Origin: an uncultured Bacteroidales bacterium
GTDB taxonomy: Bacteria; Bacteroidota; Bacteroidia; Bacteroidales; Muribaculaceae
Assembly (NCBI GenBank): GCA_902776955.1
Contig: CACYSG010000005.1
Location: forward strand, 32,967 to 96,966
Length of the DNA stretch: 64,000 bases
Direction of reading: 5' to 3'
Shown here: in pieces, positions 1 through 64,000 of the stretch
Position numbering within the stretch: position 1 is the first letter of the stretch
Layout of the letters: every line of letters begins with the position of its first letter
Notes under the pieces: model-generated
Seen by the model: the letters and a program-made list of their open reading frames with translations, nothing else
The model's database searches: none
Told to the model about the DNA's origin: nothing
Translations under genes and position numbers: made by a program

Positions 1-2714
1 ACACCTATAAATGTGATATTGACCCCAACCGCCCCAAGTTTTATGTTCTCGACATGTTCCCTTATCCCTCGGGAGCAGGTTTGCATGTGGGACACCCGCT
101 GGGCTATATCGCCAGTGACATTTATGCGCGTTACAAGCGCCTGAAAGGCTTCAACGTGCTCCATCCCATGGGCTATGACGCCTATGGCCTGCCTGCCGAG
201 CAATATGCCATCCAGACGGGACAACACCCCGAAATCACTACCAATGAAAATATCGCCCGCTATCGCGAGCAGTTGGACAAGATCGGTTTCTGCTATGATT
301 GGGACCGTGAGGTGCGCACCTGTGACCCTGTATACTACAAGTGGACACAGTGGGCCTTCCTGCAGATGTTCAAGAGCTACTACAACACCGAGCTCGACAA
401 GGCACGCCCCATCACCGAGTTGGTAGCCCACTTTGAGAAGCACGGCACTCAGGGCTGTAATGCCCACACGTCGTGTACCGACGAGTTCACTGCCGACGAA
501 TGGAACGCGATGACCCAAGTCCAGAAGAATGACGTGCTGATGAATTACCGCATCGCCTATCTGGGTAACACGATGGTGAACTGGTGTCCCAAGTTGGGTA
601 CTGTGCTCGCTAACGACGAGGTGAGCGAGGGTGTATCGGTGCGCGGCGGTTATCCCGTCGAGCAGAAGATGATGCGCCAGTGGTGCCTGCGTGTGTCGGC
701 CTATGCCGGACGCCTGCTGCGCGACCTGGATACCATCGAGTGGACCGAGAGCATCAAGGAGACCCAGCGCAACTGGATCGGTTACAGCGAGGGTGCCGAG
801 ATGACTTTCCCCATCGCTGACAGCGACAAGAGCCTGTTGATTTTCACCACTCGCGCCGACACCATCTTTGGTGTGACGTTCATGGTACTGGCTCCCGAGA
901 GCATCTATGTGGACGATGTGGTGACGCCCGACCAGCGTGCCGCCGTCGATGCTTATCTCGACGAGGTGAAGCACAAGACCGAGCGTGAGCGCATGATTGA
1001 GAAGAAGGTGAGCGGTGTGTTTACCGGCAGCTATGCCGTCAACCCCATCACCAAGAAGAATATTCCCATCTACATCAGCGACTATGTACTGGCGGGATAC
1101 GGCACGGGTGCCATCATGGCGGTACCGGCTCATGACAGCCGCGACTATGCCTTTGCCAAGCATTTTGACCTGCCCATCATTCCGTTGATCGAGGGTGCCG
1201 ACGTGAGCGAGGAGAGTTTTGATGCCAAGGAGGGTATCATGACCAACTCGTCCAACGAATACCTGCAGTTGAATGGTCTCCAGGTCAAGGAGGCTATTGC
1301 CAAGACCAAGGAATACATTGAGCAGGAGGGTATCGGCCACGTCAAGGTAAACTACCGCCTGCGTGACGCCATCTTCAGCCGTCAGCGCTACTGGGGCGAA
1401 CCGTTCCCCATCTATTATGACGAGAACAACCAGCCGCAGCCGCTTGACGAGAGCAAGTTGCCGCTGCAGCTGCCCGAGGTGGACAAGTTCCTGCCCACCG
1501 AGACGGGCGAGCCGCCTCTGGGCCGCGCCAAGAATTGGGTGACCACCGAAGGTTATCCCCTGGAGTTGAACACGATGCCGGGATTCGCCGGTTCGTCGGC
1601 CTATTACCTGCGTTATATGGATCCGCACAACCAGGAGGAACTCGTCTCTCATGAAGCCAATGATTATTGGCGCCAGGTGGACCTCTATGTGGGTGGTACC
1701 GAGCATGCTACGGGTCACTTGATTTACAGCCGTTTCTGGAACAAGTTCCTCTATGACTACAATTATGTCTGCGAGGCCGAGCCGTTCCGCAAACTCGTCA
1801 ACCAGGGCATGATTCAGGGTCGCAGCAACTTTGTTTACCGCATCAAGGAATCCAACAAGTTTGTCTCGCTCAACCTCAAGGATCAGTATGACGTGTCGCC
1901 CATCCATGTGGATGTGAACATCGTGCATACCGATGCCTTGGATATCGAGAAATTCCGCGAGTGGCGCCCCGAGTTCAAGGATGCCGAGTTCATCCTCGAG
2001 AACGGCAAGTACATTTGCGGCTGGGCTATCGAAAAGATGTCCAAGTCGATGTACAACGTTGTTAATCCCGACGATATCGTGGACCGCTTCGGTGCCGACA
2101 CGCTGCGTCTCTATGAGATGTTCCTGGGTCCCGTCGAGGCCAGCAAGCCCTGGGACACCAACGGCATCGACGGTGTGAACCGCTTCCTCAAGCGCCTGTG
2201 GGCACTGTTTTACAAGGGTGACACCATGCAACTCACCGACGAGAAACCCAGTGCCGAAGCGCTCAAGTCGCTGCACAAACTCATCAAGAAGGTGAGCGGT
2301 GACATCGAGGCCTTCAGCTACAACACGTCGGTGGCAGCCTTCATGATTTGCGTCAACGAGTTGACGGCCATGAAGTGCCGCTCGCGCGAGATTTACGAGC
2401 CGCTGGTAGTGCTGCTCGCACCGTTTGCACCCCACATTTCCGAGGAACTGTGGCACGTGCTGGGACACGACACCACCGTGTGTGACGCCCAGTGGCCCAC
2501 ATGGAACGAGGACTACCTCAAGGAGTCGACGGTGAAATATGCCGTATCGTTCAACGGCAAGCCCCGCTTCACCATCGAGGTTCCCGCCGACGCCGACGAG
2601 GAGCAGGTGAAGCAACTCGCCCTCACCGATGCCGGTGCCGAGCGTTGGCTCGACGGCAAGCAACCCAGGAAGATTATCTTCGTTAAGAATAAGCTTGTCA
2701 ATATCGTCGTGTAA
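1..2714 (+). CDS. leuS: leucyl-tRNA synthetase, 5' end outside window
   Basis: Charges tRNA(Leu) with leucine in the cytoplasm. The reading frame is open from base 3, and residues before the first internal ATG (54) already match the family ([12 protein letters not shown]), so the true start lies upstream, probably about 30 codons away. About 903 residues are visible. The class I HVGH signature is at about nt 84-95 and KMSKS at 2035-2049. The CP1 editing domain lies between them, with [10 protein letters not shown] near 848 and the [15 protein letters not shown] segment near 1100-1145. A C-terminal anticodon-binding helical domain follows and the stop is TAA. The family is normally about 920-950 residues in Bacteroidota, so only the N-terminus is missing. 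It is followed after 87 bp by rdgB on the same strand. Confidence 0.97.
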
Positions 2715-2726
2715 CTAATTGTATAG

Positions 2727-2783
2727 CTACGAATTACGCGGATTAACGAATGAATGGATTCGGTCAATTCGTGTAATTCGTAG
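2727..2783. repeat. 11-bp perfect inverted repeat between leuS and rdgB
   Basis: CTACGAATTAC (2727-2737) and GTAATTCGTAG (2773-2783) are perfect reverse complements around a 35-bp AT-rich loop. It could form a cruciform or an RNA hairpin in a leuS-rdgB transcript. There is no run of T directly after it, so it is not a typical terminator. The wording (acgaattacgcg, gtgtaattcg) resembles the interior of the two MITE-like elements at 26.6 and 54.8 kb, so it may be a relic of that family. Confidence 0.6.
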
Positions 2784-2801
2784 TTTTTTAGTTTGATCAT
2801 A

Positions 2802-3389
2802 ATGATGAAAAAGATAGTTTTTGCCACGAATAATGCGCACAAGCTGCAGGAACTGCGGCAGATGCTGGGGGAGCGCTACGAGATTTTGGGTCTCGCCGAC
2901 ATCGGTTGTCACGAGGATATCCCCGAAACTGCCGATTTCATCGAGGAAAATGCCCAAATCAAGGCCCGCTTTGTCAAGGATCATTACGGCTATGACTGCT
3001 TCAGCGATGACACCGGGCTGGAAATCGACGCCCTGAACGGCGAACCGGGAGTACACTCGGCACGCTATGCCGGTCCCGGGCATGACAGCGAGGCCAACAT
3101 CGACAAGGTGCTCAGCAAACTCGATGGGGTGACCGACCGCACAGCGCGGTTCCGCACCGCCATTGCCCTCTTGCAGGGCGACGAGATGCACCTGTTCGAG
3201 GGCCAGGTCGAGGGTGTTATCCTCACCGAGCGTCATGGTACGGGAGGTTTCGGCTACGACAGCATTTTCCAACCCGTTGAAGGTGACGGCAGCACGTTTG
3301 CCCAGATGTCACCCGAGGAGAAGAACCGCATCAGCCATCGTGGACGCGCCGTGGCAAAACTTGTGGAATTTCTCAATAGAGAGAACTGA
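2802..3389 (+). CDS. rdgB: XTP/dITP diphosphatase (non-canonical purine NTP pyrophosphatase)
   Basis: Hydrolyses dITP, XTP and ITP to monophosphates, keeping deaminated purines out of DNA and RNA. The RdgB/HAM1 signatures are clear: FATNNAHKLQEL at the N-terminus, SDDTGLEIDALNGEPGV, HSARYAG, GFGYDSIFQP and SHRGRA near the C-terminus. The length of 195 residues is normal. The frame also has a TTG at 2793, but ATG 2802 or 2805 gives the usual MKKIVFATNN start, so I chose 2802. The downstream menF starts 20 bp after the stop, so rdgB may be co-transcribed with the men operon. Confidence 0.95.
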   Translation: MMKKIVFATNNAHKLQELRQMLGERYEILGLADIGCHEDIPETADFIEENAQIKARFVKDHYGYDCFSDDTGLEIDALNGEPGVHSARYAGPGHDSEANIDKVLSKLDGVTDRTARFRTAIALLQGDEMHLFEGQVEGVILTERHGTGGFGYDSIFQPVEGDGSTFAQMSPEEKNRISHRGRAVAKLVEFLNREN

Positions 3390-3409
3390 AGTCTAATAAT
3401 CCGGGAACT

Positions 3410-4441
3410 GTGAAAGCCTTTGCCATATACCGTTTGCCGCACGCCAGCCAATGCACGCTGGTGGGCCAGGATGGTATGCCGGTTTCACTGTCATCCTTGA
3501 GTGAATTGACGGGTAAAGAGAGTGGTTTCCTGATATCACCGTTCTCGATGGACGAGTCATCGGCCATCGTGTTGTTGCAACCTGATGAGGTACGGCAACT
3601 GGCTCCCGATCAAGTGGCTGGAATGGATGATTTGCCCTTTCATTCAGCCGATGGCAAATTGACCGTTTCGCCTTGTTCCAGAGAGACCTACCACGATGAT
3701 TTTTCCCGATTTCATCGGGCTTTTTCCGAAACGGGCATCCAAAAACTGGTGCTCGCGCGTAGTGAGGATTTTGACCGAAAAGGTTGTCATCCTGCCGAGC
3801 TGTTTGCCCGTGCGTGCCAGTGTTATCCCGAGGCTTTTGTGACGCTTTTTTCGGCACCGCAATGTGGCACGTGGCTGGTGGCTTCGCCCGAGGTATTGCT
3901 CTTGAGGGACTCGGTCCAGTGGCACACGATGGCGCTTGCCGGAACGATGCGCTATGCCGACCACTTGCCGCAATGGAGCGACAAGAATGTCCGTGAGCAG
4001 GGTTATGTGACCCGCTATATCAAGGCTTGTCTGGACCGTTACAGCGACGATGTGTCCCTGACGGGTCCTTACACCAAACGCGCTGGAAGCTTGGTTCACC
4101 TGTGCACTGATTTCTCATTCAACTTGTCTCCTGATGTCCGCCTGGGTGACGTCCTCGATGCCATGCATCCCACGCCCGCCGTGTGTGGACTGCCTAAGGA
4201 GGAAGCCTTGCGGTTTATTCTTGATAATGAGAGTGTTGACCGTGATTATTACAGTGGCTTTTCCGGACCGTTGAATTTGGAGGGTCAAACGTCCTTCTTT
4301 GTTTCGTTGCGCTGCATGCGCATCATCGGCGACCGTTATCGCCTGTTTGCCGGCGGCGGCATTCTGCCCGAGAGTGACGAGTCGCTCGAGTGGGAGGAGA
4401 CCGAGGCCAAGATGCAGACCATGTTATCGTTAATTGGTTAA
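3410..4441 (+). CDS. menF: isochorismate synthase MenF
   Basis: Converts chorismate to isochorismate, the first committed step of menaquinone synthesis. It is a 343-residue chorismate-binding-domain protein. Typical segments are KLVLARS (about residue 110), the ALAGTMR-like MALAGTMRYAD (about 177), HPTPAVCGLPKEEA (about 252) and YSGFSGP / FVSLRCMRI near the C-terminus, with the final GGGILPESDESLEWEETEAKMQTM helix. The start is GTG at 3410; no better ATG lies upstream in frame. It is immediately followed by menD, whose ATG lies 6 bp after the menF stop. Confidence 0.93.
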   Translation: MKAFAIYRLPHASQCTLVGQDGMPVSLSSLSELTGKESGFLISPFSMDESSAIVLLQPDEVRQLAPDQVAGMDDLPFHSADGKLTVSPCSRETYHDDFSRFHRAFSETGIQKLVLARSEDFDRKGCHPAELFARACQCYPEAFVTLFSAPQCGTWLVASPEVLLLRDSVQWHTMALAGTMRYADHLPQWSDKNVREQGYVTRYIKACLDRYSDDVSLTGPYTKRAGSLVHLCTDFSFNLSPDVRLGDVLDAMHPTPAVCGLPKEEALRFILDNESVDRDYYSGFSGPLNLEGQTSFFVSLRCMRIIGDRYRLFAGGGILPESDESLEWEETEAKMQTMLSLIG

Positions 4442-4447
4442 TTGACT

Positions 4448-6100
4448 ATGCGTTACAGCGATAAGGAAAATATCAATATCTTGTGTGCCGTGCTGTTGGG
4501 CCACGGCGTGAACCATGTCGTGGTGTGCCCCGGTTCACGCAACGCGCCCATCGTGCACAACTTCAACGAGTGCCCGCCGATGAATTGCTATCCCGTGACT
4601 GACGAGCGCAGTGCGGGATTTTTTGCCCTGGGCATGGCCGAGCAACTAGAGAAACCCGTCGCCGTGTGTGTGACCTCGGGAACGGCGTTGCTTGATCTGG
4701 CTCCGGCGGTTGCCGAGGCCCGTCATCGCCACCTACCGCTCATCGTCATCAGTGCCGATCGTCCGATGGCCCACATCGGCCAGCAGATGGGCCAGACCAT
4801 CGATCAGCCGGGCGCCTTGTCGCGTTGGACATTGGCAGATGTTAACCTGGTCGAGCCTCATGACGAACTCACGCGGTGGCACTGCAACCGCATGGCCAAC
4901 GAGGCCTTGCTGGCGGCCCGACGCGGGGGTCCTGTACACATCAACGTCCCCTACGACGAGCCGTTGTTTAACTTCACTGTGCCTGAATTACCCAATGAGC
5001 GCATTATCAGTAGGTTACCTGCACATGTGGATATTGATAATTTGGCATCCCATCTGGCGCCTGCCATCCACGCCGAACGCCCCATGCTGGTTATCGGTCA
5101 GATGACGCAGGGCTGCGTCCCCAATGAGGTAATAAAAAATCTTTCGCCGTGTTTCGCTGTGCTGGCCGAGGCATTGGGAGCCAGCGGTGGCGGTGTCCCC
5201 TATGACGAGGTGTTGCCGCTGGTTGAGGCGAATGCCGATTTCAAGCCTGATTGTGTCATCTACATGGGTGGTACGCTTGTGAGCAAACGCCTGAAGGCCT
5301 ACCTGCGCCAGTTGGAGGGTGTGCCCATGATAGAGGTGAGCGAGGATGGCGAGATACACGACACCTTTGGCCATCTGAGCCAGGTAGTTACCTGCCATCC
5401 GACGGATGCATTACAAGCGCTCGTCAAGTTGGTTGAAGGGGTAAAAGAAGCCAAGCCCTTTGCCCAGCGCTGGAATCATGCACTGGACAAGGCAAAGCGC
5501 TATTTTGACGCGTTGAGGCCCGATTTCTCACAGATGCTGGCGGTGAAGTTGGCTTTACAGTCGGTTCAGGAGTCTGAATTGCCTTATATACTGCATTTTG
5601 CCAACAGTCAGCCCGTCCGTCTGGCCAATCTGTTCTCCCGCTGGCATGTGCGTTGCAATCGCGGCGTGAACGGCATCGAGGGAACCGTGTCGGCTGCAGC
5701 GGGATGTGCCGCAGTCGTCGGCGACCGTGTCTTGTGCGTCACCGGCGACCTGAGTTTCTTCTACGATCAGAATGCCTTGTGGAACAAGAACTTGGGCGGC
5801 AATCTGCGCATACTGCTGCTCAACAACGGTGGCGGAGGCATCTTCGCCGGTCTCAAGGGCCTGGAAGCCTCGCCCGCTCGTGACAACATGATTGCCGGAG
5901 GCCACGCGACCCATGCCCAGGGTTGCTGCGACCAGCATGGTGTGGAATACCGCGCCGCTCATGGCAGCGAGGACCTGTATAAGGGCATCTCGTGGCTGGT
6001 TCAGGACGACAGCGACCGCCCGCGCCTGCTCGAGGTGGTCACCACCGTCGAGCGCGACCGCCGTGTCTGGCAACAAGCGATAGAATCATCAACAATCTGA
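4448..6100 (+). CDS. menD: 2-succinyl-5-enolpyruvyl-6-hydroxy-3-cyclohexene-1-carboxylate synthase MenD
   Basis: A ThDP-dependent enzyme that joins isochorismate and 2-oxoglutarate to give SEPHCHC, the second menaquinone step. 550 residues. The N-terminal PYR domain has VVVCPGSRNAPIV and TDERSAGFFALGMAE, the latter carrying the Glu that activates ThDP. The C-terminal PP domain carries GDLSFFYDQNAL and LLLNNGGGGIF, a GD...N type ThDP/Mg2+ motif. A TTG at 4442 is possible, but ATG 4448 (MRYSDKENI) matches the family start better. Second gene of menF-D-B-C-E. Confidence 0.95.
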   Translation: MRYSDKENINILCAVLLGHGVNHVVVCPGSRNAPIVHNFNECPPMNCYPVTDERSAGFFALGMAEQLEKPVAVCVTSGTALLDLAPAVAEARHRHLPLIVISADRPMAHIGQQMGQTIDQPGALSRWTLADVNLVEPHDELTRWHCNRMANEALLAARRGGPVHINVPYDEPLFNFTVPELPNERIISRLPAHVDIDNLASHLAPAIHAERPMLVIGQMTQGCVPNEVIKNLSPCFAVLAEALGASGGGVPYDEVLPLVEANADFKPDCVIYMGGTLVSKRLKAYLRQLEGVPMIEVSEDGEIHDTFGHLSQVVTCHPTDALQALVKLVEGVKEAKPFAQRWNHALDKAKRYFDALRPDFSQMLAVKLALQSVQESELPYILHFANSQPVRLANLFSRWHVRCNRGVNGIEGTVSAAAGCAAVVGDRVLCVTGDLSFFYDQNALWNKNLGGNLRILLLNNGGGGIFAGLKGLEASPARDNMIAGGHATHAQGCCDQHGVEYRAAHGSEDLYKGISWLVQDDSDRPRLLEVVTTVERDRRVWQQAIESSTI

Positions 6101-6129
6101 GAAACTAGATACTTTTATCTTAATTATTT

Positions 6130-6957
6130 ATGGCAACTAGAGAATGGAAAAAGATAGAGGGTTTCGACTTCAAGGAAATCCTGTTTGAAAAGTATGACCG
6201 CATCGCCAAGATCACCATCAACCGCGAGCGTTACCGCAACGCTTTCACGCCGTTGACGACGTGGGAGATGTCCCAGGCCTTTAACCATTGCCGTGATGCA
6301 GCCGATATTCGTGTCGTACTGCTCACGGGAGCGGGCGACAAGGCCTTCTGCTCCGGTGGTGACATGCATGTCAAGGGACGTGGAGGATATATCGACGGCG
6401 AGGGTGTGCCCCGCCTGAGCGTGCTCGACGTCCAGATGCAGATTCGCCGTTTGCCCAAACCCGTTATCGCTATGGTCAACGGTTATGCCATCGGCGGCGG
6501 CCATGTGCTGCATGTGGTGTGCGACTTGACGATCGCCAGCGAGAACGCCATCTTCGGCCAGACGGGACCCAAGGTGGGCTCGTTTGACGCGGGATTCGGC
6601 TCGTCCTATCTGGCCCGCATCGTGGGACAGAAAAAGGCGCGCGAAATCTGGTTCATGTGCCGCCAGTACACTGCCCGCGAGGCCGAGCAGATGGGCATGG
6701 TCAACAAGGTCGTGCCGCTGGAGCGACTCGAGGACGAGTGTGTCGAGTGGGCTCAGACGATGATGGAGCGCTCGCCGCTGGCCCTGCGCATGATCAAGAT
6801 GGGTCTCAACGCCGAACTCGACGGACAGGCAGGCATCCAGCAACTGGCCGGCGACTGCACCATGCTCTACTACTGCCTTGACGAAGCTCAGGAGGGCGGC
6901 AAGGCCTTCCTCGAGAAGCGCAAACCCGATTGGGACCAGTATCCCTATTTCCCCTGA
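6130..6957 (+). CDS. menB: 1,4-dihydroxy-2-naphthoyl-CoA synthase MenB
   Basis: A crotonase-fold enzyme that cyclises o-succinylbenzoyl-CoA to 1,4-dihydroxy-2-naphthoyl-CoA. 275 residues, the family's usual size. Recognisable segments are [36 protein letters not shown] (oxyanion-hole region), [21 protein letters not shown] and the C-terminal [11 protein letters not shown]. The start ATG 6130 lies 29 bp after menD. menC follows with its ATG 5 bp after the stop. In the pathway MenB acts after MenC and MenE, although the gene precedes them. Confidence 0.96.
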
Positions 6958-6962
6958 TAACC

Positions 6963-8003
6963 ATGGGCCGCTACCATATCGACATCACCACCCGCACGTT
7001 TCATTTCAAGGAGCCGGCGGGCACTTCGCGCGGTGTTTACACCACGCGTGTGAGCCGCTTTGTCCACCTTACGTGCGATGACCTGCCGGGCATCGTCGGG
7101 GTGGGGGAATGCGCACCGCTGCCCCATCTCAGTTGTGACGACCTGCCCGACTATGACACGGTGCTGCGTCATCATTGCGACGATGTGTGCGCCCGTGGCG
7201 GTATTGATATCGATGCCCTGCGCGACTGTCCGTCGATGCTTTTCGGACTCGAGACGGCATGGAATCAACTCCACCGTGGAGGCTCTACAGCCTTGTCCGA
7301 CACGCCGTTTGCCCGTGGCGAGGAAGGCATTCCCATCAACGGCCTGGTGTGGATGGGCAATTTCGACACGATGTGCCGGCGTCTGGAACTGAAACTCAAT
7401 CAAGGCTTCTCGTGTGTGAAAATCAAGATAGGAGCCATCGATTTTGACGATGAAATGGCCCTGATTCGTCGTTTGCGCGACCGATACGGCAGCGACAGCA
7501 TCGAGTTGCGTGTGGATGCCAACGGGGCCTTCACGCCCGACGAGGCCATGGACAAACTCACGCGCCTGGCCGCACTCGGCATCCATTCCATCGAGCAACC
7601 CGTCAGGGCAGGACAGTGGCAGCAGATGTCCCGCCTGTGTGAGGCTTCTCCGCTTCCCATCGCCCTGGACGAGGAACTCATCGGCGTGAATACCCTGGAG
7701 CGCAAGCGCCAGCTGTTGGACACCATCCGTCCCCGTTACATTATCCTCAAGCCCTCGCTGCACGGCGGTGTGAGCGGCTGTCGCGAGTGGATAGCCCTGG
7801 CTCGCGAGCGCGGCATCGGCTCGTGGATTACCAGCGCCCTCGAGAGCAATGTGGGCCTCAATGCCATCGCCCACCTGGCCGCCGAGTGCTATGGCCCGGC
7901 TATCTCCATGCCTCAGGGCCTGGGGACGGGTCAGCTGTTCACCGACAACATCGACACGGTACCCATCGCCATCCGTGGCGACAAACTCTGGTATCTGCCA
8001 TGA
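6963..8003 (+). CDS. menC: o-succinylbenzoate synthase MenC
   Basis: An enolase-superfamily dehydratase that turns SHCHC into o-succinylbenzoate. 346 residues from ATG 6963; an upstream TTG (6930) would overlap menB and is unlikely. The superfamily residues are visible: the CVKIKIGA Lys-x-Lys pair, RVDANGAF (metal Asp), SIEQPV (metal Glu), ALDEELIG (metal Asp) and ILKPSLHGG (catalytic Lys). The stop codon overlaps the menE start in an ATGA arrangement, indicating translational coupling. Confidence 0.94.
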   Translation: MGRYHIDITTRTFHFKEPAGTSRGVYTTRVSRFVHLTCDDLPGIVGVGECAPLPHLSCDDLPDYDTVLRHHCDDVCARGGIDIDALRDCPSMLFGLETAWNQLHRGGSTALSDTPFARGEEGIPINGLVWMGNFDTMCRRLELKLNQGFSCVKIKIGAIDFDDEMALIRRLRDRYGSDSIELRVDANGAFTPDEAMDKLTRLAALGIHSIEQPVRAGQWQQMSRLCEASPLPIALDEELIGVNTLERKRQLLDTIRPRYIILKPSLHGGVSGCREWIALARERGIGSWITSALESNVGLNAIAHLAAECYGPAISMPQGLGTGQLFTDNIDTVPIAIRGDKLWYLP

Positions 8004-9001
8004 CGGTTGAGGACTTCATCGCGCAGTGGCTGGATGATAGCGACACGATTGAGGTGACCACCAGCGGCTCGACGGGCACCCCTCAGGTGATGCGCGTCGA
8101 GAAACGGCGCATGATGGCCAGCGCGCGTGCCACCTGCGACTTCCTGGGGTTACAGACCGGCGACACGGCCCTGCTGTGCATGAGCGTGGATTATATCGCG
8201 GGCAAAATGATGGTCGTCAGGGCACTTGAACGCGACCTGCGGCTCCTGACGGTCGAACCGTCGAGCCATCCCCTGTCGGTGCCCGAAATATCCGATGAAA
8301 TGGGCAAAAACGGGCTGGATTTTGCCGCTATGGTGCCTATGCAGGTGTATAGCACGCTGCAGGTGCCCCGCGAGCGGGAACTCTTCGCCCGCATCCGTCA
8401 CCTCATCATCGGCGGCGGTCCCCTGGATGCGGCACTCGAGGAACAGCTCAGGGACTTTGAGGGCGCCATCTGGCATAGCTACGGCATGACCGAGACGCTG
8501 TCACACATTGCCCTGCGCCGCGTGAGCGGTAAAGACGCTTCGCCTTGGTTCACGCCCTTGCCTGGGGTGACCCTCACTACCGATAGCGACCAATGCCTTG
8601 TCATCGATGCACCGCATCTGAATCCCGAACCGCTGGTGACACGCGATATCGTGGAGATGGAACCTGGCACACAGCGCTTTAAGGTGCTGGGACGCCGCGA
8701 TAACGTCATCAATACTGGCGGCATCAAGGTGCACATCGAGCAGTTGGAGCAGGCACTCGCACCGCACATCAATCGGCCTTTTCTCATCACCAAATGCCCC
8801 GACGACAAGTTCGGCGAAATCGTCGTCATGCTTCTGCAAGGCATCGACGCCGATGTGGCCGCCGCGCAGGCCGCTTGCGAGCACCATCTGCCCAAGTATG
8901 CCCGTCCCAAGTGCATCTTCCTTGTCCCCGCCTTGCCCATGACGGCTACCGGCAAACCCGCCCGTGCCCGCGCCGCCAACCTCGCCCAATCCCTACTTTA
9001 A
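8000..9001 (+). CDS. menE: o-succinylbenzoate--CoA ligase MenE
   Basis: An AMP-forming ligase that activates o-succinylbenzoate with CoA, the substrate maker for MenB. The ATG at 8000 overlaps the menC stop by 4 bp. 333 residues, short for the ANL superfamily but typical of compact Bacteroidales MenE. The P-loop TTSGSTGTPQ is at residues 20-29, the A5-like motif WHSYGMTETLSH near 160, GRRDNVINTGG near 232, and the C-terminal lysine motif TATGKPAR near 318. The final men gene here; no menA, MenH or MenI candidate lies in the window. Confidence 0.93.
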   Translation: MTVEDFIAQWLDDSDTIEVTTSGSTGTPQVMRVEKRRMMASARATCDFLGLQTGDTALLCMSVDYIAGKMMVVRALERDLRLLTVEPSSHPLSVPEISDEMGKNGLDFAAMVPMQVYSTLQVPRERELFARIRHLIIGGGPLDAALEEQLRDFEGAIWHSYGMTETLSHIALRRVSGKDASPWFTPLPGVTLTTDSDQCLVIDAPHLNPEPLVTRDIVEMEPGTQRFKVLGRRDNVINTGGIKVHIEQLEQALAPHINRPFLITKCPDDKFGEIVVMLLQGIDADVAAAQAACEHHLPKYARPKCIFLVPALPMTATGKPARARAANLAQSLL

Positions 9002-9071
9002 GCGGCATCTTCTTCAAGTCTCAAAAAGGTGATGCAAGATGGCCGTAATGAGGTTTATTTTGGGGATGTTT

Positions 9072-9102
9072 TTTGTTTTTTTGAAAAAAGGATTTAACTT
9101 TG
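9072..9102 (+). promoter_or_regulatory. Bacteroidota sigma-ABfr type promoter
   Basis: TTTG at 9072-9075, a 19-bp spacer, then TAACTTTG (TAnnTTTG) at 9095-9102. This is an exact match to the Bacteroidota primary-sigma consensus, 55 bp upstream of the ATG at 9158. It separates the secreted repeat protein from the men operon. Confidence 0.8.
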
Positions 9103-9157
9103 TCGGTCTTAATCAGTCTAAAGGACAAAATAACAACTTTTTAAGGAGGACAGAAAA

Positions 9158-9589
9158 ATGAAAAAGTTCAGATTATACATCACGGCGCTGGTGCTGGTCC
9201 TGGCTGGCATCATGGCGACAGGAGCCGAGGCACAGGTGCTGCGCGATGCCGACTATAACAGCATCGGCCGCATCAACGGCAACGGCGTGGTCCGTAACGA
9301 GGCGGGCCGCTCGGCTGGCTCGTTTGACGCCGACGGCACCGTGCGTGACGTGTCGGGACAAGCGGTGGGTGTGATCAAGCAGCTCGAGATTTTTGACATG
9401 GCTGGCACCCGCATCGGCTACATCAACACCGACGGCACCGTGCGTGACGGCGAGAGCAACGTGCTTGGTTACATCAACATCAACGACGGCAAGGTGACCG
9501 ACGCCCAGAAGCAGACCATCGGCTTTGCCCGCGGTGTGCGCGTGGACTGGATTGCCTGCTACTACTTCTTCCACATGTTCGGACAGTGA
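9158..9589 (+). CDS. small secreted glycine-rich repeat protein
   Basis: 143 residues; not a family I can name. An N-terminal signal peptide (MKKFRLYITALVLVLAGIMA, then cleavage near GAEAQ) sends it out of the cytoplasm. The mature part is built from short degenerate repeats of about 20 residues with the pattern G-x-I-x-x-x-G-x-V-R-(N/D): IGRINGNGVVRNE, AGSFDADGTVRDV, IGYINTDGTVRDG, LGYININDGKV. These probably form a small beta-strand repeat sheet. It ends in an aromatic segment, ACYYFFHMFGQ. A strong AAGGAGG sits about 10 bp before the ATG, unusual in Bacteroidota, where Shine-Dalgarno sites are weak. The stop lies 10 bp before the GH3 gene, so the two are probably co-transcribed. Confidence 0.75.
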   Translation: MKKFRLYITALVLVLAGIMATGAEAQVLRDADYNSIGRINGNGVVRNEAGRSAGSFDADGTVRDVSGQAVGVIKQLEIFDMAGTRIGYINTDGTVRDGESNVLGYININDGKVTDAQKQTIGFARGVRVDWIACYYFFHMFGQ

Positions 9590-9599
9590 CGTTTAGGCG

Positions 9600-10724
9600 A
9601 TGAAACGCTTCATGCTTGCATTGGCTATTGTGCTATTCGTGGCCAATAGTCTTTTTGCGCAGTTGCCACCCGACTCGGTGCTGCGTCGCTATGCCGCCGG
9701 AATGCTCATGGTGGGCTTCAAGGGCGACAGCGTGACTGCCGACTGCGATGCGGCGCGCTATGTGCGTGACCTCAAGGTGGGTGCTGTTGTGCTGTTTGAC
9801 ATCGACCTGACGGGTGACGCCACCCTCGGGTCGCGCAACATCACCAGCAAGGAACGCCTCACGCGCATGACCGCCCAGCTGCAGGCATGGGCCGATTATC
9901 CGCTACTCATCGCCACCGATCAGGAGGGAGGCAAGGTGGCGCGCCTCAAGACGCGCTACGGTTTCCAGCCGACGGTAACTGCCGAATACCTCGGCACCGT
10001 CGATAACGAGGACACCACACGCTACTATGCCTCAAGGCTCGCCCGCGAGATGCGCGAGGCAGGCGTGAACGTCAACCTGGCGCCCGTGGTCGATGTGCTC
10101 AACCACGACTGCGCCGCCGTGGGACACTACAACCGCTGCTTTTCGGCCGAGACCGACGTGATTGTCCGCCATGCCGGATGGTTCATCGACGAGTGCCGCC
10201 GTCAGGGTGTGTTGTGTACCCTCAAGCATTTCCCCGGCCACGGCAACGCCATCAGCGACTCGCACTATGGCTTTGTGGATGTCACCGATGCCTGGACCCC
10301 GCGCGAGCTGGAGCCGTTTGCCCGACTCATCGACGCCGGCCAGGCCGACCTGGTGATGACGGCCCACCTGTTCAACCGCCACATCGATGCCGACTATCCC
10401 GCCACGCTGTCCTCCAAGACCATCAACGGCCTGCTGCGCGGGCAGATGGGTTTTGACGGCATTGTAGTCACCGACGACCTGTACATGCAGGCCATCCTGG
10501 ACAACTACAGCATCGAGACCGCGCTTGAACTGGCCATTAACGCGGGGGCCGACCTCATCTGTGTGGGCAACAACATCAACACGGGATATGAAGCCGACCG
10601 CCCCTACAGGCTCGTGGACATGATTGTCAACCTGGTCAAGCAGGGGCGCATTCCCTGGCAACGCCTGCAGGAATCCCGCCAGCGGGTGCTGAGAATTGTA
10701 GAAACGCAAAATCTTGCGTCTTAA
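9600..10724 (+). CDS. secreted glycoside hydrolase family 3 (NagZ-like beta-N-acetylhexosaminidase)
   Basis: 374 residues with a signal peptide (MKRFMLALAIVLFVANSLFAQ). The GH3 catalytic barrel is clear: IATDQEGGKVARL, NLAPVVDV, LKHFPGHGNAISDSHYG (the bacterial NagZ KHFPGHG plus D-x-H motif that supplies the acid/base pair) and VVTDDLYMQAI (Asp nucleophile). The likely role is removal of GlcNAc from peptidoglycan muropeptides or other glycans outside the cytoplasm. It is a single-domain enzyme without the C-terminal domain of beta-glucosidases. The last codons (ETQNLAS, stop) are encoded inside a copy of the GACGCAAAA palindrome repeat, so the native C-terminus may have been altered by repeat insertion. 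Confidence 0.9.
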   Translation: MKRFMLALAIVLFVANSLFAQLPPDSVLRRYAAGMLMVGFKGDSVTADCDAARYVRDLKVGAVVLFDIDLTGDATLGSRNITSKERLTRMTAQLQAWADYPLLIATDQEGGKVARLKTRYGFQPTVTAEYLGTVDNEDTTRYYASRLAREMREAGVNVNLAPVVDVLNHDCAAVGHYNRCFSAETDVIVRHAGWFIDECRRQGVLCTLKHFPGHGNAISDSHYGFVDVTDAWTPRELEPFARLIDAGQADLVMTAHLFNRHIDADYPATLSSKTINGLLRGQMGFDGIVVTDDLYMQAILDNYSIETALELAINAGADLICVGNNINTGYEADRPYRLVDMIVNLVKQGRIPWQRLQESRQRVLRIVETQNLAS

Positions 10725-10752
10725 TGGAATATGCAAAATCTTGCGTCTAAGT
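10702..10752. repeat. degenerate copy of the GACGCAAAA palindromic repeat, overlapping a gene end
   Basis: Two half-elements (acgcaaaatcttgcgtct and gcaaaatcttgcgtct) lie head to tail here. They match the 84-bp elements at 31185 and 61108, with C in place of T in the centre of each palindrome. The first half-element encodes the last residues and stop codon of the GH3 gene. Confidence 0.7.
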
Positions 10753-10792
10753 AAATTTGAAATATAATTTTTAGGATATAATATAATTGATT

Positions 10793-11857
10793 ATGAAAAA
10801 GATACTGTTTTTCGCTTTAATCGCCTTGTGTGTCGCCACGGCTTTCGCCGACGATAAGAACCCCGGCAAGAAGCCGCCGCGTCCCCGCAGTGCCAGGCCC
10901 GCAAAGCCCATCGTCATGCCTCCCTCGCTCAAGCCGGGTGACAAAATCGCCATCATCTCGCCCGCCAGCACCCCATCCGCCGATAATCCCGAGAAGGCAG
11001 CCGAGACGCTGAGAGCCTGGGGCTTCGTTCCCGTCATCGGCTCTCATGCGCTGGATTCTTACCATGGCTATGCCGGAACCATCGCACAGCGTTGCGCCGA
11101 TTTGAATTGGGCTCTCTATGATCCTGAAATCAAGGCTATTGTGTGCACGCGTGGCGGTTACGGCTCGTCGATGCTGCTGGGCCCGATGCGTCGTGACGAC
11201 TTCGCCAAGAATCCCAAGTGGATTGTGGGCTACAGCGACATCACCGCCCTGCACAGCGCCATGGTGACGAGCGGCGTGATGAGCCTCCATGCCAACATGG
11301 GCGGAGCGCTGGGTTCGCGCGGTAAGGACGACCCCGTCAACCAGATGCTGCTCAACGTGCTCACGGGCACGCTTCCCGCCTATGAAGTGCCTGCCCACCC
11401 GCTCAATGTGGCGGGCAAGGCCGAGGGCATCGTCATTGGCGGCAACATGGCCGTGTTCACCAACATCAGCGGCAGCGGCCAGTGGGACTTCCTGGACCGC
11501 AGTCAGATCATGTCCCGCGACGTCATCCTCTTCTTTGAGGACGTCAGCGAGAGCATCCCGCGTGTCAACAGCATGCTGCAGGCGCTGCGCCTCAAGGGCG
11601 TGCTCAATCACGTCAAGGGCATTATCGTGGGACGATTCACCGAGTATGAATCACGCGACGGCTACAACGACATGAACGAGATGCTCAACGAGACCCTTGG
11701 CGGCCTGGGCATTCCCGTATGCTATGATTTCCCGGCCAGCCACGACGAGGAGTGGAACTACCCGATGATCGAGGGCTGTAAAGCCGAACTCATCGTGACC
11801 ACCGATGGCGTCTCACTCACCTTTGTGAATGAGAATGAGGAGACGGCCACCGAATAA
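10793..11857 (+). CDS. S66 family LD-carboxypeptidase, exported
   Basis: Cleaves the terminal D-alanine of murein tetrapeptides between L- and D-residues, part of peptidoglycan recycling. 354 residues from ATG 10793; a TTG at 10787 is less likely. A signal peptide (MKKILFFALIALCVATAFA) suggests periplasmic action, unlike cytoplasmic E. coli LdcA. S66 motifs: LKPGDKIAIISPAS, the nucleophile-elbow CTRGGYGSSMLL (Ser), VGYSDITALHSA, GGNMAVF, ILFFEDVSE (Glu) and FPASHDEEWNYP (His). Its place after a NagZ-like GH3 supports a joint wall-turnover role. Confidence 0.9.
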   Translation: MKKILFFALIALCVATAFADDKNPGKKPPRPRSARPAKPIVMPPSLKPGDKIAIISPASTPSADNPEKAAETLRAWGFVPVIGSHALDSYHGYAGTIAQRCADLNWALYDPEIKAIVCTRGGYGSSMLLGPMRRDDFAKNPKWIVGYSDITALHSAMVTSGVMSLHANMGGALGSRGKDDPVNQMLLNVLTGTLPAYEVPAHPLNVAGKAEGIVIGGNMAVFTNISGSGQWDFLDRSQIMSRDVILFFEDVSESIPRVNSMLQALRLKGVLNHVKGIIVGRFTEYESRDGYNDMNEMLNETLGGLGIPVCYDFPASHDEEWNYPMIEGCKAELIVTTDGVSLTFVNENEETATE

Positions 11858-11905
11858 GGTGCTGATATCGTTTTTGATACCCCATTTTAACTACTCCCCT
11901 GCACG

Positions 11906-12448
11906 ATGACTAGGAAAGATAAACTGTTGCTACTGGCGATTGTGGCGGTGCTGCTGATTGTGGCGGCACACGCCTTCCTGTCGGTGGACGTTGTGCGGCA
12001 TGGCAGCAAGGTCATCTCACGCGTCGAACTCAAGAACCTCGATCCTGCCAACAACGGCATCAATATTGAGGTCACACAACCCTGGTACAATCCTAAAAAG
12101 GAACTGGCGTTCAACGTCGGCGACCCCGACGAACGCGATTTCGACCGATTTGATGTCACCAGGTGCCTGCTCCAGTGCGCCCAGGAACTCGGACAGCGTG
12201 ATTTCAGCCGCATCTACCTGTGCAACAAGGGCGACCGGCTTTATTACATCAATGCCGACGACTTCAAGCAACTGGGCGAGCAATACAAGAACGGCGAGAC
12301 GATTAACACGCTCAGCCTCTATGTGAAGCTGCCTCGGGTGACCTACACCCTCAACGACAGCCTCGCCTTTCCCGAGCACCCGGGCATGTTGGGCTCCATC
12401 AACGATGCCCAGGACTGGAACACAATGATGTCCAACCTGTTGCGTTAA
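11906..12448 (+). CDS. hypothetical protein with N-terminal membrane anchor
   Basis: 180 residues, family not recognised. Residues 6-25 (KLLLLAIVAVLLIVAAHAFL) form one hydrophobic helix; the remainder is hydrophilic with alternating charged and aromatic residues and is probably periplasmic. It contains no cysteine pair or catalytic motif that I can identify. It lies 48 bp after the S66 carboxypeptidase on the same strand and could belong to that transcript. The codon use is like its neighbours. Confidence 0.75.
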   Translation: MTRKDKLLLLAIVAVLLIVAAHAFLSVDVVRHGSKVISRVELKNLDPANNGINIEVTQPWYNPKKELAFNVGDPDERDFDRFDVTRCLLQCAQELGQRDFSRIYLCNKGDRLYYINADDFKQLGEQYKNGETINTLSLYVKLPRVTYTLNDSLAFPEHPGMLGSINDAQDWNTMMSNLLR

Positions 12449-12559
12449 CGACCGCACCACTCAGGCTTATGACACATCGCCTTTTGGGTCCTTTTTTGGA
12501 CACAACGATTTTGTCGCCTTTAGGGCGATAAACGTTCAGGTTATGTATAGGGTGGGGGA

Positions 12560-13426
12560 TTACTGCTGGCCTGTGCCCCATAGGAGTTTCTGGCGCAGCG
12601 TGCGGGCAAAGTTGTTCCCCTCGAGTTGCACCACGCGGGCACAATAGGGCGCGCGGGCGATGGTCAGCGTCGAGCCCGTCGGGCACAGGGTCACTTCACC
12701 ATCGATACTCACCTCGTAGTGTTTTGCCCGCGAGTAGGTGCGGACGGCGATTTCGCTGTCGTCGCGAACCACCAGCGGACGCATCGTCAGCGAGTGCGGC
12801 GAGATGGGGGACAATACCAGGCACGACGTCGTCGGCTCCAGTATCGGGCCGCCGACGCTCATGTTATAGGCCGTCGAGCCCGTCGGCGTGCTCACGATCA
12901 GGCCGTCGCCCCTGTAGGTCGTGAGTTCATGGGAGCACAGCCGTGTTTCCATGTCGAGCATCGACGAGGTCTCGTGCCGCAGGATGGCCACCTCGTTGAG
13001 TGCCCACGGGTGCTGAATGAGGGTGGCATCACACGCCACCTGCAGCATCGTGCGCTCCTCGATGCGGTAATGCCCGGCCAGCACCTCGTCCAGCACGCCG
13101 CTCTGGCGGTCCAGGTTGCCGGCTGTCAGGTAACCCAGGTGGCCCAGGTTCACCCCCAGGATGGGCATGCCCTGGCGCGACACCCACATCACCGTCGTCA
13201 GGAACGTGCCGTCGCCGCCCAGCGACAACGCCATGTCGGCCTCGGGCACCGCGTCGGCGTCAAACGACGACACACCCTCCAACTTGCCGGCCCCGCACAG
13301 GTAGCAGTAGAAATCTCGCTCCACGGCCACGTCGATACCGCGCTCGGTCAGATGGCGGACAAACTCCTGCACCTGGGCGATGTCTCCCTGCTGATAGGTG
13401 TTACCGAATATCACAAATCTCTTCAT
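12560..13426 (-). CDS. nadK: NAD kinase
   Basis: Phosphorylates NAD to NADP in the cytoplasm. 288 residues. Diagnostic motifs are LGGDGTFLTTV (GGDG phosphate-binding loop, about residue 70), GVNLGHLGYLT, LNEVAILRHETSS (NE motif) and YRGDGLIVSTPTGSTAYNMSVGGPI. The start ATG is preceded by TATCTTTG only 5 bp away, which suggests a leaderless or nearly leaderless mRNA. It is convergent with the hypothetical gene to its left. Confidence 0.95.
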   Translation of the reverse strand: MKRFVIFGNTYQQGDIAQVQEFVRHLTERGIDVAVERDFYCYLCGAGKLEGVSSFDADAVPEADMALSLGGDGTFLTTVMWVSRQGMPILGVNLGHLGYLTAGNLDRQSGVLDEVLAGHYRIEERTMLQVACDATLIQHPWALNEVAILRHETSSMLDMETRLCSHELTTYRGDGLIVSTPTGSTAYNMSVGGPILEPTTSCLVLSPISPHSLTMRPLVVRDDSEIAVRTYSRAKHYEVSIDGEVTLCPTGSTLTIARAPYCARVVQLEGNNFARTLRQKLLWGTGQQ

Positions 13427-13431
13427 GACGG

Positions 13432-13439
13432 CAAAGATA
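13432..13439 (-). promoter_or_regulatory. -7 element of nadK, five bases from the start codon
   Basis: TATCTTTG reads on the minus strand at 13439-13432 and the nadK ATG begins at 13426. Transcription normally starts a few bases after this element, so the message should begin at or next to the AUG. Confidence 0.6.
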
Positions 13440-13602
13440 ATACTTTTTTGGATTTTACGTTATTTAGGTATCAGGTTTTAGGTGACAATCACCTGTTGCT
13501 CTAGCTTGATGTCGTGTCCTCGCCGTTAATATCAAAACCCTAAAGACCCTAAAAATTGGTTAATTTCGGGCATTAGAATGGTGAGGTTTCAAAGATTATG
13601 AG

Positions 13603-13610
13603 TAATTTTG
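13603..13610 (+). promoter_or_regulatory. -7 element upstream of the DUF2723 gene
   Basis: TAATTTTG (TAnnTTTG), 69 bp before the ATG at 13679. No TTTG lies at the ideal -33 distance, so the promoter is weaker or differently spaced. The rest of 13427-13602 shows nothing else I recognise. Confidence 0.5.
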
Positions 13611-13678
13611 CCGTTTAGTACACGATTAAACTATAAAAACCGAAATAAAACCAATATTTTTTTCACAACAGAGTAACG

Positions 13679-16600
13679 ATGAAGAAGTACAAGCTCATCA
13701 ACAACACGCTGGGATGGCTCATCTTTTTGGTGGCAGCGGTGACTTACCTGCTGACCATCGAGCCGACAGCCAGCTTCTGGGACTGCCCGGAGTTTATCGC
13801 CCAAGGTTTTAAGACCGAAATTGGTCACCCGCCCGGCAACCCGATTTTTATTCTTGCCGCCAATTTCGCCAGCAAGTTTGCCGGCGGTGACGTGATGGCT
13901 GTCGCCAAGTGCGTCAACGCAATGTCGGCAATCTTCAGTGCGCTGACGATCCTGCTGCTTTTCTGGTCCATCACCCACCTGGTGAAGAAACTCGTCGTTA
14001 AAGACGGCGAGGAGGACAAGATGACGCTCACGCAGTATCTGGTGGTGATGGGTAGCGGTATCTGCGGTGCCCTGGCCTACACCTGGAGTGACACTTTCTG
14101 GTACAGTGCCGTTGAGGCCGAGGTTTATGCCTTCTCGTCGTTATGCACGGCGCTGGTATTCTGGCTCATCCTCAAGTGGGAGAACAGGGCCGACGAACCT
14201 AGCAGCGACCGCTGGATTGTGCTGATAGCCTATGTGCTGGGCGTGTCGCTGGGTGTGCACCTGCTCAACCTGCTGTGCATCCCCGCCATCGCGCTGATTT
14301 TCTATTATCGCCAGTGCCGTTCCCACGGCAAGGACTCGACGGTGAAGGGTTCGCTCCTGACGCTGCTCGTGTCGTTTGTCATCGTGGGCCTAATTCTGTA
14401 CGGTCTGGAGCCTGGATTCGTCGAGATGGGTCAGAAGTTTGACCTGTTCTTCGTCAACACGCTGGGCATGTCGTTCAATTCGGGTGTGCTGGTTTATGCC
14501 ATCGTGCTGCTGGCCGCTCTGGCTTGGGCGCTGTGGGAACTCTACAGCAACAAGAGCGACTTCCGCATCAAGTTGTCGTTTGTCGTGGCCATCCTGTTGT
14601 CAGGTATGCTGCTGCTGGGCGACGGCATCGTGATTCCCCTGGTGCTGTTCATCGGCCTGTGCGTTTATATGTTCCGCTTCTGCCAGAAGGTTCCCGTGCG
14701 CGTGCTCACCAATATCGTGTCGTGCATCATGGTGATCTTCATCGGCTTCAGCTGCTATGCGCTGATTCTTATCCGCAGCTCGCAGAACACCCCGCTCGAC
14801 GAGAACTCGCCCAACAACACGTTTGCTCTGGCCAAGTACTTGAGCCGCGAGCAGTATGGCGAGACGCCGCTGTTGTATGGCCGCACGCTCTATAGCGACA
14901 TCATGTATCAGGAGTCGGATAACGGTACCATGCAGCCCGCCGTCAAGGAGGGTCCGATGCAGTATGCCCCCGAGGTGAAGTCCTCGCCCGACGAGCCCGA
15001 CCACTACAAGGAACTGGGCACTAAGAAGACCTATCGTTACAGCCCCGAGCAGAATATGCTCTTCCCGCGCATCCATGACGACAAGCATGAGCGCGAGTAT
15101 ATCGACTGGCTCGGCATGCAGGGTACTCAGGTACAGGCCACAACACGCCTCGACAGTGAAGGCAACCCGGCAGGTACCGAGACCAAACTCAAGCCGACGA
15201 TGATGGAGAACCTGCGCTTCTTTGTGGACTACCAGTTGAACTACATGTACTGGCGCTACTTCATGTGGAACTTCTCGGGACGCCAGAACGATATCCAGGG
15301 CATGGGCGAAATCACCCACGGCAACTGGATCTCGGGCTACTCGTTCATCGATAATCCGCGACTGGGCGACCAGAGCCTGCTGCCCGACGACCTGGGCAAG
15401 GGCAACAAGGGTCACAACGTGTTCTACATGCTGCCGCTGCTCATGGGCCTCATCGGCCTCTTGTGGCAGGCCTACCGCGGACGTCGCGGCATCGAGCAGT
15501 TCTGGGTGGTATTCTTCCTGTTCTTCATGACGGGTATCGCCATCGTGCTCTACCTGAACCAGACGCCCAGCCAGCCGCGTGAGCGTGACTATGCCTACGC
15601 TGGTTCGTTCTATGCCTACAGCATCTGGATCGGTATGGGTGTTGCCGGACTGTGGAGCTTTGTGATGTGGGCACTCCGCAAGAAGGGCAAGAAGGCTGCC
15701 AAGGGCGAGGCCACCGTGGCTACCGATGGTGGCTACCGTGGTGGCGCAGCTGTTGCTGTGGCCGCTTGTGCCGCTCTCATCGGTCTGGCAGTGCCCCTGC
15801 AGATGGTAAGCCAGACGTGGGATGACCACGACCGCAGCGGACGTTCAGCGGCTCGTGACTTCGGCCGCAACTACCTGTCGAGCGTGGCCCCCAACGGTAT
15901 CATCTTCTGCAATGGTGACAACGACACCTTCCCCCTGTGGTATCTCCAGGAGGTGGAGGGCTACCGCACCGACGTGCGTGCCGTGAACCTGAGTTACCTG
16001 GCTACCGACTGGTACATCAGCCAGATGCAGCGTGCGGCCTATGAGTCCGCTCCGCTGCCCATGCTGGCCGACAAGAATACCTACGCCTATGACGAGCGCC
16101 AGTTCTGCTACTTCATGCAGCCCGACCTGACGCCCACCGAGGCCCTCAAGTCGCTCGCTCAGGTCTATGGCCCCGATAGCAAGAACAACCCCTACGGCAT
16201 GAACGAAATCCGCTATCCGCGCGTTTACATGCCCGTCGATGCCGACCAGGCCATCAAGGCTGGTATCGTGCGCGCCGAGCAGCGCGACATGATCGAGCCG
16301 TCGATCAACTTGGACCTGCAGCGCATGGGTGCTGGCATGAGCGCCAGCCAGTTGATGTCGTTCGACATGATTGCCAGCAGCATCGCACAGGGCTGGAATC
16401 GTCCCTGCTACTTCGCCATGACGGTGCCCGACAGCTACTATCTGGGACTGACTCCCTATCTGCGTCTGACCGGTCTGGCCTATCAGGTGACCCCCATCAA
16501 CGCCGACAATCATCGTGGCGACATGGGTGTATCGACCGACGTGATGTATGACAACGTGGTGAATAAGTTCCTGTGGGGCGGTTTGGATACCGCCAAGCCC

Positions 16601-17245
16601 GGTGAGATTTACCTTGACGAGACCATCTGCCGCATGGTGACCACCATGCGCAGCGCTCTGCTTGACCTGGCATCCAGCTTGACCAACGAGGCTCAGCTTG
16701 CCGATCAGGAACAGCTGCCCGTTCCCGAGGGCATGACCCGTGAGGCCTATGTCGCCGACCGCTACAAGAAGGCACGCACCATCCTTGACCTGATGATGAC
16801 GAAGTTGCCGACGTCAATCTGCCCGTTCACTGTTCAGATGGGTGGTCAGGTGGCCCGCAACTACTACAACTTGGGTAAGGCCAGCGGCGACAGCACCTGT
16901 GTGGCTCGCAGTAAGGAAATCCTCGAGGGTGAGCTGCTGCGTTATGCCGGTTACCTGCGTTTCTACCAGACGCTGAGCACTTCGCAGTATGAGCGCCTGA
17001 CAACCACCGACAAGTATATCGACCAGCAGTATCTGCTCGACATGATGAGCAATTATGGCAGCTGGTTCGGTGACAAGGAGTATGAGGTTGTGGCCCAGAA
17101 GCTCGTCAATGCAGGTGTCAATATGGACCGTCTGCAGTCCTATCAGAAGGCCTATGAGCAGCAGATGATTCGTCAGATGCAGGCTCAACAGGCTGCCGCG
17201 AACCAAGAATCCTCGGCCAGCCTGGAGGAGGTACTGGGCAATTGA
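13679..17245 (+). CDS. DUF2723 polytopic membrane protein (putative protein O-glycosyltransferase-like)
   Basis: 1,188 residues. The N-terminal half has about a dozen hydrophobic helices and the DUF2723 signature TIEPTASFWDCPEFI plus KTEIGHPPGNPIF (residues 26-60), where the acidic residues resemble the catalytic loop of GT-C glycosyltransferases. A long soluble C-terminal half follows the last helix (about residue 710), with NGDNDTFPLWYLQEVEGYRTDVRAVNLSYLATDWY, typical of this Bacteroidota family, and a glutamine-rich tail. These proteins are annotated as DUF2723 or GT117-like; the substrate is unknown to me. It probably sits in the inner membrane. The next gene starts 24 bp downstream. Confidence 0.88.
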   Translation: MKKYKLINNTLGWLIFLVAAVTYLLTIEPTASFWDCPEFIAQGFKTEIGHPPGNPIFILAANFASKFAGGDVMAVAKCVNAMSAIFSALTILLLFWSITHLVKKLVVKDGEEDKMTLTQYLVVMGSGICGALAYTWSDTFWYSAVEAEVYAFSSLCTALVFWLILKWENRADEPSSDRWIVLIAYVLGVSLGVHLLNLLCIPAIALIFYYRQCRSHGKDSTVKGSLLTLLVSFVIVGLILYGLEPGFVEMGQKFDLFFVNTLGMSFNSGVLVYAIVLLAALAWALWELYSNKSDFRIKLSFVVAILLSGMLLLGDGIVIPLVLFIGLCVYMFRFCQKVPVRVLTNIVSCIMVIFIGFSCYALILIRSSQNTPLDENSPNNTFALAKYLSREQYGETPLLYGRTLYSDIMYQESDNGTMQPAVKEGPMQYAPEVKSSPDEPDHYKELGTKKTYRYSPEQNMLFPRIHDDKHEREYIDWLGMQGTQVQATTRLDSEGNPAGTETKLKPTMMENLRFFVDYQLNYMYWRYFMWNFSGRQNDIQGMGEITHGNWISGYSFIDNPRLGDQSLLPDDLGKGNKGHNVFYMLPLLMGLIGLLWQAYRGRRGIEQFWVVFFLFFMTGIAIVLYLNQTPSQPRERDYAYAGSFYAYSIWIGMGVAGLWSFVMWALRKKGKKAAKGEATVATDGGYRGGAAVAVAACAALIGLAVPLQMVSQTWDDHDRSGRSAARDFGRNYLSSVAPNGIIFCNGDNDTFPLWYLQEVEGYRTDVRAVNLSYLATDWYISQMQRAAYESAPLPMLADKNTYAYDERQFCYFMQPDLTPTEALKSLAQVYGPDSKNNPYGMNEIRYPRVYMPVDADQAIKAGIVRAEQRDMIEPSINLDLQRMGAGMSASQLMSFDMIASSIAQGWNRPCYFAMTVPDSYYLGLTPYLRLTGLAYQVTPINADNHRGDMGVSTDVMYDNVVNKFLWGGLDTAKPGEIYLDETICRMVTTMRSALLDLASSLTNEAQLADQEQLPVPEGMTREAYVADRYKKARTILDLMMTKLPTSICPFTVQMGGQVARNYYNLGKASGDSTCVARSKEILEGELLRYAGYLRFYQTLSTSQYERLTTTDKYIDQQYLLDMMSNYGSWFGDKEYEVVAQKLVNAGVNMDRLQSYQKAYEQQMIRQMQAQQAAANQESSASLEEVLGN

Positions 17246-17269
17246 TGTTCAACCAACGGGTTTTGAATC

Positions 17270-17887
17270 GTGTTAGTTGAGCGTCCGCCCCTGCTTTACA
17301 GAATGATTTTCCCCGAGACCGTGTGGCGCATCCACAAGCGCGACCACACGGTCTATTTGACGTTTGACGACGGACCCATCCCCGAGGTCACCCCATGGGT
17401 GCTCGACACGCTGGACCGTTACGGCATCAAGGCGACCTTCTTCATGGTCGGGGAGAACGTTGAGCGCCATCCCGAATTGCTCGAGGAGGTGAGACGCCGG
17501 GGGCACTCGGTGGGGAACCACACGATGAGCCACCTGCAGGGCGCACACGTGGGAACGAAGCACTATCTGCACAACGTCTTCCGCGCCAACGAACTCATCG
17601 GCAGCACGCTTTTCCGTCCGCCTCACGGTCTGCTGCGCTGGGGACAGTCCAAGGTGCTGCGTTCACGCTTCGCCATCATCATGTATGACCTGGTGACGCG
17701 TGACTACAGCCGCAAGCTCACTGGCGAGCAGGTGCTGGCCAACGTCAAACGCTATGCCCGCAACGGCTCGATCATCGTCTTTCACGACTCGTTGAAGGCC
17801 GAGAAAAACATGAAATATGCCCTGCCTAGGGCCATCGAGTGGCTGCAGGAGCAGGGCTACAAATTTGATGCAATCCCCGAGCATTGA
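17270..17887 (+). CDS. polysaccharide deacetylase family protein
   Basis: A NodB-domain carbohydrate esterase (CE4) of 205 residues. Motif 1 TFDDGP is at residues 30-35, motif 2 HSVGNHTMSH near 81-90 (metal-binding HxxxxH), motif 3 LFRPPHGLLRW near 115, and a late motif IIVFHDSLKA near 172. It probably deacetylates N-acetylated sugars, such as peptidoglycan or a surface glycan. No signal peptide is visible, so location is uncertain. The start is GTG 17270, because homologues begin with a similar MLVERPP-like stretch. The 3' end overlaps the queG start by 20 bp. Confidence 0.85.
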   Translation: MLVERPPLLYRMIFPETVWRIHKRDHTVYLTFDDGPIPEVTPWVLDTLDRYGIKATFFMVGENVERHPELLEEVRRRGHSVGNHTMSHLQGAHVGTKHYLHNVFRANELIGSTLFRPPHGLLRWGQSKVLRSRFAIIMYDLVTRDYSRKLTGEQVLANVKRYARNGSIIVFHDSLKAEKNMKYALPRAIEWLQEQGYKFDAIPEH

Positions 17888-18818
17888 CATAGCATCACAG
17901 ATTAAATCCCAGGCCGCTAGCCTGGGATTTGACGCTTGTGGCTTTGCCGCGGCAGTCCCTGTTGACGACGACGCGGTATCGCGTTATGACCGGTGGATTG
18001 AACAGGGCCATCACGGTTGCATGCAGTGGGCTGCGGGACACCGCGACCTGCGCCGCGACCCGTCGATGCTGCTCGAGGGGGCACAGACTGTGATTTCGCT
18101 GGCCTTGAACTACTATCCCGCCCGTTTTCAGCCCCCTGGCACCCTGCGCGTCGCCTATTATGCCTATGGGCGTGACTATCACGAGGTGTTGCGGGAAAAA
18201 TTGACCGAATTGGCCCATTTCATCGAACAAATCACCCATTGCACCACCCGCCCGTGTGTGGATTCTGCCCCCATTCGCGAGCGCTATTGGGCACAGCAGG
18301 CCGGTGTCGGTTTCATCGGCCTCAACAACTGCCTCATCATCCCTGGCAAGGGGTCATTCTTCTTTTTGGGAGAAATCGTCACCACGGCGCAGCTGCCGCC
18401 CGACGAGCCCTGCACGATGACCTGTGGCGAGTGCGGCAAGTGCGTCGCAGCGTGCCCCACGGGTGCCATGAACCGTCATGGCGCGGTCGATGCCTCGCGT
18501 TGCCTGTCGTGCCTGCTCATTGAGAACCATGACGAGCAGTTGCCCGATTGGGTGGGCGACGTCATCGGCGATAGGGTAGTGGGTTGTGACGAGTGCCAGC
18601 TGTGCTGTCCCCACAATGCCCATGCCACGGCGACGACAATCGAGGATTTTGCCCCCACCCCGGCGGTGATGTCGCTCACCTGTGAGCGCATCGGGCAGAT
18701 GAGCGGTGGCGACTTCAAGCGCACCTTTGCCCACAGTGCCATCTCCCGCTTGCGCTACAAGACCCTGCGCCGCAACGCTGCTATGATCGAAAAGAAGAAC
18801 TTCACCTCGAATAAATGA
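17868..18818 (+). CDS. queG: epoxyqueuosine reductase QueG
   Basis: A cobalamin-dependent iron-sulfur enzyme that reduces epoxyqueuosine to queuosine in tRNA. 316 residues from ATG 17868 (MQSPSIDIASQ); a longer frame opens upstream but lies inside the deacetylase gene. Family marks are the substrate-site CVDSAPIRERYWAQQAGVGFIGLN and two [4Fe-4S] ferredoxin clusters, CGECGKCVAACPTGA (about residue 186) and CLSCLLIENH followed by GCDECQLCCPHN (about 245). It is cytoplasmic. The overlap with the preceding gene implies coupled translation but no shared function that I can see. Confidence 0.93.
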   Translation: MQSPSIDIASQIKSQAASLGFDACGFAAAVPVDDDAVSRYDRWIEQGHHGCMQWAAGHRDLRRDPSMLLEGAQTVISLALNYYPARFQPPGTLRVAYYAYGRDYHEVLREKLTELAHFIEQITHCTTRPCVDSAPIRERYWAQQAGVGFIGLNNCLIIPGKGSFFFLGEIVTTAQLPPDEPCTMTCGECGKCVAACPTGAMNRHGAVDASRCLSCLLIENHDEQLPDWVGDVIGDRVVGCDECQLCCPHNAHATATTIEDFAPTPAVMSLTCERIGQMSGGDFKRTFAHSAISRLRYKTLRRNAAMIEKKNFTSNK

Positions 18819-18848
18819 ATGAGTTGTTGCGCATTGTATTGTTTTTTG

Positions 18849-18856
18849 TAATTTTG
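18849..18856 (+). promoter_or_regulatory. -7 element of the lipoprotein/cstA unit
   Basis: TAATTTTG at 18849-18856, with GTTG 19 bp upstream (18826-18829) as a partial -33 element; the lipoprotein ATG is at 18882. Confidence 0.6.
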
Positions 18857-18881
18857 CGGGGACGAAAAAGCCGTTGACGAT

Positions 18882-19802
18882 ATGAAGAGAAGTGTTTTTT
18901 CCACGTTTTCGATACTTGTGTCGGTGCTGTTTGTGACCGTTAATTGCATGGCATGTAGCAACAAGGGCAAGGCCGTCGCCGAGTCTCCTGACAAGGCGAA
19001 GGTTGATACATTTGTGCCCGATGAGAGGTTTGCATCGATGGACTCGTTGGCCGATTTCATCATGGAAGAATTCTCGGCCAAAACGGTCGACGAGTTTGTC
19101 AACCGTTATGATCAACAGGCGGCTGCCATCAAGTCCTATGGGCTTTTGAATCACAAGGGAGTGGACGCTGACCGTTTGGACGAAGTCGTGTTGCGTGATT
19201 TGCAGGCCTTGGCCGACAGCCTGTCGGGCGGCAGCACGTTCGACATGATGATGTGTGGCCGCATCGAGCGCGCTATGTCACATTATCTCACTGCCAAGGA
19301 CTATTGCGGCGGATACAGCGGAAATCCGCTCTACCAGGCCGAGATGCGCGACTGGCTCGCGCTGGAGGACGAGTTGGGAAACTTCTACGTCAATTTGGCT
19401 TACTTGGCCAATTGGGGCGGCTCAATTGTCCATGTTACCTCTAGCGGTTCTCTCGCTTATATGGCCGAAGTGCGCCAGAAGGATTACAACCAGCTCAAGA
19501 AGGACGGCCATTTTGCCAACAGTGAGTCATTGACTATTGCCGAGGCTCGTGCTGATTTCATTCAGGAACTCGCCGATGCCAAAAGCCTTGACGCTGCCAT
19601 GGACGATGAAATGTATGATGCCGAGGGCTACCGCAAGACGCTCAAGGAGATGTGTGGGCATGCCGACCGTGTGACCGTCCTGCTCGACGCGTGGCTCGAC
19701 TCACGGGCTAAATTGTGCGCAGCCCAAGGTATCCCCGATGCCCATACCGCCCACCTCATCGCTGAGCTGGGTACCCGCATGATGGAACTCATAGAGGGAT
19801 AA
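18882..19802 (+). CDS. putative lipoprotein of unknown function
   Basis: 306 residues, not recognised. The N-terminus is a lipoprotein-type signal (MKRSVFSTFSILVSVLFVTVNCMACS) with cysteines at 22 and 25, either of which could be lipidated. The mature part is acidic and largely helical, with no catalytic motif I can name. It lies 33 bp upstream of cstA on the same strand and shares its promoter, so a role linked to peptide or pyruvate uptake is possible but is only inference. Confidence 0.75.
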   Translation: MKRSVFSTFSILVSVLFVTVNCMACSNKGKAVAESPDKAKVDTFVPDERFASMDSLADFIMEEFSAKTVDEFVNRYDQQAAAIKSYGLLNHKGVDADRLDEVVLRDLQALADSLSGGSTFDMMMCGRIERAMSHYLTAKDYCGGYSGNPLYQAEMRDWLALEDELGNFYVNLAYLANWGGSIVHVTSSGSLAYMAEVRQKDYNQLKKDGHFANSESLTIAEARADFIQELADAKSLDAAMDDEMYDAEGYRKTLKEMCGHADRVTVLLDAWLDSRAKLCAAQGIPDAHTAHLIAELGTRMMELIEG

Positions 19803-19835
19803 AACAGAAAAACAAAGACATAAAGAATAAGATAT

Positions 19836-21401
19836 ATGATAACCTTTATTATCAGCCTTGTGGCCCTGGTGTTGGGCTATCTGGTTTATGGAGCCATCGT
19901 GGAGCGCGTGATGCGTCCCGATGACCGTGAGACGCCCGCCGTTAGGCTGGCCGATGGTGTGGACTATGTGGCCCTGCCCACGTGGAAAGTGTTCATGATC
20001 CAGTTCCTGAATATTGCGGGAACGGGACCCATCTTCGGTGCCATCATGGGCATGTGGTTCGGCCCCGCCAGCTACCTGTGGATTGTGCTGGGCTGCATCT
20101 TTGCCGGTGCGGTGCACGACTTCATGAGCGGCATGCTATCGCTGCGGCACGACGGTGCTAACCTGCCGACGCTCATCGGCAAGTACCTGGGTAGCGGCGC
20201 TCGTGGTGTGATGCTCGTGTTCACCGTATTGTTGCTGATGATGGTGGGCGCTGTGTTTGTTTACAGCCCCGCCGAGATTCTCAAAGGCATGTTCTCCAGC
20301 GAGACGATGCCGCTCCTCTCTGATCCCATCGTGTGGGTGATTATCATCTTCTGCTACTATATCGTTGCCACCCTGTTGCCCATCGACAAGATTATCGGCC
20401 GCATCTATCCCTTGTTCGCCATCGCCCTGCTGGTGATGGCTGCTGGACTGCTGGTCGGCTTGTTCGTGAAAATGCCGCAGTTGCCCGAGTTGTGGAACAT
20501 GGGTGACATGTCGCAGTGGACTCAAGCCCAGATTGTAGATGGCAAGGACACCCTAGGCGTGATAGCTAACATGCAGAAGGACCCCCTGTTCCCATGCCTG
20601 TTCATCACGATCGCCTGTGGTGCCATCAGCGGTTTCCATGCCACACAGAGCCCCCTGATGGCGCGCTGCCTGAAGAGCGAACGTCTCGCACGCCCCGTGT
20701 TCTACGGCGCGATGATTACCGAGGGCTTCGTGGCGCTCATTTGGGCCACCGTCTCGTCCTATTTCTTCTACTATGGCGGTTGGAAAGAGGTGGTCAGCCC
20801 CGAGGAAGTGACCAAATTCATGGCTCAGGTGCAACTAGCCGACGGCAAGACGCTCATCCAGTACTTTACCGCGCCCCAGGTGGTCAATCTGGTGTGCAGC
20901 AGTTGGCTGGGCATCGTGGGAGGCACGCTGGCCGTGCTGGGCGTTGTGGCTGCTCCCATCACGAGTGGCGACACGGCCTTCCGCAGCGCGCGACTCATCA
21001 TTGCCGAGGCGCTGCACTTTGAGCAGAAGAGCATGGTGCGCCGCCTGATGATCAGCGTCCCCATGTTTGTTGCCTCGCTGCTGCTGCTCATTTGGCAGAT
21101 GAACGATAAGGACGGCTTTAACGTGCTGTGGCAATACTTCGGCTGGTCCAACCAGGCCCTCTCGGTATTCACCCTGTGGATGATTACCGTCTATCTGGCC
21201 CGCAACCACAAGGCCTATATCATGACCCTTATCCCGGCGGTGTTCATGACGGTGGTGTGCACTTCATTCCTGGTGGCTTCGCCCAAGGCGCTGAATCATG
21301 CCGAACTCACCCCGTGGGTGGTCCTGGTCGTCATCGCCATTTCCGTCGTTTGGTTCGCCCTCTGGCTCAAACGCAGTAAACCCGAGAGAATTAAGGATTA
21401 A
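19836..21401 (+). CDS. cstA: carbon starvation protein CstA family transporter
   Basis: A multi-pass inner-membrane protein of 521 residues. Family hallmarks are LPTWKVFMIQFLNIAGTGPIFGAIMG (residues 48-75), GAVHDFMSGMLSLRHDGAN (about 90-108), FITIACGAISGFHATQSPLMARCL and GVVAAPITSGDTAFRSARLIIAE. The CstA family imports peptides or pyruvate during carbon limitation. This is the short type (about 500 residues rather than the 700 of E. coli CstA), common in Bacteroidota. It is followed by a convergent gene, with no clear terminator in between. Confidence 0.92.
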   Translation: MITFIISLVALVLGYLVYGAIVERVMRPDDRETPAVRLADGVDYVALPTWKVFMIQFLNIAGTGPIFGAIMGMWFGPASYLWIVLGCIFAGAVHDFMSGMLSLRHDGANLPTLIGKYLGSGARGVMLVFTVLLLMMVGAVFVYSPAEILKGMFSSETMPLLSDPIVWVIIIFCYYIVATLLPIDKIIGRIYPLFAIALLVMAAGLLVGLFVKMPQLPELWNMGDMSQWTQAQIVDGKDTLGVIANMQKDPLFPCLFITIACGAISGFHATQSPLMARCLKSERLARPVFYGAMITEGFVALIWATVSSYFFYYGGWKEVVSPEEVTKFMAQVQLADGKTLIQYFTAPQVVNLVCSSWLGIVGGTLAVLGVVAAPITSGDTAFRSARLIIAEALHFEQKSMVRRLMISVPMFVASLLLLIWQMNDKDGFNVLWQYFGWSNQALSVFTLWMITVYLARNHKAYIMTLIPAVFMTVVCTSFLVASPKALNHAELTPWVVLVVIAISVVWFALWLKRSKPERIKD

Positions 21402-21437
21402 AAAGGTATTTCCGCAACTTTCCTGCGAAATCAGCAC

Positions 21438-22286
21438 TTAACGGCTGAGCAGGTCCCCTTCAGCGACGATGCAGGCATCGCCGCCAACCCAGATGTCGCC
21501 GTCTTCCCGGAGGGCGGTATCCACCACCGACGGCCTACCCATCGCCTCGCCTTGCATGAAGCGGCACTGGGCGGGGCAGGTGATGAGGCCGCGCCGTTGC
21601 AGGTAGTGGGTCAGCGCAGCGTTGGCAGTACCCGTCGCCGACTCCTCGGGGATGTCGTAACGCGGCGCGAAATTACGCACATGGGCCGTGAAACCATCAT
21701 CCGTCAACGCGAACGCGTGAACACCCACCACGTCAAGCGCCTCGCTCAAGGCGGTGAGCGCCGCCATGTCGGGCGACAAAGCGTTCAAGGCCTCCACTCC
21801 ATCCACCGGCATGATGATGTCGGGCAGTCCCGTTGACACCACTTCGACAGGCATGTCGGTCCATTCAACCCTCGCCCCCGGGGCCATGATGGCGTGCAGT
21901 TGCTCCATGTCGACAGGCATGTCAAGAGCCTTGGGTGGAGCCATCTGCATCATTACCCGCCGGTCAATCCTCACCAGCAGGTCGCCCGCCAGCGTATGGT
22001 TGGTGATGGGACATTCCTCACGCAGGCGGCCCAGTAGCCACAGCACATGGAAAGCCGCGATAGTGGCATGCCCACACAGGTCCACCTCCCCGGCCGGCGT
22101 GAAGTAGCGCACCGTGAACTCATTCAGCTCCTCCTGGCGCACGAACGCCGTCTCGCTGTACCGCAATTCCGCCGCAACCAGCCGCATCAACTCCTCACCC
22201 GGGAACTCCCCGTCAACCATCACAACCCCCGCAGGATTCCCCCCGAAGGCCTCCCTCGTAAACGCATCAACAACAAAGTACCTCAT
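21438..22286 (-). CDS. PhzF family epimerase/isomerase
   Basis: 283 residues of the phenazine-biosynthesis PhzF-like fold (related to diaminopimelate epimerase). Visible marks are VDAFTREAFGGNPAGVV near the start, YSETAFVR (the catalytic Glu region), YFTPAGEVDLCGHATIAAFHVL and ESATGTANAALTHYL near the C-terminus. There are no phenazine genes around it, so the substrate is unknown; family members often act as isomerases of small metabolites. GTG 22289 directly precedes the ATG at 22286, which I prefer. Confidence 0.9.
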   Translation of the reverse strand: MRYFVVDAFTREAFGGNPAGVVMVDGEFPGEELMRLVAAELRYSETAFVRQEELNEFTVRYFTPAGEVDLCGHATIAAFHVLWLLGRLREECPITNHTLAGDLLVRIDRRVMMQMAPPKALDMPVDMEQLHAIMAPGARVEWTDMPVEVVSTGLPDIIMPVDGVEALNALSPDMAALTALSEALDVVGVHAFALTDDGFTAHVRNFAPRYDIPEESATGTANAALTHYLQRRGLITCPAQCRFMQGEAMGRPSVVDTALREDGDIWVGGDACIVAEGDLLSR

Positions 22287-22532
22287 CACAACACTTATTT
22301 TTTGGATTAGGAATCAAATCTCTAGTTAATCTATAAAAAGTCTTCATTGGCAAACGTAGGGCTTACCATCGGTAGTCATTGCCTTATTGCTCATCAGCAA
22401 AGGTAATGACATCTTTCCATATATATGCTCTTCTTCTTTAAAAAATGTTAGAGAATTTAATAGCTTATGGTTTTTTCTTTTGAGCGGTTTTTAATGGGGG
22501 AGGGGTGGTTTGTTGGAGGGGGACTGACATTT

Positions 22533-22548
22533 TGGCATGGGATTTGCA
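22533..22548 (+). promoter_or_regulatory. sigma-54 (RpoN) promoter
   Basis: TGGCATG-ggat-TTGCA matches the -24/-12 consensus TGGCAyr-N4-TTGCw at every fixed position. GG (22534-35) and GC (22546-47) are separated by exactly 10 bp. Transcription would start near 22559, about 50 bp before the YqaE-like ATG (22611). rpoN itself is in this window at 35.1 kb. The upstream stretch 22287-22532 is AT-rich and may hold the enhancer-binding site; I see no other gene there. Confidence 0.75.
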
Positions 22549-22610
22549 ATGCTATTGTCAGTAAAGTGAATTGATTGAATTAATGAATTAAAACAAGAAA
22601 GGAGTGAACC

Positions 22611-22781
22611 ATGTCGCTGTTTAGAGTACTATTGTCGATTATCTTCCCGCCGCTGGCTGTGCTGGACAAGGGTTGCGGATCGGTAGTGATTGTGACCATC
22701 CTCACGATAGCCGGGTGGATTCCGGGTGTGATTGGGGCTTTGGTCATCCTGAACAAGGACGACAGTGTACCCCGCTACTGA
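22611..22781 (+). CDS. YqaE/Pmp3 family small membrane protein
   Basis: A 56-residue hydrophobic microprotein: MSLFRVLLSIIFPPLAVLDKG, a short loop, a second helix VVIVTILTIAGWIPGVIGALVIL, then a charged tail ending RY. The FPPLAVL and GWIPGVIGAL segments are the proteolipid membrane potential modulator (Pmp3/YqaE) signature. Such proteins sit in the cytoplasmic membrane and are linked to salt, cold or membrane stress. An AAGGAG stretch lies just upstream of the ATG. A sigma-54 promoter precedes it and a hairpin terminator follows, so it is a one-gene unit. Confidence 0.88.
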   Translation: MSLFRVLLSIIFPPLAVLDKGCGSVVIVTILTIAGWIPGVIGALVILNKDDSVPRY

Positions 22782-22861
22782 TTCACCCATTCTACTAAGC
22801 TGATCTCTCCCGCTGCCTGCCCTGGAATAGTATCCGAAAAAAGATCTCATTGAGAAGCGCC

Positions 22862-22921
22862 CATCTCGCTGATTGAACGAATCACCAGTAATGTTCGTTT
22901 GATTAGCGAGATGGCTTTTTT
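22862..22921 (+). terminator. intrinsic terminator after the YqaE-like gene
   Basis: CATCTCGCT (22862-22870) pairs with AGCGAGATG (22905-22913), an inner GAACGAA/TTCGTTT pairing extends the stem, and a T run follows at 22916-22921. Confidence 0.75.
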
Positions 22922-23259
22922 ATGGCTTTTTGACTTTTAGCGGACAAGCTAATAAATTATAATGAATCCCATGGCACCCGTGCTCTCACTGGTGGAACGT
23001 GTAATACAGAAAGCCGCTAAGCTTTTATCTTAGCGCCTTTGCAGCTTAGCGTGAGGTGTTACAGAAGGTTTTTCGCTGAACAGTTACACGAGGCGGGGGA
23101 ATTGTTAAAAAACAGTAATGAGGCAAAAAAAACGGCTAAGATTTTGTCAGTTCGCCAAGTTGCCGTAACTTTGCATAAAAATTGAATATAATTACCTTTT
23201 AGGGGAGGTGATTTTTCGTAAAATTGAAGAAAAAGTTTAATCTAAATAATTGAGAATCA
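22922..23259. other. intergenic stretch with dispersed repeat fragments and the tnaA leader
   Basis: No gene seen. The part 22970-23085 (gcacccgtgctctcactggt, then cttagcgcc...cttagcgtgag) is the reverse-oriented or parallel relative of segments at 58000-58260, so this is dispersed repeat DNA. The tnaA promoter and a leader of about 80 bp follow. Confidence 0.5.
23143..23173 (+). promoter_or_regulatory. tnaA promoter
   Basis: TTTG (23143-23146), a 19-bp spacer and TAACTTTG (23166-23173), an exact Bacteroidota consensus. The leader to the ATG at 23260 is about 80 nt and contains AGGGGAGGTG but no tnaC-like leader peptide that I can find, so tryptophan control like that in E. coli is not evident. 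Confidence 0.8.
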
Positions 23260-24636
23260 ATGGAATTACCATTTGCCGAATCTTGGAAAATCAAGATGAT
23301 TGAGCCGCTGCGCAAGAGCACTCGTGCCGAGCGTGAGCAGTGGTTGAAGGAAGCCCACAACAACGTATTTATGCTCAAGGCTGAGCAGGTTTACATCGAC
23401 TGCCTGACCGATTCCGGTACTGGCGCGATGAGCGACCGTCAGTGGGCCGAGATGATGCTGGGTGACGAGAGTTACGCCGGTGCCACCTCATTCTACAAGT
23501 TCGAGAGCGTTGTACAACGCATCTTCGGTTTCAAGTATGTCATCCCCACCCACCAGGGCCGTGCTGCCGAGAACGTGCTGTTCTCTTATCTGGTGAAGGA
23601 AGGCAATGTCATCCCCGGCAACGCCCACTTCGACACCACCAAGGGTCACATCGAGGCCCGTAAGGCCAAGGCCATCGACGTCACCATCGACGAGGCCAAG
23701 GACACTCAGCTCGAGATCCCCTTCAAGGGCAACGTTTCGCTTGAGAAGTTGGAGAAGGTGCTCGAGGAGAACAAGGGTAACGTGCCCTTCATGGTACTGA
23801 CCGTGACCAACAACACCGTTGGTGGTCAGCCCGTGTCGATGAAGAACATCAAGGAGACCTGCGAGCTCTGCCACAAGTATGGCGTGCCCGTGGTAATGGA
23901 TAGCGCCCGCTTTGCCGAGAACTCCTACTTCATCAAGACCCGCGAGGAAGGCTATGCCGACAAGACCATCAAGGAGATTGCCCGCGAGATGTACTCCTAC
24001 GTTGACGCTATGACCATGTCGGCCAAGAAGGACGGCGTTGTCAACATGGGCGGTTTCATCGCTACCAACAACCAGGACTGGTACGAGGGTGCCAAGCTGT
24101 TCTGCATCCCCTTCGAGGGATTCATCACCTACGGTGGTATGAACGGCCGCGACCTTAACGCTCTGGCTGTAGGTCTTGACGAGAACACCGAGTTTGAGAT
24201 GCTCGAGACCCGCATCCACCAGGTTCAGTATCTGGCCAAGAAGCTCGACGAGTATGGTATTCCTTATCAGCGTCCCGTTGGCGGCCACGCCCTGTTCATC
24301 GACGCCGACAAGGTGCTGTGCAACGTTCCCAAGGAAGAGTTCCCCGCTCAGACCCTGACTTGCGAGCTCTACCTCGAGGCAGGCATCCGCGGTTGCGAGA
24401 TCGGCTACATCCTGGCCGACCGTGACCCCGTGACCCGCGAGAACCGCTTCGGCGGCCTCGACCTGCTGCGTCTGTGCATCGCACGCCGTGTGTACACCGA
24501 CAACCACATGAACGTGATTGCCGCTGCCCTCAAGAACGTCTATGACCGTCGTAACGAGATCACCCGCGGTGTCGCCATCGAGTGGGAAGCCCCGCTGATG
24601 CGCCACTTCACCGTGAAGCTCAAACGACTGGGCTAA
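23260..24636 (+). CDS. tnaA: tryptophanase
   Basis: A PLP-dependent lyase that splits L-tryptophan into indole, pyruvate and ammonia; a source of gut indole. 458 residues. Key segments: LTDSGTGAMSDRQWAEMM, PTHQGRAAENVLF, VTVTNNTVGGQPVSM, the PLP lysine region MTMSAKKDGVVNMGG (about residue 250) and PVGGHALFIDA. The choice of tryptophanase over tyrosine phenol-lyase rests on the C-terminal RHFT segment: TnaA has His there (His463 in E. coli) where tyrosine phenol-lyases have Phe. It is a monocistronic unit between its own promoter and terminator, without a tnaB permease. Confidence 0.93.
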   Translation: MELPFAESWKIKMIEPLRKSTRAEREQWLKEAHNNVFMLKAEQVYIDCLTDSGTGAMSDRQWAEMMLGDESYAGATSFYKFESVVQRIFGFKYVIPTHQGRAAENVLFSYLVKEGNVIPGNAHFDTTKGHIEARKAKAIDVTIDEAKDTQLEIPFKGNVSLEKLEKVLEENKGNVPFMVLTVTNNTVGGQPVSMKNIKETCELCHKYGVPVVMDSARFAENSYFIKTREEGYADKTIKEIAREMYSYVDAMTMSAKKDGVVNMGGFIATNNQDWYEGAKLFCIPFEGFITYGGMNGRDLNALAVGLDENTEFEMLETRIHQVQYLAKKLDEYGIPYQRPVGGHALFIDADKVLCNVPKEEFPAQTLTCELYLEAGIRGCEIGYILADRDPVTRENRFGGLDLLRLCIARRVYTDNHMNVIAAALKNVYDRRNEITRGVAIEWEAPLMRHFTVKLKRLG

Positions 24637-24698
24637 ACCTCTTGACGACAGACCTCACACATAACCTGAAAATACCATTAAACAAACCTTTGAAAGCC

Positions 24699-24735
24699 GG
24701 CGGCGGGCACGAGCCCGCCGTTGCTGTTTTCTGTA
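24699..24735 (+). terminator. intrinsic terminator of tnaA
   Basis: CGGCGGGC (24701-24708) pairs perfectly with GCCCGCCG (24713-24720) around a 4-nt loop, followed by the T-rich ttgctgtttt. Confidence 0.85.
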
Positions 24736-24763
24736 CCGTAGGTTGGTTGGGAAATATTTTGTA

Positions 24764-24771
24764 TCTTTGTA
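24764..24771 (+). promoter_or_regulatory. -7 element of the AraC/TPR regulator
   Basis: TATCTTTG, about 34 bp before the ATG at 24805; no exact -33 TTTG, only ttgg nearby. Confidence 0.5.
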
Positions 24772-24804
24772 GGCCCGAATGGGGTAACAGTGAAAGATGA
24801 ACTG

Positions 24805-26523
24805 ATGAAAAGAGGCATTCAAGTCATATTGTGTTCTATTGCGCTGCTCATGGCGATCACGTGCCATGGGGCGGAGCAATCGTTGGAACACAGCAAGTGG
24901 CTGAACCTTCCCATCGAGAAACTGGTCGCCATGGCCGATAAAGACTTTGCCGACGGCGGCAGCAAGGACACGGCGCTGATGTGCTACACCATCATCGCCA
25001 ACCGCTACGAGGCATCAATGCCGCAGCGTCAAAAGGTCCATTGCAAGAATGCCAGCATGAGGATGTGGTCGATCTATTTCTATGACTTCTACGACTATCC
25101 CAAGTGTTTTGACTGCCTGACCCAAGCCCTTGATATCGCTAGCGACGCGGGCATCGACGATGCTAACATCTACTTGGGCTTCGGGTGCATGTACCAGACC
25201 ATATCCGAGGAATGCAACAACTATGAACTGGGCACCGCGGCGCTGGACTATTACCGCCAGGCATTGACCGTGGGAATCAAGACCAATGACGTCGAGCACA
25301 CCGACATGGCGAGCACCGACGTGCTGGCCATGGCCCACAACCAGGGTGGCCTGTCCCAAATCGAGGGCATCTGGCAGCAGTATCTCAACCAGCCCACGCA
25401 GGGCGGCGCGTCGGTGCTGCGCCGGTACAACGAGATGCTCTATCAAGCCTTCAGTAATGTCGAGCGCAACCGCCTTGACGATGCCATTGCCGTCTATGAC
25501 AAGCAGTTGCAGCTGATCGACACCACCCAATACACCCGTTTGATCTATTTCACCCACATCGAGAAGGCCAAGGCCTATGCCATGCGGGGCGACTACCGTA
25601 ACGCCATTGCCGCCGTCAAACTGGCCGAGAAAATCGCCGTTGACCTGGAGATGAAAGACTGCAAGCTGGAGGTTTACGGCCTGCTCTCGCGCTACTTCAA
25701 GGAGCTTGGCGACCGTGACACCCAAGACCATTACTACAACCGCTACTCCATGCTCAAGGACACCCTCACCAACTATCAGCAGCTGGCCAGTGTCAACGAG
25801 ATGGAATTCCGCCATGAGTTGAAGAACATGGAACAGGAGTTGACCGAGATCAAGATGCACCGCAGGGTCATGCTGATTGCTTCGCTGGTTTCGCTGGCTT
25901 TTCTCGCTGTGTTGCTGATGCTCCTATATTTCCTGTACAAGCGCAACAAGCAGTTGACGCAGTCCAACCAGCTGCTGTACCAGAAGAATGTGGAGATGTT
26001 GCGCGCCGAGGAAGAAGAGCGCCGCATGCGGCGGCAGCTACAGGACAAGGAAGCGCCTGCTGTCGATGAAACCGCATCCCATGAAACCGCGTCCCATGAA
26101 GCCGACACCGATGAGCCTGCCGACGCCTGCGTCAAGTACAAGAGCAGCCACCTGAGCGACGAGGACAAGCAGCAACTGCTCTCGCGCATCCTGGAGGTCA
26201 TGGAAGGCAACGACGAGATCTTCTCGCCCGACTTCTCGCTCGAACGCCTGGCGATGTTGTCCGACTCGAGGTACAAATACGTCTCCCAGGTCATCAACGA
26301 GCACTATGGCCAGAATTTCAACAACTTCTTGAATTCCTTCCGCATCAAGGAGGCCTGCAAGCGCATGGGTGATATCGAGCACTACGGCAACTATACCATC
26401 GAGGCCATCAGCGAGAGCGTCGGTTTCAAGTCACGCTCAACGTTCGTCACCTCCTTCAAGCGCATCACGGGCTTGACCCCGTCGCAGTACCAGCGGCTGG
26501 CACGTGAAGAAGCGCGACAATAG
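24805..26523 (+). CDS. membrane-anchored TPR / AraC-type transcriptional regulator
   Basis: 572 residues. It has a signal-like N-terminus (MKRGIQVILCSIALLMAITCHG), then about 320 residues of helical TPR-like repeats, probably periplasmic. A transmembrane helix follows (VMLIASLVSLAFLAVLLMLLYFLY, about 355-378), then a coiled-coil linker, an acidic repeat (ETASHETASHEA) and a C-terminal AraC-type HTH with SLERLAMLSDSRYKYVSQVINEHYGQNF and SVGFKSRSTFVTSFKRITGLTPSQYQR. Such one-component sensors are common in Bacteroidales and probably regulate neighbouring surface genes; the large secreted protein downstream (26882) is the obvious candidate target. A GTG at 24790 is an alternative start. Confidence 0.88.
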   Translation: MKRGIQVILCSIALLMAITCHGAEQSLEHSKWLNLPIEKLVAMADKDFADGGSKDTALMCYTIIANRYEASMPQRQKVHCKNASMRMWSIYFYDFYDYPKCFDCLTQALDIASDAGIDDANIYLGFGCMYQTISEECNNYELGTAALDYYRQALTVGIKTNDVEHTDMASTDVLAMAHNQGGLSQIEGIWQQYLNQPTQGGASVLRRYNEMLYQAFSNVERNRLDDAIAVYDKQLQLIDTTQYTRLIYFTHIEKAKAYAMRGDYRNAIAAVKLAEKIAVDLEMKDCKLEVYGLLSRYFKELGDRDTQDHYYNRYSMLKDTLTNYQQLASVNEMEFRHELKNMEQELTEIKMHRRVMLIASLVSLAFLAVLLMLLYFLYKRNKQLTQSNQLLYQKNVEMLRAEEEERRMRRQLQDKEAPAVDETASHETASHEADTDEPADACVKYKSSHLSDEDKQQLLSRILEVMEGNDEIFSPDFSLERLAMLSDSRYKYVSQVINEHYGQNFNNFLNSFRIKEACKRMGDIEHYGNYTIEAISESVGFKSRSTFVTSFKRITGLTPSQYQRLAREEARQ

Positions 26524-26574
26524 CATTTTTGATTCTTTTTGCCACTAATAATTGCCGTTTTCGGTTGTTTTTTT

Positions 26575-26732
26575 GGTAATGATATAGAAGTTGACCCTGA
26601 AAGTTTTTTAATGCCAATTTTGCTAATGAGACTAATTACACGAAAAAATAAAATCTATTCGCAAAAATTTGATTAATTAGTGTAATTGGCATTTGCCCCG
26701 CAGGGTTTTGGGCCAACAGCTATATCATTGCC
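26575..26732. mobile_element. MITE-like element, copy 1 (158 bp)
   Basis: The ends are imperfect terminal inverted repeats: left GGTAATGATATAGAAGTTG, right (reverse complement) GGCAATGATATAGCTGTTG. Both sides are flanked by TGTTTTTTT (26566-26574 and 26733-26741), a 9-bp candidate target duplication, although T-rich DNA weakens this. A second copy is at 54761-54940. There is no coding capacity, so any movement would need a transposase supplied in trans. Confidence 0.75.
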
Positions 26733-26881
26733 TGTTTTTTTGTGTAAAATGCCGAAATCTGTACATATCGCAACATGGAGCCATACATGATACTATCGGA
26801 AAAGTTGTATTTTTGCGATGTGTATAATCGTCATGCCGCTCAATGCGGCATATTCATCAACATTAAAAACAAAAAAGGATC

Positions 26882-29800
26882 ATGAGAAGACCAAAAACCT
26901 TACTCGCAATGCTCGCGCTGGTGGCCTTGATGGCATCGGCTAATGAGCAGCCCACAACCTACACCGCGGCACCCAAACCCGTCGTGAAGGAGGTTGTGAA
27001 GACCCAGCAGAGGGCCAAGATGCTCTCCACCAGTGAGGCCGTTTCCAGGAAGAAGGCACCCGCTACCGACCAGTTCGACGGCCTGATGATGTATGCTAAC
27101 CTGACCAACACCGACGCTTGGGCAGGCTACGGCATCGGCTCTGTGCCCTATGGCATCTATTCTTACAGGATTGGTGACAACGAGAACTTCGTGGCCTTGT
27201 CAACCGACTTGAGGTACAACTTCATGGCCAGTGCCATGGGACGCGACCAACTTGTGGGCGCACGACCCATGGAGATGTTCGGTGTGCTCAATGGCGTTGA
27301 GTACGTCGGTCTGAAACGCGACGGCTTCCAGGAGCTGTGGGCAATGACCTTTGACTACGCCGACTACAGTTTCATCCCCTCGGTGATGGCCTATGACGTG
27401 ACGAGCGACAACATCTACTCGATCCAGTACAACATGGACCTGACGGGACTGAATTTGGCGAAGTGGAATCCCATTATCCGCATGTTTGAGACCATCGCTC
27501 CGTGGCCCAATCATTTCCAGCCGTTGACCCTGGGCTTCACCCCTGACGGACAGATGTACTGCGTCGGCGGTGACGGCATGTTCTACATGCTGGACAAGGA
27601 GACGGGCAGTGCACGTGCGCTGGGTTCGCTTGGCGTGACTCCCACGCTGTATGTGCAGAGTATGGGCTATGAGCCCCGCAGCGGCTGTTTCCTGTGGATG
27701 GCCGTGACCCAGCAGGGTTCGGGCTTGTATGCCATCCTTCCCGATGACGGTACCACTACGCTGGTCGAGGAGTTCACCAAGAACGAGCAGGCTCCTGCGG
27801 TCTTCTTCCTTGACAATGCCGCTCCTGCCGACGCCCCCGCTGCCGCCGACGACTTGGCCTTCGTTTTCAACGGCGGTGAGACCGACGGCACGATCAGCTT
27901 CACGGTTCCCACAACGACCTACGGTGGCGCCAACCTGAGCGGTAACGTGATGATGAGCGTTTGGCTGGATGGCGAACTCATTGTCAACTACCAGAGCGTC
28001 ACCCCCGGCAGCCAGCAGTCGCTGCCCCGTGAGGTGGAGAACGATAACCACTACGTTTATGTGCTGTTTGAAAATGAGGGCGGTTTCTCGCCCGTGAGCA
28101 GCGTTTACACCTATGCCGGCTATGACACACCGCTGCCCGTGACCAATGTCAACCTCGTTGTCGAGGACGGCGTTAGCCACCTGACGTGGGACGCTCCTAC
28201 CACTGGTGTGAACGGCGGTTATCTCGAGAATGTGACCTATATGGTCGTTCGCATGCCCGGCAGCGTGGTCGTTGCCGAGGGACTGAGCGAGTGTGAGTTC
28301 AGCGAGACCCTGCCCACCAAGATGGAGCGCTACTCCTATGTAGTGACCCCGTTCAACGGCGACGGCAAGCGTGGCGACGAGGCCCACTCCAATGCCGTGT
28401 TGGCGGGAACCGCTTTCCAGGCTCCTTACTTTGATGACTTCAGCGACGTGTCGCTGCGCGACCTGTGGACCGTTGTTAACGCCAACAACGACGCCAGCAC
28501 CTGGGGTTCCGAGTACACTTGGACCTTCAACGACTACAACCAGTGCTGGGGCATCTACACCGGTCCCTATAACATGGGTGAGGACCAGGATGGCGCCGAC
28601 GATTACCTGATTTCGCCGGGAATCAACATCGAGGAGGGTATTTCCTATGCCCTGATTGTGAACATGCGCAACACCTTTGCCAACTATAAGGAGCGCGTGA
28701 GCCTGATGGTCGGCACCGACCCGAACGATGTATCGACCTTCCAGGTGCTGGATAGCAACGAGGCTTATGACGTGGATGGCACTCTGGCCGATTGGGAGGT
28801 TGACTTCCAGATGCCCGAGACTGGCACCTACTACTTCGCTGTACGCGTTTATACCAAGAAGGAGGACAATGCCTCGGGTATCTTCGTTTATTCGATGGCA
28901 GTGGACAAGTTGGGCAAGAACGAGGCTCCCGCCGAGGTAACCAACCTCACCATCACTCCCGACGAGGAGGGTGAGATGATTGCCGAGGTGACCTTCAACG
29001 TTCCCACCACTTCGCTCAACGGCGGCGTGTTGACCGATCCGCTCTCCGCCAGCGTTTACCGTGACGGCGCCGAAGCTCCGGTGGCACAGTTCCCCGTTGA
29101 GGTTGGCGCAGCTGCCAGCTGGACCGACAACACGGTCGAGGGCGTGGGCGTGCACACCTATACCGTTGCCATCAGCAACGAGGCCGGCGAGGGCAAGCGC
29201 GTGAGCGCCGAGGCGTTCATCGGTGTTTACACGGCACCCTATGCCAACGCGTTTGACACCGAGGCCGACGCCCGCTTCTTCTACACCGTCAACGACTCGT
29301 CGATCTACAGCACCAACGAGTACCGCTGGATCTGGAGCAGCTACAACCAGAACCTGGCCCTGGGTGGCTACGGCTACTTTGTTCAGCACCCCACCGAGCT
29401 CATCTGGCTGTATATGCCCGCTATCAAGCTTGAGAAGGACATGGTATACACCTACGCCTTCAACTGGACCTACAGCAACTATAACCAGACCTGTCCGGGC
29501 TTTGCAGGTATCGGTATGGATACCAACCCCGATGCCCAGACCATCTATCCCGATCAGTTGCCCTTCACCGACTACGGCCAGAAGGTGCTCATCGAGAATG
29601 AGGTGATTGCTGCCGAGACCGGCAAGTATTATCCCTCCATCCTGATCACTGCCGACCAGATGTCATCCTATATCTCGCCCAGCATCGACGATATCAGCAT
29701 CACGCTCGTGGGTTCGGCATTCGCTCCTTACAGCGTCGAGAACCTTGTTGTCGAGCACGACATGACGGGTCTGTTGAAGGTTAACTTCGCCTTCAACGCT

Positions 29801-31072
29801 CCCAGTGTTGACTACGCCCAGCGTCCTGTGGAGGGCCCGCTGACGGTTTATATCTACCGTGCAGGCTCGGCCATCCCCTTGATGACGTTCGAGAATGTGG
29901 AACCCGGCCAGAGCATCGAGTGGGTTGATGAGCAGCCCCTGCGCGGCATGAATTCCTACATCGTCGTGGCCGAGAACTCCTATGGCCGCGGCAAGGTGAG
30001 CACCGCCGAGGTATATGCCGGTGTTGACGTGCCCATGGCAGTTGGTAACTACTGGATCCGCGGCAACGAGGACAACCAGATGGCTGTCCTGACTTGGGAT
30101 GCTCCCGAGGGCGGCGTCAGTGGTGGCGTGCTCGATGGCTCGCTGACCTATACCATCGTTGAGTACTTCCCCGACGGGGCTACTCCCGAGGAGCAGATGG
30201 TCATCATCGGCACTACGACCGAGACCACCTTCACTGTTGAGCGTGAACCGACCACCGAGATGGAAATGCACTACTACGCTGTGATTCCGTCAACCTCGGC
30301 AGGTGTTGGCCAGGCCGTTATCGACGAGATTATCCTCGGCCAGCTCAAGCCCGTGCCCTTCAACGAACCGTTCGCTGGCGGCATCCTGTCCACCACTGGT
30401 TGGGAGGCTGATGCCGACGTGGCCAACTACGGCACCGTTTGGTATGTCCTCACCGACGACAGCGAGCAGACGTCTCAGGACGGTGATGGCGGCTTCGCCA
30501 TGTGCTACAACGGCAACTACTACAGCAGTTATCACTGGTCTGACCTGATCTCACCCAAGGTGAAGATTGAGCCCGACAAGCAGTACATGCTCTCGTTCTA
30601 TGTCTACATGGGCATCACTTCGAGTGCGCCCATCCTGCCCACGCTCGTCGTGTCACAGAGCATCGATGACAACCCCTACGAGGAACTCATCACCATCGAC
30701 GTTACCGAGGGCATCGGTGCATGGGAACTCTTTGAGATTCCTCTGACCGGTACCGAGCTGGGTCATTTCGCCAAGGTTTGCTTTCGTGGATACATGAGCA
30801 CGATGAGCGAGCGCATCTGGCTCGACAACGTGAGCATCACCCCCATTGACACTCCCACTGGCGTGAACGAGCTCGAGGCTACTCATCAGATTGCTGCCGT
30901 CAAGGGCGGTATCAACATCGAGGGCTTTGAGGGCCAGCAGGTACGCGTCTACGCTATTGACGGTCGCCAGGTTGGCGAATTCGTCGCCGACGGTAACCGC
31001 ACGCTGTCGATGACTCCCGGCATCTACATCGTCACCGTGGGCAAGCAGGCCTACAAGGTGAGCGTGAAGTAA
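26882..31072 (+). CDS. large secreted surface protein with repeated FN3-like and choice-of-anchor-J-like modules
   Basis: 1,396 residues. A signal peptide (MRRPKTLLAMLALVALMASA) is followed by a beta-propeller-like or general beta domain. Repeated units of about 100 residues come next, with the pattern P-x-x-V-x-N-L-x-x-x...L-x-W-(D/A)-x-P, the fibronectin-III-like motif before anchor-J modules (for example DTPLPVTNVNLVVEDGVSH and EAPAEVTNLTITPDEEG). PYFDDFSD, PYANAFDTEADARF and VPFNEPFAGG mark the beginnings of three jelly-roll anchor-J domains. The C-terminus (VRVYAIDGRQVGEF...GIYIVTVGKQAYKVSVK) looks like a type IX secretion sorting tail. Likely an extracellular adhesin or glycan-binding protein. 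It sits behind a TATTTTTG -7 element and before a terminator. Confidence 0.85.
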   Translation: MRRPKTLLAMLALVALMASANEQPTTYTAAPKPVVKEVVKTQQRAKMLSTSEAVSRKKAPATDQFDGLMMYANLTNTDAWAGYGIGSVPYGIYSYRIGDNENFVALSTDLRYNFMASAMGRDQLVGARPMEMFGVLNGVEYVGLKRDGFQELWAMTFDYADYSFIPSVMAYDVTSDNIYSIQYNMDLTGLNLAKWNPIIRMFETIAPWPNHFQPLTLGFTPDGQMYCVGGDGMFYMLDKETGSARALGSLGVTPTLYVQSMGYEPRSGCFLWMAVTQQGSGLYAILPDDGTTTLVEEFTKNEQAPAVFFLDNAAPADAPAAADDLAFVFNGGETDGTISFTVPTTTYGGANLSGNVMMSVWLDGELIVNYQSVTPGSQQSLPREVENDNHYVYVLFENEGGFSPVSSVYTYAGYDTPLPVTNVNLVVEDGVSHLTWDAPTTGVNGGYLENVTYMVVRMPGSVVVAEGLSECEFSETLPTKMERYSYVVTPFNGDGKRGDEAHSNAVLAGTAFQAPYFDDFSDVSLRDLWTVVNANNDASTWGSEYTWTFNDYNQCWGIYTGPYNMGEDQDGADDYLISPGINIEEGISYALIVNMRNTFANYKERVSLMVGTDPNDVSTFQVLDSNEAYDVDGTLADWEVDFQMPETGTYYFAVRVYTKKEDNASGIFVYSMAVDKLGKNEAPAEVTNLTITPDEEGEMIAEVTFNVPTTSLNGGVLTDPLSASVYRDGAEAPVAQFPVEVGAAASWTDNTVEGVGVHTYTVAISNEAGEGKRVSAEAFIGVYTAPYANAFDTEADARFFYTVNDSSIYSTNEYRWIWSSYNQNLALGGYGYFVQHPTELIWLYMPAIKLEKDMVYTYAFNWTYSNYNQTCPGFAGIGMDTNPDAQTIYPDQLPFTDYGQKVLIENEVIAAETGKYYPSILITADQMSSYISPSIDDISITLVGSAFAPYSVENLVVEHDMTGLLKVNFAFNAPSVDYAQRPVEGPLTVYIYRAGSAIPLMTFENVEPGQSIEWVDEQPLRGMNSYIVVAENSYGRGKVSTAEVYAGVDVPMAVGNYWIRGNEDNQMAVLTWDAPEGGVSGGVLDGSLTYTIVEYFPDGATPEEQMVIIGTTTETTFTVEREPTTEMEMHYYAVIPSTSAGVGQAVIDEIILGQLKPVPFNEPFAGGILSTTGWEADADVANYGTVWYVLTDDSEQTSQDGDGGFAMCYNGNYYSSYHWSDLISPKVKIEPDKQYMLSFYVYMGITSSAPILPTLVVSQSIDDNPYEELITIDVTEGIGAWELFEIPLTGTELGHFAKVCFRGYMSTMSERIWLDNVSITPIDTPTGVNELEATHQIAAVKGGINIEGFEGQQVRVYAIDGRQVGEFVADGNRTLSMTPGIYIVTVGKQAYKVSVK

Positions 31073-31097
31073 TCACCTCGCACTCCACCGATAAGTA

Positions 31098-31134
31098 AAA
31101 GGAGACGGGTCCCAAACTGGGGCTCGTCTCCTTC
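31098..31134 (+). terminator. intrinsic terminator after the surface protein
   Basis: AAGGAGACG (31099-31107) pairs with CGTCTCCTT (31125-31133); inner GTCCC/GGGGC pairs lengthen the stem. Confidence 0.75.
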
Positions 31135-31184
31135 CATTCAGGAAATTATACTTTAGATGTCAATGAGTTAGACCTCTGATATCA

Positions 31185-31268
31185 TGTAGAGACGCAAAAT
31201 TTTGCGTCTCCAATCGATAGTCAATACCAATATGCTACCCTTGAGACGCAAAATTTTGCGTCTCTACA
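31185..31268. mobile_element. 84-bp double-palindrome element, copy 1
   Basis: Each end is a 22-bp perfect palindrome built on GAGACGCAAAA, preceded by TGTA or followed by TACA, so the whole 84 bp is an inverted repeat of palindromes. An element of the same length and layout is at 61108-61191; a degenerate copy ends the GH3 gene at 10.7 kb. Confidence 0.75.
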
Positions 31269-31296
31269 GAATAGCTTTATATTCGTCGAACTCATG

Positions 31297-31707
31297 CTAT
31301 TTTATTGATGCCAAAAACTCGCCTGCAGTCATTACAGGGAGCTTTGAATTGGAAAAATCTTTACCGTTGCGTGTGATGATTGCATCAACTTTAGCTTTGA
31401 CAGCACAATAGTACTGCATAGCATCTTCAAAATCATTGAATTGAGCAGCCAAGGAATCATCAATCGTCCGTTCATTAGCTGTGGCAACTCGTGATAATTG
31501 GCGGAAATTGGAGAGCAAGATCTTTACGCCTTCAGAACCATGTTTCCTCAATAAATAAGAAACGGTGGCATATGTCATAGGGGAGACCCATAACTGCACT
31601 TTCTTTTTGTAAGACATGGCGAAAAGACGCATAGCGTCTTGGCAGAAGGGAGCCCTTTGCCCTAATAAATCCATTACAATGTTAGTGTCAAGAAAGAGCT
31701 TGGTCAT
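31297..31707 (-). CDS. PIN-domain protein, VapC-type toxin
   Basis: 136 residues. The PIN ribonuclease acidic residues are visible: FLDTNIVMDLL (first Asp), a middle Glu/Asp region ERTIDDSLA, then NDFEDAMQYYCAVKAKVDAIITRNGKDF, which contains the conserved FEDA and the TRN-x-x-D ending. By family it would be a site-specific RNase that slows growth when free of its antitoxin. The start ATG overlaps the stop of the upstream antitoxin gene by 4 bp (ATGA). Confidence 0.88.
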   Translation of the reverse strand: MTKLFLDTNIVMDLLGQRAPFCQDAMRLFAMSYKKKVQLWVSPMTYATVSYLLRKHGSEGVKILLSNFRQLSRVATANERTIDDSLAAQFNDFEDAMQYYCAVKAKVDAIITRNGKDFSNSKLPVMTAGEFLASIK

Positions 31708-31949
31708 TTGTATTTTTCCTCTAGATATTGATAATAAGCCTCTCGTCCATTTAGGTCGTCATTGTCAAGGGATCCGGCAGCACCCATCAGGCTGAGAACG
31801 ATATCGGGAATGGGCTCTTCATCTGGCCCTTGATTCTTGCCGATAAAGCGCAAGAGGAAATTCTCAATGACAGTGCTCAAGTTAAGTCCATGCTTTTCGG
31901 CATAGTCATGTGCCTGCTTGTAGATGTTATTGTTGATTGTTATTTCCAT
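31704..31949 (-). CDS. antitoxin of the PIN toxin pair
   Basis: 81 residues from the ATG at 31949 (MEITINNNIYKQAHDYAEKHGLNLSTVIENFLLRF). The N-terminus is a ribbon-helix-helix-like DNA-binding segment, resembling DUF6364-type antitoxins, followed by a disordered acidic tail that would bind the toxin. Upstream in-frame ATG codons exist but would move the start far from the RHH domain. Its stop overlaps the PIN gene start, as in translation-coupled toxin-antitoxin operons. Confidence 0.8.
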   Translation of the reverse strand: MEITINNNIYKQAHDYAEKHGLNLSTVIENFLLRFIGKNQGPDEEPIPDIVLSLMGAAGSLDNDDLNGREAYYQYLEEKYK

Positions 31950-32033
31950 AATCGGTTGACTGTAGGTTGGTGCAAAGTTATATAAATATCTTGACATAAA
32001 CCCATCAAGACAGCAATTTACTTGATGTCGATT

Positions 32034-32690
32034 TTATAGCGCTCCTTGCTCGATGCGGACGCAGATGCGCTCGATCATGGCGTCTTGTTTGTCCTTGTTG
32101 GGGTGGTACCCGGCCTTGAGGCTTGCACCGAAGAACTTGCTGAAGGTCTGCCAGAAACCGGCCCTGAAGGTGCCCAGAAACGCCTTGAGGATGCTGTAGC
32201 TGCTCTGGTTGGTCTCGCGGTTGATGAGTTTGATGAGCATCTTGCCTTGGCTCTTGGTCATCTTCTTCATCTGTGGCTTGTATTGCTCAAACAGTTCCTT
32301 CTCAAATCGCTTGAGGTAGGCTTGCTTCTGCTTCTCAGTCTGATAGGTGTCGATGTACTCATAGGTCTCGAGCAGTGTCGTGCCGATGAGTTTGGCGTAG
32401 GGCAGCGTCTTCTTGACGTCGCGCACGGTCTTCCAGTAGTATTTCTCCTCGGCCTTGTTGCGGAAGCGCTCCCGCGGGTAGATGATGATGGGGTTGAAGA
32501 CGATCATCGCCAGCGTGTCGCCCGATTCGGGCTCAATGAAGTGGTAGTAACCGGCAAAGGTCTTCTGTAACACCGAGGGCAACTCGATGTTATCAAGCGG
32601 GTCTTGTATGACAAATTTGCGGTGCGCATGGGCGCTCGTCAAAGCCGTCATAACCACGACTGAAGCTAATATGAGGAATAATCGTTTCAT
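32034..32690 (-). CDS. DUF4294 family protein, exported
   Basis: 218 residues. A signal peptide (MKRLFLILASVVVMTALTSAHA) is followed by a strongly conserved helical domain: KYYWKTVRDVKKTLPYAKLIGTTLLETYEYI, KKMTKSQGKMLIKLINRETNQSSY and FRAGFWQTFSKFFGASLKAGYHP. These match the Bacteroidota DUF4294 family, whose function is not known to me. The start at 32690 is chosen because it opens the signal peptide and lies 10 bp after a perfect promoter. Confidence 0.85.
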   Translation of the reverse strand: MKRLFLILASVVVMTALTSAHAHRKFVIQDPLDNIELPSVLQKTFAGYYHFIEPESGDTLAMIVFNPIIIYPRERFRNKAEEKYYWKTVRDVKKTLPYAKLIGTTLLETYEYIDTYQTEKQKQAYLKRFEKELFEQYKPQMKKMTKSQGKMLIKLINRETNQSSYSILKAFLGTFRAGFWQTFSKFFGASLKAGYHPNKDKQDAMIERICVRIEQGAL

Positions 32691-32700
32691 TTCCTGGCAG

Positions 32701-32731
32701 CAAAGATAGTGCAGGCCGAACACAGCGCAAA
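32701..32731 (-). promoter_or_regulatory. promoter of the DUF4294 gene
   Basis: On the minus strand TTTG (32731-32728), a 19-bp spacer and TATCTTTG (32708-32701), an exact consensus match, with the ATG at 32690. Confidence 0.8.
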
Positions 32732-32834
32732 AGGATAATTCTTTTTTTTATGTCGAGGCATTGTCTATCTTTGAATCGGTGCAAAAGTAGAATAAAGAAA
32801 TGAATACCAGCAAATATTGGATGTTAAATAGTCT

Positions 32835-33551
32835 TTATCGCCTCAAGAAGCGGAAAAGTCCGGCGTAGCTCACGGTAACGCCAATCCAGTTGCCAGACGC
32901 CTTGGGAGACCAGTTGCTGTAGCCCGCGTGGGTGATAAACGGGGTGACACGCACCGACGAGGTGTAGTGGCTATTGCCTCCCACATCGACAAACTTGCCG
33001 CCCGTCAGGATGTCGAAGTCCACGCTCGCGGTGAAGCCGGTGCTGTTCTCGTGCACGTCGGTCACATCGTCGATTTGGGGCCTCACTTCGCCCTCATCGT
33101 CGGCGGTCCACTTGATGGTGTTCATGTCCCAGGACAGCCGGTTGAAGTTTACCCCCGCATTAGGGGTCACACTCACACGTCCTTGCCGCCACACGGTGTA
33201 GCCCAGGGTGATTCCCACGCCCAGCGATGTTGCGCTGGCCGTCGCGTTGCGCTGCAGGTTGCGGCCCAACTCGTCACGCACGTCATAGGGGTTCTCGTTC
33301 TTGAACGAGGGTTGGCTATAGGATGCGTCAACCTTCAGCCTCAAGCGGTTATACTCGCCGGTAACGCCGCCGGTAAACACGGCACACCCCTTCAAGGCAT
33401 CGCCCAGCGAGCCCGTGGGAATCATGCCGCCAACGCCTAGCTGGAGGCCTGCGGCCCATCCGGTATATAACGACTCGCTGTCCTGCGCACGCAAGGTCAT
33501 CGCGGGCGAGAGCGTCAGCAGTAGCAATAAAGTGAGAATAGTTCGTTTCAT
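32835..33551 (-). CDS. outer-membrane beta-barrel protein
   Basis: 238 residues with a signal peptide (MKRTILTLLLLLTLSPAMTLRAQ). The mature part alternates hydrophobic and polar residues in short strands (LQLGVGGMIPTGSLGDALKG, SLGVGITLGYTVWRQGRVSVTPNAGVNF, WIGVTVSYAGLFRFL), as in small porin or OmpA/PorT-like barrels of 8-10 strands. Function unknown. Start 33551 is chosen over upstream in-frame codons because it opens the signal peptide. Confidence 0.78.
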   Translation of the reverse strand: MKRTILTLLLLLTLSPAMTLRAQDSESLYTGWAAGLQLGVGGMIPTGSLGDALKGCAVFTGGVTGEYNRLRLKVDASYSQPSFKNENPYDVRDELGRNLQRNATASATSLGVGITLGYTVWRQGRVSVTPNAGVNFNRLSWDMNTIKWTADDEGEVRPQIDDVTDVHENSTGFTASVDFDILTGGKFVDVGGNSHYTSSVRVTPFITHAGYSNWSPKASGNWIGVTVSYAGLFRFLRR

Positions 33552-33700
33552 TGTCACAATCATGTTTATAACTCTATAACGGACAAGTGCCATTAAAATT
33601 GTTACATGAGGCTACAGAGCTAACAAGCAGTCACGACAATGCGAGTCTGCCATCAATAATACTATTACCTCTTATCTTTAATCTCTTATCTAAAAATAGT

Positions 33701-34072
33701 TTACCACCATAGGTTGCGGTAATACTTGTGGTAGAGCGAGAGACCCTCGCTGATGGGCTTGAGCGAGGCCTTGGCATTGCGCTTGAGGTCGGCCAGATCC
33801 TCCTCATTGTTCCAAATCGCCTTGATGTAGGCCTTGTACTCGGGGGTATCTTCCTCGGTTTGGCAGGCGATGCGTTCAAAGGCGTAAATCATCTTGTCCA
33901 GAATACCGTTCCACTCCTCGTGGGACATATTCAGGTTGGGCGTGCGCTCGCAGTGTTGCTTAAACACCATTAGGCGCGGTAGGATGAAACGGGCGATAGT
34001 CACGTCGAGGTCATAAAGCTCCTCGACGTCAATACTTTTAGCAATAATTTTGGGGTCATACATTGTATCCAT
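33701..34072 (-). CDS. small hypothetical protein
   Basis: 123 residues, helical and charged, with a conserved-looking centre (MSHEEWNGILDKMIYAFERIA) and a tyrosine/tryptophan-rich end (YHKYYRNLWW). It resembles small proteins common in Bacteroidales accessory or prophage regions, but I cannot give a function. No signal peptide. The ATG codes at 34072 and 34063 are both possible. It is isolated, with a 1-kb repeat-filled gap upstream. Confidence 0.6.
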   Translation of the reverse strand: MDTMYDPKIIAKSIDVEELYDLDVTIARFILPRLMVFKQHCERTPNLNMSHEEWNGILDKMIYAFERIACQTEEDTPEYKAYIKAIWNNEEDLADLKRNAKASLKPISEGLSLYHKYYRNLWW

Positions 34073-34286
34073 AATTGTTAATCGGTGGTGTAGAAATGAG
34101 AGGTTAATAAAACGGGTTTATTGTTTTCGGGGAGCAATAATACTCATATTTTTTGACCTGACCAAGGGTTTTGCCTAAAAAATGAACTTTTTACCTTGAA
34201 AAAAGTGTTTAATCGTCACTTTTTGGCCTCCTCAGGCCACCCTCATGGTCAAAAAAGCGTAATTGGTGTAGATGCCGCAAGATGTA

Positions 34287-34416
34287 GGGCCTCGCCTTGG
34301 CGTGGCCGCTATGAAGCAAGTAAAATAAACTACGAATTTCGCGAATTAAACAAATTGGCATCCGCATTCAATTAAGCCAAATTTCACCGAATTGCGGCCA
34401 CGCCAAGGCGAGGCCC
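34287..34416. repeat. 23-bp inverted repeat pair (GGGCCTCGCCTTGG family), copy 1
   Basis: The arm at 34287-34309 is a perfect reverse complement of 34394-34416, around 84 bp of AT-rich DNA. The same arms, in the same order, bound a longer segment at 57966-58311. Confidence 0.75.
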
Positions 34417-34567
34417 AACTGCATAGCCACAGGTAAACCCATCATGCCCTCTTTTACTATCAAATGATTATCAATCAACAAACTACAATGTGAAAAGCGA
34501 TTTTTACTGGACACCAACGAAAAAGCGTGATTTTTCGCATCACATCCACCAGAAACTAAAAACTAGC

Positions 34568-35046
34568 AGGGCAACCGCACCAAAATCGGTTTTGAGCGAC
34601 AAGTCATGCTGTGTGTCAGACGCCCAAAGGGCGGCCCATTGAATAACCCCCAGTAAATCAGGCGGCATTTCCTCTGGTCGCTGAAGGCGACCCCAATGTC
34701 GATGACAAGTAAGGGGTCGCTGTTGAAAAACTAATGTCTCATTTTATAACCGCCCTGCGGGCGGGAACCTTTAGCTCGGCGAAGCCAAATTAAGCAAATT
34801 TATTAATAAAATTATAATAAAAAATTGATATAATTTAATTTTATTCATAATTTGCTTAATTTCTCGGCCGTTAGGCCGATTTAAACTGCGTCAAGTGGAG
34901 TTTTGCAACACCTCCATGGGTTGTTGCATGCTTATCCCCGGATAACGCAATCCACTTCACTATCGCTCAGCGAATTGCGTTACCCAGGGTTACTCAGAGG
35001 CCACCCTCCGGGTGTTTTTTGCGACACATTTTGGTGCGGTTGCCCT
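34568..35046. mobile_element. 479-bp element with 19-bp perfect terminal inverted repeats
   Basis: AGGGCAACCGCACCAAAAT at 34568-34586 is the exact reverse complement of 35028-35046. Just outside, AAAAACTAG occurs on both sides (34558-34566 and 35048-35056), a 9-bp candidate target duplication offset by one base on the left. The interior has no long ORF and holds modular palindromes: cgcccaaagggcgg, gtcgctgaaggcgacc, cctttagctcggcgaagcc and ggccaccctccgggtg. Some recur at 54.8 and 63.0-63.3 kb. It lies directly before the rpoN promoter. Confidence 0.7.
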
Positions 35047-35088
35047 AAAAAACTAGGGACTGAGGGCTGAAAACTATAAACTTTTTAT

Positions 35089-35096
35089 TAACTTTG
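35089..35096 (+). promoter_or_regulatory. -7 element of rpoN
   Basis: TAACTTTG, 28 bp before the rpoN ATG; the -33 position is poor. Confidence 0.5.
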
Positions 35097-35124
35097 CAAG
35101 TTAAACACTAAACCTCTAAAGACA

Positions 35125-36594
35125 ATGGCAAAACAGGGACTCACACTGGAACAGACCCAACGGCAACGGCTCGCGCTGGAGCAGCAACGCCTGTTGGGAC
35201 TCGTGCTCGAAAAAAGCGATGCCGAGATGGCCGAATACATCGACAACAAGGTCAATGAGATTCAGGCTCTGGAAAAGAAAAACGACGACAACGACGAGTA
35301 TGGCAACCACGATGATGGCGGCGAGGACAACAACCGCATGAGCGACGACCACGCCCGTGGCGACGACCCCGTGAGCGAGAACAGCGGGGACGACGACACC
35401 GCGGCATGGTACCGCTTCTTTGCCAACAACCGTAGCCGCGACGACGAGTATTTTGCGCCGACGGCTGTCAGCGAGAAGACCTTGCAGGAGTACCTCAATG
35501 ACCAGCTGGGGGAACTTGAACTCGACGAGACCCAGCAAGTCGTTGCCCATGCCATCGTGGGCAACCTGGAGGATGACGGCTACCTGCGCCGCACGGCAGG
35601 CGAAATCGCCGACGACGTGACCTTCAACGAGGGTTATATGGTCGATGCCGAGCAAGTCGAGCAGATGATCAAGACCGTGCAGTCCCTGGATCCGCCGGGC
35701 ATCGCGGCGAGAGACCTGCGCGAATGCATGCTGTTACAGCTGCGTCGCAAGCCCCAATCCGACGACGTGAACATGGCCATCACCATGGTTGAGAAATACT
35801 TTGATGATATGGCATCCTTGAGGTTTGATGCCCTGGCCAGGAAGATGGGAGTGGACGCCAAGCGCATCGAGGAAGTCTTCAAGCATCAGATCAGAAGGGG
35901 GCTGAACCCCTTCCCGGGTAACGCCCTGGCGTCACGCAGCGACAGCAGCCAGCAGGTGACCCCCGACTTTGATGTAGAGTTGGATGATGAGTCCGGTCGC
36001 CTGACGGTAACCCTGCGCAATAACATCCCGGCACTGCAGATCAGTGAGAGCTATGCCCTGATGAACGAGCGCTACAAGGAGGGAGGCTCATTGAGCGTCA
36101 AGGAGAACAAGGAAAAGAAGCAAATCCAGGATGCCTATCAGCGGGCCAGCATGTTCATCGAGGTGCTCAAGCAGCGCCAGGAAACCCTGTTCAATACCAT
36201 GAGCGCCATCGTCAAGTGCCAGCAGCAGTATTTCCTCACCGGGGACGAGCGCACCCTGCGGCCCCTGGGACAGCAGCAGATTGCCGACATGATAGGCAAG
36301 GACGTGACGGTCGTGTCGAGGGCTGTGAGCAACAAGTATGTGCAGTTGCCCTGGGGCGTCAAGAGCCTCAAGTTCTTCTTCAGCGAGGACATCAATGGTG
36401 CGTCGAGGCACGAGGTGTATGACGACTTGAAGAAACTCGTCGCTGGCGAGGACAAGGCGCACCCCATGAGCGATGACGCCTTGTGCGCGGCACTCAAGAA
36501 GATGGGCTACCAGCTCGAGAGGCGCACGGTAGCCAAGTACCGCGACGTGCTGGGCATTCCCAGCAGCACCGTCCGCCGCAAGATGGCCCAGTAA
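35125..36594 (+). CDS. rpoN: RNA polymerase sigma-54 factor
   Basis: 489 residues. Region I is the glutamine-rich N-terminus (LTLEQTQRQRLALEQQRLLGLVLEKS). An acidic linker (DDNDEYGNHDDGGEDNN, region II) follows, then the core-binding domain (TLQEYLNDQLGELELD, AHAIVGNLEDDGYL, QSLDPPGIAARDLRECMLLQL). The HTH comes next (DMIGKDVTVVSRAVSNKYVQLPWGVKSLKFFF), and the C-terminal RpoN box reads ERRTVAKYRD. It binds -24/-12 promoters and needs an AAA+ enhancer-binding protein; none is in the window. A matching promoter lies at 22.5 kb. Confidence 0.96.
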   Translation: MAKQGLTLEQTQRQRLALEQQRLLGLVLEKSDAEMAEYIDNKVNEIQALEKKNDDNDEYGNHDDGGEDNNRMSDDHARGDDPVSENSGDDDTAAWYRFFANNRSRDDEYFAPTAVSEKTLQEYLNDQLGELELDETQQVVAHAIVGNLEDDGYLRRTAGEIADDVTFNEGYMVDAEQVEQMIKTVQSLDPPGIAARDLRECMLLQLRRKPQSDDVNMAITMVEKYFDDMASLRFDALARKMGVDAKRIEEVFKHQIRRGLNPFPGNALASRSDSSQQVTPDFDVELDDESGRLTVTLRNNIPALQISESYALMNERYKEGGSLSVKENKEKKQIQDAYQRASMFIEVLKQRQETLFNTMSAIVKCQQQYFLTGDERTLRPLGQQQIADMIGKDVTVVSRAVSNKYVQLPWGVKSLKFFFSEDINGASRHEVYDDLKKLVAGEDKAHPMSDDALCAALKKMGYQLERRTVAKYRDVLGIPSSTVRRKMAQ

Positions 36595-36647
36595 CAGCCT
36601 GTGGACGCGAAAAGGGACCTGAAACAAGAATTTATCTTAACAACCCA

Positions 36648-37286
36648 ATGAGAAAATATACTGTCAATAAGTTAATCGCCGGGATGGCCGGATTCCTGTC
36701 AACAGCATTGAGCCCGCTGCTGATGCCCACCTACGGGGTTTTCCTCACATTGTGGGTGTCGGTGCTGTGCCTGTTGCCTTACGGCACGAGGGTCGCGGTG
36801 CTTCTCGTGTGTATGGGCATCACCTGCATCATACCGCTCATCTTCCTGAGCGTCCTGCGCCATTTCAAACTCGTCAGCGACCTGCACGTCGAGGTGAGGG
36901 AACAACGCTTCATCCCTTACCTGTTCGCGGCATTATGCTATGCCGTCGCCGCCTATTACCTGTACTACTGCCATTCTCCCCAGTGGTTCGTGATGTTTAT
37001 GGTCGGCTCGATGATCACCGTTCTGGTCATGGCGCTCATCAGCCTGAAGTGGAAAATCAGCGCTCACATGGCTGGTATTGGTGGGGTAGTGGCCTTAATC
37101 TATGAGATTCATGCCATGGGACTGAGCGCGTTTGACCTCCTGTGGCTGCTATGCATCACCGTCATCATAGCGGGAGCCTTGGGTTCGGCCCGGCTGGCGC
37201 TCAGGCGTCACAACACATGGCAAGTGCTGGCAGGAGTGGTCGTGGGCTTCGTCTGCGTGTCGCTCACCATGCGCCTCCTAGGCTAA
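36648..37286 (+). CDS. PAP2-like integral membrane protein
   Basis: 212 residues with about six hydrophobic helices. The pattern KISAHMAGIGGVVAL and later RLALRRHNTWQVLAGVVVGF corresponds to the second and third phosphatase motifs of PAP2 proteins (SGH-like and SR-x5-H-x-x-x-D-like), but the first KxxxxxxRP motif is not obvious, so catalytic activity is uncertain. Start ATG 36648; the upstream part of the long frame overlaps rpoN. It lies 53 bp after rpoN, co-directional. Confidence 0.65.
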   Translation: MRKYTVNKLIAGMAGFLSTALSPLLMPTYGVFLTLWVSVLCLLPYGTRVAVLLVCMGITCIIPLIFLSVLRHFKLVSDLHVEVREQRFIPYLFAALCYAVAAYYLYYCHSPQWFVMFMVGSMITVLVMALISLKWKISAHMAGIGGVVALIYEIHAMGLSAFDLLWLLCITVIIAGALGSARLALRRHNTWQVLAGVVVGFVCVSLTMRLLG

Positions 37287-37338
37287 AGGTCTAAGGTCTA
37301 AAGTCTAAAGTCTAACGTCTAACATCTAAAGTCTAAAT
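37287..37338. repeat. degenerate TCTAAAG-type heptamer tandem repeat before ispG
   Basis: About seven units of the type gtctaag/gtctaaa/gtctaac fill the gap between the PAP2-like gene and ispG, right up to the ispG ATG. Related arrays are at 41024-41118, 50976-51024 and within 58367-58549. Confidence 0.7.
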
Positions 37339-37340
37339 AT

Positions 37341-39161
37341 ATGATTTTCAATTATAAACGCCGCCCCACCGTCAACGTCAATGTGGGTGGCATCGAGATG
37401 GGCAGTGAATGGCCCGTACGTGTCCAGTCGATGACCAACACCGCCACCGACGACATTCAGGCCAGTGCGGCACAGTGCCAGCGCATCGCCTATGCTGGGG
37501 CCGACTATGTGAGGCTCACGGCTCAGGGCGTCAAGCAGGCATTGAGCATCGGCGAAATCGCCGAGGTCCTGCGTGCGCAAGGGTGCAACATCCCCCTTAT
37601 CGCCGACATTCACTTCAAGCCTCAGGCTGCCATGGCAGCTGCCGAGGTCTGTGAGGGCGTGCGCATCAACCCGGGCAACTTTGTGGACCCCGCCCGCTCG
37701 TTCAAGCGCCTTGAATATACCGATGACGAATACTCCGCCGAACTCGCACGCATCCGCGAGTCCTTGCTGCCGTTCATCAACAAGTGCCGCGAACATCACA
37801 CGGCGGTGCGCCTCGGCGTGAATCACGGCTCACTGAGTGACCGCATCATGAGCCGATATGGCAACACCGCACAGGGAATGGTCGAGAGTGTGATGGAATT
37901 CCTCAGGGTGTTTGTCGAGCAGAATTTCCTTGACGTGGTCATCTCGATGAAGGCATCCAACGTCGTCGTCATGGTCGAAGCCGTCAGGCGGCTCGTGGTC
38001 GCCATGGACCGCGAGGATATGCACTTCCCCCTGCATCTGGGCGTCACCGAGGCTGGCTTCGGCGAGGATGGACGCATCAAGAGCGCCGTCGGCATCGGCG
38101 CGCTCATGGCCGAGGGACTCGGCGACACCATTCGCGTCTCGCTCAGCGAGGATCCCGAACTCGAAATCCCCGTGGCGCGTAAACTCGTGGATTATATCAC
38201 CCAGCGCGAGGGACACGACCCCATCGAGGGACAGTATGCCGATGGATATGACCCGTTGTGCCCCCGGAGGCGCGAGACAGTCGTTGTGGGCGACTGCATC
38301 GGAGGCGACAGGCAACCTGTCGTCATCGCCAGCTACAGGCCCGACGAATTGAACGGCGCTGAACTGCAGCCCGACTTCTACTACAGTGCCGACGGCCTCA
38401 TCGACGGCATGCACCGTTTCCTCGTCCCCATGGCCTCATGGCGCGGAGAACGCAACGCCTTCCCGCTGCTCACGCTCGGCGAGTGGGAACGTTGCCCCGA
38501 AGCGCGCCTGCGCTTCCTCCAGCTGCCGGCAACTACGCCGGTCAACAGGCTTGAGTTCCTGCGCGGACGCACCGACACCGTGCTCGTCATCACCCCCGTC
38601 GGGAAAAACATCCCCGGCGAGGAGCAGGCTATGATTCACGCCCTTGACAGGGCCGGTATCAACTGCCCGGTGATTGTGCGCAATAATTATGCCGACAGTT
38701 CCAACGAGTGGCTGCAGGTCAAGGCTGGGGCCGACTTGGGCGCCGTTCTGCTGAACAAACGCGCCGACGGCATCTGGCTCGAGGCCCCCAACAGCCACAG
38801 TGTCGTCGAGGTCGTGCGCTACGCCTTTGCCATCCTGCAGGCGGCACGCCTGCGCACCAGCAAGACGGAGTTTATCTCTTGCCCTGGCTGCGGCAGGACG
38901 ATGTTTGACCTCCAGACGACCGTCCAGCGTGTACAGCAGGCCACATCTCACCTCACGCACCTCAAAATCGGTGTGATGGGATGCATCGTCAACGGACCCG
39001 GCGAGATGGCCGATGCCGACTATGGCTACGTCGGCGCCGCCGCGGGTCGCATCAGCCTTTACAAGGGCAAGCAGTGCGTCGAGATGAACATCCCCGAGCA
39101 GGACGCCATCGACCGCCTCATCGCCCTCATCAAGGAGAACAACGACTGGCGTGAACCCTAA
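37341..39161 (+). CDS. ispG: 4-hydroxy-3-methylbut-2-en-1-yl diphosphate synthase IspG (GcpE), large type
   Basis: A [4Fe-4S] enzyme of the MEP isoprenoid pathway that converts MEcPP to HMBPP. At 606 residues it is the long form with a middle insert between the TIM-barrel and the Fe-S domain, as in Bacteroidota, Chlamydiae and plants. Visible: VRVQSMTNTATDDIQAS, RLTAQG, PLIADIHFKPQAA, GVRINPGNF, LHLGVTEAG, and in the C-terminal domain ISCPGCGRTMFDL and GVMGCIVNGPGEMADADYGYVG, which hold the cluster cysteines. The start ATG directly follows a heptamer repeat array that may contain its promoter region. Confidence 0.95.
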   Translation: MIFNYKRRPTVNVNVGGIEMGSEWPVRVQSMTNTATDDIQASAAQCQRIAYAGADYVRLTAQGVKQALSIGEIAEVLRAQGCNIPLIADIHFKPQAAMAAAEVCEGVRINPGNFVDPARSFKRLEYTDDEYSAELARIRESLLPFINKCREHHTAVRLGVNHGSLSDRIMSRYGNTAQGMVESVMEFLRVFVEQNFLDVVISMKASNVVVMVEAVRRLVVAMDREDMHFPLHLGVTEAGFGEDGRIKSAVGIGALMAEGLGDTIRVSLSEDPELEIPVARKLVDYITQREGHDPIEGQYADGYDPLCPRRRETVVVGDCIGGDRQPVVIASYRPDELNGAELQPDFYYSADGLIDGMHRFLVPMASWRGERNAFPLLTLGEWERCPEARLRFLQLPATTPVNRLEFLRGRTDTVLVITPVGKNIPGEEQAMIHALDRAGINCPVIVRNNYADSSNEWLQVKAGADLGAVLLNKRADGIWLEAPNSHSVVEVVRYAFAILQAARLRTSKTEFISCPGCGRTMFDLQTTVQRVQQATSHLTHLKIGVMGCIVNGPGEMADADYGYVGAAAGRISLYKGKQCVEMNIPEQDAIDRLIALIKENNDWREP

Positions 39162-39205
39162 CTTTCGTCCAAAGGGACGGTTCTTTTGGACGAAAATCAT
39201 TCAAA

Positions 39206-40201
39206 ATGACAATGAAAAAAAAGATTTACCATATCCTGACGCTACTTGTGGCCTCCTTGCTGCTGGTTGCTTGCGATAGCGGCAGCTTCAAGGTCGAGGG
39301 CGACATTACTGGACTCAAGGGCACGGTCGTCAGGGTTATCTTCCGGGGCGATTCGGGCGTGATTAACGAGCCCGTGACCGTGGACAAGAAAGGGCACTTC
39401 GGCTTCAAGGGAATGTCGGCACAGCCCATCATTGTCACCTTGCTCAATGTCAAGGGCGACTTTTTGACCACCCTTGTGGCAACCAATGGCGACCACCTCA
39501 AGGTCAAGGGGGACGCGGGTAAGCCCATGGGCCTCAAGGTCAAGGGCAACAAGCTTAACGAGGATTGGCAACTCTTCCGTGACGAGCATGCGGCATTCTA
39601 CACCGACCCCAATCCCAGCCGCCTCGACGCGGCAATCGAGAAGTACGTCCGCGAGAATCCGGCCGATATGCTTTCCACGGTGCTGATCGTCTCTGATTAC
39701 AGCGACTATAGCGACAGGGCTAAAGTCAACAAGATGCTCAAGAGCATTGATGCCAAAGCGCGCCCCGAGTCGTTGACAACGGCCCTTGGCGGCGCGTCCG
39801 AGTGGTCGGCCAAGCAGGTCTTGCCGCGCTTGACGACGCTCAACCTTGTCAAGCATGGCGGCGGCTTTGAGGAAATCAAACTCACCGACCGCGTCAGCCT
39901 ACTCTTCTTCTGGGCCAATCCGCAGACCCAACGCGACGTCATCAATCGCCAACTTGACGCGGTGGATGATGCCGTCCATGTCGTTGACGTGCTCACCGAG
40001 AGCGACAGCCTCAAGTGGCACAAAACCATCGCCGGAGAAGACCGCGCCCACTATTGGGCGCCTGGAGGACCTCTCGAACAGGGTATACAACTCCTCCACA
40101 TCAGCTCTCTGCCCTGGTATGCAGTGACCGACAGCACGGGCCTTGTCACCTATTCGGGTCCTGACCTGAAAGCGGCTTTGGGCAAGGTTGCAATGAAGTA
40201 A
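39206..40201 (+). CDS. DUF4369 lipoprotein with degenerate thioredoxin-like domain
   Basis: 331 residues. The lipoprotein signal ends in LLLVACDSG (lipobox Cys 24). The DUF4369 domain follows (FKVEGDITGLKGTVVRVIFRGDSGVI). The C-terminal part resembles TlpA-like domains (DRVSLLFFWANPQTQRDVINRQL, and the cis-Pro-like SSLPWYAVTDSTG) but has no CxxC, so no thiol redox activity is expected. Such proteins are envelope lipoproteins, usually of the periplasmic leaflet. It lies 44 bp after ispG, co-directional. Confidence 0.82.
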   Translation: MTMKKKIYHILTLLVASLLLVACDSGSFKVEGDITGLKGTVVRVIFRGDSGVINEPVTVDKKGHFGFKGMSAQPIIVTLLNVKGDFLTTLVATNGDHLKVKGDAGKPMGLKVKGNKLNEDWQLFRDEHAAFYTDPNPSRLDAAIEKYVRENPADMLSTVLIVSDYSDYSDRAKVNKMLKSIDAKARPESLTTALGGASEWSAKQVLPRLTTLNLVKHGGGFEEIKLTDRVSLLFFWANPQTQRDVINRQLDAVDDAVHVVDVLTESDSLKWHKTIAGEDRAHYWAPGGPLEQGIQLLHISSLPWYAVTDSTGLVTYSGPDLKAALGKVAMK

Positions 40202-40210
40202 AATGAATTA

Positions 40211-41023
40211 ATGAGCAAGGATATGAATACATTGGGTTTCTACAAATCATTTGTGCTATTGATTCTCCTGTTGCTCGGCTCAAGCTCACTGGACGCCAAG
40301 CAGCAGATAGGGAACCGTCTTCAGGGCAGCGCAAGTGCGCTGGAGGGAACTATCTATGTGCTCACCTGTTATGTGTCCGAGACGGGGTGGAGCCCTGAGG
40401 AAGTGGAGAGTTACAGCGCCATGATCAACGAGGCCGAGGAGTGGCTGGTGACTCAGGCCAAGAACTATGGCAAGGAAGTTACCTTTATTAATGGGACTAA
40501 CGGCCTGGAGGAGCCGCTGCTGTTGGACAATATCGTGAGCGGTGCCGGCGTGGGCGATGAGCCAGTGGATTTGGTGTCCAAACTGATGCCGATGATTGGC
40601 TATAAGAATGGGCTGAAATTTATCGATTGGCTCAACAGCAATTACGACTGCGATGGTTGCCTTGTGTTGATTGTCGCCAACAAGCCGGGCCGTGGATACT
40701 CGATGGCTTATAAAGACGACTATGACCCCTATAAGTATTTCCTTGAGGGCACGATACTTTATACCTCCTACGAGGAAGGAGTACCTACCTGTGCAGCAGG
40801 CATCGCTCATGAGATGTGCCACCTGTTCGGTGCCGAGGATTTGTATGCCACGTTCATTCAGACCGAGGAAAACGAGGCGCGGGCACGTGAGTTGTTCCCT
40901 GATGACATCATGCTTGCTGTGTCCTATGACATCAACAAGAAAAAGATAGACAAGCTGACGGCTTGGCTGGTAGGTCTGACGGATGAAATGGAGGACTGGT
41001 ACCTGTCATTTCTGTATGAATAA
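40211..41023 (+). CDS. secreted HExxH metalloprotease-like protein
   Basis: 270 residues. An N-terminal hydrophobic signal (FYKSFVLLILLLLGSSSLDA) is followed by a globular domain with HEMCHLFGAEDLY at about residue 200, a zincin HExxHxxGxxD motif. The Asp in the third-ligand position resembles M6/metzincin-like or M43-type families. The closest family is not clear to me. CDGCLVLIVANKPGRGYSMAY shortly before it may be the strand preceding the active helix. The downstream gap is filled by a heptamer tandem array. Probably extracytoplasmic; substrate unknown. Confidence 0.72.
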   Translation: MSKDMNTLGFYKSFVLLILLLLGSSSLDAKQQIGNRLQGSASALEGTIYVLTCYVSETGWSPEEVESYSAMINEAEEWLVTQAKNYGKEVTFINGTNGLEEPLLLDNIVSGAGVGDEPVDLVSKLMPMIGYKNGLKFIDWLNSNYDCDGCLVLIVANKPGRGYSMAYKDDYDPYKYFLEGTILYTSYEEGVPTCAAGIAHEMCHLFGAEDLYATFIQTEENEARARELFPDDIMLAVSYDINKKKIDKLTAWLVGLTDEMEDWYLSFLYE

Positions 41024-41118
41024 CTAACGTCTAAGGTCTAATGTCTAAGGTCTAAAGTCTAACGTCTAACGTCTAAGGTCTAAAGTCTAAGGTCTAAAGT
41101 CTAACGTCTAAAAACTAA
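41024..41118. repeat. heptamer tandem array (gtctaag/gtctaac/gtctaaa) before comM
   Basis: About thirteen consecutive 7-bp units between the metalloprotease stop and the comM ATG, without interruption. It resembles the arrays before ispG and after gyrB. Length variation by slippage is expected. Confidence 0.8.
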
Positions 41119-41124
41119 AAAATC

Positions 41125-42649
41125 ATGTTAGCGAGAACGATAGCAGCAGCAGTGCAGGGCATCGACGCCATCAAGGTCGAGGTCGAGGTGACCGTCGACT
41201 GGGGGTCGGGATTCATGATTATCGGTCTGCCCGACACGGCCGTCAAGGAGAGTGCCGAGCGCGTGCGCTGCGCCATCCAGCAGACGGGAATCGACTTCCC
41301 GGGCAAGAAGGTGATGATCAATATGACGCCTGCCGACATCAAGAAGGAAGGCTCGGCCTATGACCTGCCCTTGGCCATCGGCATCCTTGCCGGCGACGAG
41401 AAGATCATGCCCGACCGCTTGGGCCGCTTTATGCTCATGGGCGAACTCTCGCTCGACGGCACGCTACGACCCATCAAGGGCGCCCTGCCCATGGCTATCC
41501 TCGCTCGTCAGCTGCACCTCGACGGATTCATCGTGCCGCGTGCCAACGCCCTCGAGGCTGCCGTTGTCAACAACCTTGATATCCTTGCCGTGGACAACCT
41601 TGTCGAGGTGATACAGTTCCTGAACGGGGATATCGACATCCAACCGACCGTCGTCGACACCCGCGCCGAGTTCGCCAAGGCCCAGGGCGTGTTCCCCTAC
41701 GACTTCGCCGACGTCAAGGGACAGGAAAACGTCAAGCGCGCCTTTGAGGTCGCCTGTGCTGGCGGACACAACATCCTGCTCGTGGGCAGCCCGGGCTCCG
41801 GCAAGTCGATGATGGCCAAGCGCCTGCCCTCCATCCTGCCGCCGCTCACCTTGGGCGAAGCCCTCGAGACCACCAAGATTCACAGCGTGGCCGGCAAACT
41901 GAAGCAGGGTACCACGCTGATGACCGTGCGCCCCTTCCGCAGCCCGCATCACACCATCTCGCCTGTCGCCCTCGTCGGTGGCGGCTCCTTCCCCATGCCT
42001 GGCGAAATCTCCTTGGCCCACAACGGCGTCCTCTTCTTGGATGATTCTTGAGGTGATGCGTCAGCCGCTGGAAGACAGGATAATAAGTATCAGTAGGGCA
42101 AAATACAGTACCGAATATCCCGCTTCGTTTATGCTCGTGGCGAGCATGAATCCGTGCCCGTGCGGATACTATGGGCATCCCAAGAAGAAATGCGTCTGCA
42201 ACGAGTACCAGCGCACCCACTATATGAGCAAAATCTCGGGTCCATTGCTTGACCGTATCGACCTGCAGATTGAGGTCCAGCCCGTTGATTTTGACCAGAT
42301 GTCGAGTAAAGCCCCAGGCGAACCCAGCGCCGCCATCCGCCAGCGCGTCATCGCCGCCAGAATGCTCCAGGAGCGCCGCTTCAAGGACGAACCCGGCATC
42401 CACTGCAACGCCCAGATGACCCCGTCCCTGCTCCACAAATACGCCGAGCCCAACGCCGCCGGCCTGGAGAAGTTGAAGGATGCCATGGAACGCATGAACA
42501 TGAGTGCCCGCGCCTACGATCGCATCCTCAAAGTCGCCCGCACCATCGCCGACCTCGAGGCCTGCGCCGACGTCCTCGACCACCACATCATGGAAGCCAT
42601 CGCCTACCGCAACCTCGACCGCCCCACGTATATGGGCACCAACCTATAG
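41125..42649 (+). pseudogene. comM: comM (Mg-chelatase-like AAA+ helicase), frame broken at Walker B
   Basis: ComM/YifB helps branch migration during natural transformation. The 5' part (41125-42045) encodes the N-terminal fold (ARTIAAAVQGIDA, GSGFMIIGLPDTAVKES) and Walker A (LLVGSPGSGKSMMAKRLP, about residue 215), then reads VLFLDDS and stops at 42051. The expected Walker B is [13 protein letters not shown](V/I)LEVMRQP. Here bases TTGGATGA join directly to TTCTTGAGG, which removes 23 bp and shifts the frame. The rest (from 42044) continues in another frame through [48 protein letters not shown] to the normal end DRPTYMGTNL. Without Walker B the protein cannot hydrolyse ATP. Fragments of the gene recur at 44280, 46873 and 48333. 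Confidence 0.92.
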
Positions 42650-42660
42650 AATTCTTGATT

Positions 42661-43209
42661 ATGTCAGAGATAAAAGAATTATATGTGATTGAGTGGATGG
42701 GGCCTTATAAGTCCCTTGACGATATTTGTAACTACGATGATACAATGATGTGTCGATTCTATTTGCTTACGGGACGACTTGGCCGTGAAACTAATGGCAT
42801 TAAGTATGTTGGTATAACAAAGCGTTACCCAGAGCAACGTCTTTCAGATAAAGATGATTTGAAGAAGCAAGAAATGATAAAAGAGAAGCAGTACTGGGTA
42901 GGGCGCTTTTCTGTTTCGTCGTACAATAATCTTGATAAACCTAGAAATAGGAATAGAGCAGAATTGATAGAACGTCTCATTATTAGGTATCTTTACGAAA
43001 GCAATGTGAGAATAATCAATACAAATAAGACACAATCAGACCCCGAAAACCCCGTTGGTATTATTTCAAGATGGTTAAAGAAAGATACAAATGCTTTAAG
43101 GTCAAACAAGCCAAGTGTTTTACAAGTCTTGCCTGATGTCTTGTTGTATTGCAATGGGAAATACTTGAGTGCTCCAAATATGAGAATTGATATTGAATCG
43201 GGATTGTAA
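42661..43209 (+). CDS. GIY-YIG-like nuclease domain protein (accessory)
   Basis: 182 residues from ATG 42661, 11 bp after the comM stop. The pattern CRFYLLTGRL...GIKYVGITKRYPEQRLSD, then NRAELIERLIIRYL, fits a GIY-YIG nuclease: a first strand replacing GIY, YVG for YIG, the catalytic Arg in EQRL and the metal-binding Glu in ELIE. The assignment is by motif only and the first motif is degenerate. It is clearly AT-richer than comM and has different codon use, a sign of transfer. It is followed by RhuM 33 bp downstream; the two form the first cargo module inside the comM remnants. Confidence 0.55.
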   Translation: MSEIKELYVIEWMGPYKSLDDICNYDDTMMCRFYLLTGRLGRETNGIKYVGITKRYPEQRLSDKDDLKKQEMIKEKQYWVGRFSVSSYNNLDKPRNRNRAELIERLIIRYLYESNVRIINTNKTQSDPENPVGIISRWLKKDTNALRSNKPSVLQVLPDVLLYCNGKYLSAPNMRIDIESGL

Positions 43210-43242
43210 CGGAAAAGAAATAGCTAAACTCTGTAATTCTCA

Positions 43243-44271
43243 ATGAATATGCCTGACCAAGAGAAAAATATCATCATCTACCGCACTGCCGATGGCCGCG
43301 CATCGGTTGCACTATATGCCCATGACGGCAAGATTTGGGTCAACCAACATCAGATGGCAGAACTTTTTGCCACCTCCAAGCCCAATATTAGTATGCATAT
43401 AGCCAACATCCTGAAAGAGAATGAGTTGACAGAAGATACAGTTGTTAAGAAATTCTTAACAACTGCCGCTGATGGCAAGAGTTACAACGTCATTTTCTAT
43501 TCGTTAGAGATGATTATTGCAGTGGGTTATCGTGTGCGTGGCTTGCGAGGTACTCAATTCCGCCAATGGGCGACTGAACACTTGACCGAGTATTTGGTTA
43601 AGGGATTCACAATGGATGATGAAAGGCTTAAGAACCCCGATGGGCGACCTGACTACTTTGATGAACTGTTAGCGAGGATTCGGGACATTCGGGCTTCAGA
43701 GAAGCGTTTCTATCAAAAGATTCGCGATTTGTTCGCGCTCAGCAGCGACTACGATAAAGCAGACAAGGCAACACAGATGTTCTTTGCTGAGACGCAGAAC
43801 AAATTACTCTATGCTGTCACCCATCAAACTGCCGCCGAACTCATCTGCGCTCGTGCCGATGCCGAGAAACCCAACATGGGCTTGACAACATGGAAAGGGT
43901 CCATTGTCCGCAAGGGCGATATCACCATCGCGAAAAACTATCTGCAAGACGTTGAAATTGACCGACTGAACCGCCTCGTTGACATCTTCCTGACATCAGC
44001 CGAAATGCGCGTTCAAGACCGCCGAGACCTCACTCTTGACTACTGGCGCGATAACGTTGATAATCTTCTCGCCTTCCAGGGAATGGACGTTCTCCAAGAC
44101 AAAGGCTCCGTTTCCAATGCCCAAATGGAGACTCATGTCCGTGAAGTCTACGCCGACTTTGACACCAAACGCAAACGCTTAGAAGCCCAACAAGCCGACG
44201 CCGACGACCTCAAACTCCTAGAAGACATCGAAAAACGTCTTCTCAACCAATCAAATAACGAGCAAGAGTAG
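43243..44271 (+). CDS. rhuM: RhuM family protein
   Basis: 342 residues. The N-terminus ENNIIIY-like segment ([54 protein letters not shown]) and [57 protein letters not shown] are the RhuM (Virulence_RhuM) signature. The C-terminal half is helical, with a [28 protein letters not shown] core. RhuM was named in Salmonella pathogenicity island 3. Members are common in mobile islands across bacteria and their biochemical role is not settled. The stop codon lies 8 bp before comM fragment B. Confidence 0.9.
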
Positions 44272-44279
44272 ATGGTAAC

Positions 44280-44448
44280 GCCATGGAGCGCATGAACATG
44301 AGCGCCCGCGCCTACGACCGCATCCTCAAAGTCGCCCGCACCATCGCCGACCTCGAAGGCCTGCGCCGATGTCCTCGACCACCACATCATGGAAGCCATT
44401 GCCTACCGCAACCTCGACCGCCCAAGCTATATGGGCAGTATCTTGTAA
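44280..44448 (+). pseudogene. comM 3' fragment B (169 bp)
   Basis: From gccatggagcgcatgaacatg to the stop after TATATGGGCAGT this copies the last 55 codons of comM ([26 protein letters not shown]...YMGSIL). It differs from the main copy (42482-42649) at scattered silent sites. One extra base near 44357 (cgaaggcctg for cgaggcctg) breaks the frame. It begins 8 bp after rhuM and ends 7 bp before the stop of the convergent FRG gene. Confidence 0.9.
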
Positions 44449-44455
44449 TTCCTTG

Positions 44456-45529
44456 TTAATCGTGAGTATTAGCTTTAGTCTTTTTGACTTCTATAATCTT
44501 CTTATTCTTTTCTTTGCTGTGGATTTCAAAATGTTCTTTTAAAAACTTTGCTACACCATCATAGCCAGGGAACATGGTTGAAGCATTATATCCCATTTTC
44601 TCAATGTGAGAATATATGCCATATGAAGAATCTTGTGGGATTGTAATTTGGTAAAGGTAAGTCCTTTTTTCAGCTTTTATTTCTCTCAAATAAGAGTCAA
44701 GCTGTTCATCCAGCGAACGCCTATCAGTTTTTGGCTCATGGTTCAGTTTCATCTTCCCTTTTTTGTCTAATAATCCTGGATAGAATGACTCCCAAAAAGT
44801 GAACATACCCTTTTGGGCACAAAGATTATCATTACTGTGATATCTGGGCTGAATGATCCGTAATGGTATTTGCATCGGTTTAGCCATCACCACATCAATG
44901 TTCATAGCCCAGATCTCCATATTATATTTTGGAGGATAGATTTCACCTTGTCTTCGGGCCTTAAAAGCCGTAATTAGATTGAACCTTTCCTTCGGATTAT
45001 TGTATACACCCGTCGCGGCAAAATATAACGCGACATAAATGTCATGAGTCCAGTCTAGCAAACGCGTTTTGACTCCATGGTGCTGGGCAAGCGCTGCTAA
45101 CTCCCAATACTCCTTCGGAATCCATTTATTCTTTAAAAACAATATTTCGCCATCAACACCTGGATAGAATGAATTGCGGAGTGATTCAATATGAGGAATG
45201 TACAGGCCACAATTATCACAAACTCTAAAGAAATCTTGCAGTAACTTATATTCTTCTTGAATCTGAACTAACTCTGTTGAGGCAAGAAATGCTACTTGTT
45301 TTAGTTTTTCTTCAGAAGCAGATTCAATATCTGTGATACTATCAATTGCTAAGTTGCCCCTAAGAGCCGTTGGTATTAATTCATATTTATCAGTTGAATG
45401 ACCACGGAATATATAATGTTCATCGAACAAATTATATAGCTCTCCCTTGTACGAAATGGCTGCTATAAAGTCATCTGCATTTTCAAAATGGATGGCTTTA
45501 ATATATGGAGAATTTTGTACATGTAGCAT
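44456..45529 (-). CDS. FRG-domain protein (accessory)
   Basis: 357 residues. The N-terminal FRG domain is clear: [22 protein letters not shown] (about residues 38-58, containing the F-x-G/RG name motif), and later [31 protein letters not shown] (about 140-170). The C-terminal part has [42 protein letters not shown], typical for the family. FRG proteins are frequent in mobile and defence-type islands, but a biochemical function is not established to my knowledge. AT-rich relative to the core genes. A 56-residue gene lies 27 bp upstream on the same strand. Confidence 0.9.
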
Positions 45530-45556
45530 AGTACATTAATTAAGTTTATCATACAA

Positions 45557-45727
45557 TCACATTTGCGATTTCTGTATCGCTTCTAACCATTTTGCAAAAT
45601 GCGTTGCGTCATCTATTTGCTGACAATACTTTTCTGCTACAAGAGGATGAAATGCAGCTCTTATCGATTGCTTGAGAGCTTGTATGAGAAATTTTCTCCT
45701 GATATCCTTTACAATGTCATTTTCCAT
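45557..45727 (-). CDS. 56-residue small protein upstream of the FRG gene
   Basis: The frame runs from ATG 45727 to TGA 45557 and encodes MENDIVKDIRRKFLIQALK, then QSIRAAFHPLVAEKYCQQ, and ends AKWLEAIQKSQM. It is helical and amphipathic with no signal peptide. It was found by reading the gap; no family recognised. Its 27-bp distance to the FRG start and shared strand suggest one transcript, and such a small helical partner could be a regulator or antitoxin-like companion (inference). Confidence 0.6.
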   Translation of the reverse strand: MENDIVKDIRRKFLIQALKQSIRAAFHPLVAEKYCQQIDDATHFAKWLEAIQKSQM

Positions 45728-45926
45728 AATACTGATGTATGAATATTATGGAGACAAAGATATGCAATTAATCTAGACGAGAACAAATGTTACTGTGTTG
45801 TTTTATTGACATTCTATTGACATACTATTGTATCAAGAATTGCATCAATGTGTTGTAAAGTAGCATACAAAAACGGTTGATTTACCATATAGATAAATCA
45901 ACCGTATGCTACGTTAGAAGATGTAA

Positions 45927-46400
45927 TTATTCAACAATAATCGTCTTTGTGGTGTAGTTAGAATAAACAACTATTTGGACACCCTTTTCTTCTTTGTTCA
46001 CAGGCAAGCCTTGTAGGTTGTATCGTGCTACTTCGTACGCTTCAGTATCAACAGTGATGTCTCTTTGATATGTTATTATACCTGGATCATCTGGGTTAGT
46101 AGAAGATGTTTTTTTTGAGAGTAGATAGTTAACCGTAGATATAAAAGAGCTGGCACTTGTTGAAGTTGCTGAACTGCTCATAAATTCAACTTCATAACCT
46201 TCTTGTGCTAGGAGGTTAAGAATGTTACCAACTTTATCAGCAATATAACTACTCATACCCTCTGGAATGTCACCAGTAAGATAACAATATTGGTTGGTTA
46301 GATTACTTAATTGAGTTGCATGCAAATTAATATAACTCTTTTGTGCATAAGAACTAGCACCCGCTACGAGAAGCAATAAAAATAAGAAAATTTTTTTCAT
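45927..46400 (-). CDS. small secreted protein with sorting-like C-terminus
   Basis: 157 residues. A signal peptide (MKKIFLFLLLLVAGASSYAQ) is followed by a serine/threonine-rich middle (SSSATSTSASSFISTVN). The C-terminus EVARYNLQGLPVNKEEKGVQIVVYSNYTTKTIIVE has the Bacteroidota tail pattern YNLQG-x-x-V...G-x-x-I-V...K-I-x-V, which resembles T9SS or related sorting tails. Function unknown. It lies within the low-GC cargo between comM fragments B and C; an exported protein there is unexpected for a purely intracellular defence module. Confidence 0.75.
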   Translation of the reverse strand: MKKIFLFLLLLVAGASSYAQKSYINLHATQLSNLTNQYCYLTGDIPEGMSSYIADKVGNILNLLAQEGYEVEFMSSSATSTSASSFISTVNYLLSKKTSSTNPDDPGIITYQRDITVDTEAYEVARYNLQGLPVNKEEKGVQIVVYSNYTTKTIIVE

Positions 46401-46499
46401 AAATCTATATCTTTGTAGTTAATAGAAAATATTAGTTTAATCTGTTAATATTCAGAGGTCATTTCAATAAAAGACGTGGGCTGCTTTTTATGCCACGCT

Positions 46500-46630
46500 T
46501 TGTAGTCTGACGGTCGTGAGAAAACCTTGAACGCAAAAGGGGATAAAAGAGACAGTCCACGCCGTAGCGTGGAAGCAGTCTTGCCTTCTCTTGCGTTCGT
46601 TTGAAAGTTTCTCACATTTTCAGACTACAA
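46500..46630. ncRNA. structured 131-nt inverted-repeat element, candidate small RNA
   Basis: The ends TTGTAGTCTGA / TCAGACTACAA pair perfectly (11 bp). Nested inside are GTGAGAAA / TTTCTCAC, GAACGCAA / TTGCGTTC and a central hairpin CCACGC-cgta-GCGTGG (46557-46572). The nesting of four in-register helices separated by small bulges is like a long rod RNA (6S-like or retron-like) but equally like a MITE. There is no ORF. Neither strand is favoured by the sequence. The rest of 46401-46872 shows a TATCTTTG at about 46773 and no gene. Confidence 0.45.
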
Positions 46631-46872
46631 GAATGAGCATAACGCTTCTTTCTTCCAAAATGTCTTGGATTGCCTAGCAATCCATCGGCAAATATAGTCA
46701 TTTTTTCACAAGTAGAGTCAACTTGCTTGCATTTTTTTACTTGAATGCTCTCAGAAACACGTTTTTGTTGTGTATCTTTGTGGTTGTGGATGGCTTTATG
46801 GTATATGTTTTGGTCGTTTTGGGGGCTTTATGGTTGACCTTGAGGCTGTTGCAATGACACAAGTCGTTCCGC

Positions 46873-47097
46873 TTGGATGAACTACCCGAATTTAATCGCT
46901 CCGTTTTAGAAGTGATGCGTCAGCCGCTGGAAGACAGGATAATAAGTATTAGCAGGGCGAAATACAGTACCGAATATCCCGCATCGTTCATGCTCGTGGC
47001 GAGCATGAACCCGTGCCCGTGCGGCTACTACGGCCACCCCAAGAAGAAATGCGTCTGCAACGAGTACCAGCGCCCGCACCTCGGCATCAACTTGTAA
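46873..47097 (+). pseudogene. comM internal fragment C (Walker B to finger, then fused tail)
   Basis: Starts at TTGGATGAACTACCCG ([18 protein letters not shown]) and runs through [50 protein letters not shown]. It then jumps to RPHLGINL and stops, the last eight residues resembling the native RPTYMGTNL end; the join is at CGCCC. It therefore contains exactly the Walker B segment the main comM copy has lost, and its left border is the same TTGGATGA. The codons before GTGATGCG are unusually AT-rich. Confidence 0.9.
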
Positions 47098-47194
47098 AAT
47101 AAAGTTTTGTACAATTATTTTGTCATTGGAGATTTTTGTGTAATTTTGCGACATCATAATGTTGAAATATTAAGATAAAACTACAATAAGGTGT

Positions 47195-48334
47195 ATGTAT
47201 AACAGGATAATTAACCTTGATAACGAGTATAATGACAGTGTGTTTTTGTGGGGCGCGCGCCAGGTGGGCAAGACTACATGGCTGAATGCAAAGTATCCTG
47301 CTTGTCGCACTTATGACTTGCTACGACCATCGGAGTTTGAGCGATTGTTGCGCAGGCCTGAGATTTTGTCTGAGGAATTGGAGAGCTTTGGCGAAAATGA
47401 TACGGTCATCATCGATGAAATACAGAAACTGCCGCAATTGCTTGACGAAGTGCACTCGCTGATACAAAGAAAAAACATTCGATTCATCTTGAGCGGGTCG
47501 AGTGCCAGAAAATTGAAAAGATTGGGCACGAACCTATTAGGCGGTCGGGCGTCCCGTGAACTGATGTTTCCTCTTGTCAGCGCCGAGATTCCCGATTTTG
47601 ACCTTATTCGTGCTGTGAACAATGGCATGATTCCACGCCATTACATGGTGGATAATCCTAAAGAACGTCTGCGTGGCTACGTCGGCATCTACCTGAACGA
47701 GGAGATACGGCAGGAGGCCTTGACGCGTAATCTTCAGTCATTTTCGCGATTCCTAGAAATCGCTGCTCAGTGTGACGGCGAAATGTTGGTCTACAAGAAC
47801 ATTGCTCAAGACTGTGGTATTGATTACCGAACGGTGAAAGAATACTTTACTATTCTTGAGGACACATTGTTGGGTTATCTCATTCCAGGTTTCACGTCAT
47901 CACGCAAACGCCGGGCGATTGCAGCTCCCAAGTTCTATTTGTTCGATGTTGGTCTTGCCAATTATCTCACCCATCGTGGTACATTGCGCCCTGGCAGCGA
48001 TGACTTTGGGCATGCATTCGAGCATTTCATCATTCAAGAAATCATAGCCTATTTGGGTTATAACCACATTGATGAACGGCTCACTTACTGGCGCACATCA
48101 GGTGGATATGAAGTAGATGCCATTGTCGGAGAGGGACGCCTGGCAATCGAAATCAAAGCAACAGACGAAGCCAAGTCGCGCCACACTCATGGATTGAAGG
48201 CGTTCAGGGAAGACTTTTCTGAAGCCCGCTTGATCATCGTATCACTTGACAAATACCGCCGTATGATGAATGGTGTAGATATCATCCCAGCCACCGAATT
48301 CCTGCGAGACCTATGGCAAGGAGGTATCGTGTAA
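47195..48334 (+). CDS. AAA ATPase with DUF4143 domain (accessory)
   Basis: 379 residues. The N-terminal ATPase has Walker A WGARQVGKTT (residues 19-28), Walker B TVIIDEIQKLP (about 70) and the sensor-like RFILSGSSARKL (about 95). The C-terminal DUF4143 part contains YFTILEDTLLGYLIPGF, KFYLFDVGLANYL and the nuclease-like GYEVDAIVGEGRLAIEIKAT (a PD-(D/E)xK-like pattern, ExD...EIK). These ATPases are very common, fast-diverging accessory genes in Bacteroidales; their job is unknown. Its stop codon (TAA) overlaps the first base pairs of comM fragment D. Confidence 0.9.
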   Translation: MYNRIINLDNEYNDSVFLWGARQVGKTTWLNAKYPACRTYDLLRPSEFERLLRRPEILSEELESFGENDTVIIDEIQKLPQLLDEVHSLIQRKNIRFILSGSSARKLKRLGTNLLGGRASRELMFPLVSAEIPDFDLIRAVNNGMIPRHYMVDNPKERLRGYVGIYLNEEIRQEALTRNLQSFSRFLEIAAQCDGEMLVYKNIAQDCGIDYRTVKEYFTILEDTLLGYLIPGFTSSRKRRAIAAPKFYLFDVGLANYLTHRGTLRPGSDDFGHAFEHFIIQEIIAYLGYNHIDERLTYWRTSGGYEVDAIVGEGRLAIEIKATDEAKSRHTHGLKAFREDFSEARLIIVSLDKYRRMMNGVDIIPATEFLRDLWQGGIV

Positions 48335-48389
48335 AGTCGCCCGCACCATCGCCTACATCGAGGTCTGCGCCGCCATCCTCGACCACTAC
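48333..48389 (+). pseudogene. comM 3' fragment D (57 bp)
   Basis: aaagtcgcccgcaccatcgc and the following bases match comM 42528-42584 ([19 protein letters not shown]) with about six substitutions. It carries no start or stop of its own and begins inside the stop codon of the DUF4143 gene. Confidence 0.8.
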
Positions 48390-48470
48390 AGCAGGGGCGT
48401 GAAAGTATCACCCAACTTCCATCAGGGGAGGTTGGGTGATGCTTACTCTAGGGATGAAGGTGATGTTTTC

Positions 48471-50090
48471 TTATTTGTACAGGAAGCGTTTGATGGTTTT
48501 TTTCGGGGTCTTTTCGAAGGGCTCCTCCATCAATTCCACTTTTGTGATCTTGCTGTAGGCGGGAAGGGATTTGTTGGCTTCGTTGCGCATGTTTCCAGGG
48601 GCGGCCGATTTGGCCTCGTCGTCCATGTCATCGGGGAATTCGGGATATACGAGTGCCACAATCTTCCCGTCGCGGTCCACGACGAGACATTCGCTCACAT
48701 ACTGGCAGTTGGCCAGGACGGCCTCCACCTCTTCGGGATAGATGTTTTGGCCCGAGGAGTTCAGGATCATCGACTTGATGCGTCCGCGGATAAAGATGTT
48801 GCCGCTCTTGTCCATCACGCCCAGGTCGCCGGTGCGGAACCAGCCGTCCTCGGTAAAGGCAGCCTCGGTTGCTTCGGGATTGTTGTAATAGCCTATCGTC
48901 AAGTTGGGTCCCTTGGCTTGGATTTCGCCGGGTATGTTTTGGGGATCCTCCGAGTCGATGCGCAGGTCGTGGACGGGTTTGCCGCAAGACCCTGGCACGA
49001 ACTTCTTCCAGCTTTCATATCCCAGCAGCGGGCAGGCTTCGGTCATACCATAGCCCACGGTATAGGGCAGGTGTATCTTCTTGAAGCATCGCTCAGCCTC
49101 GGGGTTGAGCGCCGCTCCACCCATGATGAAGCATTGCACGCTACCGCCGAAGGCTTCTATCATCTTGTTGCGGGCTTTTCTGTAAATCAGTTGGTTCAGC
49201 CCCGGGATGGCAAGCAATGTTTTTGCTTTTTCCAACGCGGGTTTGATGGCGTTGGCATAGATCTTCTCCATCACCAGCGGCACCGTCACCACCATATAGG
49301 GCTTGATGTCCTGCATCGCTTTGAGAAGGGTAGTGGGCGATGGGGTCTTGCCCAGGAAATACACGGTCACTCCATCGACGTTAGGATGGATGAACTCGAT
49401 GGCCAATCCGTACATGTGAGCCAGCGGTAACATCGAAACAATCGTTTGGCCGGGCGTGTTCGGGAAGTGTGTGTTGGCGAAGTCGTCGGTGTCTGATATG
49501 GCATTGTAGGTGAGCATGACACCCTTGGGGTTGCCCGTGGTTCCCGACGTGTAATTAATGATGGCCAGGTCGTCGGCATTGTCGGTCGGATAGGCCACCT
49601 GTTCGGGCCACATGCCATTGGGATAACGCTCCGAGAACGCCTTCTTGCGGTTGTCCCAGGCGTCGGCCGTCACCTGATCCCGGTGCCAGAGCAGATTGCC
49701 GTCCCTCACATTGATGGCGGCTTTGAGTTTAGGCATTTCCTCTGGATTCTGTTTTGCCCATATGTCGTCATCAACAAAAAGCACAACACTGTCTGAATGG
49801 TTGGTGAGGATAGATACCGTGCTCGGGTGAAAGTCGGCCAATAGAGGGACCGCCACACATTCATTGACATTGATTCCCCAAAAGGTCATCGCCCATCGGG
49901 CTGAATTGCGTGCACACAGAGCGATTTTATCACCCTTATTGATTCCGGCTGCAGCAAAGAAGATGTGGAACCGTTCGATATTTGTGGCCAGCTGGGCATA
50001 GGTAAAAGAGTCGCCGTTGTAGTCACACAGGGCTTTTTGGGTCCATTGTTCGCGGACCGTTTGTTCCAATTTCGACAAATAGTGCCTCAT
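48471..50090 (-). CDS. long-chain fatty-acid--CoA ligase / AMP-binding enzyme
   Basis: 539 residues from ATG 50090 (MRHYLSKLEQ); ATG 50120 is possible. ANL superfamily: P-loop INYTSGTTGNPKGVML (about residue 180), A5 motif VGYGMTEACPLLGYES (about 345), A7 FRTGDLGVMDKSGNIFIRGR (about 415) and the C-terminal lysine KTPKKTIKRFLYK at the end. It activates fatty acids with CoA for lipid synthesis; it is cytoplasmic or membrane-associated. It marks the return to core-like sequence after the comM island, convergent with the cargo. Confidence 0.9.
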   Translation of the reverse strand: MRHYLSKLEQTVREQWTQKALCDYNGDSFTYAQLATNIERFHIFFAAAGINKGDKIALCARNSARWAMTFWGINVNECVAVPLLADFHPSTVSILTNHSDSVVLFVDDDIWAKQNPEEMPKLKAAINVRDGNLLWHRDQVTADAWDNRKKAFSERYPNGMWPEQVAYPTDNADDLAIINYTSGTTGNPKGVMLTYNAISDTDDFANTHFPNTPGQTIVSMLPLAHMYGLAIEFIHPNVDGVTVYFLGKTPSPTTLLKAMQDIKPYMVVTVPLVMEKIYANAIKPALEKAKTLLAIPGLNQLIYRKARNKMIEAFGGSVQCFIMGGAALNPEAERCFKKIHLPYTVGYGMTEACPLLGYESWKKFVPGSCGKPVHDLRIDSEDPQNIPGEIQAKGPNLTIGYYNNPEATEAAFTEDGWFRTGDLGVMDKSGNIFIRGRIKSMILNSSGQNIYPEEVEAVLANCQYVSECLVVDRDGKIVALVYPEFPDDMDDEAKSAAPGNMRNEANKSLPAYSKITKVELMEEPFEKTPKKTIKRFLYK

Positions 50091-50622
50091 AGTTTTCCTT
50101 GTTTTATCATCTACAAACATTTTGGCATAATAACCAAAACAATTAAATTAATTCACCCAAAAGTACAACAATTTTTTTAATTATCGCTCTTTTTGGGCAA
50201 AAACCTCGTTTTTGTAACGATACGCCTCATGTGTTAATATATTTTAACAAACTAGTGCCGAGAAATTGGCACACATTTGACATATTTTTGTGGCGTGAAA
50301 GTTAAAAACACATTTTTTGCGAACTATGCAGATAGGCTGCGTAGTGCTGATGTACCTTTGCCGGCACTTTGTGGCATCGCCCCAAGTGTTAAACTGAAGT
50401 TAAATATCCCTTGTGGATTGAATTTTTTGTTGTTGATTTCCATATTACATTTATCCCGCCCTTGAGAGGGAAAAATAGTTGCCTAGTTCTCACCTCTGCC
50501 ATGAGGTTCTATTCCAGTGATTTAGAAACATTTCTGAAACACCTAGGGTTGATTGATTTTTATGTGAGTGAATTGCCATTTTTTTTCAATGTATTTATTA
50601 ACGTCCTAAAACGAAAAAGCGA
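50091..50622. other. intergenic stretch, no gene supported
   Basis: AT-rich. A TATTTTTG -7-like element occurs at 50283-50290. The short frames here have no family features, and I see no RNA gene. Confidence 0.4.
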
Positions 50623-50829
50623 ATGACAACGATTAAAACTTCTTCGATGAGAACTTACAGCCGCGTTCACAACTATCTTTACAACAAGAACATCGAGTGT
50701 TGGTGTGACCTCGAGAACCTTGAAGTCAGTTTCTTCAACCTCAATCGCGAAGAGACCGACGAACTCCTGAAAAAACTGGTCAAGCATTTCCACTTGACCC
50801 CCGTTAAACAAAGCTCTCTCGCCGCCTGA
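50623..50829 (+). CDS. small hypothetical protein
   Basis: 68 residues: MTTIKTSSMRTYSRVHNYLY, then a core CDLENLEVSFFNLNREETDE and a short basic end. Codon use and GC rise at the beginning of the frame as in real genes, and a basic N-terminus plus an acidic helix is a plausible small domain, but I recognise no family and no good ribosome-binding site. It could begin at the second ATG (50647). Confidence 0.45.
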   Translation: MTTIKTSSMRTYSRVHNYLYNKNIECWCDLENLEVSFFNLNREETDELLKKLVKHFHLTPVKQSSLAA

Positions 50830-50870
50830 GCCCCTTTCCGGTTCCCCGCGACAAGTTGGTCGACCTACGG

Positions 50871-50912
50871 GTAAAAAAATCCCCTGGGTGCCGTTAACAC
50901 AGCATCCAGGGG
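50871..50912 (-). terminator. intrinsic terminator serving gyrB
   Basis: On the minus strand the stem CCCCTGGATGC / GCACCCAGGGG (50912-50902 with 50891-50881) is followed by ATTTTTTT (50880-50873). Confidence 0.75.
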
Positions 50913-50975
50913 TGTGGAAAATATATCGTCGCGAGGATTACGCCCCGCGGAGCCAATGGCTCCAGAAAAAACTCT

Positions 50976-51024
50976 CTCTAAATTCTCTCTAAACTCTAAA
51001 CTCTAAACCCTAAACTCTAAACTT
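50976..51024. repeat. CTCTAAA heptamer tandem array downstream of gyrB
   Basis: About seven ctctaaa/ccctaaa units between the gyrB stop and its terminator, related to the arrays at 37.3, 41.0 and 58.4 kb. Confidence 0.7.
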
Positions 51025-51057
51025 CTAAAATTGCCAAAAATGCTGGCAATTTTAGAA

Positions 51058-53008
<1,951 letters not shown>

Positions 53009-53066
53009 AAAAATGAAGTTTTTTTCGTGTTTATACCCTCAAAAAACGGGGGTGTCTAAAAACGTA

Positions 53067-53098
53067 CAAAATTACAAAAAATCGGCCGTTTGCCCAAA
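53067..53098 (-). promoter_or_regulatory. gyrB promoter
   Basis: On the minus strand TTTG (53098-53095), a 20-bp spacer and TAATTTTG (53074-53067), about 58 bp upstream of the gyrB ATG. Confidence 0.65.
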
Positions 53099-53198
53099 GC
53101 CAAAATCCTTAAAAAACACTAAATTCGACGTAGTTCATCATCCCGGAAAAGCGATGATTTCAATCCTATTTTCCCCATTCCAAATAATACCATTTTCC

Positions 53199-53298
53199 GT
53201 CCAAATGTGGGGTAAAAACCATAGATTTGGACAAAAACCGAACGATTTTCGTCCAAATGTGGGTCAAAACACCCACTTTTGGACAAAAACCCAAATAT
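53199..53298. repeat. 100-bp direct repeat, left copy
   Basis: Matches 54994-55093 at 99 of 100 positions (one C/T difference). The unit holds two hairpins: GTCCAAAT...ATTTGGAC and GTCCAAATGTGGGT...ACCCACTTTTGGAC. The two copies flank the DUF234 ATPase and MITE copy 2. Confidence 0.9.
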
Positions 53299-53308
53299 TA
53301 CTTGGAAA

Positions 53309-54748
53309 TCACAACTCAGCGAATAAATCTCGAGTTGTGAGTTGACTATGGACGATTGATGAATGTGCCCCTTTGGCGACACCCATTGGAGTGATAAATG
53401 TCAGAACCGGGCCACGAGTGATGCCCGTGACGTCCATGAAGAGGTCTTTGCGTTCCCGCAGCCGTGCCGCATAATCCTTGGTGATATTATAGAGTTTCTC
53501 AGAAAATTTCATCTCAACGAGGTGGATGATTTTGTCGGCACGCTTGATGACGAGATCAATTTGGGCACCTTTACGGGGGTCGCCCTTGCGAGGTACAAAA
53601 CGCCATGATGAGGCTTCGGTAGCCATTCCTGCAATACCTAATCCTTTCTTGATGTGAGGCAAGTGGCGTAGGCATACTTCTTCAAAGGTAAAGCCTTCCC
53701 ACGATTCCACACTGCGGTCTGTAAAGTGGTGTTGCCAGTACTGTTCATCTCGAGTGCGGTTATTCTCCACATAGCGGAAATAGAACAAAGTGTAAAAGTC
53801 GGCAAGTCTATAGAGTGTCTGCTTGTTTTTATTACCGAACTGAGCGTAGGATATGATGAAATCGCAACGTTCCAGGTTGTTAAGCATCTTGCTCAGGCCC
53901 CCGCCGCTATATCCTGTCTTTTGCTCAATCTCGCTACGGGTGAAGCCTTCGCGCTTGGTTGCAAGATACTTGACAATATTGATATAACGATCGGCTTTAT
54001 TGAACAGGGCATTGTATAGTTCGTTGATCTCGTTGCTCAAGTCTCCACCCCTGCGAAATATCAAGGAATCCACATTCTCGGGAAGGCTCAACTCGGGTTT
54101 CAACAGGCTCAAATAGTATGGTACGCCACCAAATACCATATAACACTGCAGGATTTGGTACTCATCCCACTCAAAGCCGTGCTCGATAAGGTAGTCTTTG
54201 CACTCGCTCAGATAGAATGGGCGCAGGTAGATGCTATGTGTAATGCGGTTGTGCAGTCCACCCTGATTGTCCTCTAACTTTTCTTTCATCCAACTCGTGG
54301 CGCTACCACAGGCAATGAAAACGATATCGTCTCGATTTTGCACCCAATTGGACCAAAAATATTCAAGTTCATCAACAAACTCGCTACCCTGGGTGTCAAT
54401 CCACGGCATTTCATCAAAAAAAATGACCTTGCGCTTGTCTGGACAATGGTCAAGATAAACTTGTAGTTCCAGGAATGCTTCGTGCCAATTACTGAATTGA
54501 GGAATATCGCTGCGCCTGGAGTATTGAGCGAGGGCCTCCCTGAAGTTCTGTAACTGAACTGCTTTTTTCTGACGATGAGCCCCTACATAGTGGAAACTGT
54601 ATTTGTCTTGAAAGAACCTACGCACCAGAAAGGTTTTTCCGATACGGCGACGGCCATATAGGATAATAAGCTCAGAACGATTAGATTCCATAGCCCACTT
54701 CAGCTCTTCACATTCCTGTTTGCGTCCAATCAGTTTTTCCATTGTCAT
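53309..54748 (-). CDS. AAA ATPase with DUF234 nuclease-like domain (accessory)
   Basis: 479 residues. The N-terminal ATPase has IGRKQECEEL, Walker A LYGRRRIGKTFLVRRF (about residues 30-46), Walker B KVIFFDEMPWIDT (about 108-120) and IACGSATSWM. A winged-helix-like middle follows (FTRSEIEQKTGYSGGGLSKMLNNLERCDFI). The C-terminal DUF234 part has GAQIDLVIKRADKIIHLVEMKFSE, a PD-(D/E)xK-like D...E-x-K pattern. Archaeal-type ATPase family, common as an accessory gene in Bacteroidales, function unknown. It starts 12 bp from a MITE and lies between 100-bp direct repeats, so the gene looks like a discrete insertion next to gyrB. Confidence 0.9.
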   Translation of the reverse strand: MTMEKLIGRKQECEELKWAMESNRSELIILYGRRRIGKTFLVRRFFQDKYSFHYVGAHRQKKAVQLQNFREALAQYSRRSDIPQFSNWHEAFLELQVYLDHCPDKRKVIFFDEMPWIDTQGSEFVDELEYFWSNWVQNRDDIVFIACGSATSWMKEKLEDNQGGLHNRITHSIYLRPFYLSECKDYLIEHGFEWDEYQILQCYMVFGGVPYYLSLLKPELSLPENVDSLIFRRGGDLSNEINELYNALFNKADRYINIVKYLATKREGFTRSEIEQKTGYSGGGLSKMLNNLERCDFIISYAQFGNKNKQTLYRLADFYTLFYFRYVENNRTRDEQYWQHHFTDRSVESWEGFTFEEVCLRHLPHIKKGLGIAGMATEASSWRFVPRKGDPRKGAQIDLVIKRADKIIHLVEMKFSEKLYNITKDYAARLRERKDLFMDVTGITRGPVLTFITPMGVAKGAHSSIVHSQLTTRDLFAEL

Positions 54749-54760
54749 ATCAATTATTTT

Positions 54761-54940
54761 GGGAATGATATAGGAGTTGACCCTGAAAGATTATTAATGC
54801 GAACCTTTAGCTCGGCGAAGCCAATTTCACTAATGAGACTAATTTCACGAAAAAATAAAAATCTATTCGTAAAAATTAGATGAATTCGTGTAATTGGCAT
54901 TTGCCCCGCAGGGTTTTAGGCCAACAGCTTTATCATTGCC
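54761..54940. mobile_element. MITE-like element, copy 2 (180 bp)
   Basis: Same terminal repeats as copy 1 (left GGGAATGATATAGGAGTTG, right inverted GGCAATGATAAAGCTGTTG) and the same interior (actaat-cacgaaaaaataaaa, ttggcatttgccccgcaggg). It differs by an internal insertion of about 22 bp, gaacctttagctcggcgaag, which also occurs inside the 479-bp element near 34768. The flanks are attatttt and attttttt, a poor duplication. It sits just upstream of the DUF234 ATPase start. Confidence 0.75.
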
Positions 54941-54993
54941 ATTTTTTTTGATGGCAAAGATAAAGCGGAAAAATGATAAAAACAACGATTTTT

Positions 54994-55093
54994 GTCCAAA
55001 TGTGGGGTAAAAACCATAGATTTGGACAAAAACTGAACGATTTTCGTCCAAATGTGGGTCAAAACACCCACTTTTGGACAAAAACCCAAATAT
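54994..55093. repeat. 100-bp direct repeat, right copy
   Basis: Second copy of the 53199-53298 unit, in the same orientation. Recombination between the two would delete 1,795 bp carrying the ATPase and the MITE. Confidence 0.9.
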
Positions 55094-55104
55094 CAACAAT
55101 CATC

Positions 55105-55167
55105 TCCTAATTCCTCATTCCTAATTCCTCATTCCTAATTGCTCATTCCTCATTCCTCATTCCTAAT
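55105..55167. repeat. tandem TCCTAAT/TCCTCAT array before rsmF
   Basis: About nine units of the type attcctaattcctcattcc, imperfect, ending just before the rsmF promoter. Prone to slippage. Confidence 0.7.
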
Positions 55168-55179
55168 TTAAAAAATTAC

Positions 55180-55187
55180 TATCTTTG
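55180..55187 (+). promoter_or_regulatory. -7 element of the RsmF-type gene, five bases from the start codon
   Basis: TATCTTTG with the ATG at 55193, the same 5-base spacing as nadK, suggesting a leaderless transcript. Confidence 0.6.
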
Positions 55188-55192
55188 CACTG

Positions 55193-56569
55193 ATGAAACT
55201 GCATGAGAAGTTTATAGAGCAATTACAGGCACTGTTGCCTGACGAGTGGGAAGCGCTGGCCGAGGCTATCACGACGAGCGAACCCAGTGTCGCCGTGCGT
55301 GTTAACGATGCACGCCTAGTGGGGGTGCCCGAGGGTGCCCGCCGTGTGCCTTGGTGTGACCAGGGTTTCTATCTTTCCGATAGGCCCGCGTTCACATTTG
55401 ACCCCGACTGGCATGCGGGGCGCTACTATGTGCAGGATGCCTCGTCGATGTTCATCGCTCATGTCATCCGGCAGTTCATCCATCAGCCGGTGCGCTATCT
55501 TGACCTGTGTGCCGCCCCTGGCGGCAAGACGACAGCCGCGGTTCAAGCCTTGCCGCAGCAGTCGCTGGTGGTGGCCAACGAAATCGTGCCGCCTCGGGCC
55601 CGTGTGCTGGCCGACAACATCATCCGCTGGGGTAGTCCCCGTTGTGTGGTGACGAGCAACGCACCTGCCCACGTGGGCAAGATGACCCATTTCTTTGACG
55701 TCATCGCCGCTGACGTGCCGTGCAGTGGCGAGGGGATGATGCGCAAGGACGACGAGGCGGTGGCCCAGTGGTCTCCCGCCCTGGTCGAGCAATGCGCCCA
55801 GCGTCAGCGCGAAATCCTGGCCGACGTGTGGAATGCCCTGCGTCCCGGCGGCCTGCTCATCTACAGCACCTGCACCTACAACCACCAGGAGAACGAGCAG
55901 ATGGCCGATTTCATCGTCAATGAGTTGGGTGCCACCTCGCTCGAGGTGCCTGTTGAGCCCCAATGGAACATCCATCCCGCCATTGGCAGCGAGTGTCACT
56001 GCTACCGTTTCATGCCGCACCGCGTGGACGGTGAGGGCCTGTTTATGGCAGTATTCCGCAAGGATGGCGATGCCCCGCGGCAGGATATACGCGTCAAGGA
56101 TAAAAACGCAAAAAAATCCGATGAAATCGGCAAGAATTGGCTCTCACGCCCCGACGATTATGTGGTCGAACAACAGGGAGACTTGTCGATTGCGGTGCCT
56201 GCTGACATCCGTCGCGAGGTGACGGCCCTGCGCACCTCGCTGAATGTGCTGCACGCCGGCGTGGAACTGGCTACCGTCATGGGCCGCAAGACAGTGCCGC
56301 ATCACGCCCTGGCGATGTCAACGGCGAGGGATGCCGATGCTTTCCCCGTCTGCGAGGTGGATTATCCCACCGCACTGCGTTACCTGCGTGGCGAGAGCAT
56401 CACGGTTGACGGCCCGCGTGGCTACGTCCTCGTCGCCCATCAGGGCGCTGTCCTCGGTTTCGCCAACAACCTGGGCAACCGCGCCAACAACCTCTACCCC
56501 AAGTCCCAACGCATCCTCAGCACCCACCTCCCCGACACCAAACCAATTGTTTCTATTTTGGTGCCATAA
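55193..56569 (+). CDS. rsmF: RsmF/NOP2-type m5C RNA methyltransferase
   Basis: Methylates cytosine C5 in rRNA with S-adenosylmethionine. 458 residues. The Rossmann methyltransferase domain has motif I LDLCAAPGGKTTAA (about residue 105), motif IV ADVPCSGEGMMRKD (catalytic Cys of the PCSGEGM loop) and motif VI YSTCTYNHQENE (second catalytic Cys). The C-terminal part has a PUA-like domain (ALRYLRGESITVDGPRGYVLVAHQGAVLGFANNLGNRANNLYPKSQRI). The gene symbol is by family; the exact target cytosine is inferred. The last codons (ILVP, stop) lie within an inverted repeat arm (56554-56565). Confidence 0.85.
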   Translation: MKLHEKFIEQLQALLPDEWEALAEAITTSEPSVAVRVNDARLVGVPEGARRVPWCDQGFYLSDRPAFTFDPDWHAGRYYVQDASSMFIAHVIRQFIHQPVRYLDLCAAPGGKTTAAVQALPQQSLVVANEIVPPRARVLADNIIRWGSPRCVVTSNAPAHVGKMTHFFDVIAADVPCSGEGMMRKDDEAVAQWSPALVEQCAQRQREILADVWNALRPGGLLIYSTCTYNHQENEQMADFIVNELGATSLEVPVEPQWNIHPAIGSECHCYRFMPHRVDGEGLFMAVFRKDGDAPRQDIRVKDKNAKKSDEIGKNWLSRPDDYVVEQQGDLSIAVPADIRREVTALRTSLNVLHAGVELATVMGRKTVPHHALAMSTARDADAFPVCEVDYPTALRYLRGESITVDGPRGYVLVAHQGAVLGFANNLGNRANNLYPKSQRILSTHLPDTKPIVSILVP

Positions 56570-56737
56570 CCCGATTTTTTTAATAGTTAAGGCCATTAGC
56601 GTCCACTAAAATTTGGCAAAATTTGCTATAAATAGCTAAAAACCAATGGTTTGTATCGGTTTTCGGGCCGAACGGATTTGAAATCACAAATCAGTTGAAC
56701 TTTTTAGTGGACAGCAATGAGTTAAGGCACCAAAATA
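56554..56737. repeat. nested inverted repeats at the end of rsmF
   Basis: The outer pair TATTTTGGTGCC (56554-56565) / GGCACCAAAATA (56726-56737) is perfect; an inner pair GTCCACTAAAA (56601-56611) / TTTTAGTGGAC (56702-56712) is also perfect. The outer left arm is part of the rsmF coding sequence. It may be a MITE or a long terminator structure. Confidence 0.7.
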
Positions 56738-56795
56738 ATTCGTTCTTGAGGGATATAAATAAATTCGGGACCAAGCATCAACTCTCTATTTTATA

Positions 56796-56829
56796 AGAAG
56801 CGCCCATCTTGGCATGGATGAGCGCTTCT
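56796..56829 (-). terminator. hairpin after the HTH gene
   Basis: AGAAGCGC (56796-56803) pairs with GCGCTTCT (56822-56829), plus CATC/GATG inside. On the minus strand it is followed by an AT-rich stretch rather than a clean T run. Confidence 0.5.
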
Positions 56830-56850
56830 GTCACTTTATGAATCAGCTAT

Positions 56851-57132
56851 TTATAGATTTAAGTAGCTTTTTAAGGCATTGACATATTCCTCAAAGGCCT
56901 TGCGCCCTTGTTCGGTGACTTGGCAGGCGGTGCGTGTCTTCTTGCCGACAAAACCCTTGGTGACGGTGATGTAGCCGGCTGCAGAGAGTTTGTCTAGCTG
57001 CACGCTCAGGTTGCCCGCTGTGGACTCGGTCTGCTCCTTGAGATAGACGAAGTCTGCCTCGTCCACATTCATCAGTATCGACATCACCGCCAGCCGCAGC
57101 TGGGAGTGAAGGATGGGATCCAGCTCTTTCAT
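56851..57132 (-). CDS. winged-helix transcriptional regulator (HTH_34/MarR-like)
   Basis: 93 residues. Winged-helix features are LHSQLRLAVMSILM, then VYLKEQTESTAGNLSVQLDKLSAAGYITVTKGFVGKKTRTACQVTEQGRKAFEEYVNAL, which is the PF13601-type small regulator. It probably represses its own operon: two near-identical 17-bp palindromes lie in the promoter and leader. The start overlaps the stop of the upstream membrane gene by 4 bp, so the two are made together. Confidence 0.88.
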   Translation of the reverse strand: MKELDPILHSQLRLAVMSILMNVDEADFVYLKEQTESTAGNLSVQLDKLSAAGYITVTKGFVGKKTRTACQVTEQGRKAFEEYVNALKSYLNL

Positions 57133-57761
57133 CGCTGCTGCTTGGCCTTGTAGTTAATAATATGACCCGGGATTATCATCATGCAGATGAAAGCGATGAT
57201 GAACATCGGCAGATACCAGTTGGCACCAAAAGGAATTCCTGCGGCAATGCAACACATGGTGAAAATGCCGACGCACAATCCCAATGCGCCACCAACGACC
57301 AGTGACTTCTCTTTCACGACAATACCGTGGGCTATTTCGGCCATCGGCACCATAATCAAAGCGAAGATGAACATCGACTTCCAGATGTTGGAAGATGCAT
57401 GGGCAAAAAAGATGAAGCCGAAACAGGTCAGCATTGCCACTAATGAGGAAATGCCCACAACGGTCCAAATTTGCGTAACAATGCGGTCGGAATAGCTCTT
57501 CACGCCAGATTTCACTTTCTGCTTCTTGTCCATCAAGGGCTTGAGGATGTTACCAAGCAGGGGTATCAGAAACCAGCCCAGGTTGTAGATCGGATTGCCT
57601 GTCTTAACAAGCAGAATCCATACCAGGGCGGTCACTGCCACCGTGAGGTATCCCCACATCAGCATAATGTTGCCGTCGCCCACATAGCGCTCACGGGTGC
57701 GCTGGATCATCGCGGTAATCAATTCGAGACTTTCTTTCTCGGTCATTCTCTTCTCTTCCAT
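57129..57761 (-). CDS. six-helix membrane protein paired with the HTH regulator
   Basis: 210 residues with a short cytoplasmic N-terminus (MEEKRMTEKESLELITAMIQRTRERYVGDGN) and about six hydrophobic helices: MLMWGYLTVAVTALVWILL, GWFLIPLLGNIL, VVGISSLVAMLTCFGFIFF, IWKSMFIFALIMVPMAEIAHG and two more. Family not named; similar proteins accompany small winged-helix regulators in Bacteroidota. Start at 57761 because earlier in-frame codons would precede the promoter-proximal leader. The HTH gene overlaps by 4 bp. Confidence 0.78.
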   Translation of the reverse strand: MEEKRMTEKESLELITAMIQRTRERYVGDGNIMLMWGYLTVAVTALVWILLVKTGNPIYNLGWFLIPLLGNILKPLMDKKQKVKSGVKSYSDRIVTQIWTVVGISSLVAMLTCFGFIFFAHASSNIWKSMFIFALIMVPMAEIAHGIVVKEKSLVVGGALGLCVGIFTMCCIAAGIPFGANWYLPMFIIAFICMMIIPGHIINYKAKQQR

Positions 57762-57793
57762 AACTTGAATTGTTTTTAATTTGGTTATAAAGT

Positions 57794-57810
57794 GGTTTAA
57801 AATATAAACT
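57794..57810. promoter_or_regulatory. second copy of a 17-bp operator
   Basis: GGTTTAAAATATAAACT, differing from the palindrome at 57877 at two positions, lies in the leader of the same operon about 33 bp from the start codon. Confidence 0.55.
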
Positions 57811-57864
57811 AAAACTCTCTGAAAAAAGAACAGCACGCGCGATTACCGTTCTTATTTCACGCTG

Positions 57865-57896
57865 CAAAGATAAAGCGGTTTATAATATAAACCAAA
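57865..57896 (-). promoter_or_regulatory. promoter of the membrane protein/HTH operon with operator in its spacer
   Basis: On the minus strand TTTG (57896-57893), a 20-bp spacer and TATCTTTG (57872-57865). The spacer holds GGTTTATAATATAAACC (57877-57893), a perfect palindrome around one central base, placed so that a bound protein would block RNA polymerase. Confidence 0.7.
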
Positions 57897-57965
57897 TTTT
57901 CCACCATTATTTAACCTTTATTAACATACTTGTATCAAAATAGCATCTTCTTTAATCTCGACGTA

Positions 57966-58311
57966 GGGCCTCGCCTTGGCGTGGCCGCTTGTCCCCTCAA
58001 AAATACCAGCCCCACCAGTGACACGTTCCACCATTGAGATCACGGGTGCCATCAGCTGGGACGGTTCTAATGATGCGGTAAGCGAAGCGGCGCCATCAGT
58101 TAGACCCGTCCCAATGATGCACCACCCTCGCCGCTGCCACCATAACCAGAAAAACTCACAAGTGTAATTACCATCACTTCTCTGCTTTAATGGCGGACAT
58201 TACTTTGCGCCTTAGCGCCTTAGCGCCTTAGCGTGGGGTCAAAAGGTTGAATAGTTACATCAAAATAGCATATTCTTAATCAAGATGTGCGGCTACGCCA
58301 AGGCGAGGCCT
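57966..58311. repeat. inverted repeat pair (GGGCCTCGCCTTGG family), copy 2, with interior
   Basis: The left arm at 57966-57988 is identical to 34287-34309; the right arm starts at 58289 with one mismatch and a one-base gap near its end. The 300-bp interior holds fragments shared with 22970-23085 (cacgttccacca, cttagcgcc repeats) and a threefold gccttagc tandem. No gene. Confidence 0.7.
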
Positions 58312-58366
58312 ACGTCCATAATGTGATTTTTCATGGGCTCCAATAATAAAATCTAGTGGCCAGAGA

Positions 58367-58549
58367 AGTCTCTCTAACCACTAAACTCTAAACTCTAAAC
58401 TTCAAGCGGCCATGAGCCACTCGAGTAAGTCTCTCTAAACTCTAAACCCTAACCTCTAAACTTCAAGCGGCCCGAGGCCGCTTGAATAAGTCTCTCTAAC
58501 CACTAAACTCTAAACCCTAAACTTCAAGCGGCCCGAGGCCGCTTGAATA
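58367..58549. repeat. three 61-bp tandem units abutting the metG stop
   Basis: Units at 58367-58427, 58428-58488 and 58489-58549. Each consists of agtctctctaa, a run of CTCTAAA heptamers, and a hairpin (AAGCGGCCcgaGGCCGCTT in units 2 and 3, mutated in unit 1). The third unit ends exactly one base before the metG stop codon. The hairpins may serve as metG terminators. Confidence 0.85.
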
Positions 58550-60616
58550 TTACCCTACTTGGCAGCCGGGCTTGACGGGGCCGGTCGGGCCGATGACGAC
58601 GAGGCGTCCGCCGGCGTCCTCGGCGCTCAGGATCATGCCCTGGCTCTCGATGCCCTTGAGTTTGCGCGGCGGGAAATTGGCGATGAAGCACACCTGCTTG
58701 CCCACCAGTTCCTCGGGTTCATACCACTTGGCGATGCCGCTGATGATGGTGCGTCCGGCCATGCCGTCGTCGATGGTGAACTTCAACAGCTTGTCGGCCT
58801 TCTTCACCTTCTCGCAGGCGGTGACGGTGCCCACGCGGATGTCGAGCTTGGCAAAGTCGTCGATGGTGCACGACGTGGTGACGGGCTTGGGCTTGAAGTT
58901 GTTGATGATATTCTCCTGCTTGATGCGCTCCAGGCGGTCGATCTGCGCTTGGATAACGTCGTCCTCGATCTTCTCGAACAGCAGCACGGGCTGCTCCAGC
59001 TGGCGTCCGGCGGGCAGGATATCGATGTCGCCCAGACGGCTCCAGTCGGCCTTCTCCATGCCGATCATGCCGCGCAGCTTCTCGGAGCTGAAGGGCAGGA
59101 ACGGTTCAAAGGCGATGGCCAGGTTGGCGGTAATCTGCAGCGCCACGTTCATGATCGTCTGCACGCGTGCCATGTCGGTCTTGGCCAACTTCCAGGGCTC
59201 AGTGTCGGCCAGGTACTTGTTACCGATGCGGGCCAGGTCCATGGCGTCCTTCAGGGCCTCGCGGAAGTGGAAGTGCTCGATGTGGTCAACCAGTACGGCC
59301 TTCACGCCCTTGAACTCCTCGATGGCGGCGCGGTCCACGTCGGTCAATTCGCCAGCCTCGGGAACGATACCACCGCAGAACTTGTGCGTCAGCACCAGCG
59401 CGCGGTTCACAAAGTTGCCCAGGATGGCCACCAGCTCGTTGTTGTTGCGGGCCTGGAAGTCCTTCCAGGTGAAGTCGTTGTCCTTGGTCTCGGGAGCATT
59501 GGCCGTCAGGACATAGCGCAGCACGTCCTGCTTGCCGGGGAAGTCCTTGAGGTACTCATGCAGCCACACGGCCCAGTTGCGGCTCGTCGAGATCTTGTCG
59601 CCCTCGAGGTTCAGGAACTCGTTGGCAGGCACGTTGTCGGGCATCACATAGTCGCCGTGAGCCTTCATCATCGTCGGGAAGATGATGCAGTGGAACACGA
59701 TGTTGTCCTTGCCGATGAAGTGGATCAGGCGTGTGTCCTCGCGCTGCCACCACTGCTGCCACGTGCCCCAGCGCTCGGGGTGGGCCTCGCAAAGCTCCTT
59801 GGTGTTGCTGACGTAGCCGATGGGCGCGTCAAACCACACATACAGCACCTTGCCCTCGGCACCCTCGACGGGAACGGGGATACCCCAGTCCAGGTCGCGC
59901 GTCATGGCGCGGGGCTGCAGCCCGTTGTCGAGCCACGACTTGCACTGGCCATAGACGTTAGAGCGCCACTCCTTGTGGCCCTCGAGGATCCACTCCTTGA
60001 GCCAGCCCTCATACTCGTTGAGCGGCAGGAACCAGTTGGTGGTGTCCTTGAGCACGAGCGGATGGTCGCTGTCCTTGGCGTGCGGGTTGATCAGCTCGGT
60101 CGGGTCCAGGTCGCGGCCGCAACCGTCCTCACACTGGTTACCCTTGGCTGCCGGATGGTGGCAATAGGGGCACTCGCCCTCGACGTCGCGGTCGGTGAGG
60201 AACTTGCCGTCCTGCTCGTCATAGAACTGCTTGGTGGTCTTCTCAATGAGCTTGCCCTCGTCATAGAGCTTGCGGAAAAATTCGGCGGCAAACTGGTGAT
60301 GCGTCTTGCTGGTCGTACGGCTGTAGATGTCGTAGCTGATACCCAGCTCCTCGAACGACTCCTTGATGATACTGTGGTAGCGGTCAACGACCTGCTGGGG
60401 CGTGATGCCCTCCTTGCGGGCGCGTTGGGTCACGGGCACACCGTGCTCGTCACTACCGCCCACAAACATCACGTTCTCGCCCTGCAGGCGCAGGTAGCGC
60501 ACATAGATGTCGGCAGGCACATACACACCGGCCAGGTGACCGATGTGGACCGGTCCGTTAGCATAGGGCAGCGCCGTCGTCACCAGCGTCCGCGCAAATT
60601 TCTTCTCATTCTCCAT
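58550..60616 (-). CDS. metG: methionyl-tRNA synthetase
   Basis: 688 residues. The class I HIGH motif is [12 protein letters not shown] (about residues 17-28), the zinc knuckle is [18 protein letters not shown] (about 145-162) and the second signature appears as KISTSRNW (about 340), normal for MetRS. The C-terminal 110 residues ([29 protein letters not shown]) form the Trbp111-like tRNA-binding domain. Cytoplasmic, essential. It has a TACCTTTG -7 element at 60663-60656 on the minus strand. Confidence 0.96.
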
Positions 60617-60655
60617 TTTATTCTATATCTTAATGTTAGTCTCTTATTTGGGCTG

Positions 60656-60663
60656 CAAAGGTA
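60656..60663 (-). promoter_or_regulatory. -7 element of metG
   Basis: TACCTTTG read on the minus strand, 40 bp from the ATG; the -33 box is weak. Confidence 0.55.
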
Positions 60664-60853
60664 CGAAAAAGTTTCCTGAAACACTGATTTAAAGACAAGA
60701 AATACAAGAAACACAATTTTTTGATGAATAAACCGCCTAATCTTTCTGGTTCTTCCTGTATACCTGATAACCCAATCCTCATGATCTTCAATAAAACACA
60801 ATTCAAACAACTCACACATTTAGCAGTCCAAACTGCCATAAATGTAAAGACGC

Positions 60854-61325
60854 AAAACAACTGAATCATCTGATAACTCTGACATCCAGAATATTCAGAT
60901 ATTTCAGTTGTTATTAAATCAGCTGTTACAATCCCGGATGGCCTTGTATTTATTGTACTTATTGTTTTCCTTTTAAAGCGTTGTCCAAGTTGTCCAAGTT
61001 GTCGTTAAATACCACCCTTGTATTTGTTTTTATAGAAATTCTATTATAGAAATCCTATAAAATTTAGAGAAACACATGTAAATTGCTGTATTATTGGGTG
61101 TTATAACTGTAGAGACGCAAAATTTTGCGTCTCCCACCGTCAGGCGTTACTAACTTGCTGACCTTGAGACGCAAAATTTTGCGTCTCTACAGGGGGGTGA
61201 AAAACAACTGAATCATCTGATAACTCTGACATCCAGAATATTCAGATAATTCAGTTGTTATTAAATACAGTTGTTACAATCCCGGATGGCCTTGTATTTA
61301 TTGTCTTTATTGTTTTCCTTTTAAA
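60854..61325. repeat. 124-bp direct duplication around an 84-bp palindrome element
   Basis: 60854-60977 and 61201-61325 are nearly identical (aaaacaactgaatcatctga... to tgttttccttttaaa), 347 bp apart. Shorter related pieces (aatccctgaaggcc) follow at 61410-61470. No gene in 60617-61495. Confidence 0.75.
61108..61191. mobile_element. 84-bp double-palindrome element, copy 2
   Basis: Same length and ends as the element at 31185-31268: TGTA plus a 22-bp palindrome at each end in opposite orientation, with a divergent 32-34 bp centre that ends CCTTGAGACGC in both. Confidence 0.75.
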
Positions 61326-61495
61326 AAGTTGTCGTTGTCGCTCTTGCAGACAAAAGGACAACTCAAGCAACCTATAAAAAAGTTGTTCAAGTTGTCCAAG
61401 TTGTCGTTAAATCCCTGAAGGCCTTGTATATCGTTGTTTTCCTTTTAAAAAGTTGTCTTTAATCCCTGAAGGCCATGTATTTTAGGTGGTTGTCG

Positions 61496-62872
61496 TTACT
61501 TCACGAGGATCTTCTTGCCGTTGTGGATGAAGATGCCGCCAGTGGGGTTCTCGGTGGGCTGGCCCATCAGGTTGTAGTAGAGGCCGTCGGCCTGCTGTGC
61601 GGCTTCAACTTCCTGTACGCCGGTGTTGTCCTGGTGGGGAGGCATGAAGATAACGAGGCCCTTGCTAGGGTCGTCCACCTGGTGGTAGATGACTTCCTCG
61701 ATGTTCTCCTCGGTCTGCTCGATGACGTTCCAGGTGTTACCCTGTGCCCAGATGGTGGCGGTGCCGTTGTTGAACAGGTCATAGAGCACGCCGCCGTTAC
61801 CGTTGTTCACAAAGGTGTTGTTGCCGGGGTTGTAGTCCTCGGCCTGGGGATCCTCGACCTTACCCAGGTTGATGTTGGGAGCGCCGGTGGGCACGGTGAT
61901 GCCCCACAGGCCACCTTCCATCCAGTTACCCTCCATGTAGATGTTGGCACTGCTGCTGGTGTCATAGATGCTGACGCAGCTACCACCGTTGTTGGGGTTG
62001 GTCTCGTAGCAGTTGTCGATCATCGTGTTGTTGAGGATGTAGGCATCCACACTGCCGATGGTGGTGATACCATAGCGGTTGTCGGCGATGTAGTTGTTCT
62101 CGATGACGTTCATGCCGCTGTGGCCCAGGCCCATCATGTTGCTCAAGCCGATGCCGCCCGACATGGTGAACTGGCCGCCAATCACCTGGTTGTCGGCGAT
62201 GAGCACGTCATAGGCGCCGCCCACGGTGAGGTTGATCTGGGGCTTGTTGCGGTTGGTGGTCACATTGTGCCAGAAGAGGCAGTTGCGGATGATGATGCCC
62301 ACGGGATTGGTGGCACCGTTGCCGATGGCGTTGACGGTGTTCTCGATGAAGTAGCAGTTCTCGACAACGTTGTTGTCGCACGATGCGTTAAACGACAGGG
62401 CGCCCGAGCTGGAGCTCTTGCCGTTGTGCAGGGTGAAGGTGCAGTTGTCGGCTTGCAGGCTGCTGTTCAGGCCGCCGAAGACGACACCCACATACTCAAA
62501 GGTGACGTTCTTGAGCACGGCGTTGCCGTTCTCGCCCAGCATCCAGAAACCCTTGGGGTTGCTGCCCTCGGCGTCGCGGGTAACGACTGCGGTGTCGGCG
62601 GGAGCGAAGTCGGCGTCACCGTCAATAGTGATCTGCACGCCGTTGGCCATCTTGATGACGTCGTTGTTCTCGAGGCGCAGCACGTCGCCCTCGCTGATGG
62701 TGAAGTTGGCGCCCACCAGGTAGGAACCGTCGTCCTGCAGGGTCACGCCGGTGCCCTCGATCTGGCTCAGGCTGTTAAAGGTGTACACGTTGCCCGTGCC
62801 GTCGCTGACAAACTGGGCCATTGCTCCGACAGCGACTGCTGCCATGAGCATGAATGCGTAGAATTTCTTCAT
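61496..62872 (-). CDS. secreted right-handed beta-helix protein
   Basis: 458 residues from ATG 62872. A signal peptide (MKKFYAFMLMAAVAVGAMAQ) is followed by about 12 coils with the N-x-x-(F/I)-x-x-N-x-(V/I/A) rhythm of parallel beta-helices: NVTFEYVGVVFGG, NCTFTLHNG, NCYFIENTVNAI, NCLFWHNVTTN, NNYIADNRYGI, NNTMIDNCYET. No polysaccharide-lyase catalytic triad could be picked. The C-terminal tail YYNLMGQPTENPTGGIFIHNGKKILVK is a sorting-like end. Likely cell-surface carbohydrate binding or adhesion. Confidence 0.82.
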   Translation of the reverse strand: MKKFYAFMLMAAVAVGAMAQFVSDGTGNVYTFNSLSQIEGTGVTLQDDGSYLVGANFTISEGDVLRLENNDVIKMANGVQITIDGDADFAPADTAVVTRDAEGSNPKGFWMLGENGNAVLKNVTFEYVGVVFGGLNSSLQADNCTFTLHNGKSSSSGALSFNASCDNNVVENCYFIENTVNAIGNGATNPVGIIIRNCLFWHNVTTNRNKPQINLTVGGAYDVLIADNQVIGGQFTMSGGIGLSNMMGLGHSGMNVIENNYIADNRYGITTIGSVDAYILNNTMIDNCYETNPNNGGSCVSIYDTSSSANIYMEGNWMEGGLWGITVPTGAPNINLGKVEDPQAEDYNPGNNTFVNNGNGGVLYDLFNNGTATIWAQGNTWNVIEQTEENIEEVIYHQVDDPSKGLVIFMPPHQDNTGVQEVEAAQQADGLYYNLMGQPTENPTGGIFIHNGKKILVK

Positions 62873-63019
62873 GTTGTTAATCGTTATTAAGTGGTTAATG
62901 AAATGAGAGTTGCAAAGATAGCCCAAATAATCGGAATAATTATCAACCCGTTGGCAGAATTATATAATAATAGAGCGGTGTGCGTGAAAATGCAGAGGTG
63001 AATAACTGATGGCATAAAC

Positions 63020-63275
63020 GCCCGAAGGGCGGTCATTTGAATAACCCTGGGTAATGCAAACCGCTGAGCGGCAGCGAAGTGGTTTGCATCACCCAGGGGA
63101 GAGCGATACTATCCCCGTCGCTGGAGGCGACCCCAATTGTGCCAGCCAAGATGGAGGGGTCGCCTTCAGCGACAGTTCTCGTTTCAATACTCCCCCGATG
63201 AATCAGCCGCCTTCGCTTTGCTCAGTTGCCTGATTTATCGGGGGTTATCCATAGGCCACCCTCCAGGTGTCAATT
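63020..63275. repeat. modular palindromic intergenic repeat related to the 479-bp element
   Basis: Shares in order cgcccgaagggcgg, catttgaataaccc, cacccaggg, gtcgctggaggcgacccc, aggggtcgcc and ggccaccctccaggtg with 34620-35015, but lacks the 19-bp terminal repeats. The rest of 62873-63434 holds no gene apart from the promoter below. Confidence 0.65.
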
Positions 63276-63360
63276 GACGGGTAAGAAAATACAGTATTTA
63301 ATTCAGCCAATGGAATAATTATCATCAATATTATACATTTTTGTAAATTGTCGGCCGTTT

Positions 63361-63392
63361 TTTGCTAAATAACCGAAATTGTTGTAATTTTG
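63361..63392 (+). promoter_or_regulatory. promoter of the Na/Pi cotransporter gene
   Basis: TTTG (63361-63364), a 20-bp spacer and TAATTTTG (63385-63392); ATG at 63435. Confidence 0.7.
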
Positions 63393-63434
63393 TGAAAAAT
63401 TTGAGTGTATTCATCTATAAACAAATAATATTCA

Positions 63435-64000
63435 ATGGATTACTCCTTAGTTGACCTACTTGCCCTATTGGGTGCCGTGTGCCTTTTCCTTTACGGAATG
63501 AAAATCATGAGTGAGGGCTTGCAGAAGACTGCCGGTAGCCGCTTGCGTTCCATCCTGGCATGGATGACCAAGAACCGTTTCCTCGCCAGAGCTCGTCGGC
63601 CTCGGTGTCGATGGTGGTGAGCTTTGTCAACGCCGGTCTGATGCCCTTGGAACAGTCGCTCGCGGTGAGCTTTGGCGCCGCCCTGGGTACGACATTCACC
63701 GAGTGGATTATCGCTATCTTTGGCTTCAAGGTCAAGATGTCTGCATTCCTGCTGCCGTTGATGTTCTTTGCCGTTCCCCTGCTGTTTATCAAGAACGGCA
63801 AGTACAAGAACCTGGGTGAGTTGCTCATCGGCTTTGTGTTCCTGTTCATGGGTCTCGACGCCATCAGCGCCAATGTGCCCGACCTGTCCAAGTCGCCCGA
63901 AATTTTCGCGTCGTTGCAGCAGTTCACGTCGATGGGCTTTGCCTCGGTGCTGATTTTCACGCTTGTGGGCTGGCTGGTGACCATGGTGATCCAGTCGAGT
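63435..64000 (+). pseudogene. Na/Pi cotransporter family protein, frame broken, 3' end outside window
   Basis: The N-terminus MDYSLVDLLALLGAVCLFLYGMKIMSEGLQKTAGSRLRSILAWMTKNRFLA is a typical PhoU-domain-containing NptA-like start. After nt 63589 the frame is lost and ends at a stop near 63620. In another frame the family continues as SSSASVSMVVSFVNAGLMPLEQSLAV, then GTTFTEWIIAIFGFKVKMSAF and FLFMGLDAISANVPDL to the window edge. The segment GVLTGLLVTALIQ, conserved before the QSSSA motif, is missing, about 37 bp. The QSSSA loop is part of the sodium/phosphate path, so this copy as written is not functional. Assembly error is possible. Confidence 0.85.

Follow-up and report, generated by a model that had tools for sequence, protein, structure and literature searches.

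The window, that is, the whole 64,000-nucleotide stretch of DNA analysed here, contains four pieces of comM on the same strand, lying about where the first-pass annotation had placed them. Piece A (41125–42649, + strand), which had been described as nearly whole, is instead broken: codons 1–307 (41125–42045) are followed by a 23-nt deletion and frameshift that affect codons 307–315, and codons 315–515 continue from 42044. The lesion begins immediately 3′ of the Walker B site, codons 305–307 (TTGGATGA, 42037–42051, + strand), the point at which class-1 cassettes are joined in relatives. Piece B (44278–44448, + strand) is a displaced comM tail of codons 460–515 in which the reading frame shifts between 44360 and 44365, and piece D (48333–48396, + strand) is a remnant of codons 477–498 that overlaps the stop of the DUF4143 gene; both had been correctly assigned to the 3′ part of comM, with B now starting at 44278 and D extending to 48396. 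Piece C (46873–47097, + strand) is a displaced tail in which codons 305–373 are fused to a comM-like end, the 3′ fusion noted earlier, which reads directly as LGINL followed by a stop. Amino-acid identity is 85–99% for pieces A, B and C, and the comM 3′ part used as a query gave only these four matches in its own genome (E ≤ 0.001; genome ∼90% complete), so chance is excluded as their origin. A conserved 103-nt stretch absent from the first-pass annotation, here termed ATT, directly precedes piece C (46770–46872, + strand) and forms the right end of a class-1 cassette. The array is bordered on its right, here and in many relatives, by a fadD-like acyl-CoA ligase gene (48471–50120, − strand).

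The cargo begins with a gene for a 184-aa protein (42655–43209, + strand), whose proposed GIY-YIG identity amounts to a weak hint (E 0.071, below cut-off); the similarity is also weak in a relative (E 0.011, below cut-off), and such a gene is the first cargo in both the window and L038. The RhuM (43243–44271, + strand; PF13310, E 1.9e-108; PADLOC candidate PDC-S05), FRG-domain (44456–45529, − strand; PF08867; PADLOC candidate PDC-S15) and AAA_14/DUF4143 ATPase (47195–48334, + strand; PADLOC candidate PDC-S01) assignments were upheld by profile. Between the latter two genes lie a 56-aa ORF (45557–45727, − strand) and a gene for a 157-aa protein judged by eye to be probably secreted (45927–46400, − strand), neither assigned to a family, the second with a 92% nucleotide match in L075. 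These are followed by a long imperfect, MITE-like hairpin (46440–46690, no strand assigned), with further copies in L075, L041 and L094. Its fold is strong (46480–46629, minus strand, z −6.4), which bears out the structured element proposed earlier, and an Rfam search for an RNA element gave no match above the gathering score. As first reported, no transposase or integrase was recognised beside the comM pieces.

Cassette arrays and their two joints

The genus comprises gut bacteria, mostly from the rumen and for the most part uncultured. Similar arrays recur in many of its species, and the window holds one instance. All or part of ATT is present in 29 of 101 genus genomes, and a different 27-nt motif in 17 others. 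In the arrays, small gene blocks are stacked behind comM, many of them bounded by a comM piece with an exact start. The main comM gene is open in 34 of the 41 array genomes that could be assessed and broken or interrupted in seven, the window among them. As in islands that restore a gene end and in CIME, the 3′ end of the gene is directly repeated on the far side of the cargo while comM itself is mostly intact. Many toxin–antitoxin and phage-defence families occur among the cargo, in a sample judged by eye. Literature searches found no description of comM tail arrays.

The first-pass annotation had proposed repeated capture of cargo at comM, in units bounded by comM tails, rather than one transposition, and had named a single shared block in relatives as a finding that would count against this. 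Since relatives show different arrays and not one shared block, the proposal stands. Its view of B and D as separate captures of 3′ ends is not required: tails from codon 460 that follow RhuM, and from around codon 476 that follow a Panacea-type cassette, are repeatedly found in relatives, and B and D look like deletion derivatives rather than necessarily independent captures. A newest-first order of cassettes was considered and rejected; longer tails often come first, yet L041, L048 and L200 are exceptions.

Where it could be read, ATT is usually followed by a displaced tail whose first comM codon is 305 (Walker B, LDELPEF). The offset test was restricted to fragments starting at codons 301–316; 33 distinct ATTs adjoin such a fragment, and in 32 of these the junction between ATT and codon 305 lies at offset 0. 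Grouping the upstream contexts of these ATTs gave 23 unrelated groups over 300 nt and 16 over 1200 nt; no codon-305 fragment adjoins a further 13 distinct ATTs. When 36 distinct displaced joints were compared with 31 distinct intact genes, position 0 was T in 35 of the 36 whereas it was C in 30 of the 31, position +2 was G in all 36 but mixed in intact genes, and position +5 was T in 34/36 against 15/31. Some positions to the left of the joint (−12, −10, −8, −7 and −2) are variable as well. At all scorable positions from +7 to +39, Fst between displaced and intact comM is ≤ 0.03, and the peptide classes are similarly divided (21 FNRS and 10 FSRN among the 36 displaced, 18 and 9 among the 31 intact). 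The joint is mostly element-specific through +5; from +7 on, displaced tails and intact genes have the same alleles in similar proportions. Similarity between ATTs is a poor predictor of tail similarity at a distance of only 8 nt (Mantel r 0.18, P 0.05). This pattern is suggestive of numerous independent, site-specific joining events within TGGAYGA. ATT may itself fold as an imperfect hairpin, weakly indicated by z −1.75 for the window copy and a change on both sides in 1 of 25 pairs.

In a second clade the 27-nt motif usually precedes, where this could be read, comM tails from codon 281 (class 2). It occurs at 26 sites in the 17 of 101 genomes, against 0 for a reversed-pattern control, and at 20 distinct joints the polymorphism is comM-like from +2. 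The two classes have the same anatomy, built with unrelated end motifs at two sites, and each has an exact joint with fixed element sequence on one side. Site-specific recombination is indicated because many displaced tails share a nucleotide-exact start behind conserved non-comM sequence. The class-2 motif has CATAAT in common with dif; a XerCD/dif reading was rejected because scanning four genomes with a dif-like pattern turned up no consistent site.

Histories of the comM halves and movement of cargo

The two halves of comM have decoupled histories in the genus. Distances at third codon sites correlate between codons 1–152 and 153–304 (r 0.61), and the correlation is non-significant between codons 153–304 and 305–404 (r 0.18) and between codons 1–304 and 305–504 (r 0.16). 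In 23 other Bacteroidales, r was 0.76 (1–152 against 153–304) and 0.78 (1–304 against 305–504). A sharp step at codon 305 was looked for and rejected, the trough being broad instead (codons 305–361). Decoupling is absent at codon 281 in the class-2 clade (r 0.60 and 0.61). Among 28 genus genes, third-site divergence falls from about 0.33–0.49 to 0.05 at codons 481–504, whereas in 24 controls it is 0.57–0.67 all along comM. The last ∼100 nt are nearly identical between intact and most displaced copies and are conserved across the genus; constraint at the DNA level may be an alternative cause of the near-invariance of codons 481–504.

Cargo has also moved between genomes. Over 987 nt of the Panacea-domain (SocA) gene, L048 and L085 are 100% identical, against 83% identity in the 5′ parts of their comM genes. 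Because identity in this pair does not extend 5′ of the final ∼100 nt of comM, either the cargo moved without an intact 305–515 half or that half was replaced later. A search for the breakpoint of the swap involving L048, L085 and L143 gave no exact position, near-identity being confined to these final ∼100 nt. Copies of the FRG and ATPase_2 cargo are no more similar than core genes in several species pairs. The idea that the same first cargo brings the same comM tail was discarded; RhuM-first genomes share no more of comM than other pairs.

Cassette accretion at comM and competing explanations

A recombinase was sought around the arrays. In the 12 array genomes searched, the 50 kb on either side of each array contain no PF00589 or PF00239 recombinase. 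The nearest PF00589 matches on array contigs are at ∼54 kb (G033, below cut-off) and ∼156 kb (G099), PF00239 has no match on array contigs, and the remaining matches lie on other contigs. No Tns proteins were noticed by eye among the cargo ORFs listed. Exact-pattern searches of IMG/VR viral contigs for a mobile carrier of ATT twice gave 0 matches, and plasmid and phage BLAST searches for a carrier matched comM sequence only.

The best reading, given a probability of roughly two-thirds, is cassette accretion by a recombinase supplied in trans, combined with homologous exchange through comM tails. A class-1 cassette would consist of comM from codon 307 to the stop, the cargo, and ATT (103 nt) followed by TTGGAT. 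In a putative circular form it would recombine site-specifically with comM in the short core TGGAYGA, at Walker B codons 305–307, so that its 3′ half joins the host 5′ half and restores the reading frame, and the former 3′ half is pushed behind the cargo with ATT at its front. Repeated insertions would give stacked cassettes separated by displaced tails, of which the older would decay by deletion (B, D and the interior of C). An equivalent process, with its own end motif, would operate at codon 281 in the class-2 clade. No enzyme was recognised in the arrays, and it would have to act in trans or be present transiently; the likeliest candidate is a tyrosine recombinase resembling those of Tsy/TnsF. 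The serial recombination at the comM end proposed by the first-pass annotation survives in part: homologous exchange through comM tails was probably superimposed on site-specific joining, and would swap cassettes between species and homogenise the comM 3′ end, but many of the joins themselves are nucleotide-exact at codons 305–307 or 281. Cassette accretion may also explain the near-absence of synonymous differences at the comM 3′ end in the genus.

More tentatively, comM could be a fixed entry site of an integron-like platform for capturing defence genes, with comM as the repeat, in which circles of comM 3′ part, cargo and ATT, moved by an enzyme in trans, enter at Walker B or codon 281 and re-form a working ComM. 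ComM reportedly aids recombination of DNA acquired by transformation; if so, ComM re-formed by one cassette could help the next one in.

A rather unlikely alternative is homologous recombination alone, in which a single ancient fusion of ATT to comM codon 305 was followed by RecA-type exchange among tails, for example after DNA uptake, that spreads and reshuffles cargo with no site-specific enzyme now active. Arrays in 12 genomes with no recombinase nearby, divergence declining towards the comM 3′ end, near-identity of the last ∼100 nt, and identical cargo lacking an identical 305–470 part would all fit. However, alleles of intact comM appear at similar frequency only 2–8 nt from near-fixed element sequence, so that crossovers within a few nucleotides would be needed in many lineages; ATT terminating 16–23 unrelated upstream contexts and one anatomy arising from two unrelated motifs at two sites also speak against it.

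Tn6022 and Tsy are TnsF-guided elements that insert at comM Walker B and encode YRec, HTH and TnsF or TnsABC–TniQ–TnsF (PMC10293859); Tsy has tyrosine recombinases and circular intermediates, and extra cargo may precede the comM 3′ part. That the arrays are remnants of such transposons, with transposition genes lost and comM fragments left around cargo, is improbable. The shared Walker B target, the Tsy circles and the GIY-YIG gene of one Tsy branch, recalling the weakly GIY-YIG-like first cargo of the window and L038, lend the idea some appeal (PMC10293859). The class-1 joints match that target, but class 2, at codon 281, lies outside it. The known elements split comM and carry their own recombination genes, whereas here units are stacked, PF00589 has no match near the arrays of 12 genomes, and comM is mostly complete upstream, usually restored by a 3′ copy of roughly 210 codons, with the 3′ part alone repeated. 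An assembly artefact, with comM repeats collapsed or mis-joined, is very improbable: the named array contigs come from MAGs or uncultured genomes (single lesions may thus be assembly errors), several end right after comM and the piece A lesion lies exactly at the joint, but identical joints are found again across many species and several assembly projects, inside contigs of >100 kb (e.g. G033:C12, G007:C28 and G024:C5) with ordered cargo.

The cassette-accretion reading suggests that comM Walker B, a known target of comM-splitting elements, can also be used with the gene preserved. On this reading, the build-up of toxin–antitoxin and phage-defence genes at one locus has a precise explanation that can be tested, resting on the exact joint, the conserved end, replacement of comM from codon 305 on and a frame that is usually kept. 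ATT or the 27-nt motif can serve as a marker for listing cassettes and seeking the missing recombinase.

Integron arrays and CALIN are stacks of small cassettes at a fixed anchor, with toxin–antitoxin and defence cargo and, in CALIN, no enzyme in cis. The comM arrays share the stacking, the single anchor, the cargo type and the absence of a recognised enzyme in cis, but their repeat is a gene 3′ end, and neither an integron integrase nor an attC-type site was recognised; the PF00589 matches in the 12 genomes, taken as one family, all lie away from arrays. CIME, known from ICE and IME accretion, have flanking attachment sites, no recombination genes and tandem accretion at gene ends. The comM cassettes resemble them in all three respects; unlike CIME, the core lies deep within a protein gene, not in its last bases, and a helper element was not found. 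The CIME concept is mentioned in PMC3146451, which describes Dehalococcoides ssrA islands lying in tandem 3′ of a conserved gene and bounded by repeats of the gene 3′ end. As described there, those repeats are 20 bp long and derive from an RNA gene, and 16 of the islands carry a serine recombinase module, whereas here the repeats are of a protein gene and up to ∼620 bp, with no integrase recognised (PMC3146451). In both, a non-gene motif lies directly upstream of the gene-end repeat (PMC3146451).

comM pieces and cargo in the window

The first-pass annotation described four comM pieces on one strand, namely comM and three more between it and the acyl-CoA ligase gene, set apart by low-GC cargo, and this description held. 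The window belongs to contig C5 of a genome totalling 3.23 Mb in 123 contigs (∼ 90% complete), in which the comM 3′ part matches at these four places only. With the intact ComM of a relative (515 aa) as tblastn query, piece A, the main comM, corresponded to codons 1–307 and then 315–515, a 23-nt deletion having cost it the reading frame, piece B to codons 460–515 and piece C to codons 305–373; piece D matched codons 477–498 at the DNA level. The window cargo families RhuM, FRG and DUF4143/AAA_14 match the PADLOC single-gene candidates PDC-S05, PDC-S15 and PDC-S01 respectively. Immediately 5′ of comM, positions 41024–41121 hold CTAACGT/CTAAGGT heptads in tandem. A long imperfect palindrome (46440–46690, z −6.4) recurs at array loci of relatives (L075, 92%; L041, 88%; L094, 78%); it gave nothing in Rfam above the gathering score, and looks like a MITE carried within cassettes.

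Arrays in related genomes

The comM-to-ligase interval was fetched from relatives, the matching public contigs being mostly MAGs (ruminant-gut Muribaculaceae, Prevotellaceae or Bacteroidales). In line with the earlier proposal of repeated comM tails, comM genes are commonly trailed by displaced comM tails, which in the arrays read are oriented as comM and precede the acyl-CoA ligase gene wherever the fetched piece includes it. One tail-like comM piece (codons 451–513; G018:C3:195084-195272) lies ∼ 25 kb from the comM of its genome, on the opposite strand.

Many displaced tails (class 1) start inside the Walker B motif (LDELPEF), at codon 305. Immediately 5′ of these tails lies a conserved 103-nt sequence, ATT, that is missing at that place in intact comM. 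A 149-nt ATT+comM query matched 38 of 101 genomes of the genus; in eight of the 38 the comM part alone matched, and G098 otherwise had only a 31-nt piece. All or part of ATT is present in 29 of the 101, with G100 included on separate evidence. A 28-nt ATT piece (≤ 3 mismatches) was found in 17/397 family genomes, every one in this genus, and its reversed control in 0/397; this search missed the window genome's copy, which is too divergent. ATT (46770–46872 in the window) starts with TATCTTTG, which we take to resemble the Bacteroidetes −7 promoter box. At L045, L037 and L039 it has no stop in the frame of the displaced tail, and a truncated ComM might be expressed from such ATT-led tails.

Class 2 tails start at codon 281 behind CCCACCACATAATCGTATACTTGTGCC, a motif with 26 sites in 17/101 genus genomes (control, 0); neighbours were left unread at six of the 26 (G086, G103, G118 and one in G064). 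The ATT and class 2 groups overlap in no genome, so either ATT or the class 2 motif is present in 46/101. Several species (L042, L045, L049, L076, L037, L041 and L043) have, in their displaced tails, a second conserved stretch of ∼ 70 nt (AAACAACTGATTAGTCTGAG...), located at codon 487 of comM. At L182 (G107:C8:45000-60000), comM-derived bits, a DUF4143-like gene and ATT occupy a second chromosomal place, on a contig other than that carrying the comM of G107; its neighbours look, by eye, like hpt, adk, NAD(P)H-hydrate epimerase and frr.

Pfam was applied to 47 cargo proteins hand-picked by eye, which are not a census, and PADLOC to 10 of them. These proteins included TIR/Thoeris-like, SEFIR, YhcG, SocA/Panacea, Fic, ORF6N, Schlafen-AlbA, NYN, HNH with homing-endonuclease repeats, McrBC, RloB, GmrSD, AbiEii, YoeB, MoxR, radical SAM and other families, and 11 of the 47 fell into no Pfam family (cut-off E ≤ 0.001). 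L217 carries M, S and R subunits of type I R-M; at L202 (class 2), a ∼ 14-kb SusC/SusD-type carbohydrate locus (oriented 705–15127; names by eye) has comM on one side and a displaced codon-281 tail on the other. A cassette adjoining comM encodes an HNH protein with homing-endonuclease-associated repeats (L038, 2808–3470), similar ORFs lie in cassettes adjoining comM at L111 and L207, and homing-type drive of such cassettes is conceivable.

Exactness of the joint and its alleles

After removal of duplicates, 33 distinct ATTs have an adjoining fragment, required to start at codons 301–316, and 32 of them join codon 305 at offset 0; another 13 distinct ATTs are without such a fragment (decayed, partial or at contig ends). 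Compared over 300 nt, the contexts upstream of the 33 form 23 unrelated groups, and over 1200 nt they form 16; those of class 2 (n = 19) form nine and seven, respectively.

A single inherited ATT-comM fusion, spread afterwards through ordinary recombination, predicts that joint-adjacent bases are linked to the fusion. When 36 distinct displaced class 1 joints were set against 31 distinct intact copies from the same clade, position 0 was T in 35/36 displaced and C in 30/31 intact, and +5 was T in 34/36 versus 15/31; the GA at the joint is common to both sets, and some positions to its left are variable too. From +8 onward the polymorphism is the same in both, and Fst exceeds 0.03 at none of the positions scorable between +7 and +39. 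The peptide after the joint is FNRS in 21/36 displaced and 18/31 intact, and FSRN in 10/36 and 9/31, and ATT similarity is almost independent of tail similarity (Mantel r 0.18, P 0.05). The class 2 comparison set 20 displaced joints, retained on the condition of an upstream TCGT (which every listed joint has), against 19 intact genes, and the displaced tails mirror intact polymorphism from +2. Since a single fusion would leave joint-adjacent bases linked, it fits less well, and many independent joinings within a short shared core fit better.

Mechanism, comM integrity and exchange

The arrays combine exact joints, a usually whole comM, mirrored alleles and moving cargo. Under the proposed mechanism, the cassette would pass through a circular intermediate, and a site-specific recombinase supplied in trans would perform the joining. 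In 12 genomes, the 50 kb on either side of arrays contained no PF00589 or PF00239 match, and ATT was not found in the viral, phage or plasmid collections searched. The closest precedent for the target site is Tn6022/Tsy, which recognize a 10-bp region within Walker B; Tsy depends on two catalytically active tyrosine recombinases and forms circles (PMC10293859). For layout it is the Dehalococcoides ssrA islands, in which every repeat has a 15-bp non-ssrA motif in front of it (PMC3146451). The comM arrays are a genuine, recurrent system that belongs with tandem integrated elements restoring a gene end, notable for its site, its defence cargo, the ∼ 210 codons restored and the fact that no enzyme was recognised; the literature searched contained no description of comM tail arrays.

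Among the matches listed, 20/29 ATT genomes have a main comM with an open frame of at least 504 codons, six have one broken in its 3′ part (the window's, G095, G017, G102, G113 and G024) and in three it is not assessable; for class 2 (n = 17 genomes) the matches listed gave 14 open, one interrupted and two partial. comM is thus usually whole, in contrast to Tsy and Tn6022, which do not leave it so.

In 28 comM genes of the genus, third-codon-site distances for codons 1–152 correlate with those for 153–304 (r 0.61), and those for 305–404 with those for 405–504 (0.39); no significant correlation links 153–304 with 305–404 (r 0.18) or 1–304 with 305–504 (r 0.16). In 23 other Bacteroidales comM the values are 0.76 (1–152 versus 153–304) and 0.78 (1–304 versus 305–504). 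The trough is broad (codons 305–361), and the class 2 clade has none at codon 281 (0.60 and 0.61). Third-site divergence drops to 0.05 at codons 481–504 in the genus, and is 0.57–0.67 throughout in 24 controls; ahead of each cargo, intact and most displaced comM copies are near-identical over their final ∼ 100 nt.

Several pairs of FRG and ATPase_2 copies are no closer than core genes, so recent movement is not evident for all cargo. A Panacea-type cassette is common to L038, L048, L085, L143 and L117. Between L048 and L085 the SocA gene of this cassette shows 100% identity and the comM 5′ parts 83%, and near-identity in comM reaches upstream no further than the last ∼ 100 nt. The right joint of the Panacea-type cassette falls at ∼ codon 476 in L038, L048 and L085; the RhuM cassettes of the window, L039, L079, L102 and L153 have theirs at codon 460. 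We read these joints as deletion derivatives, with homologous recombination between comM tails as the spreader, a layer of exchange that would explain pieces B and D.
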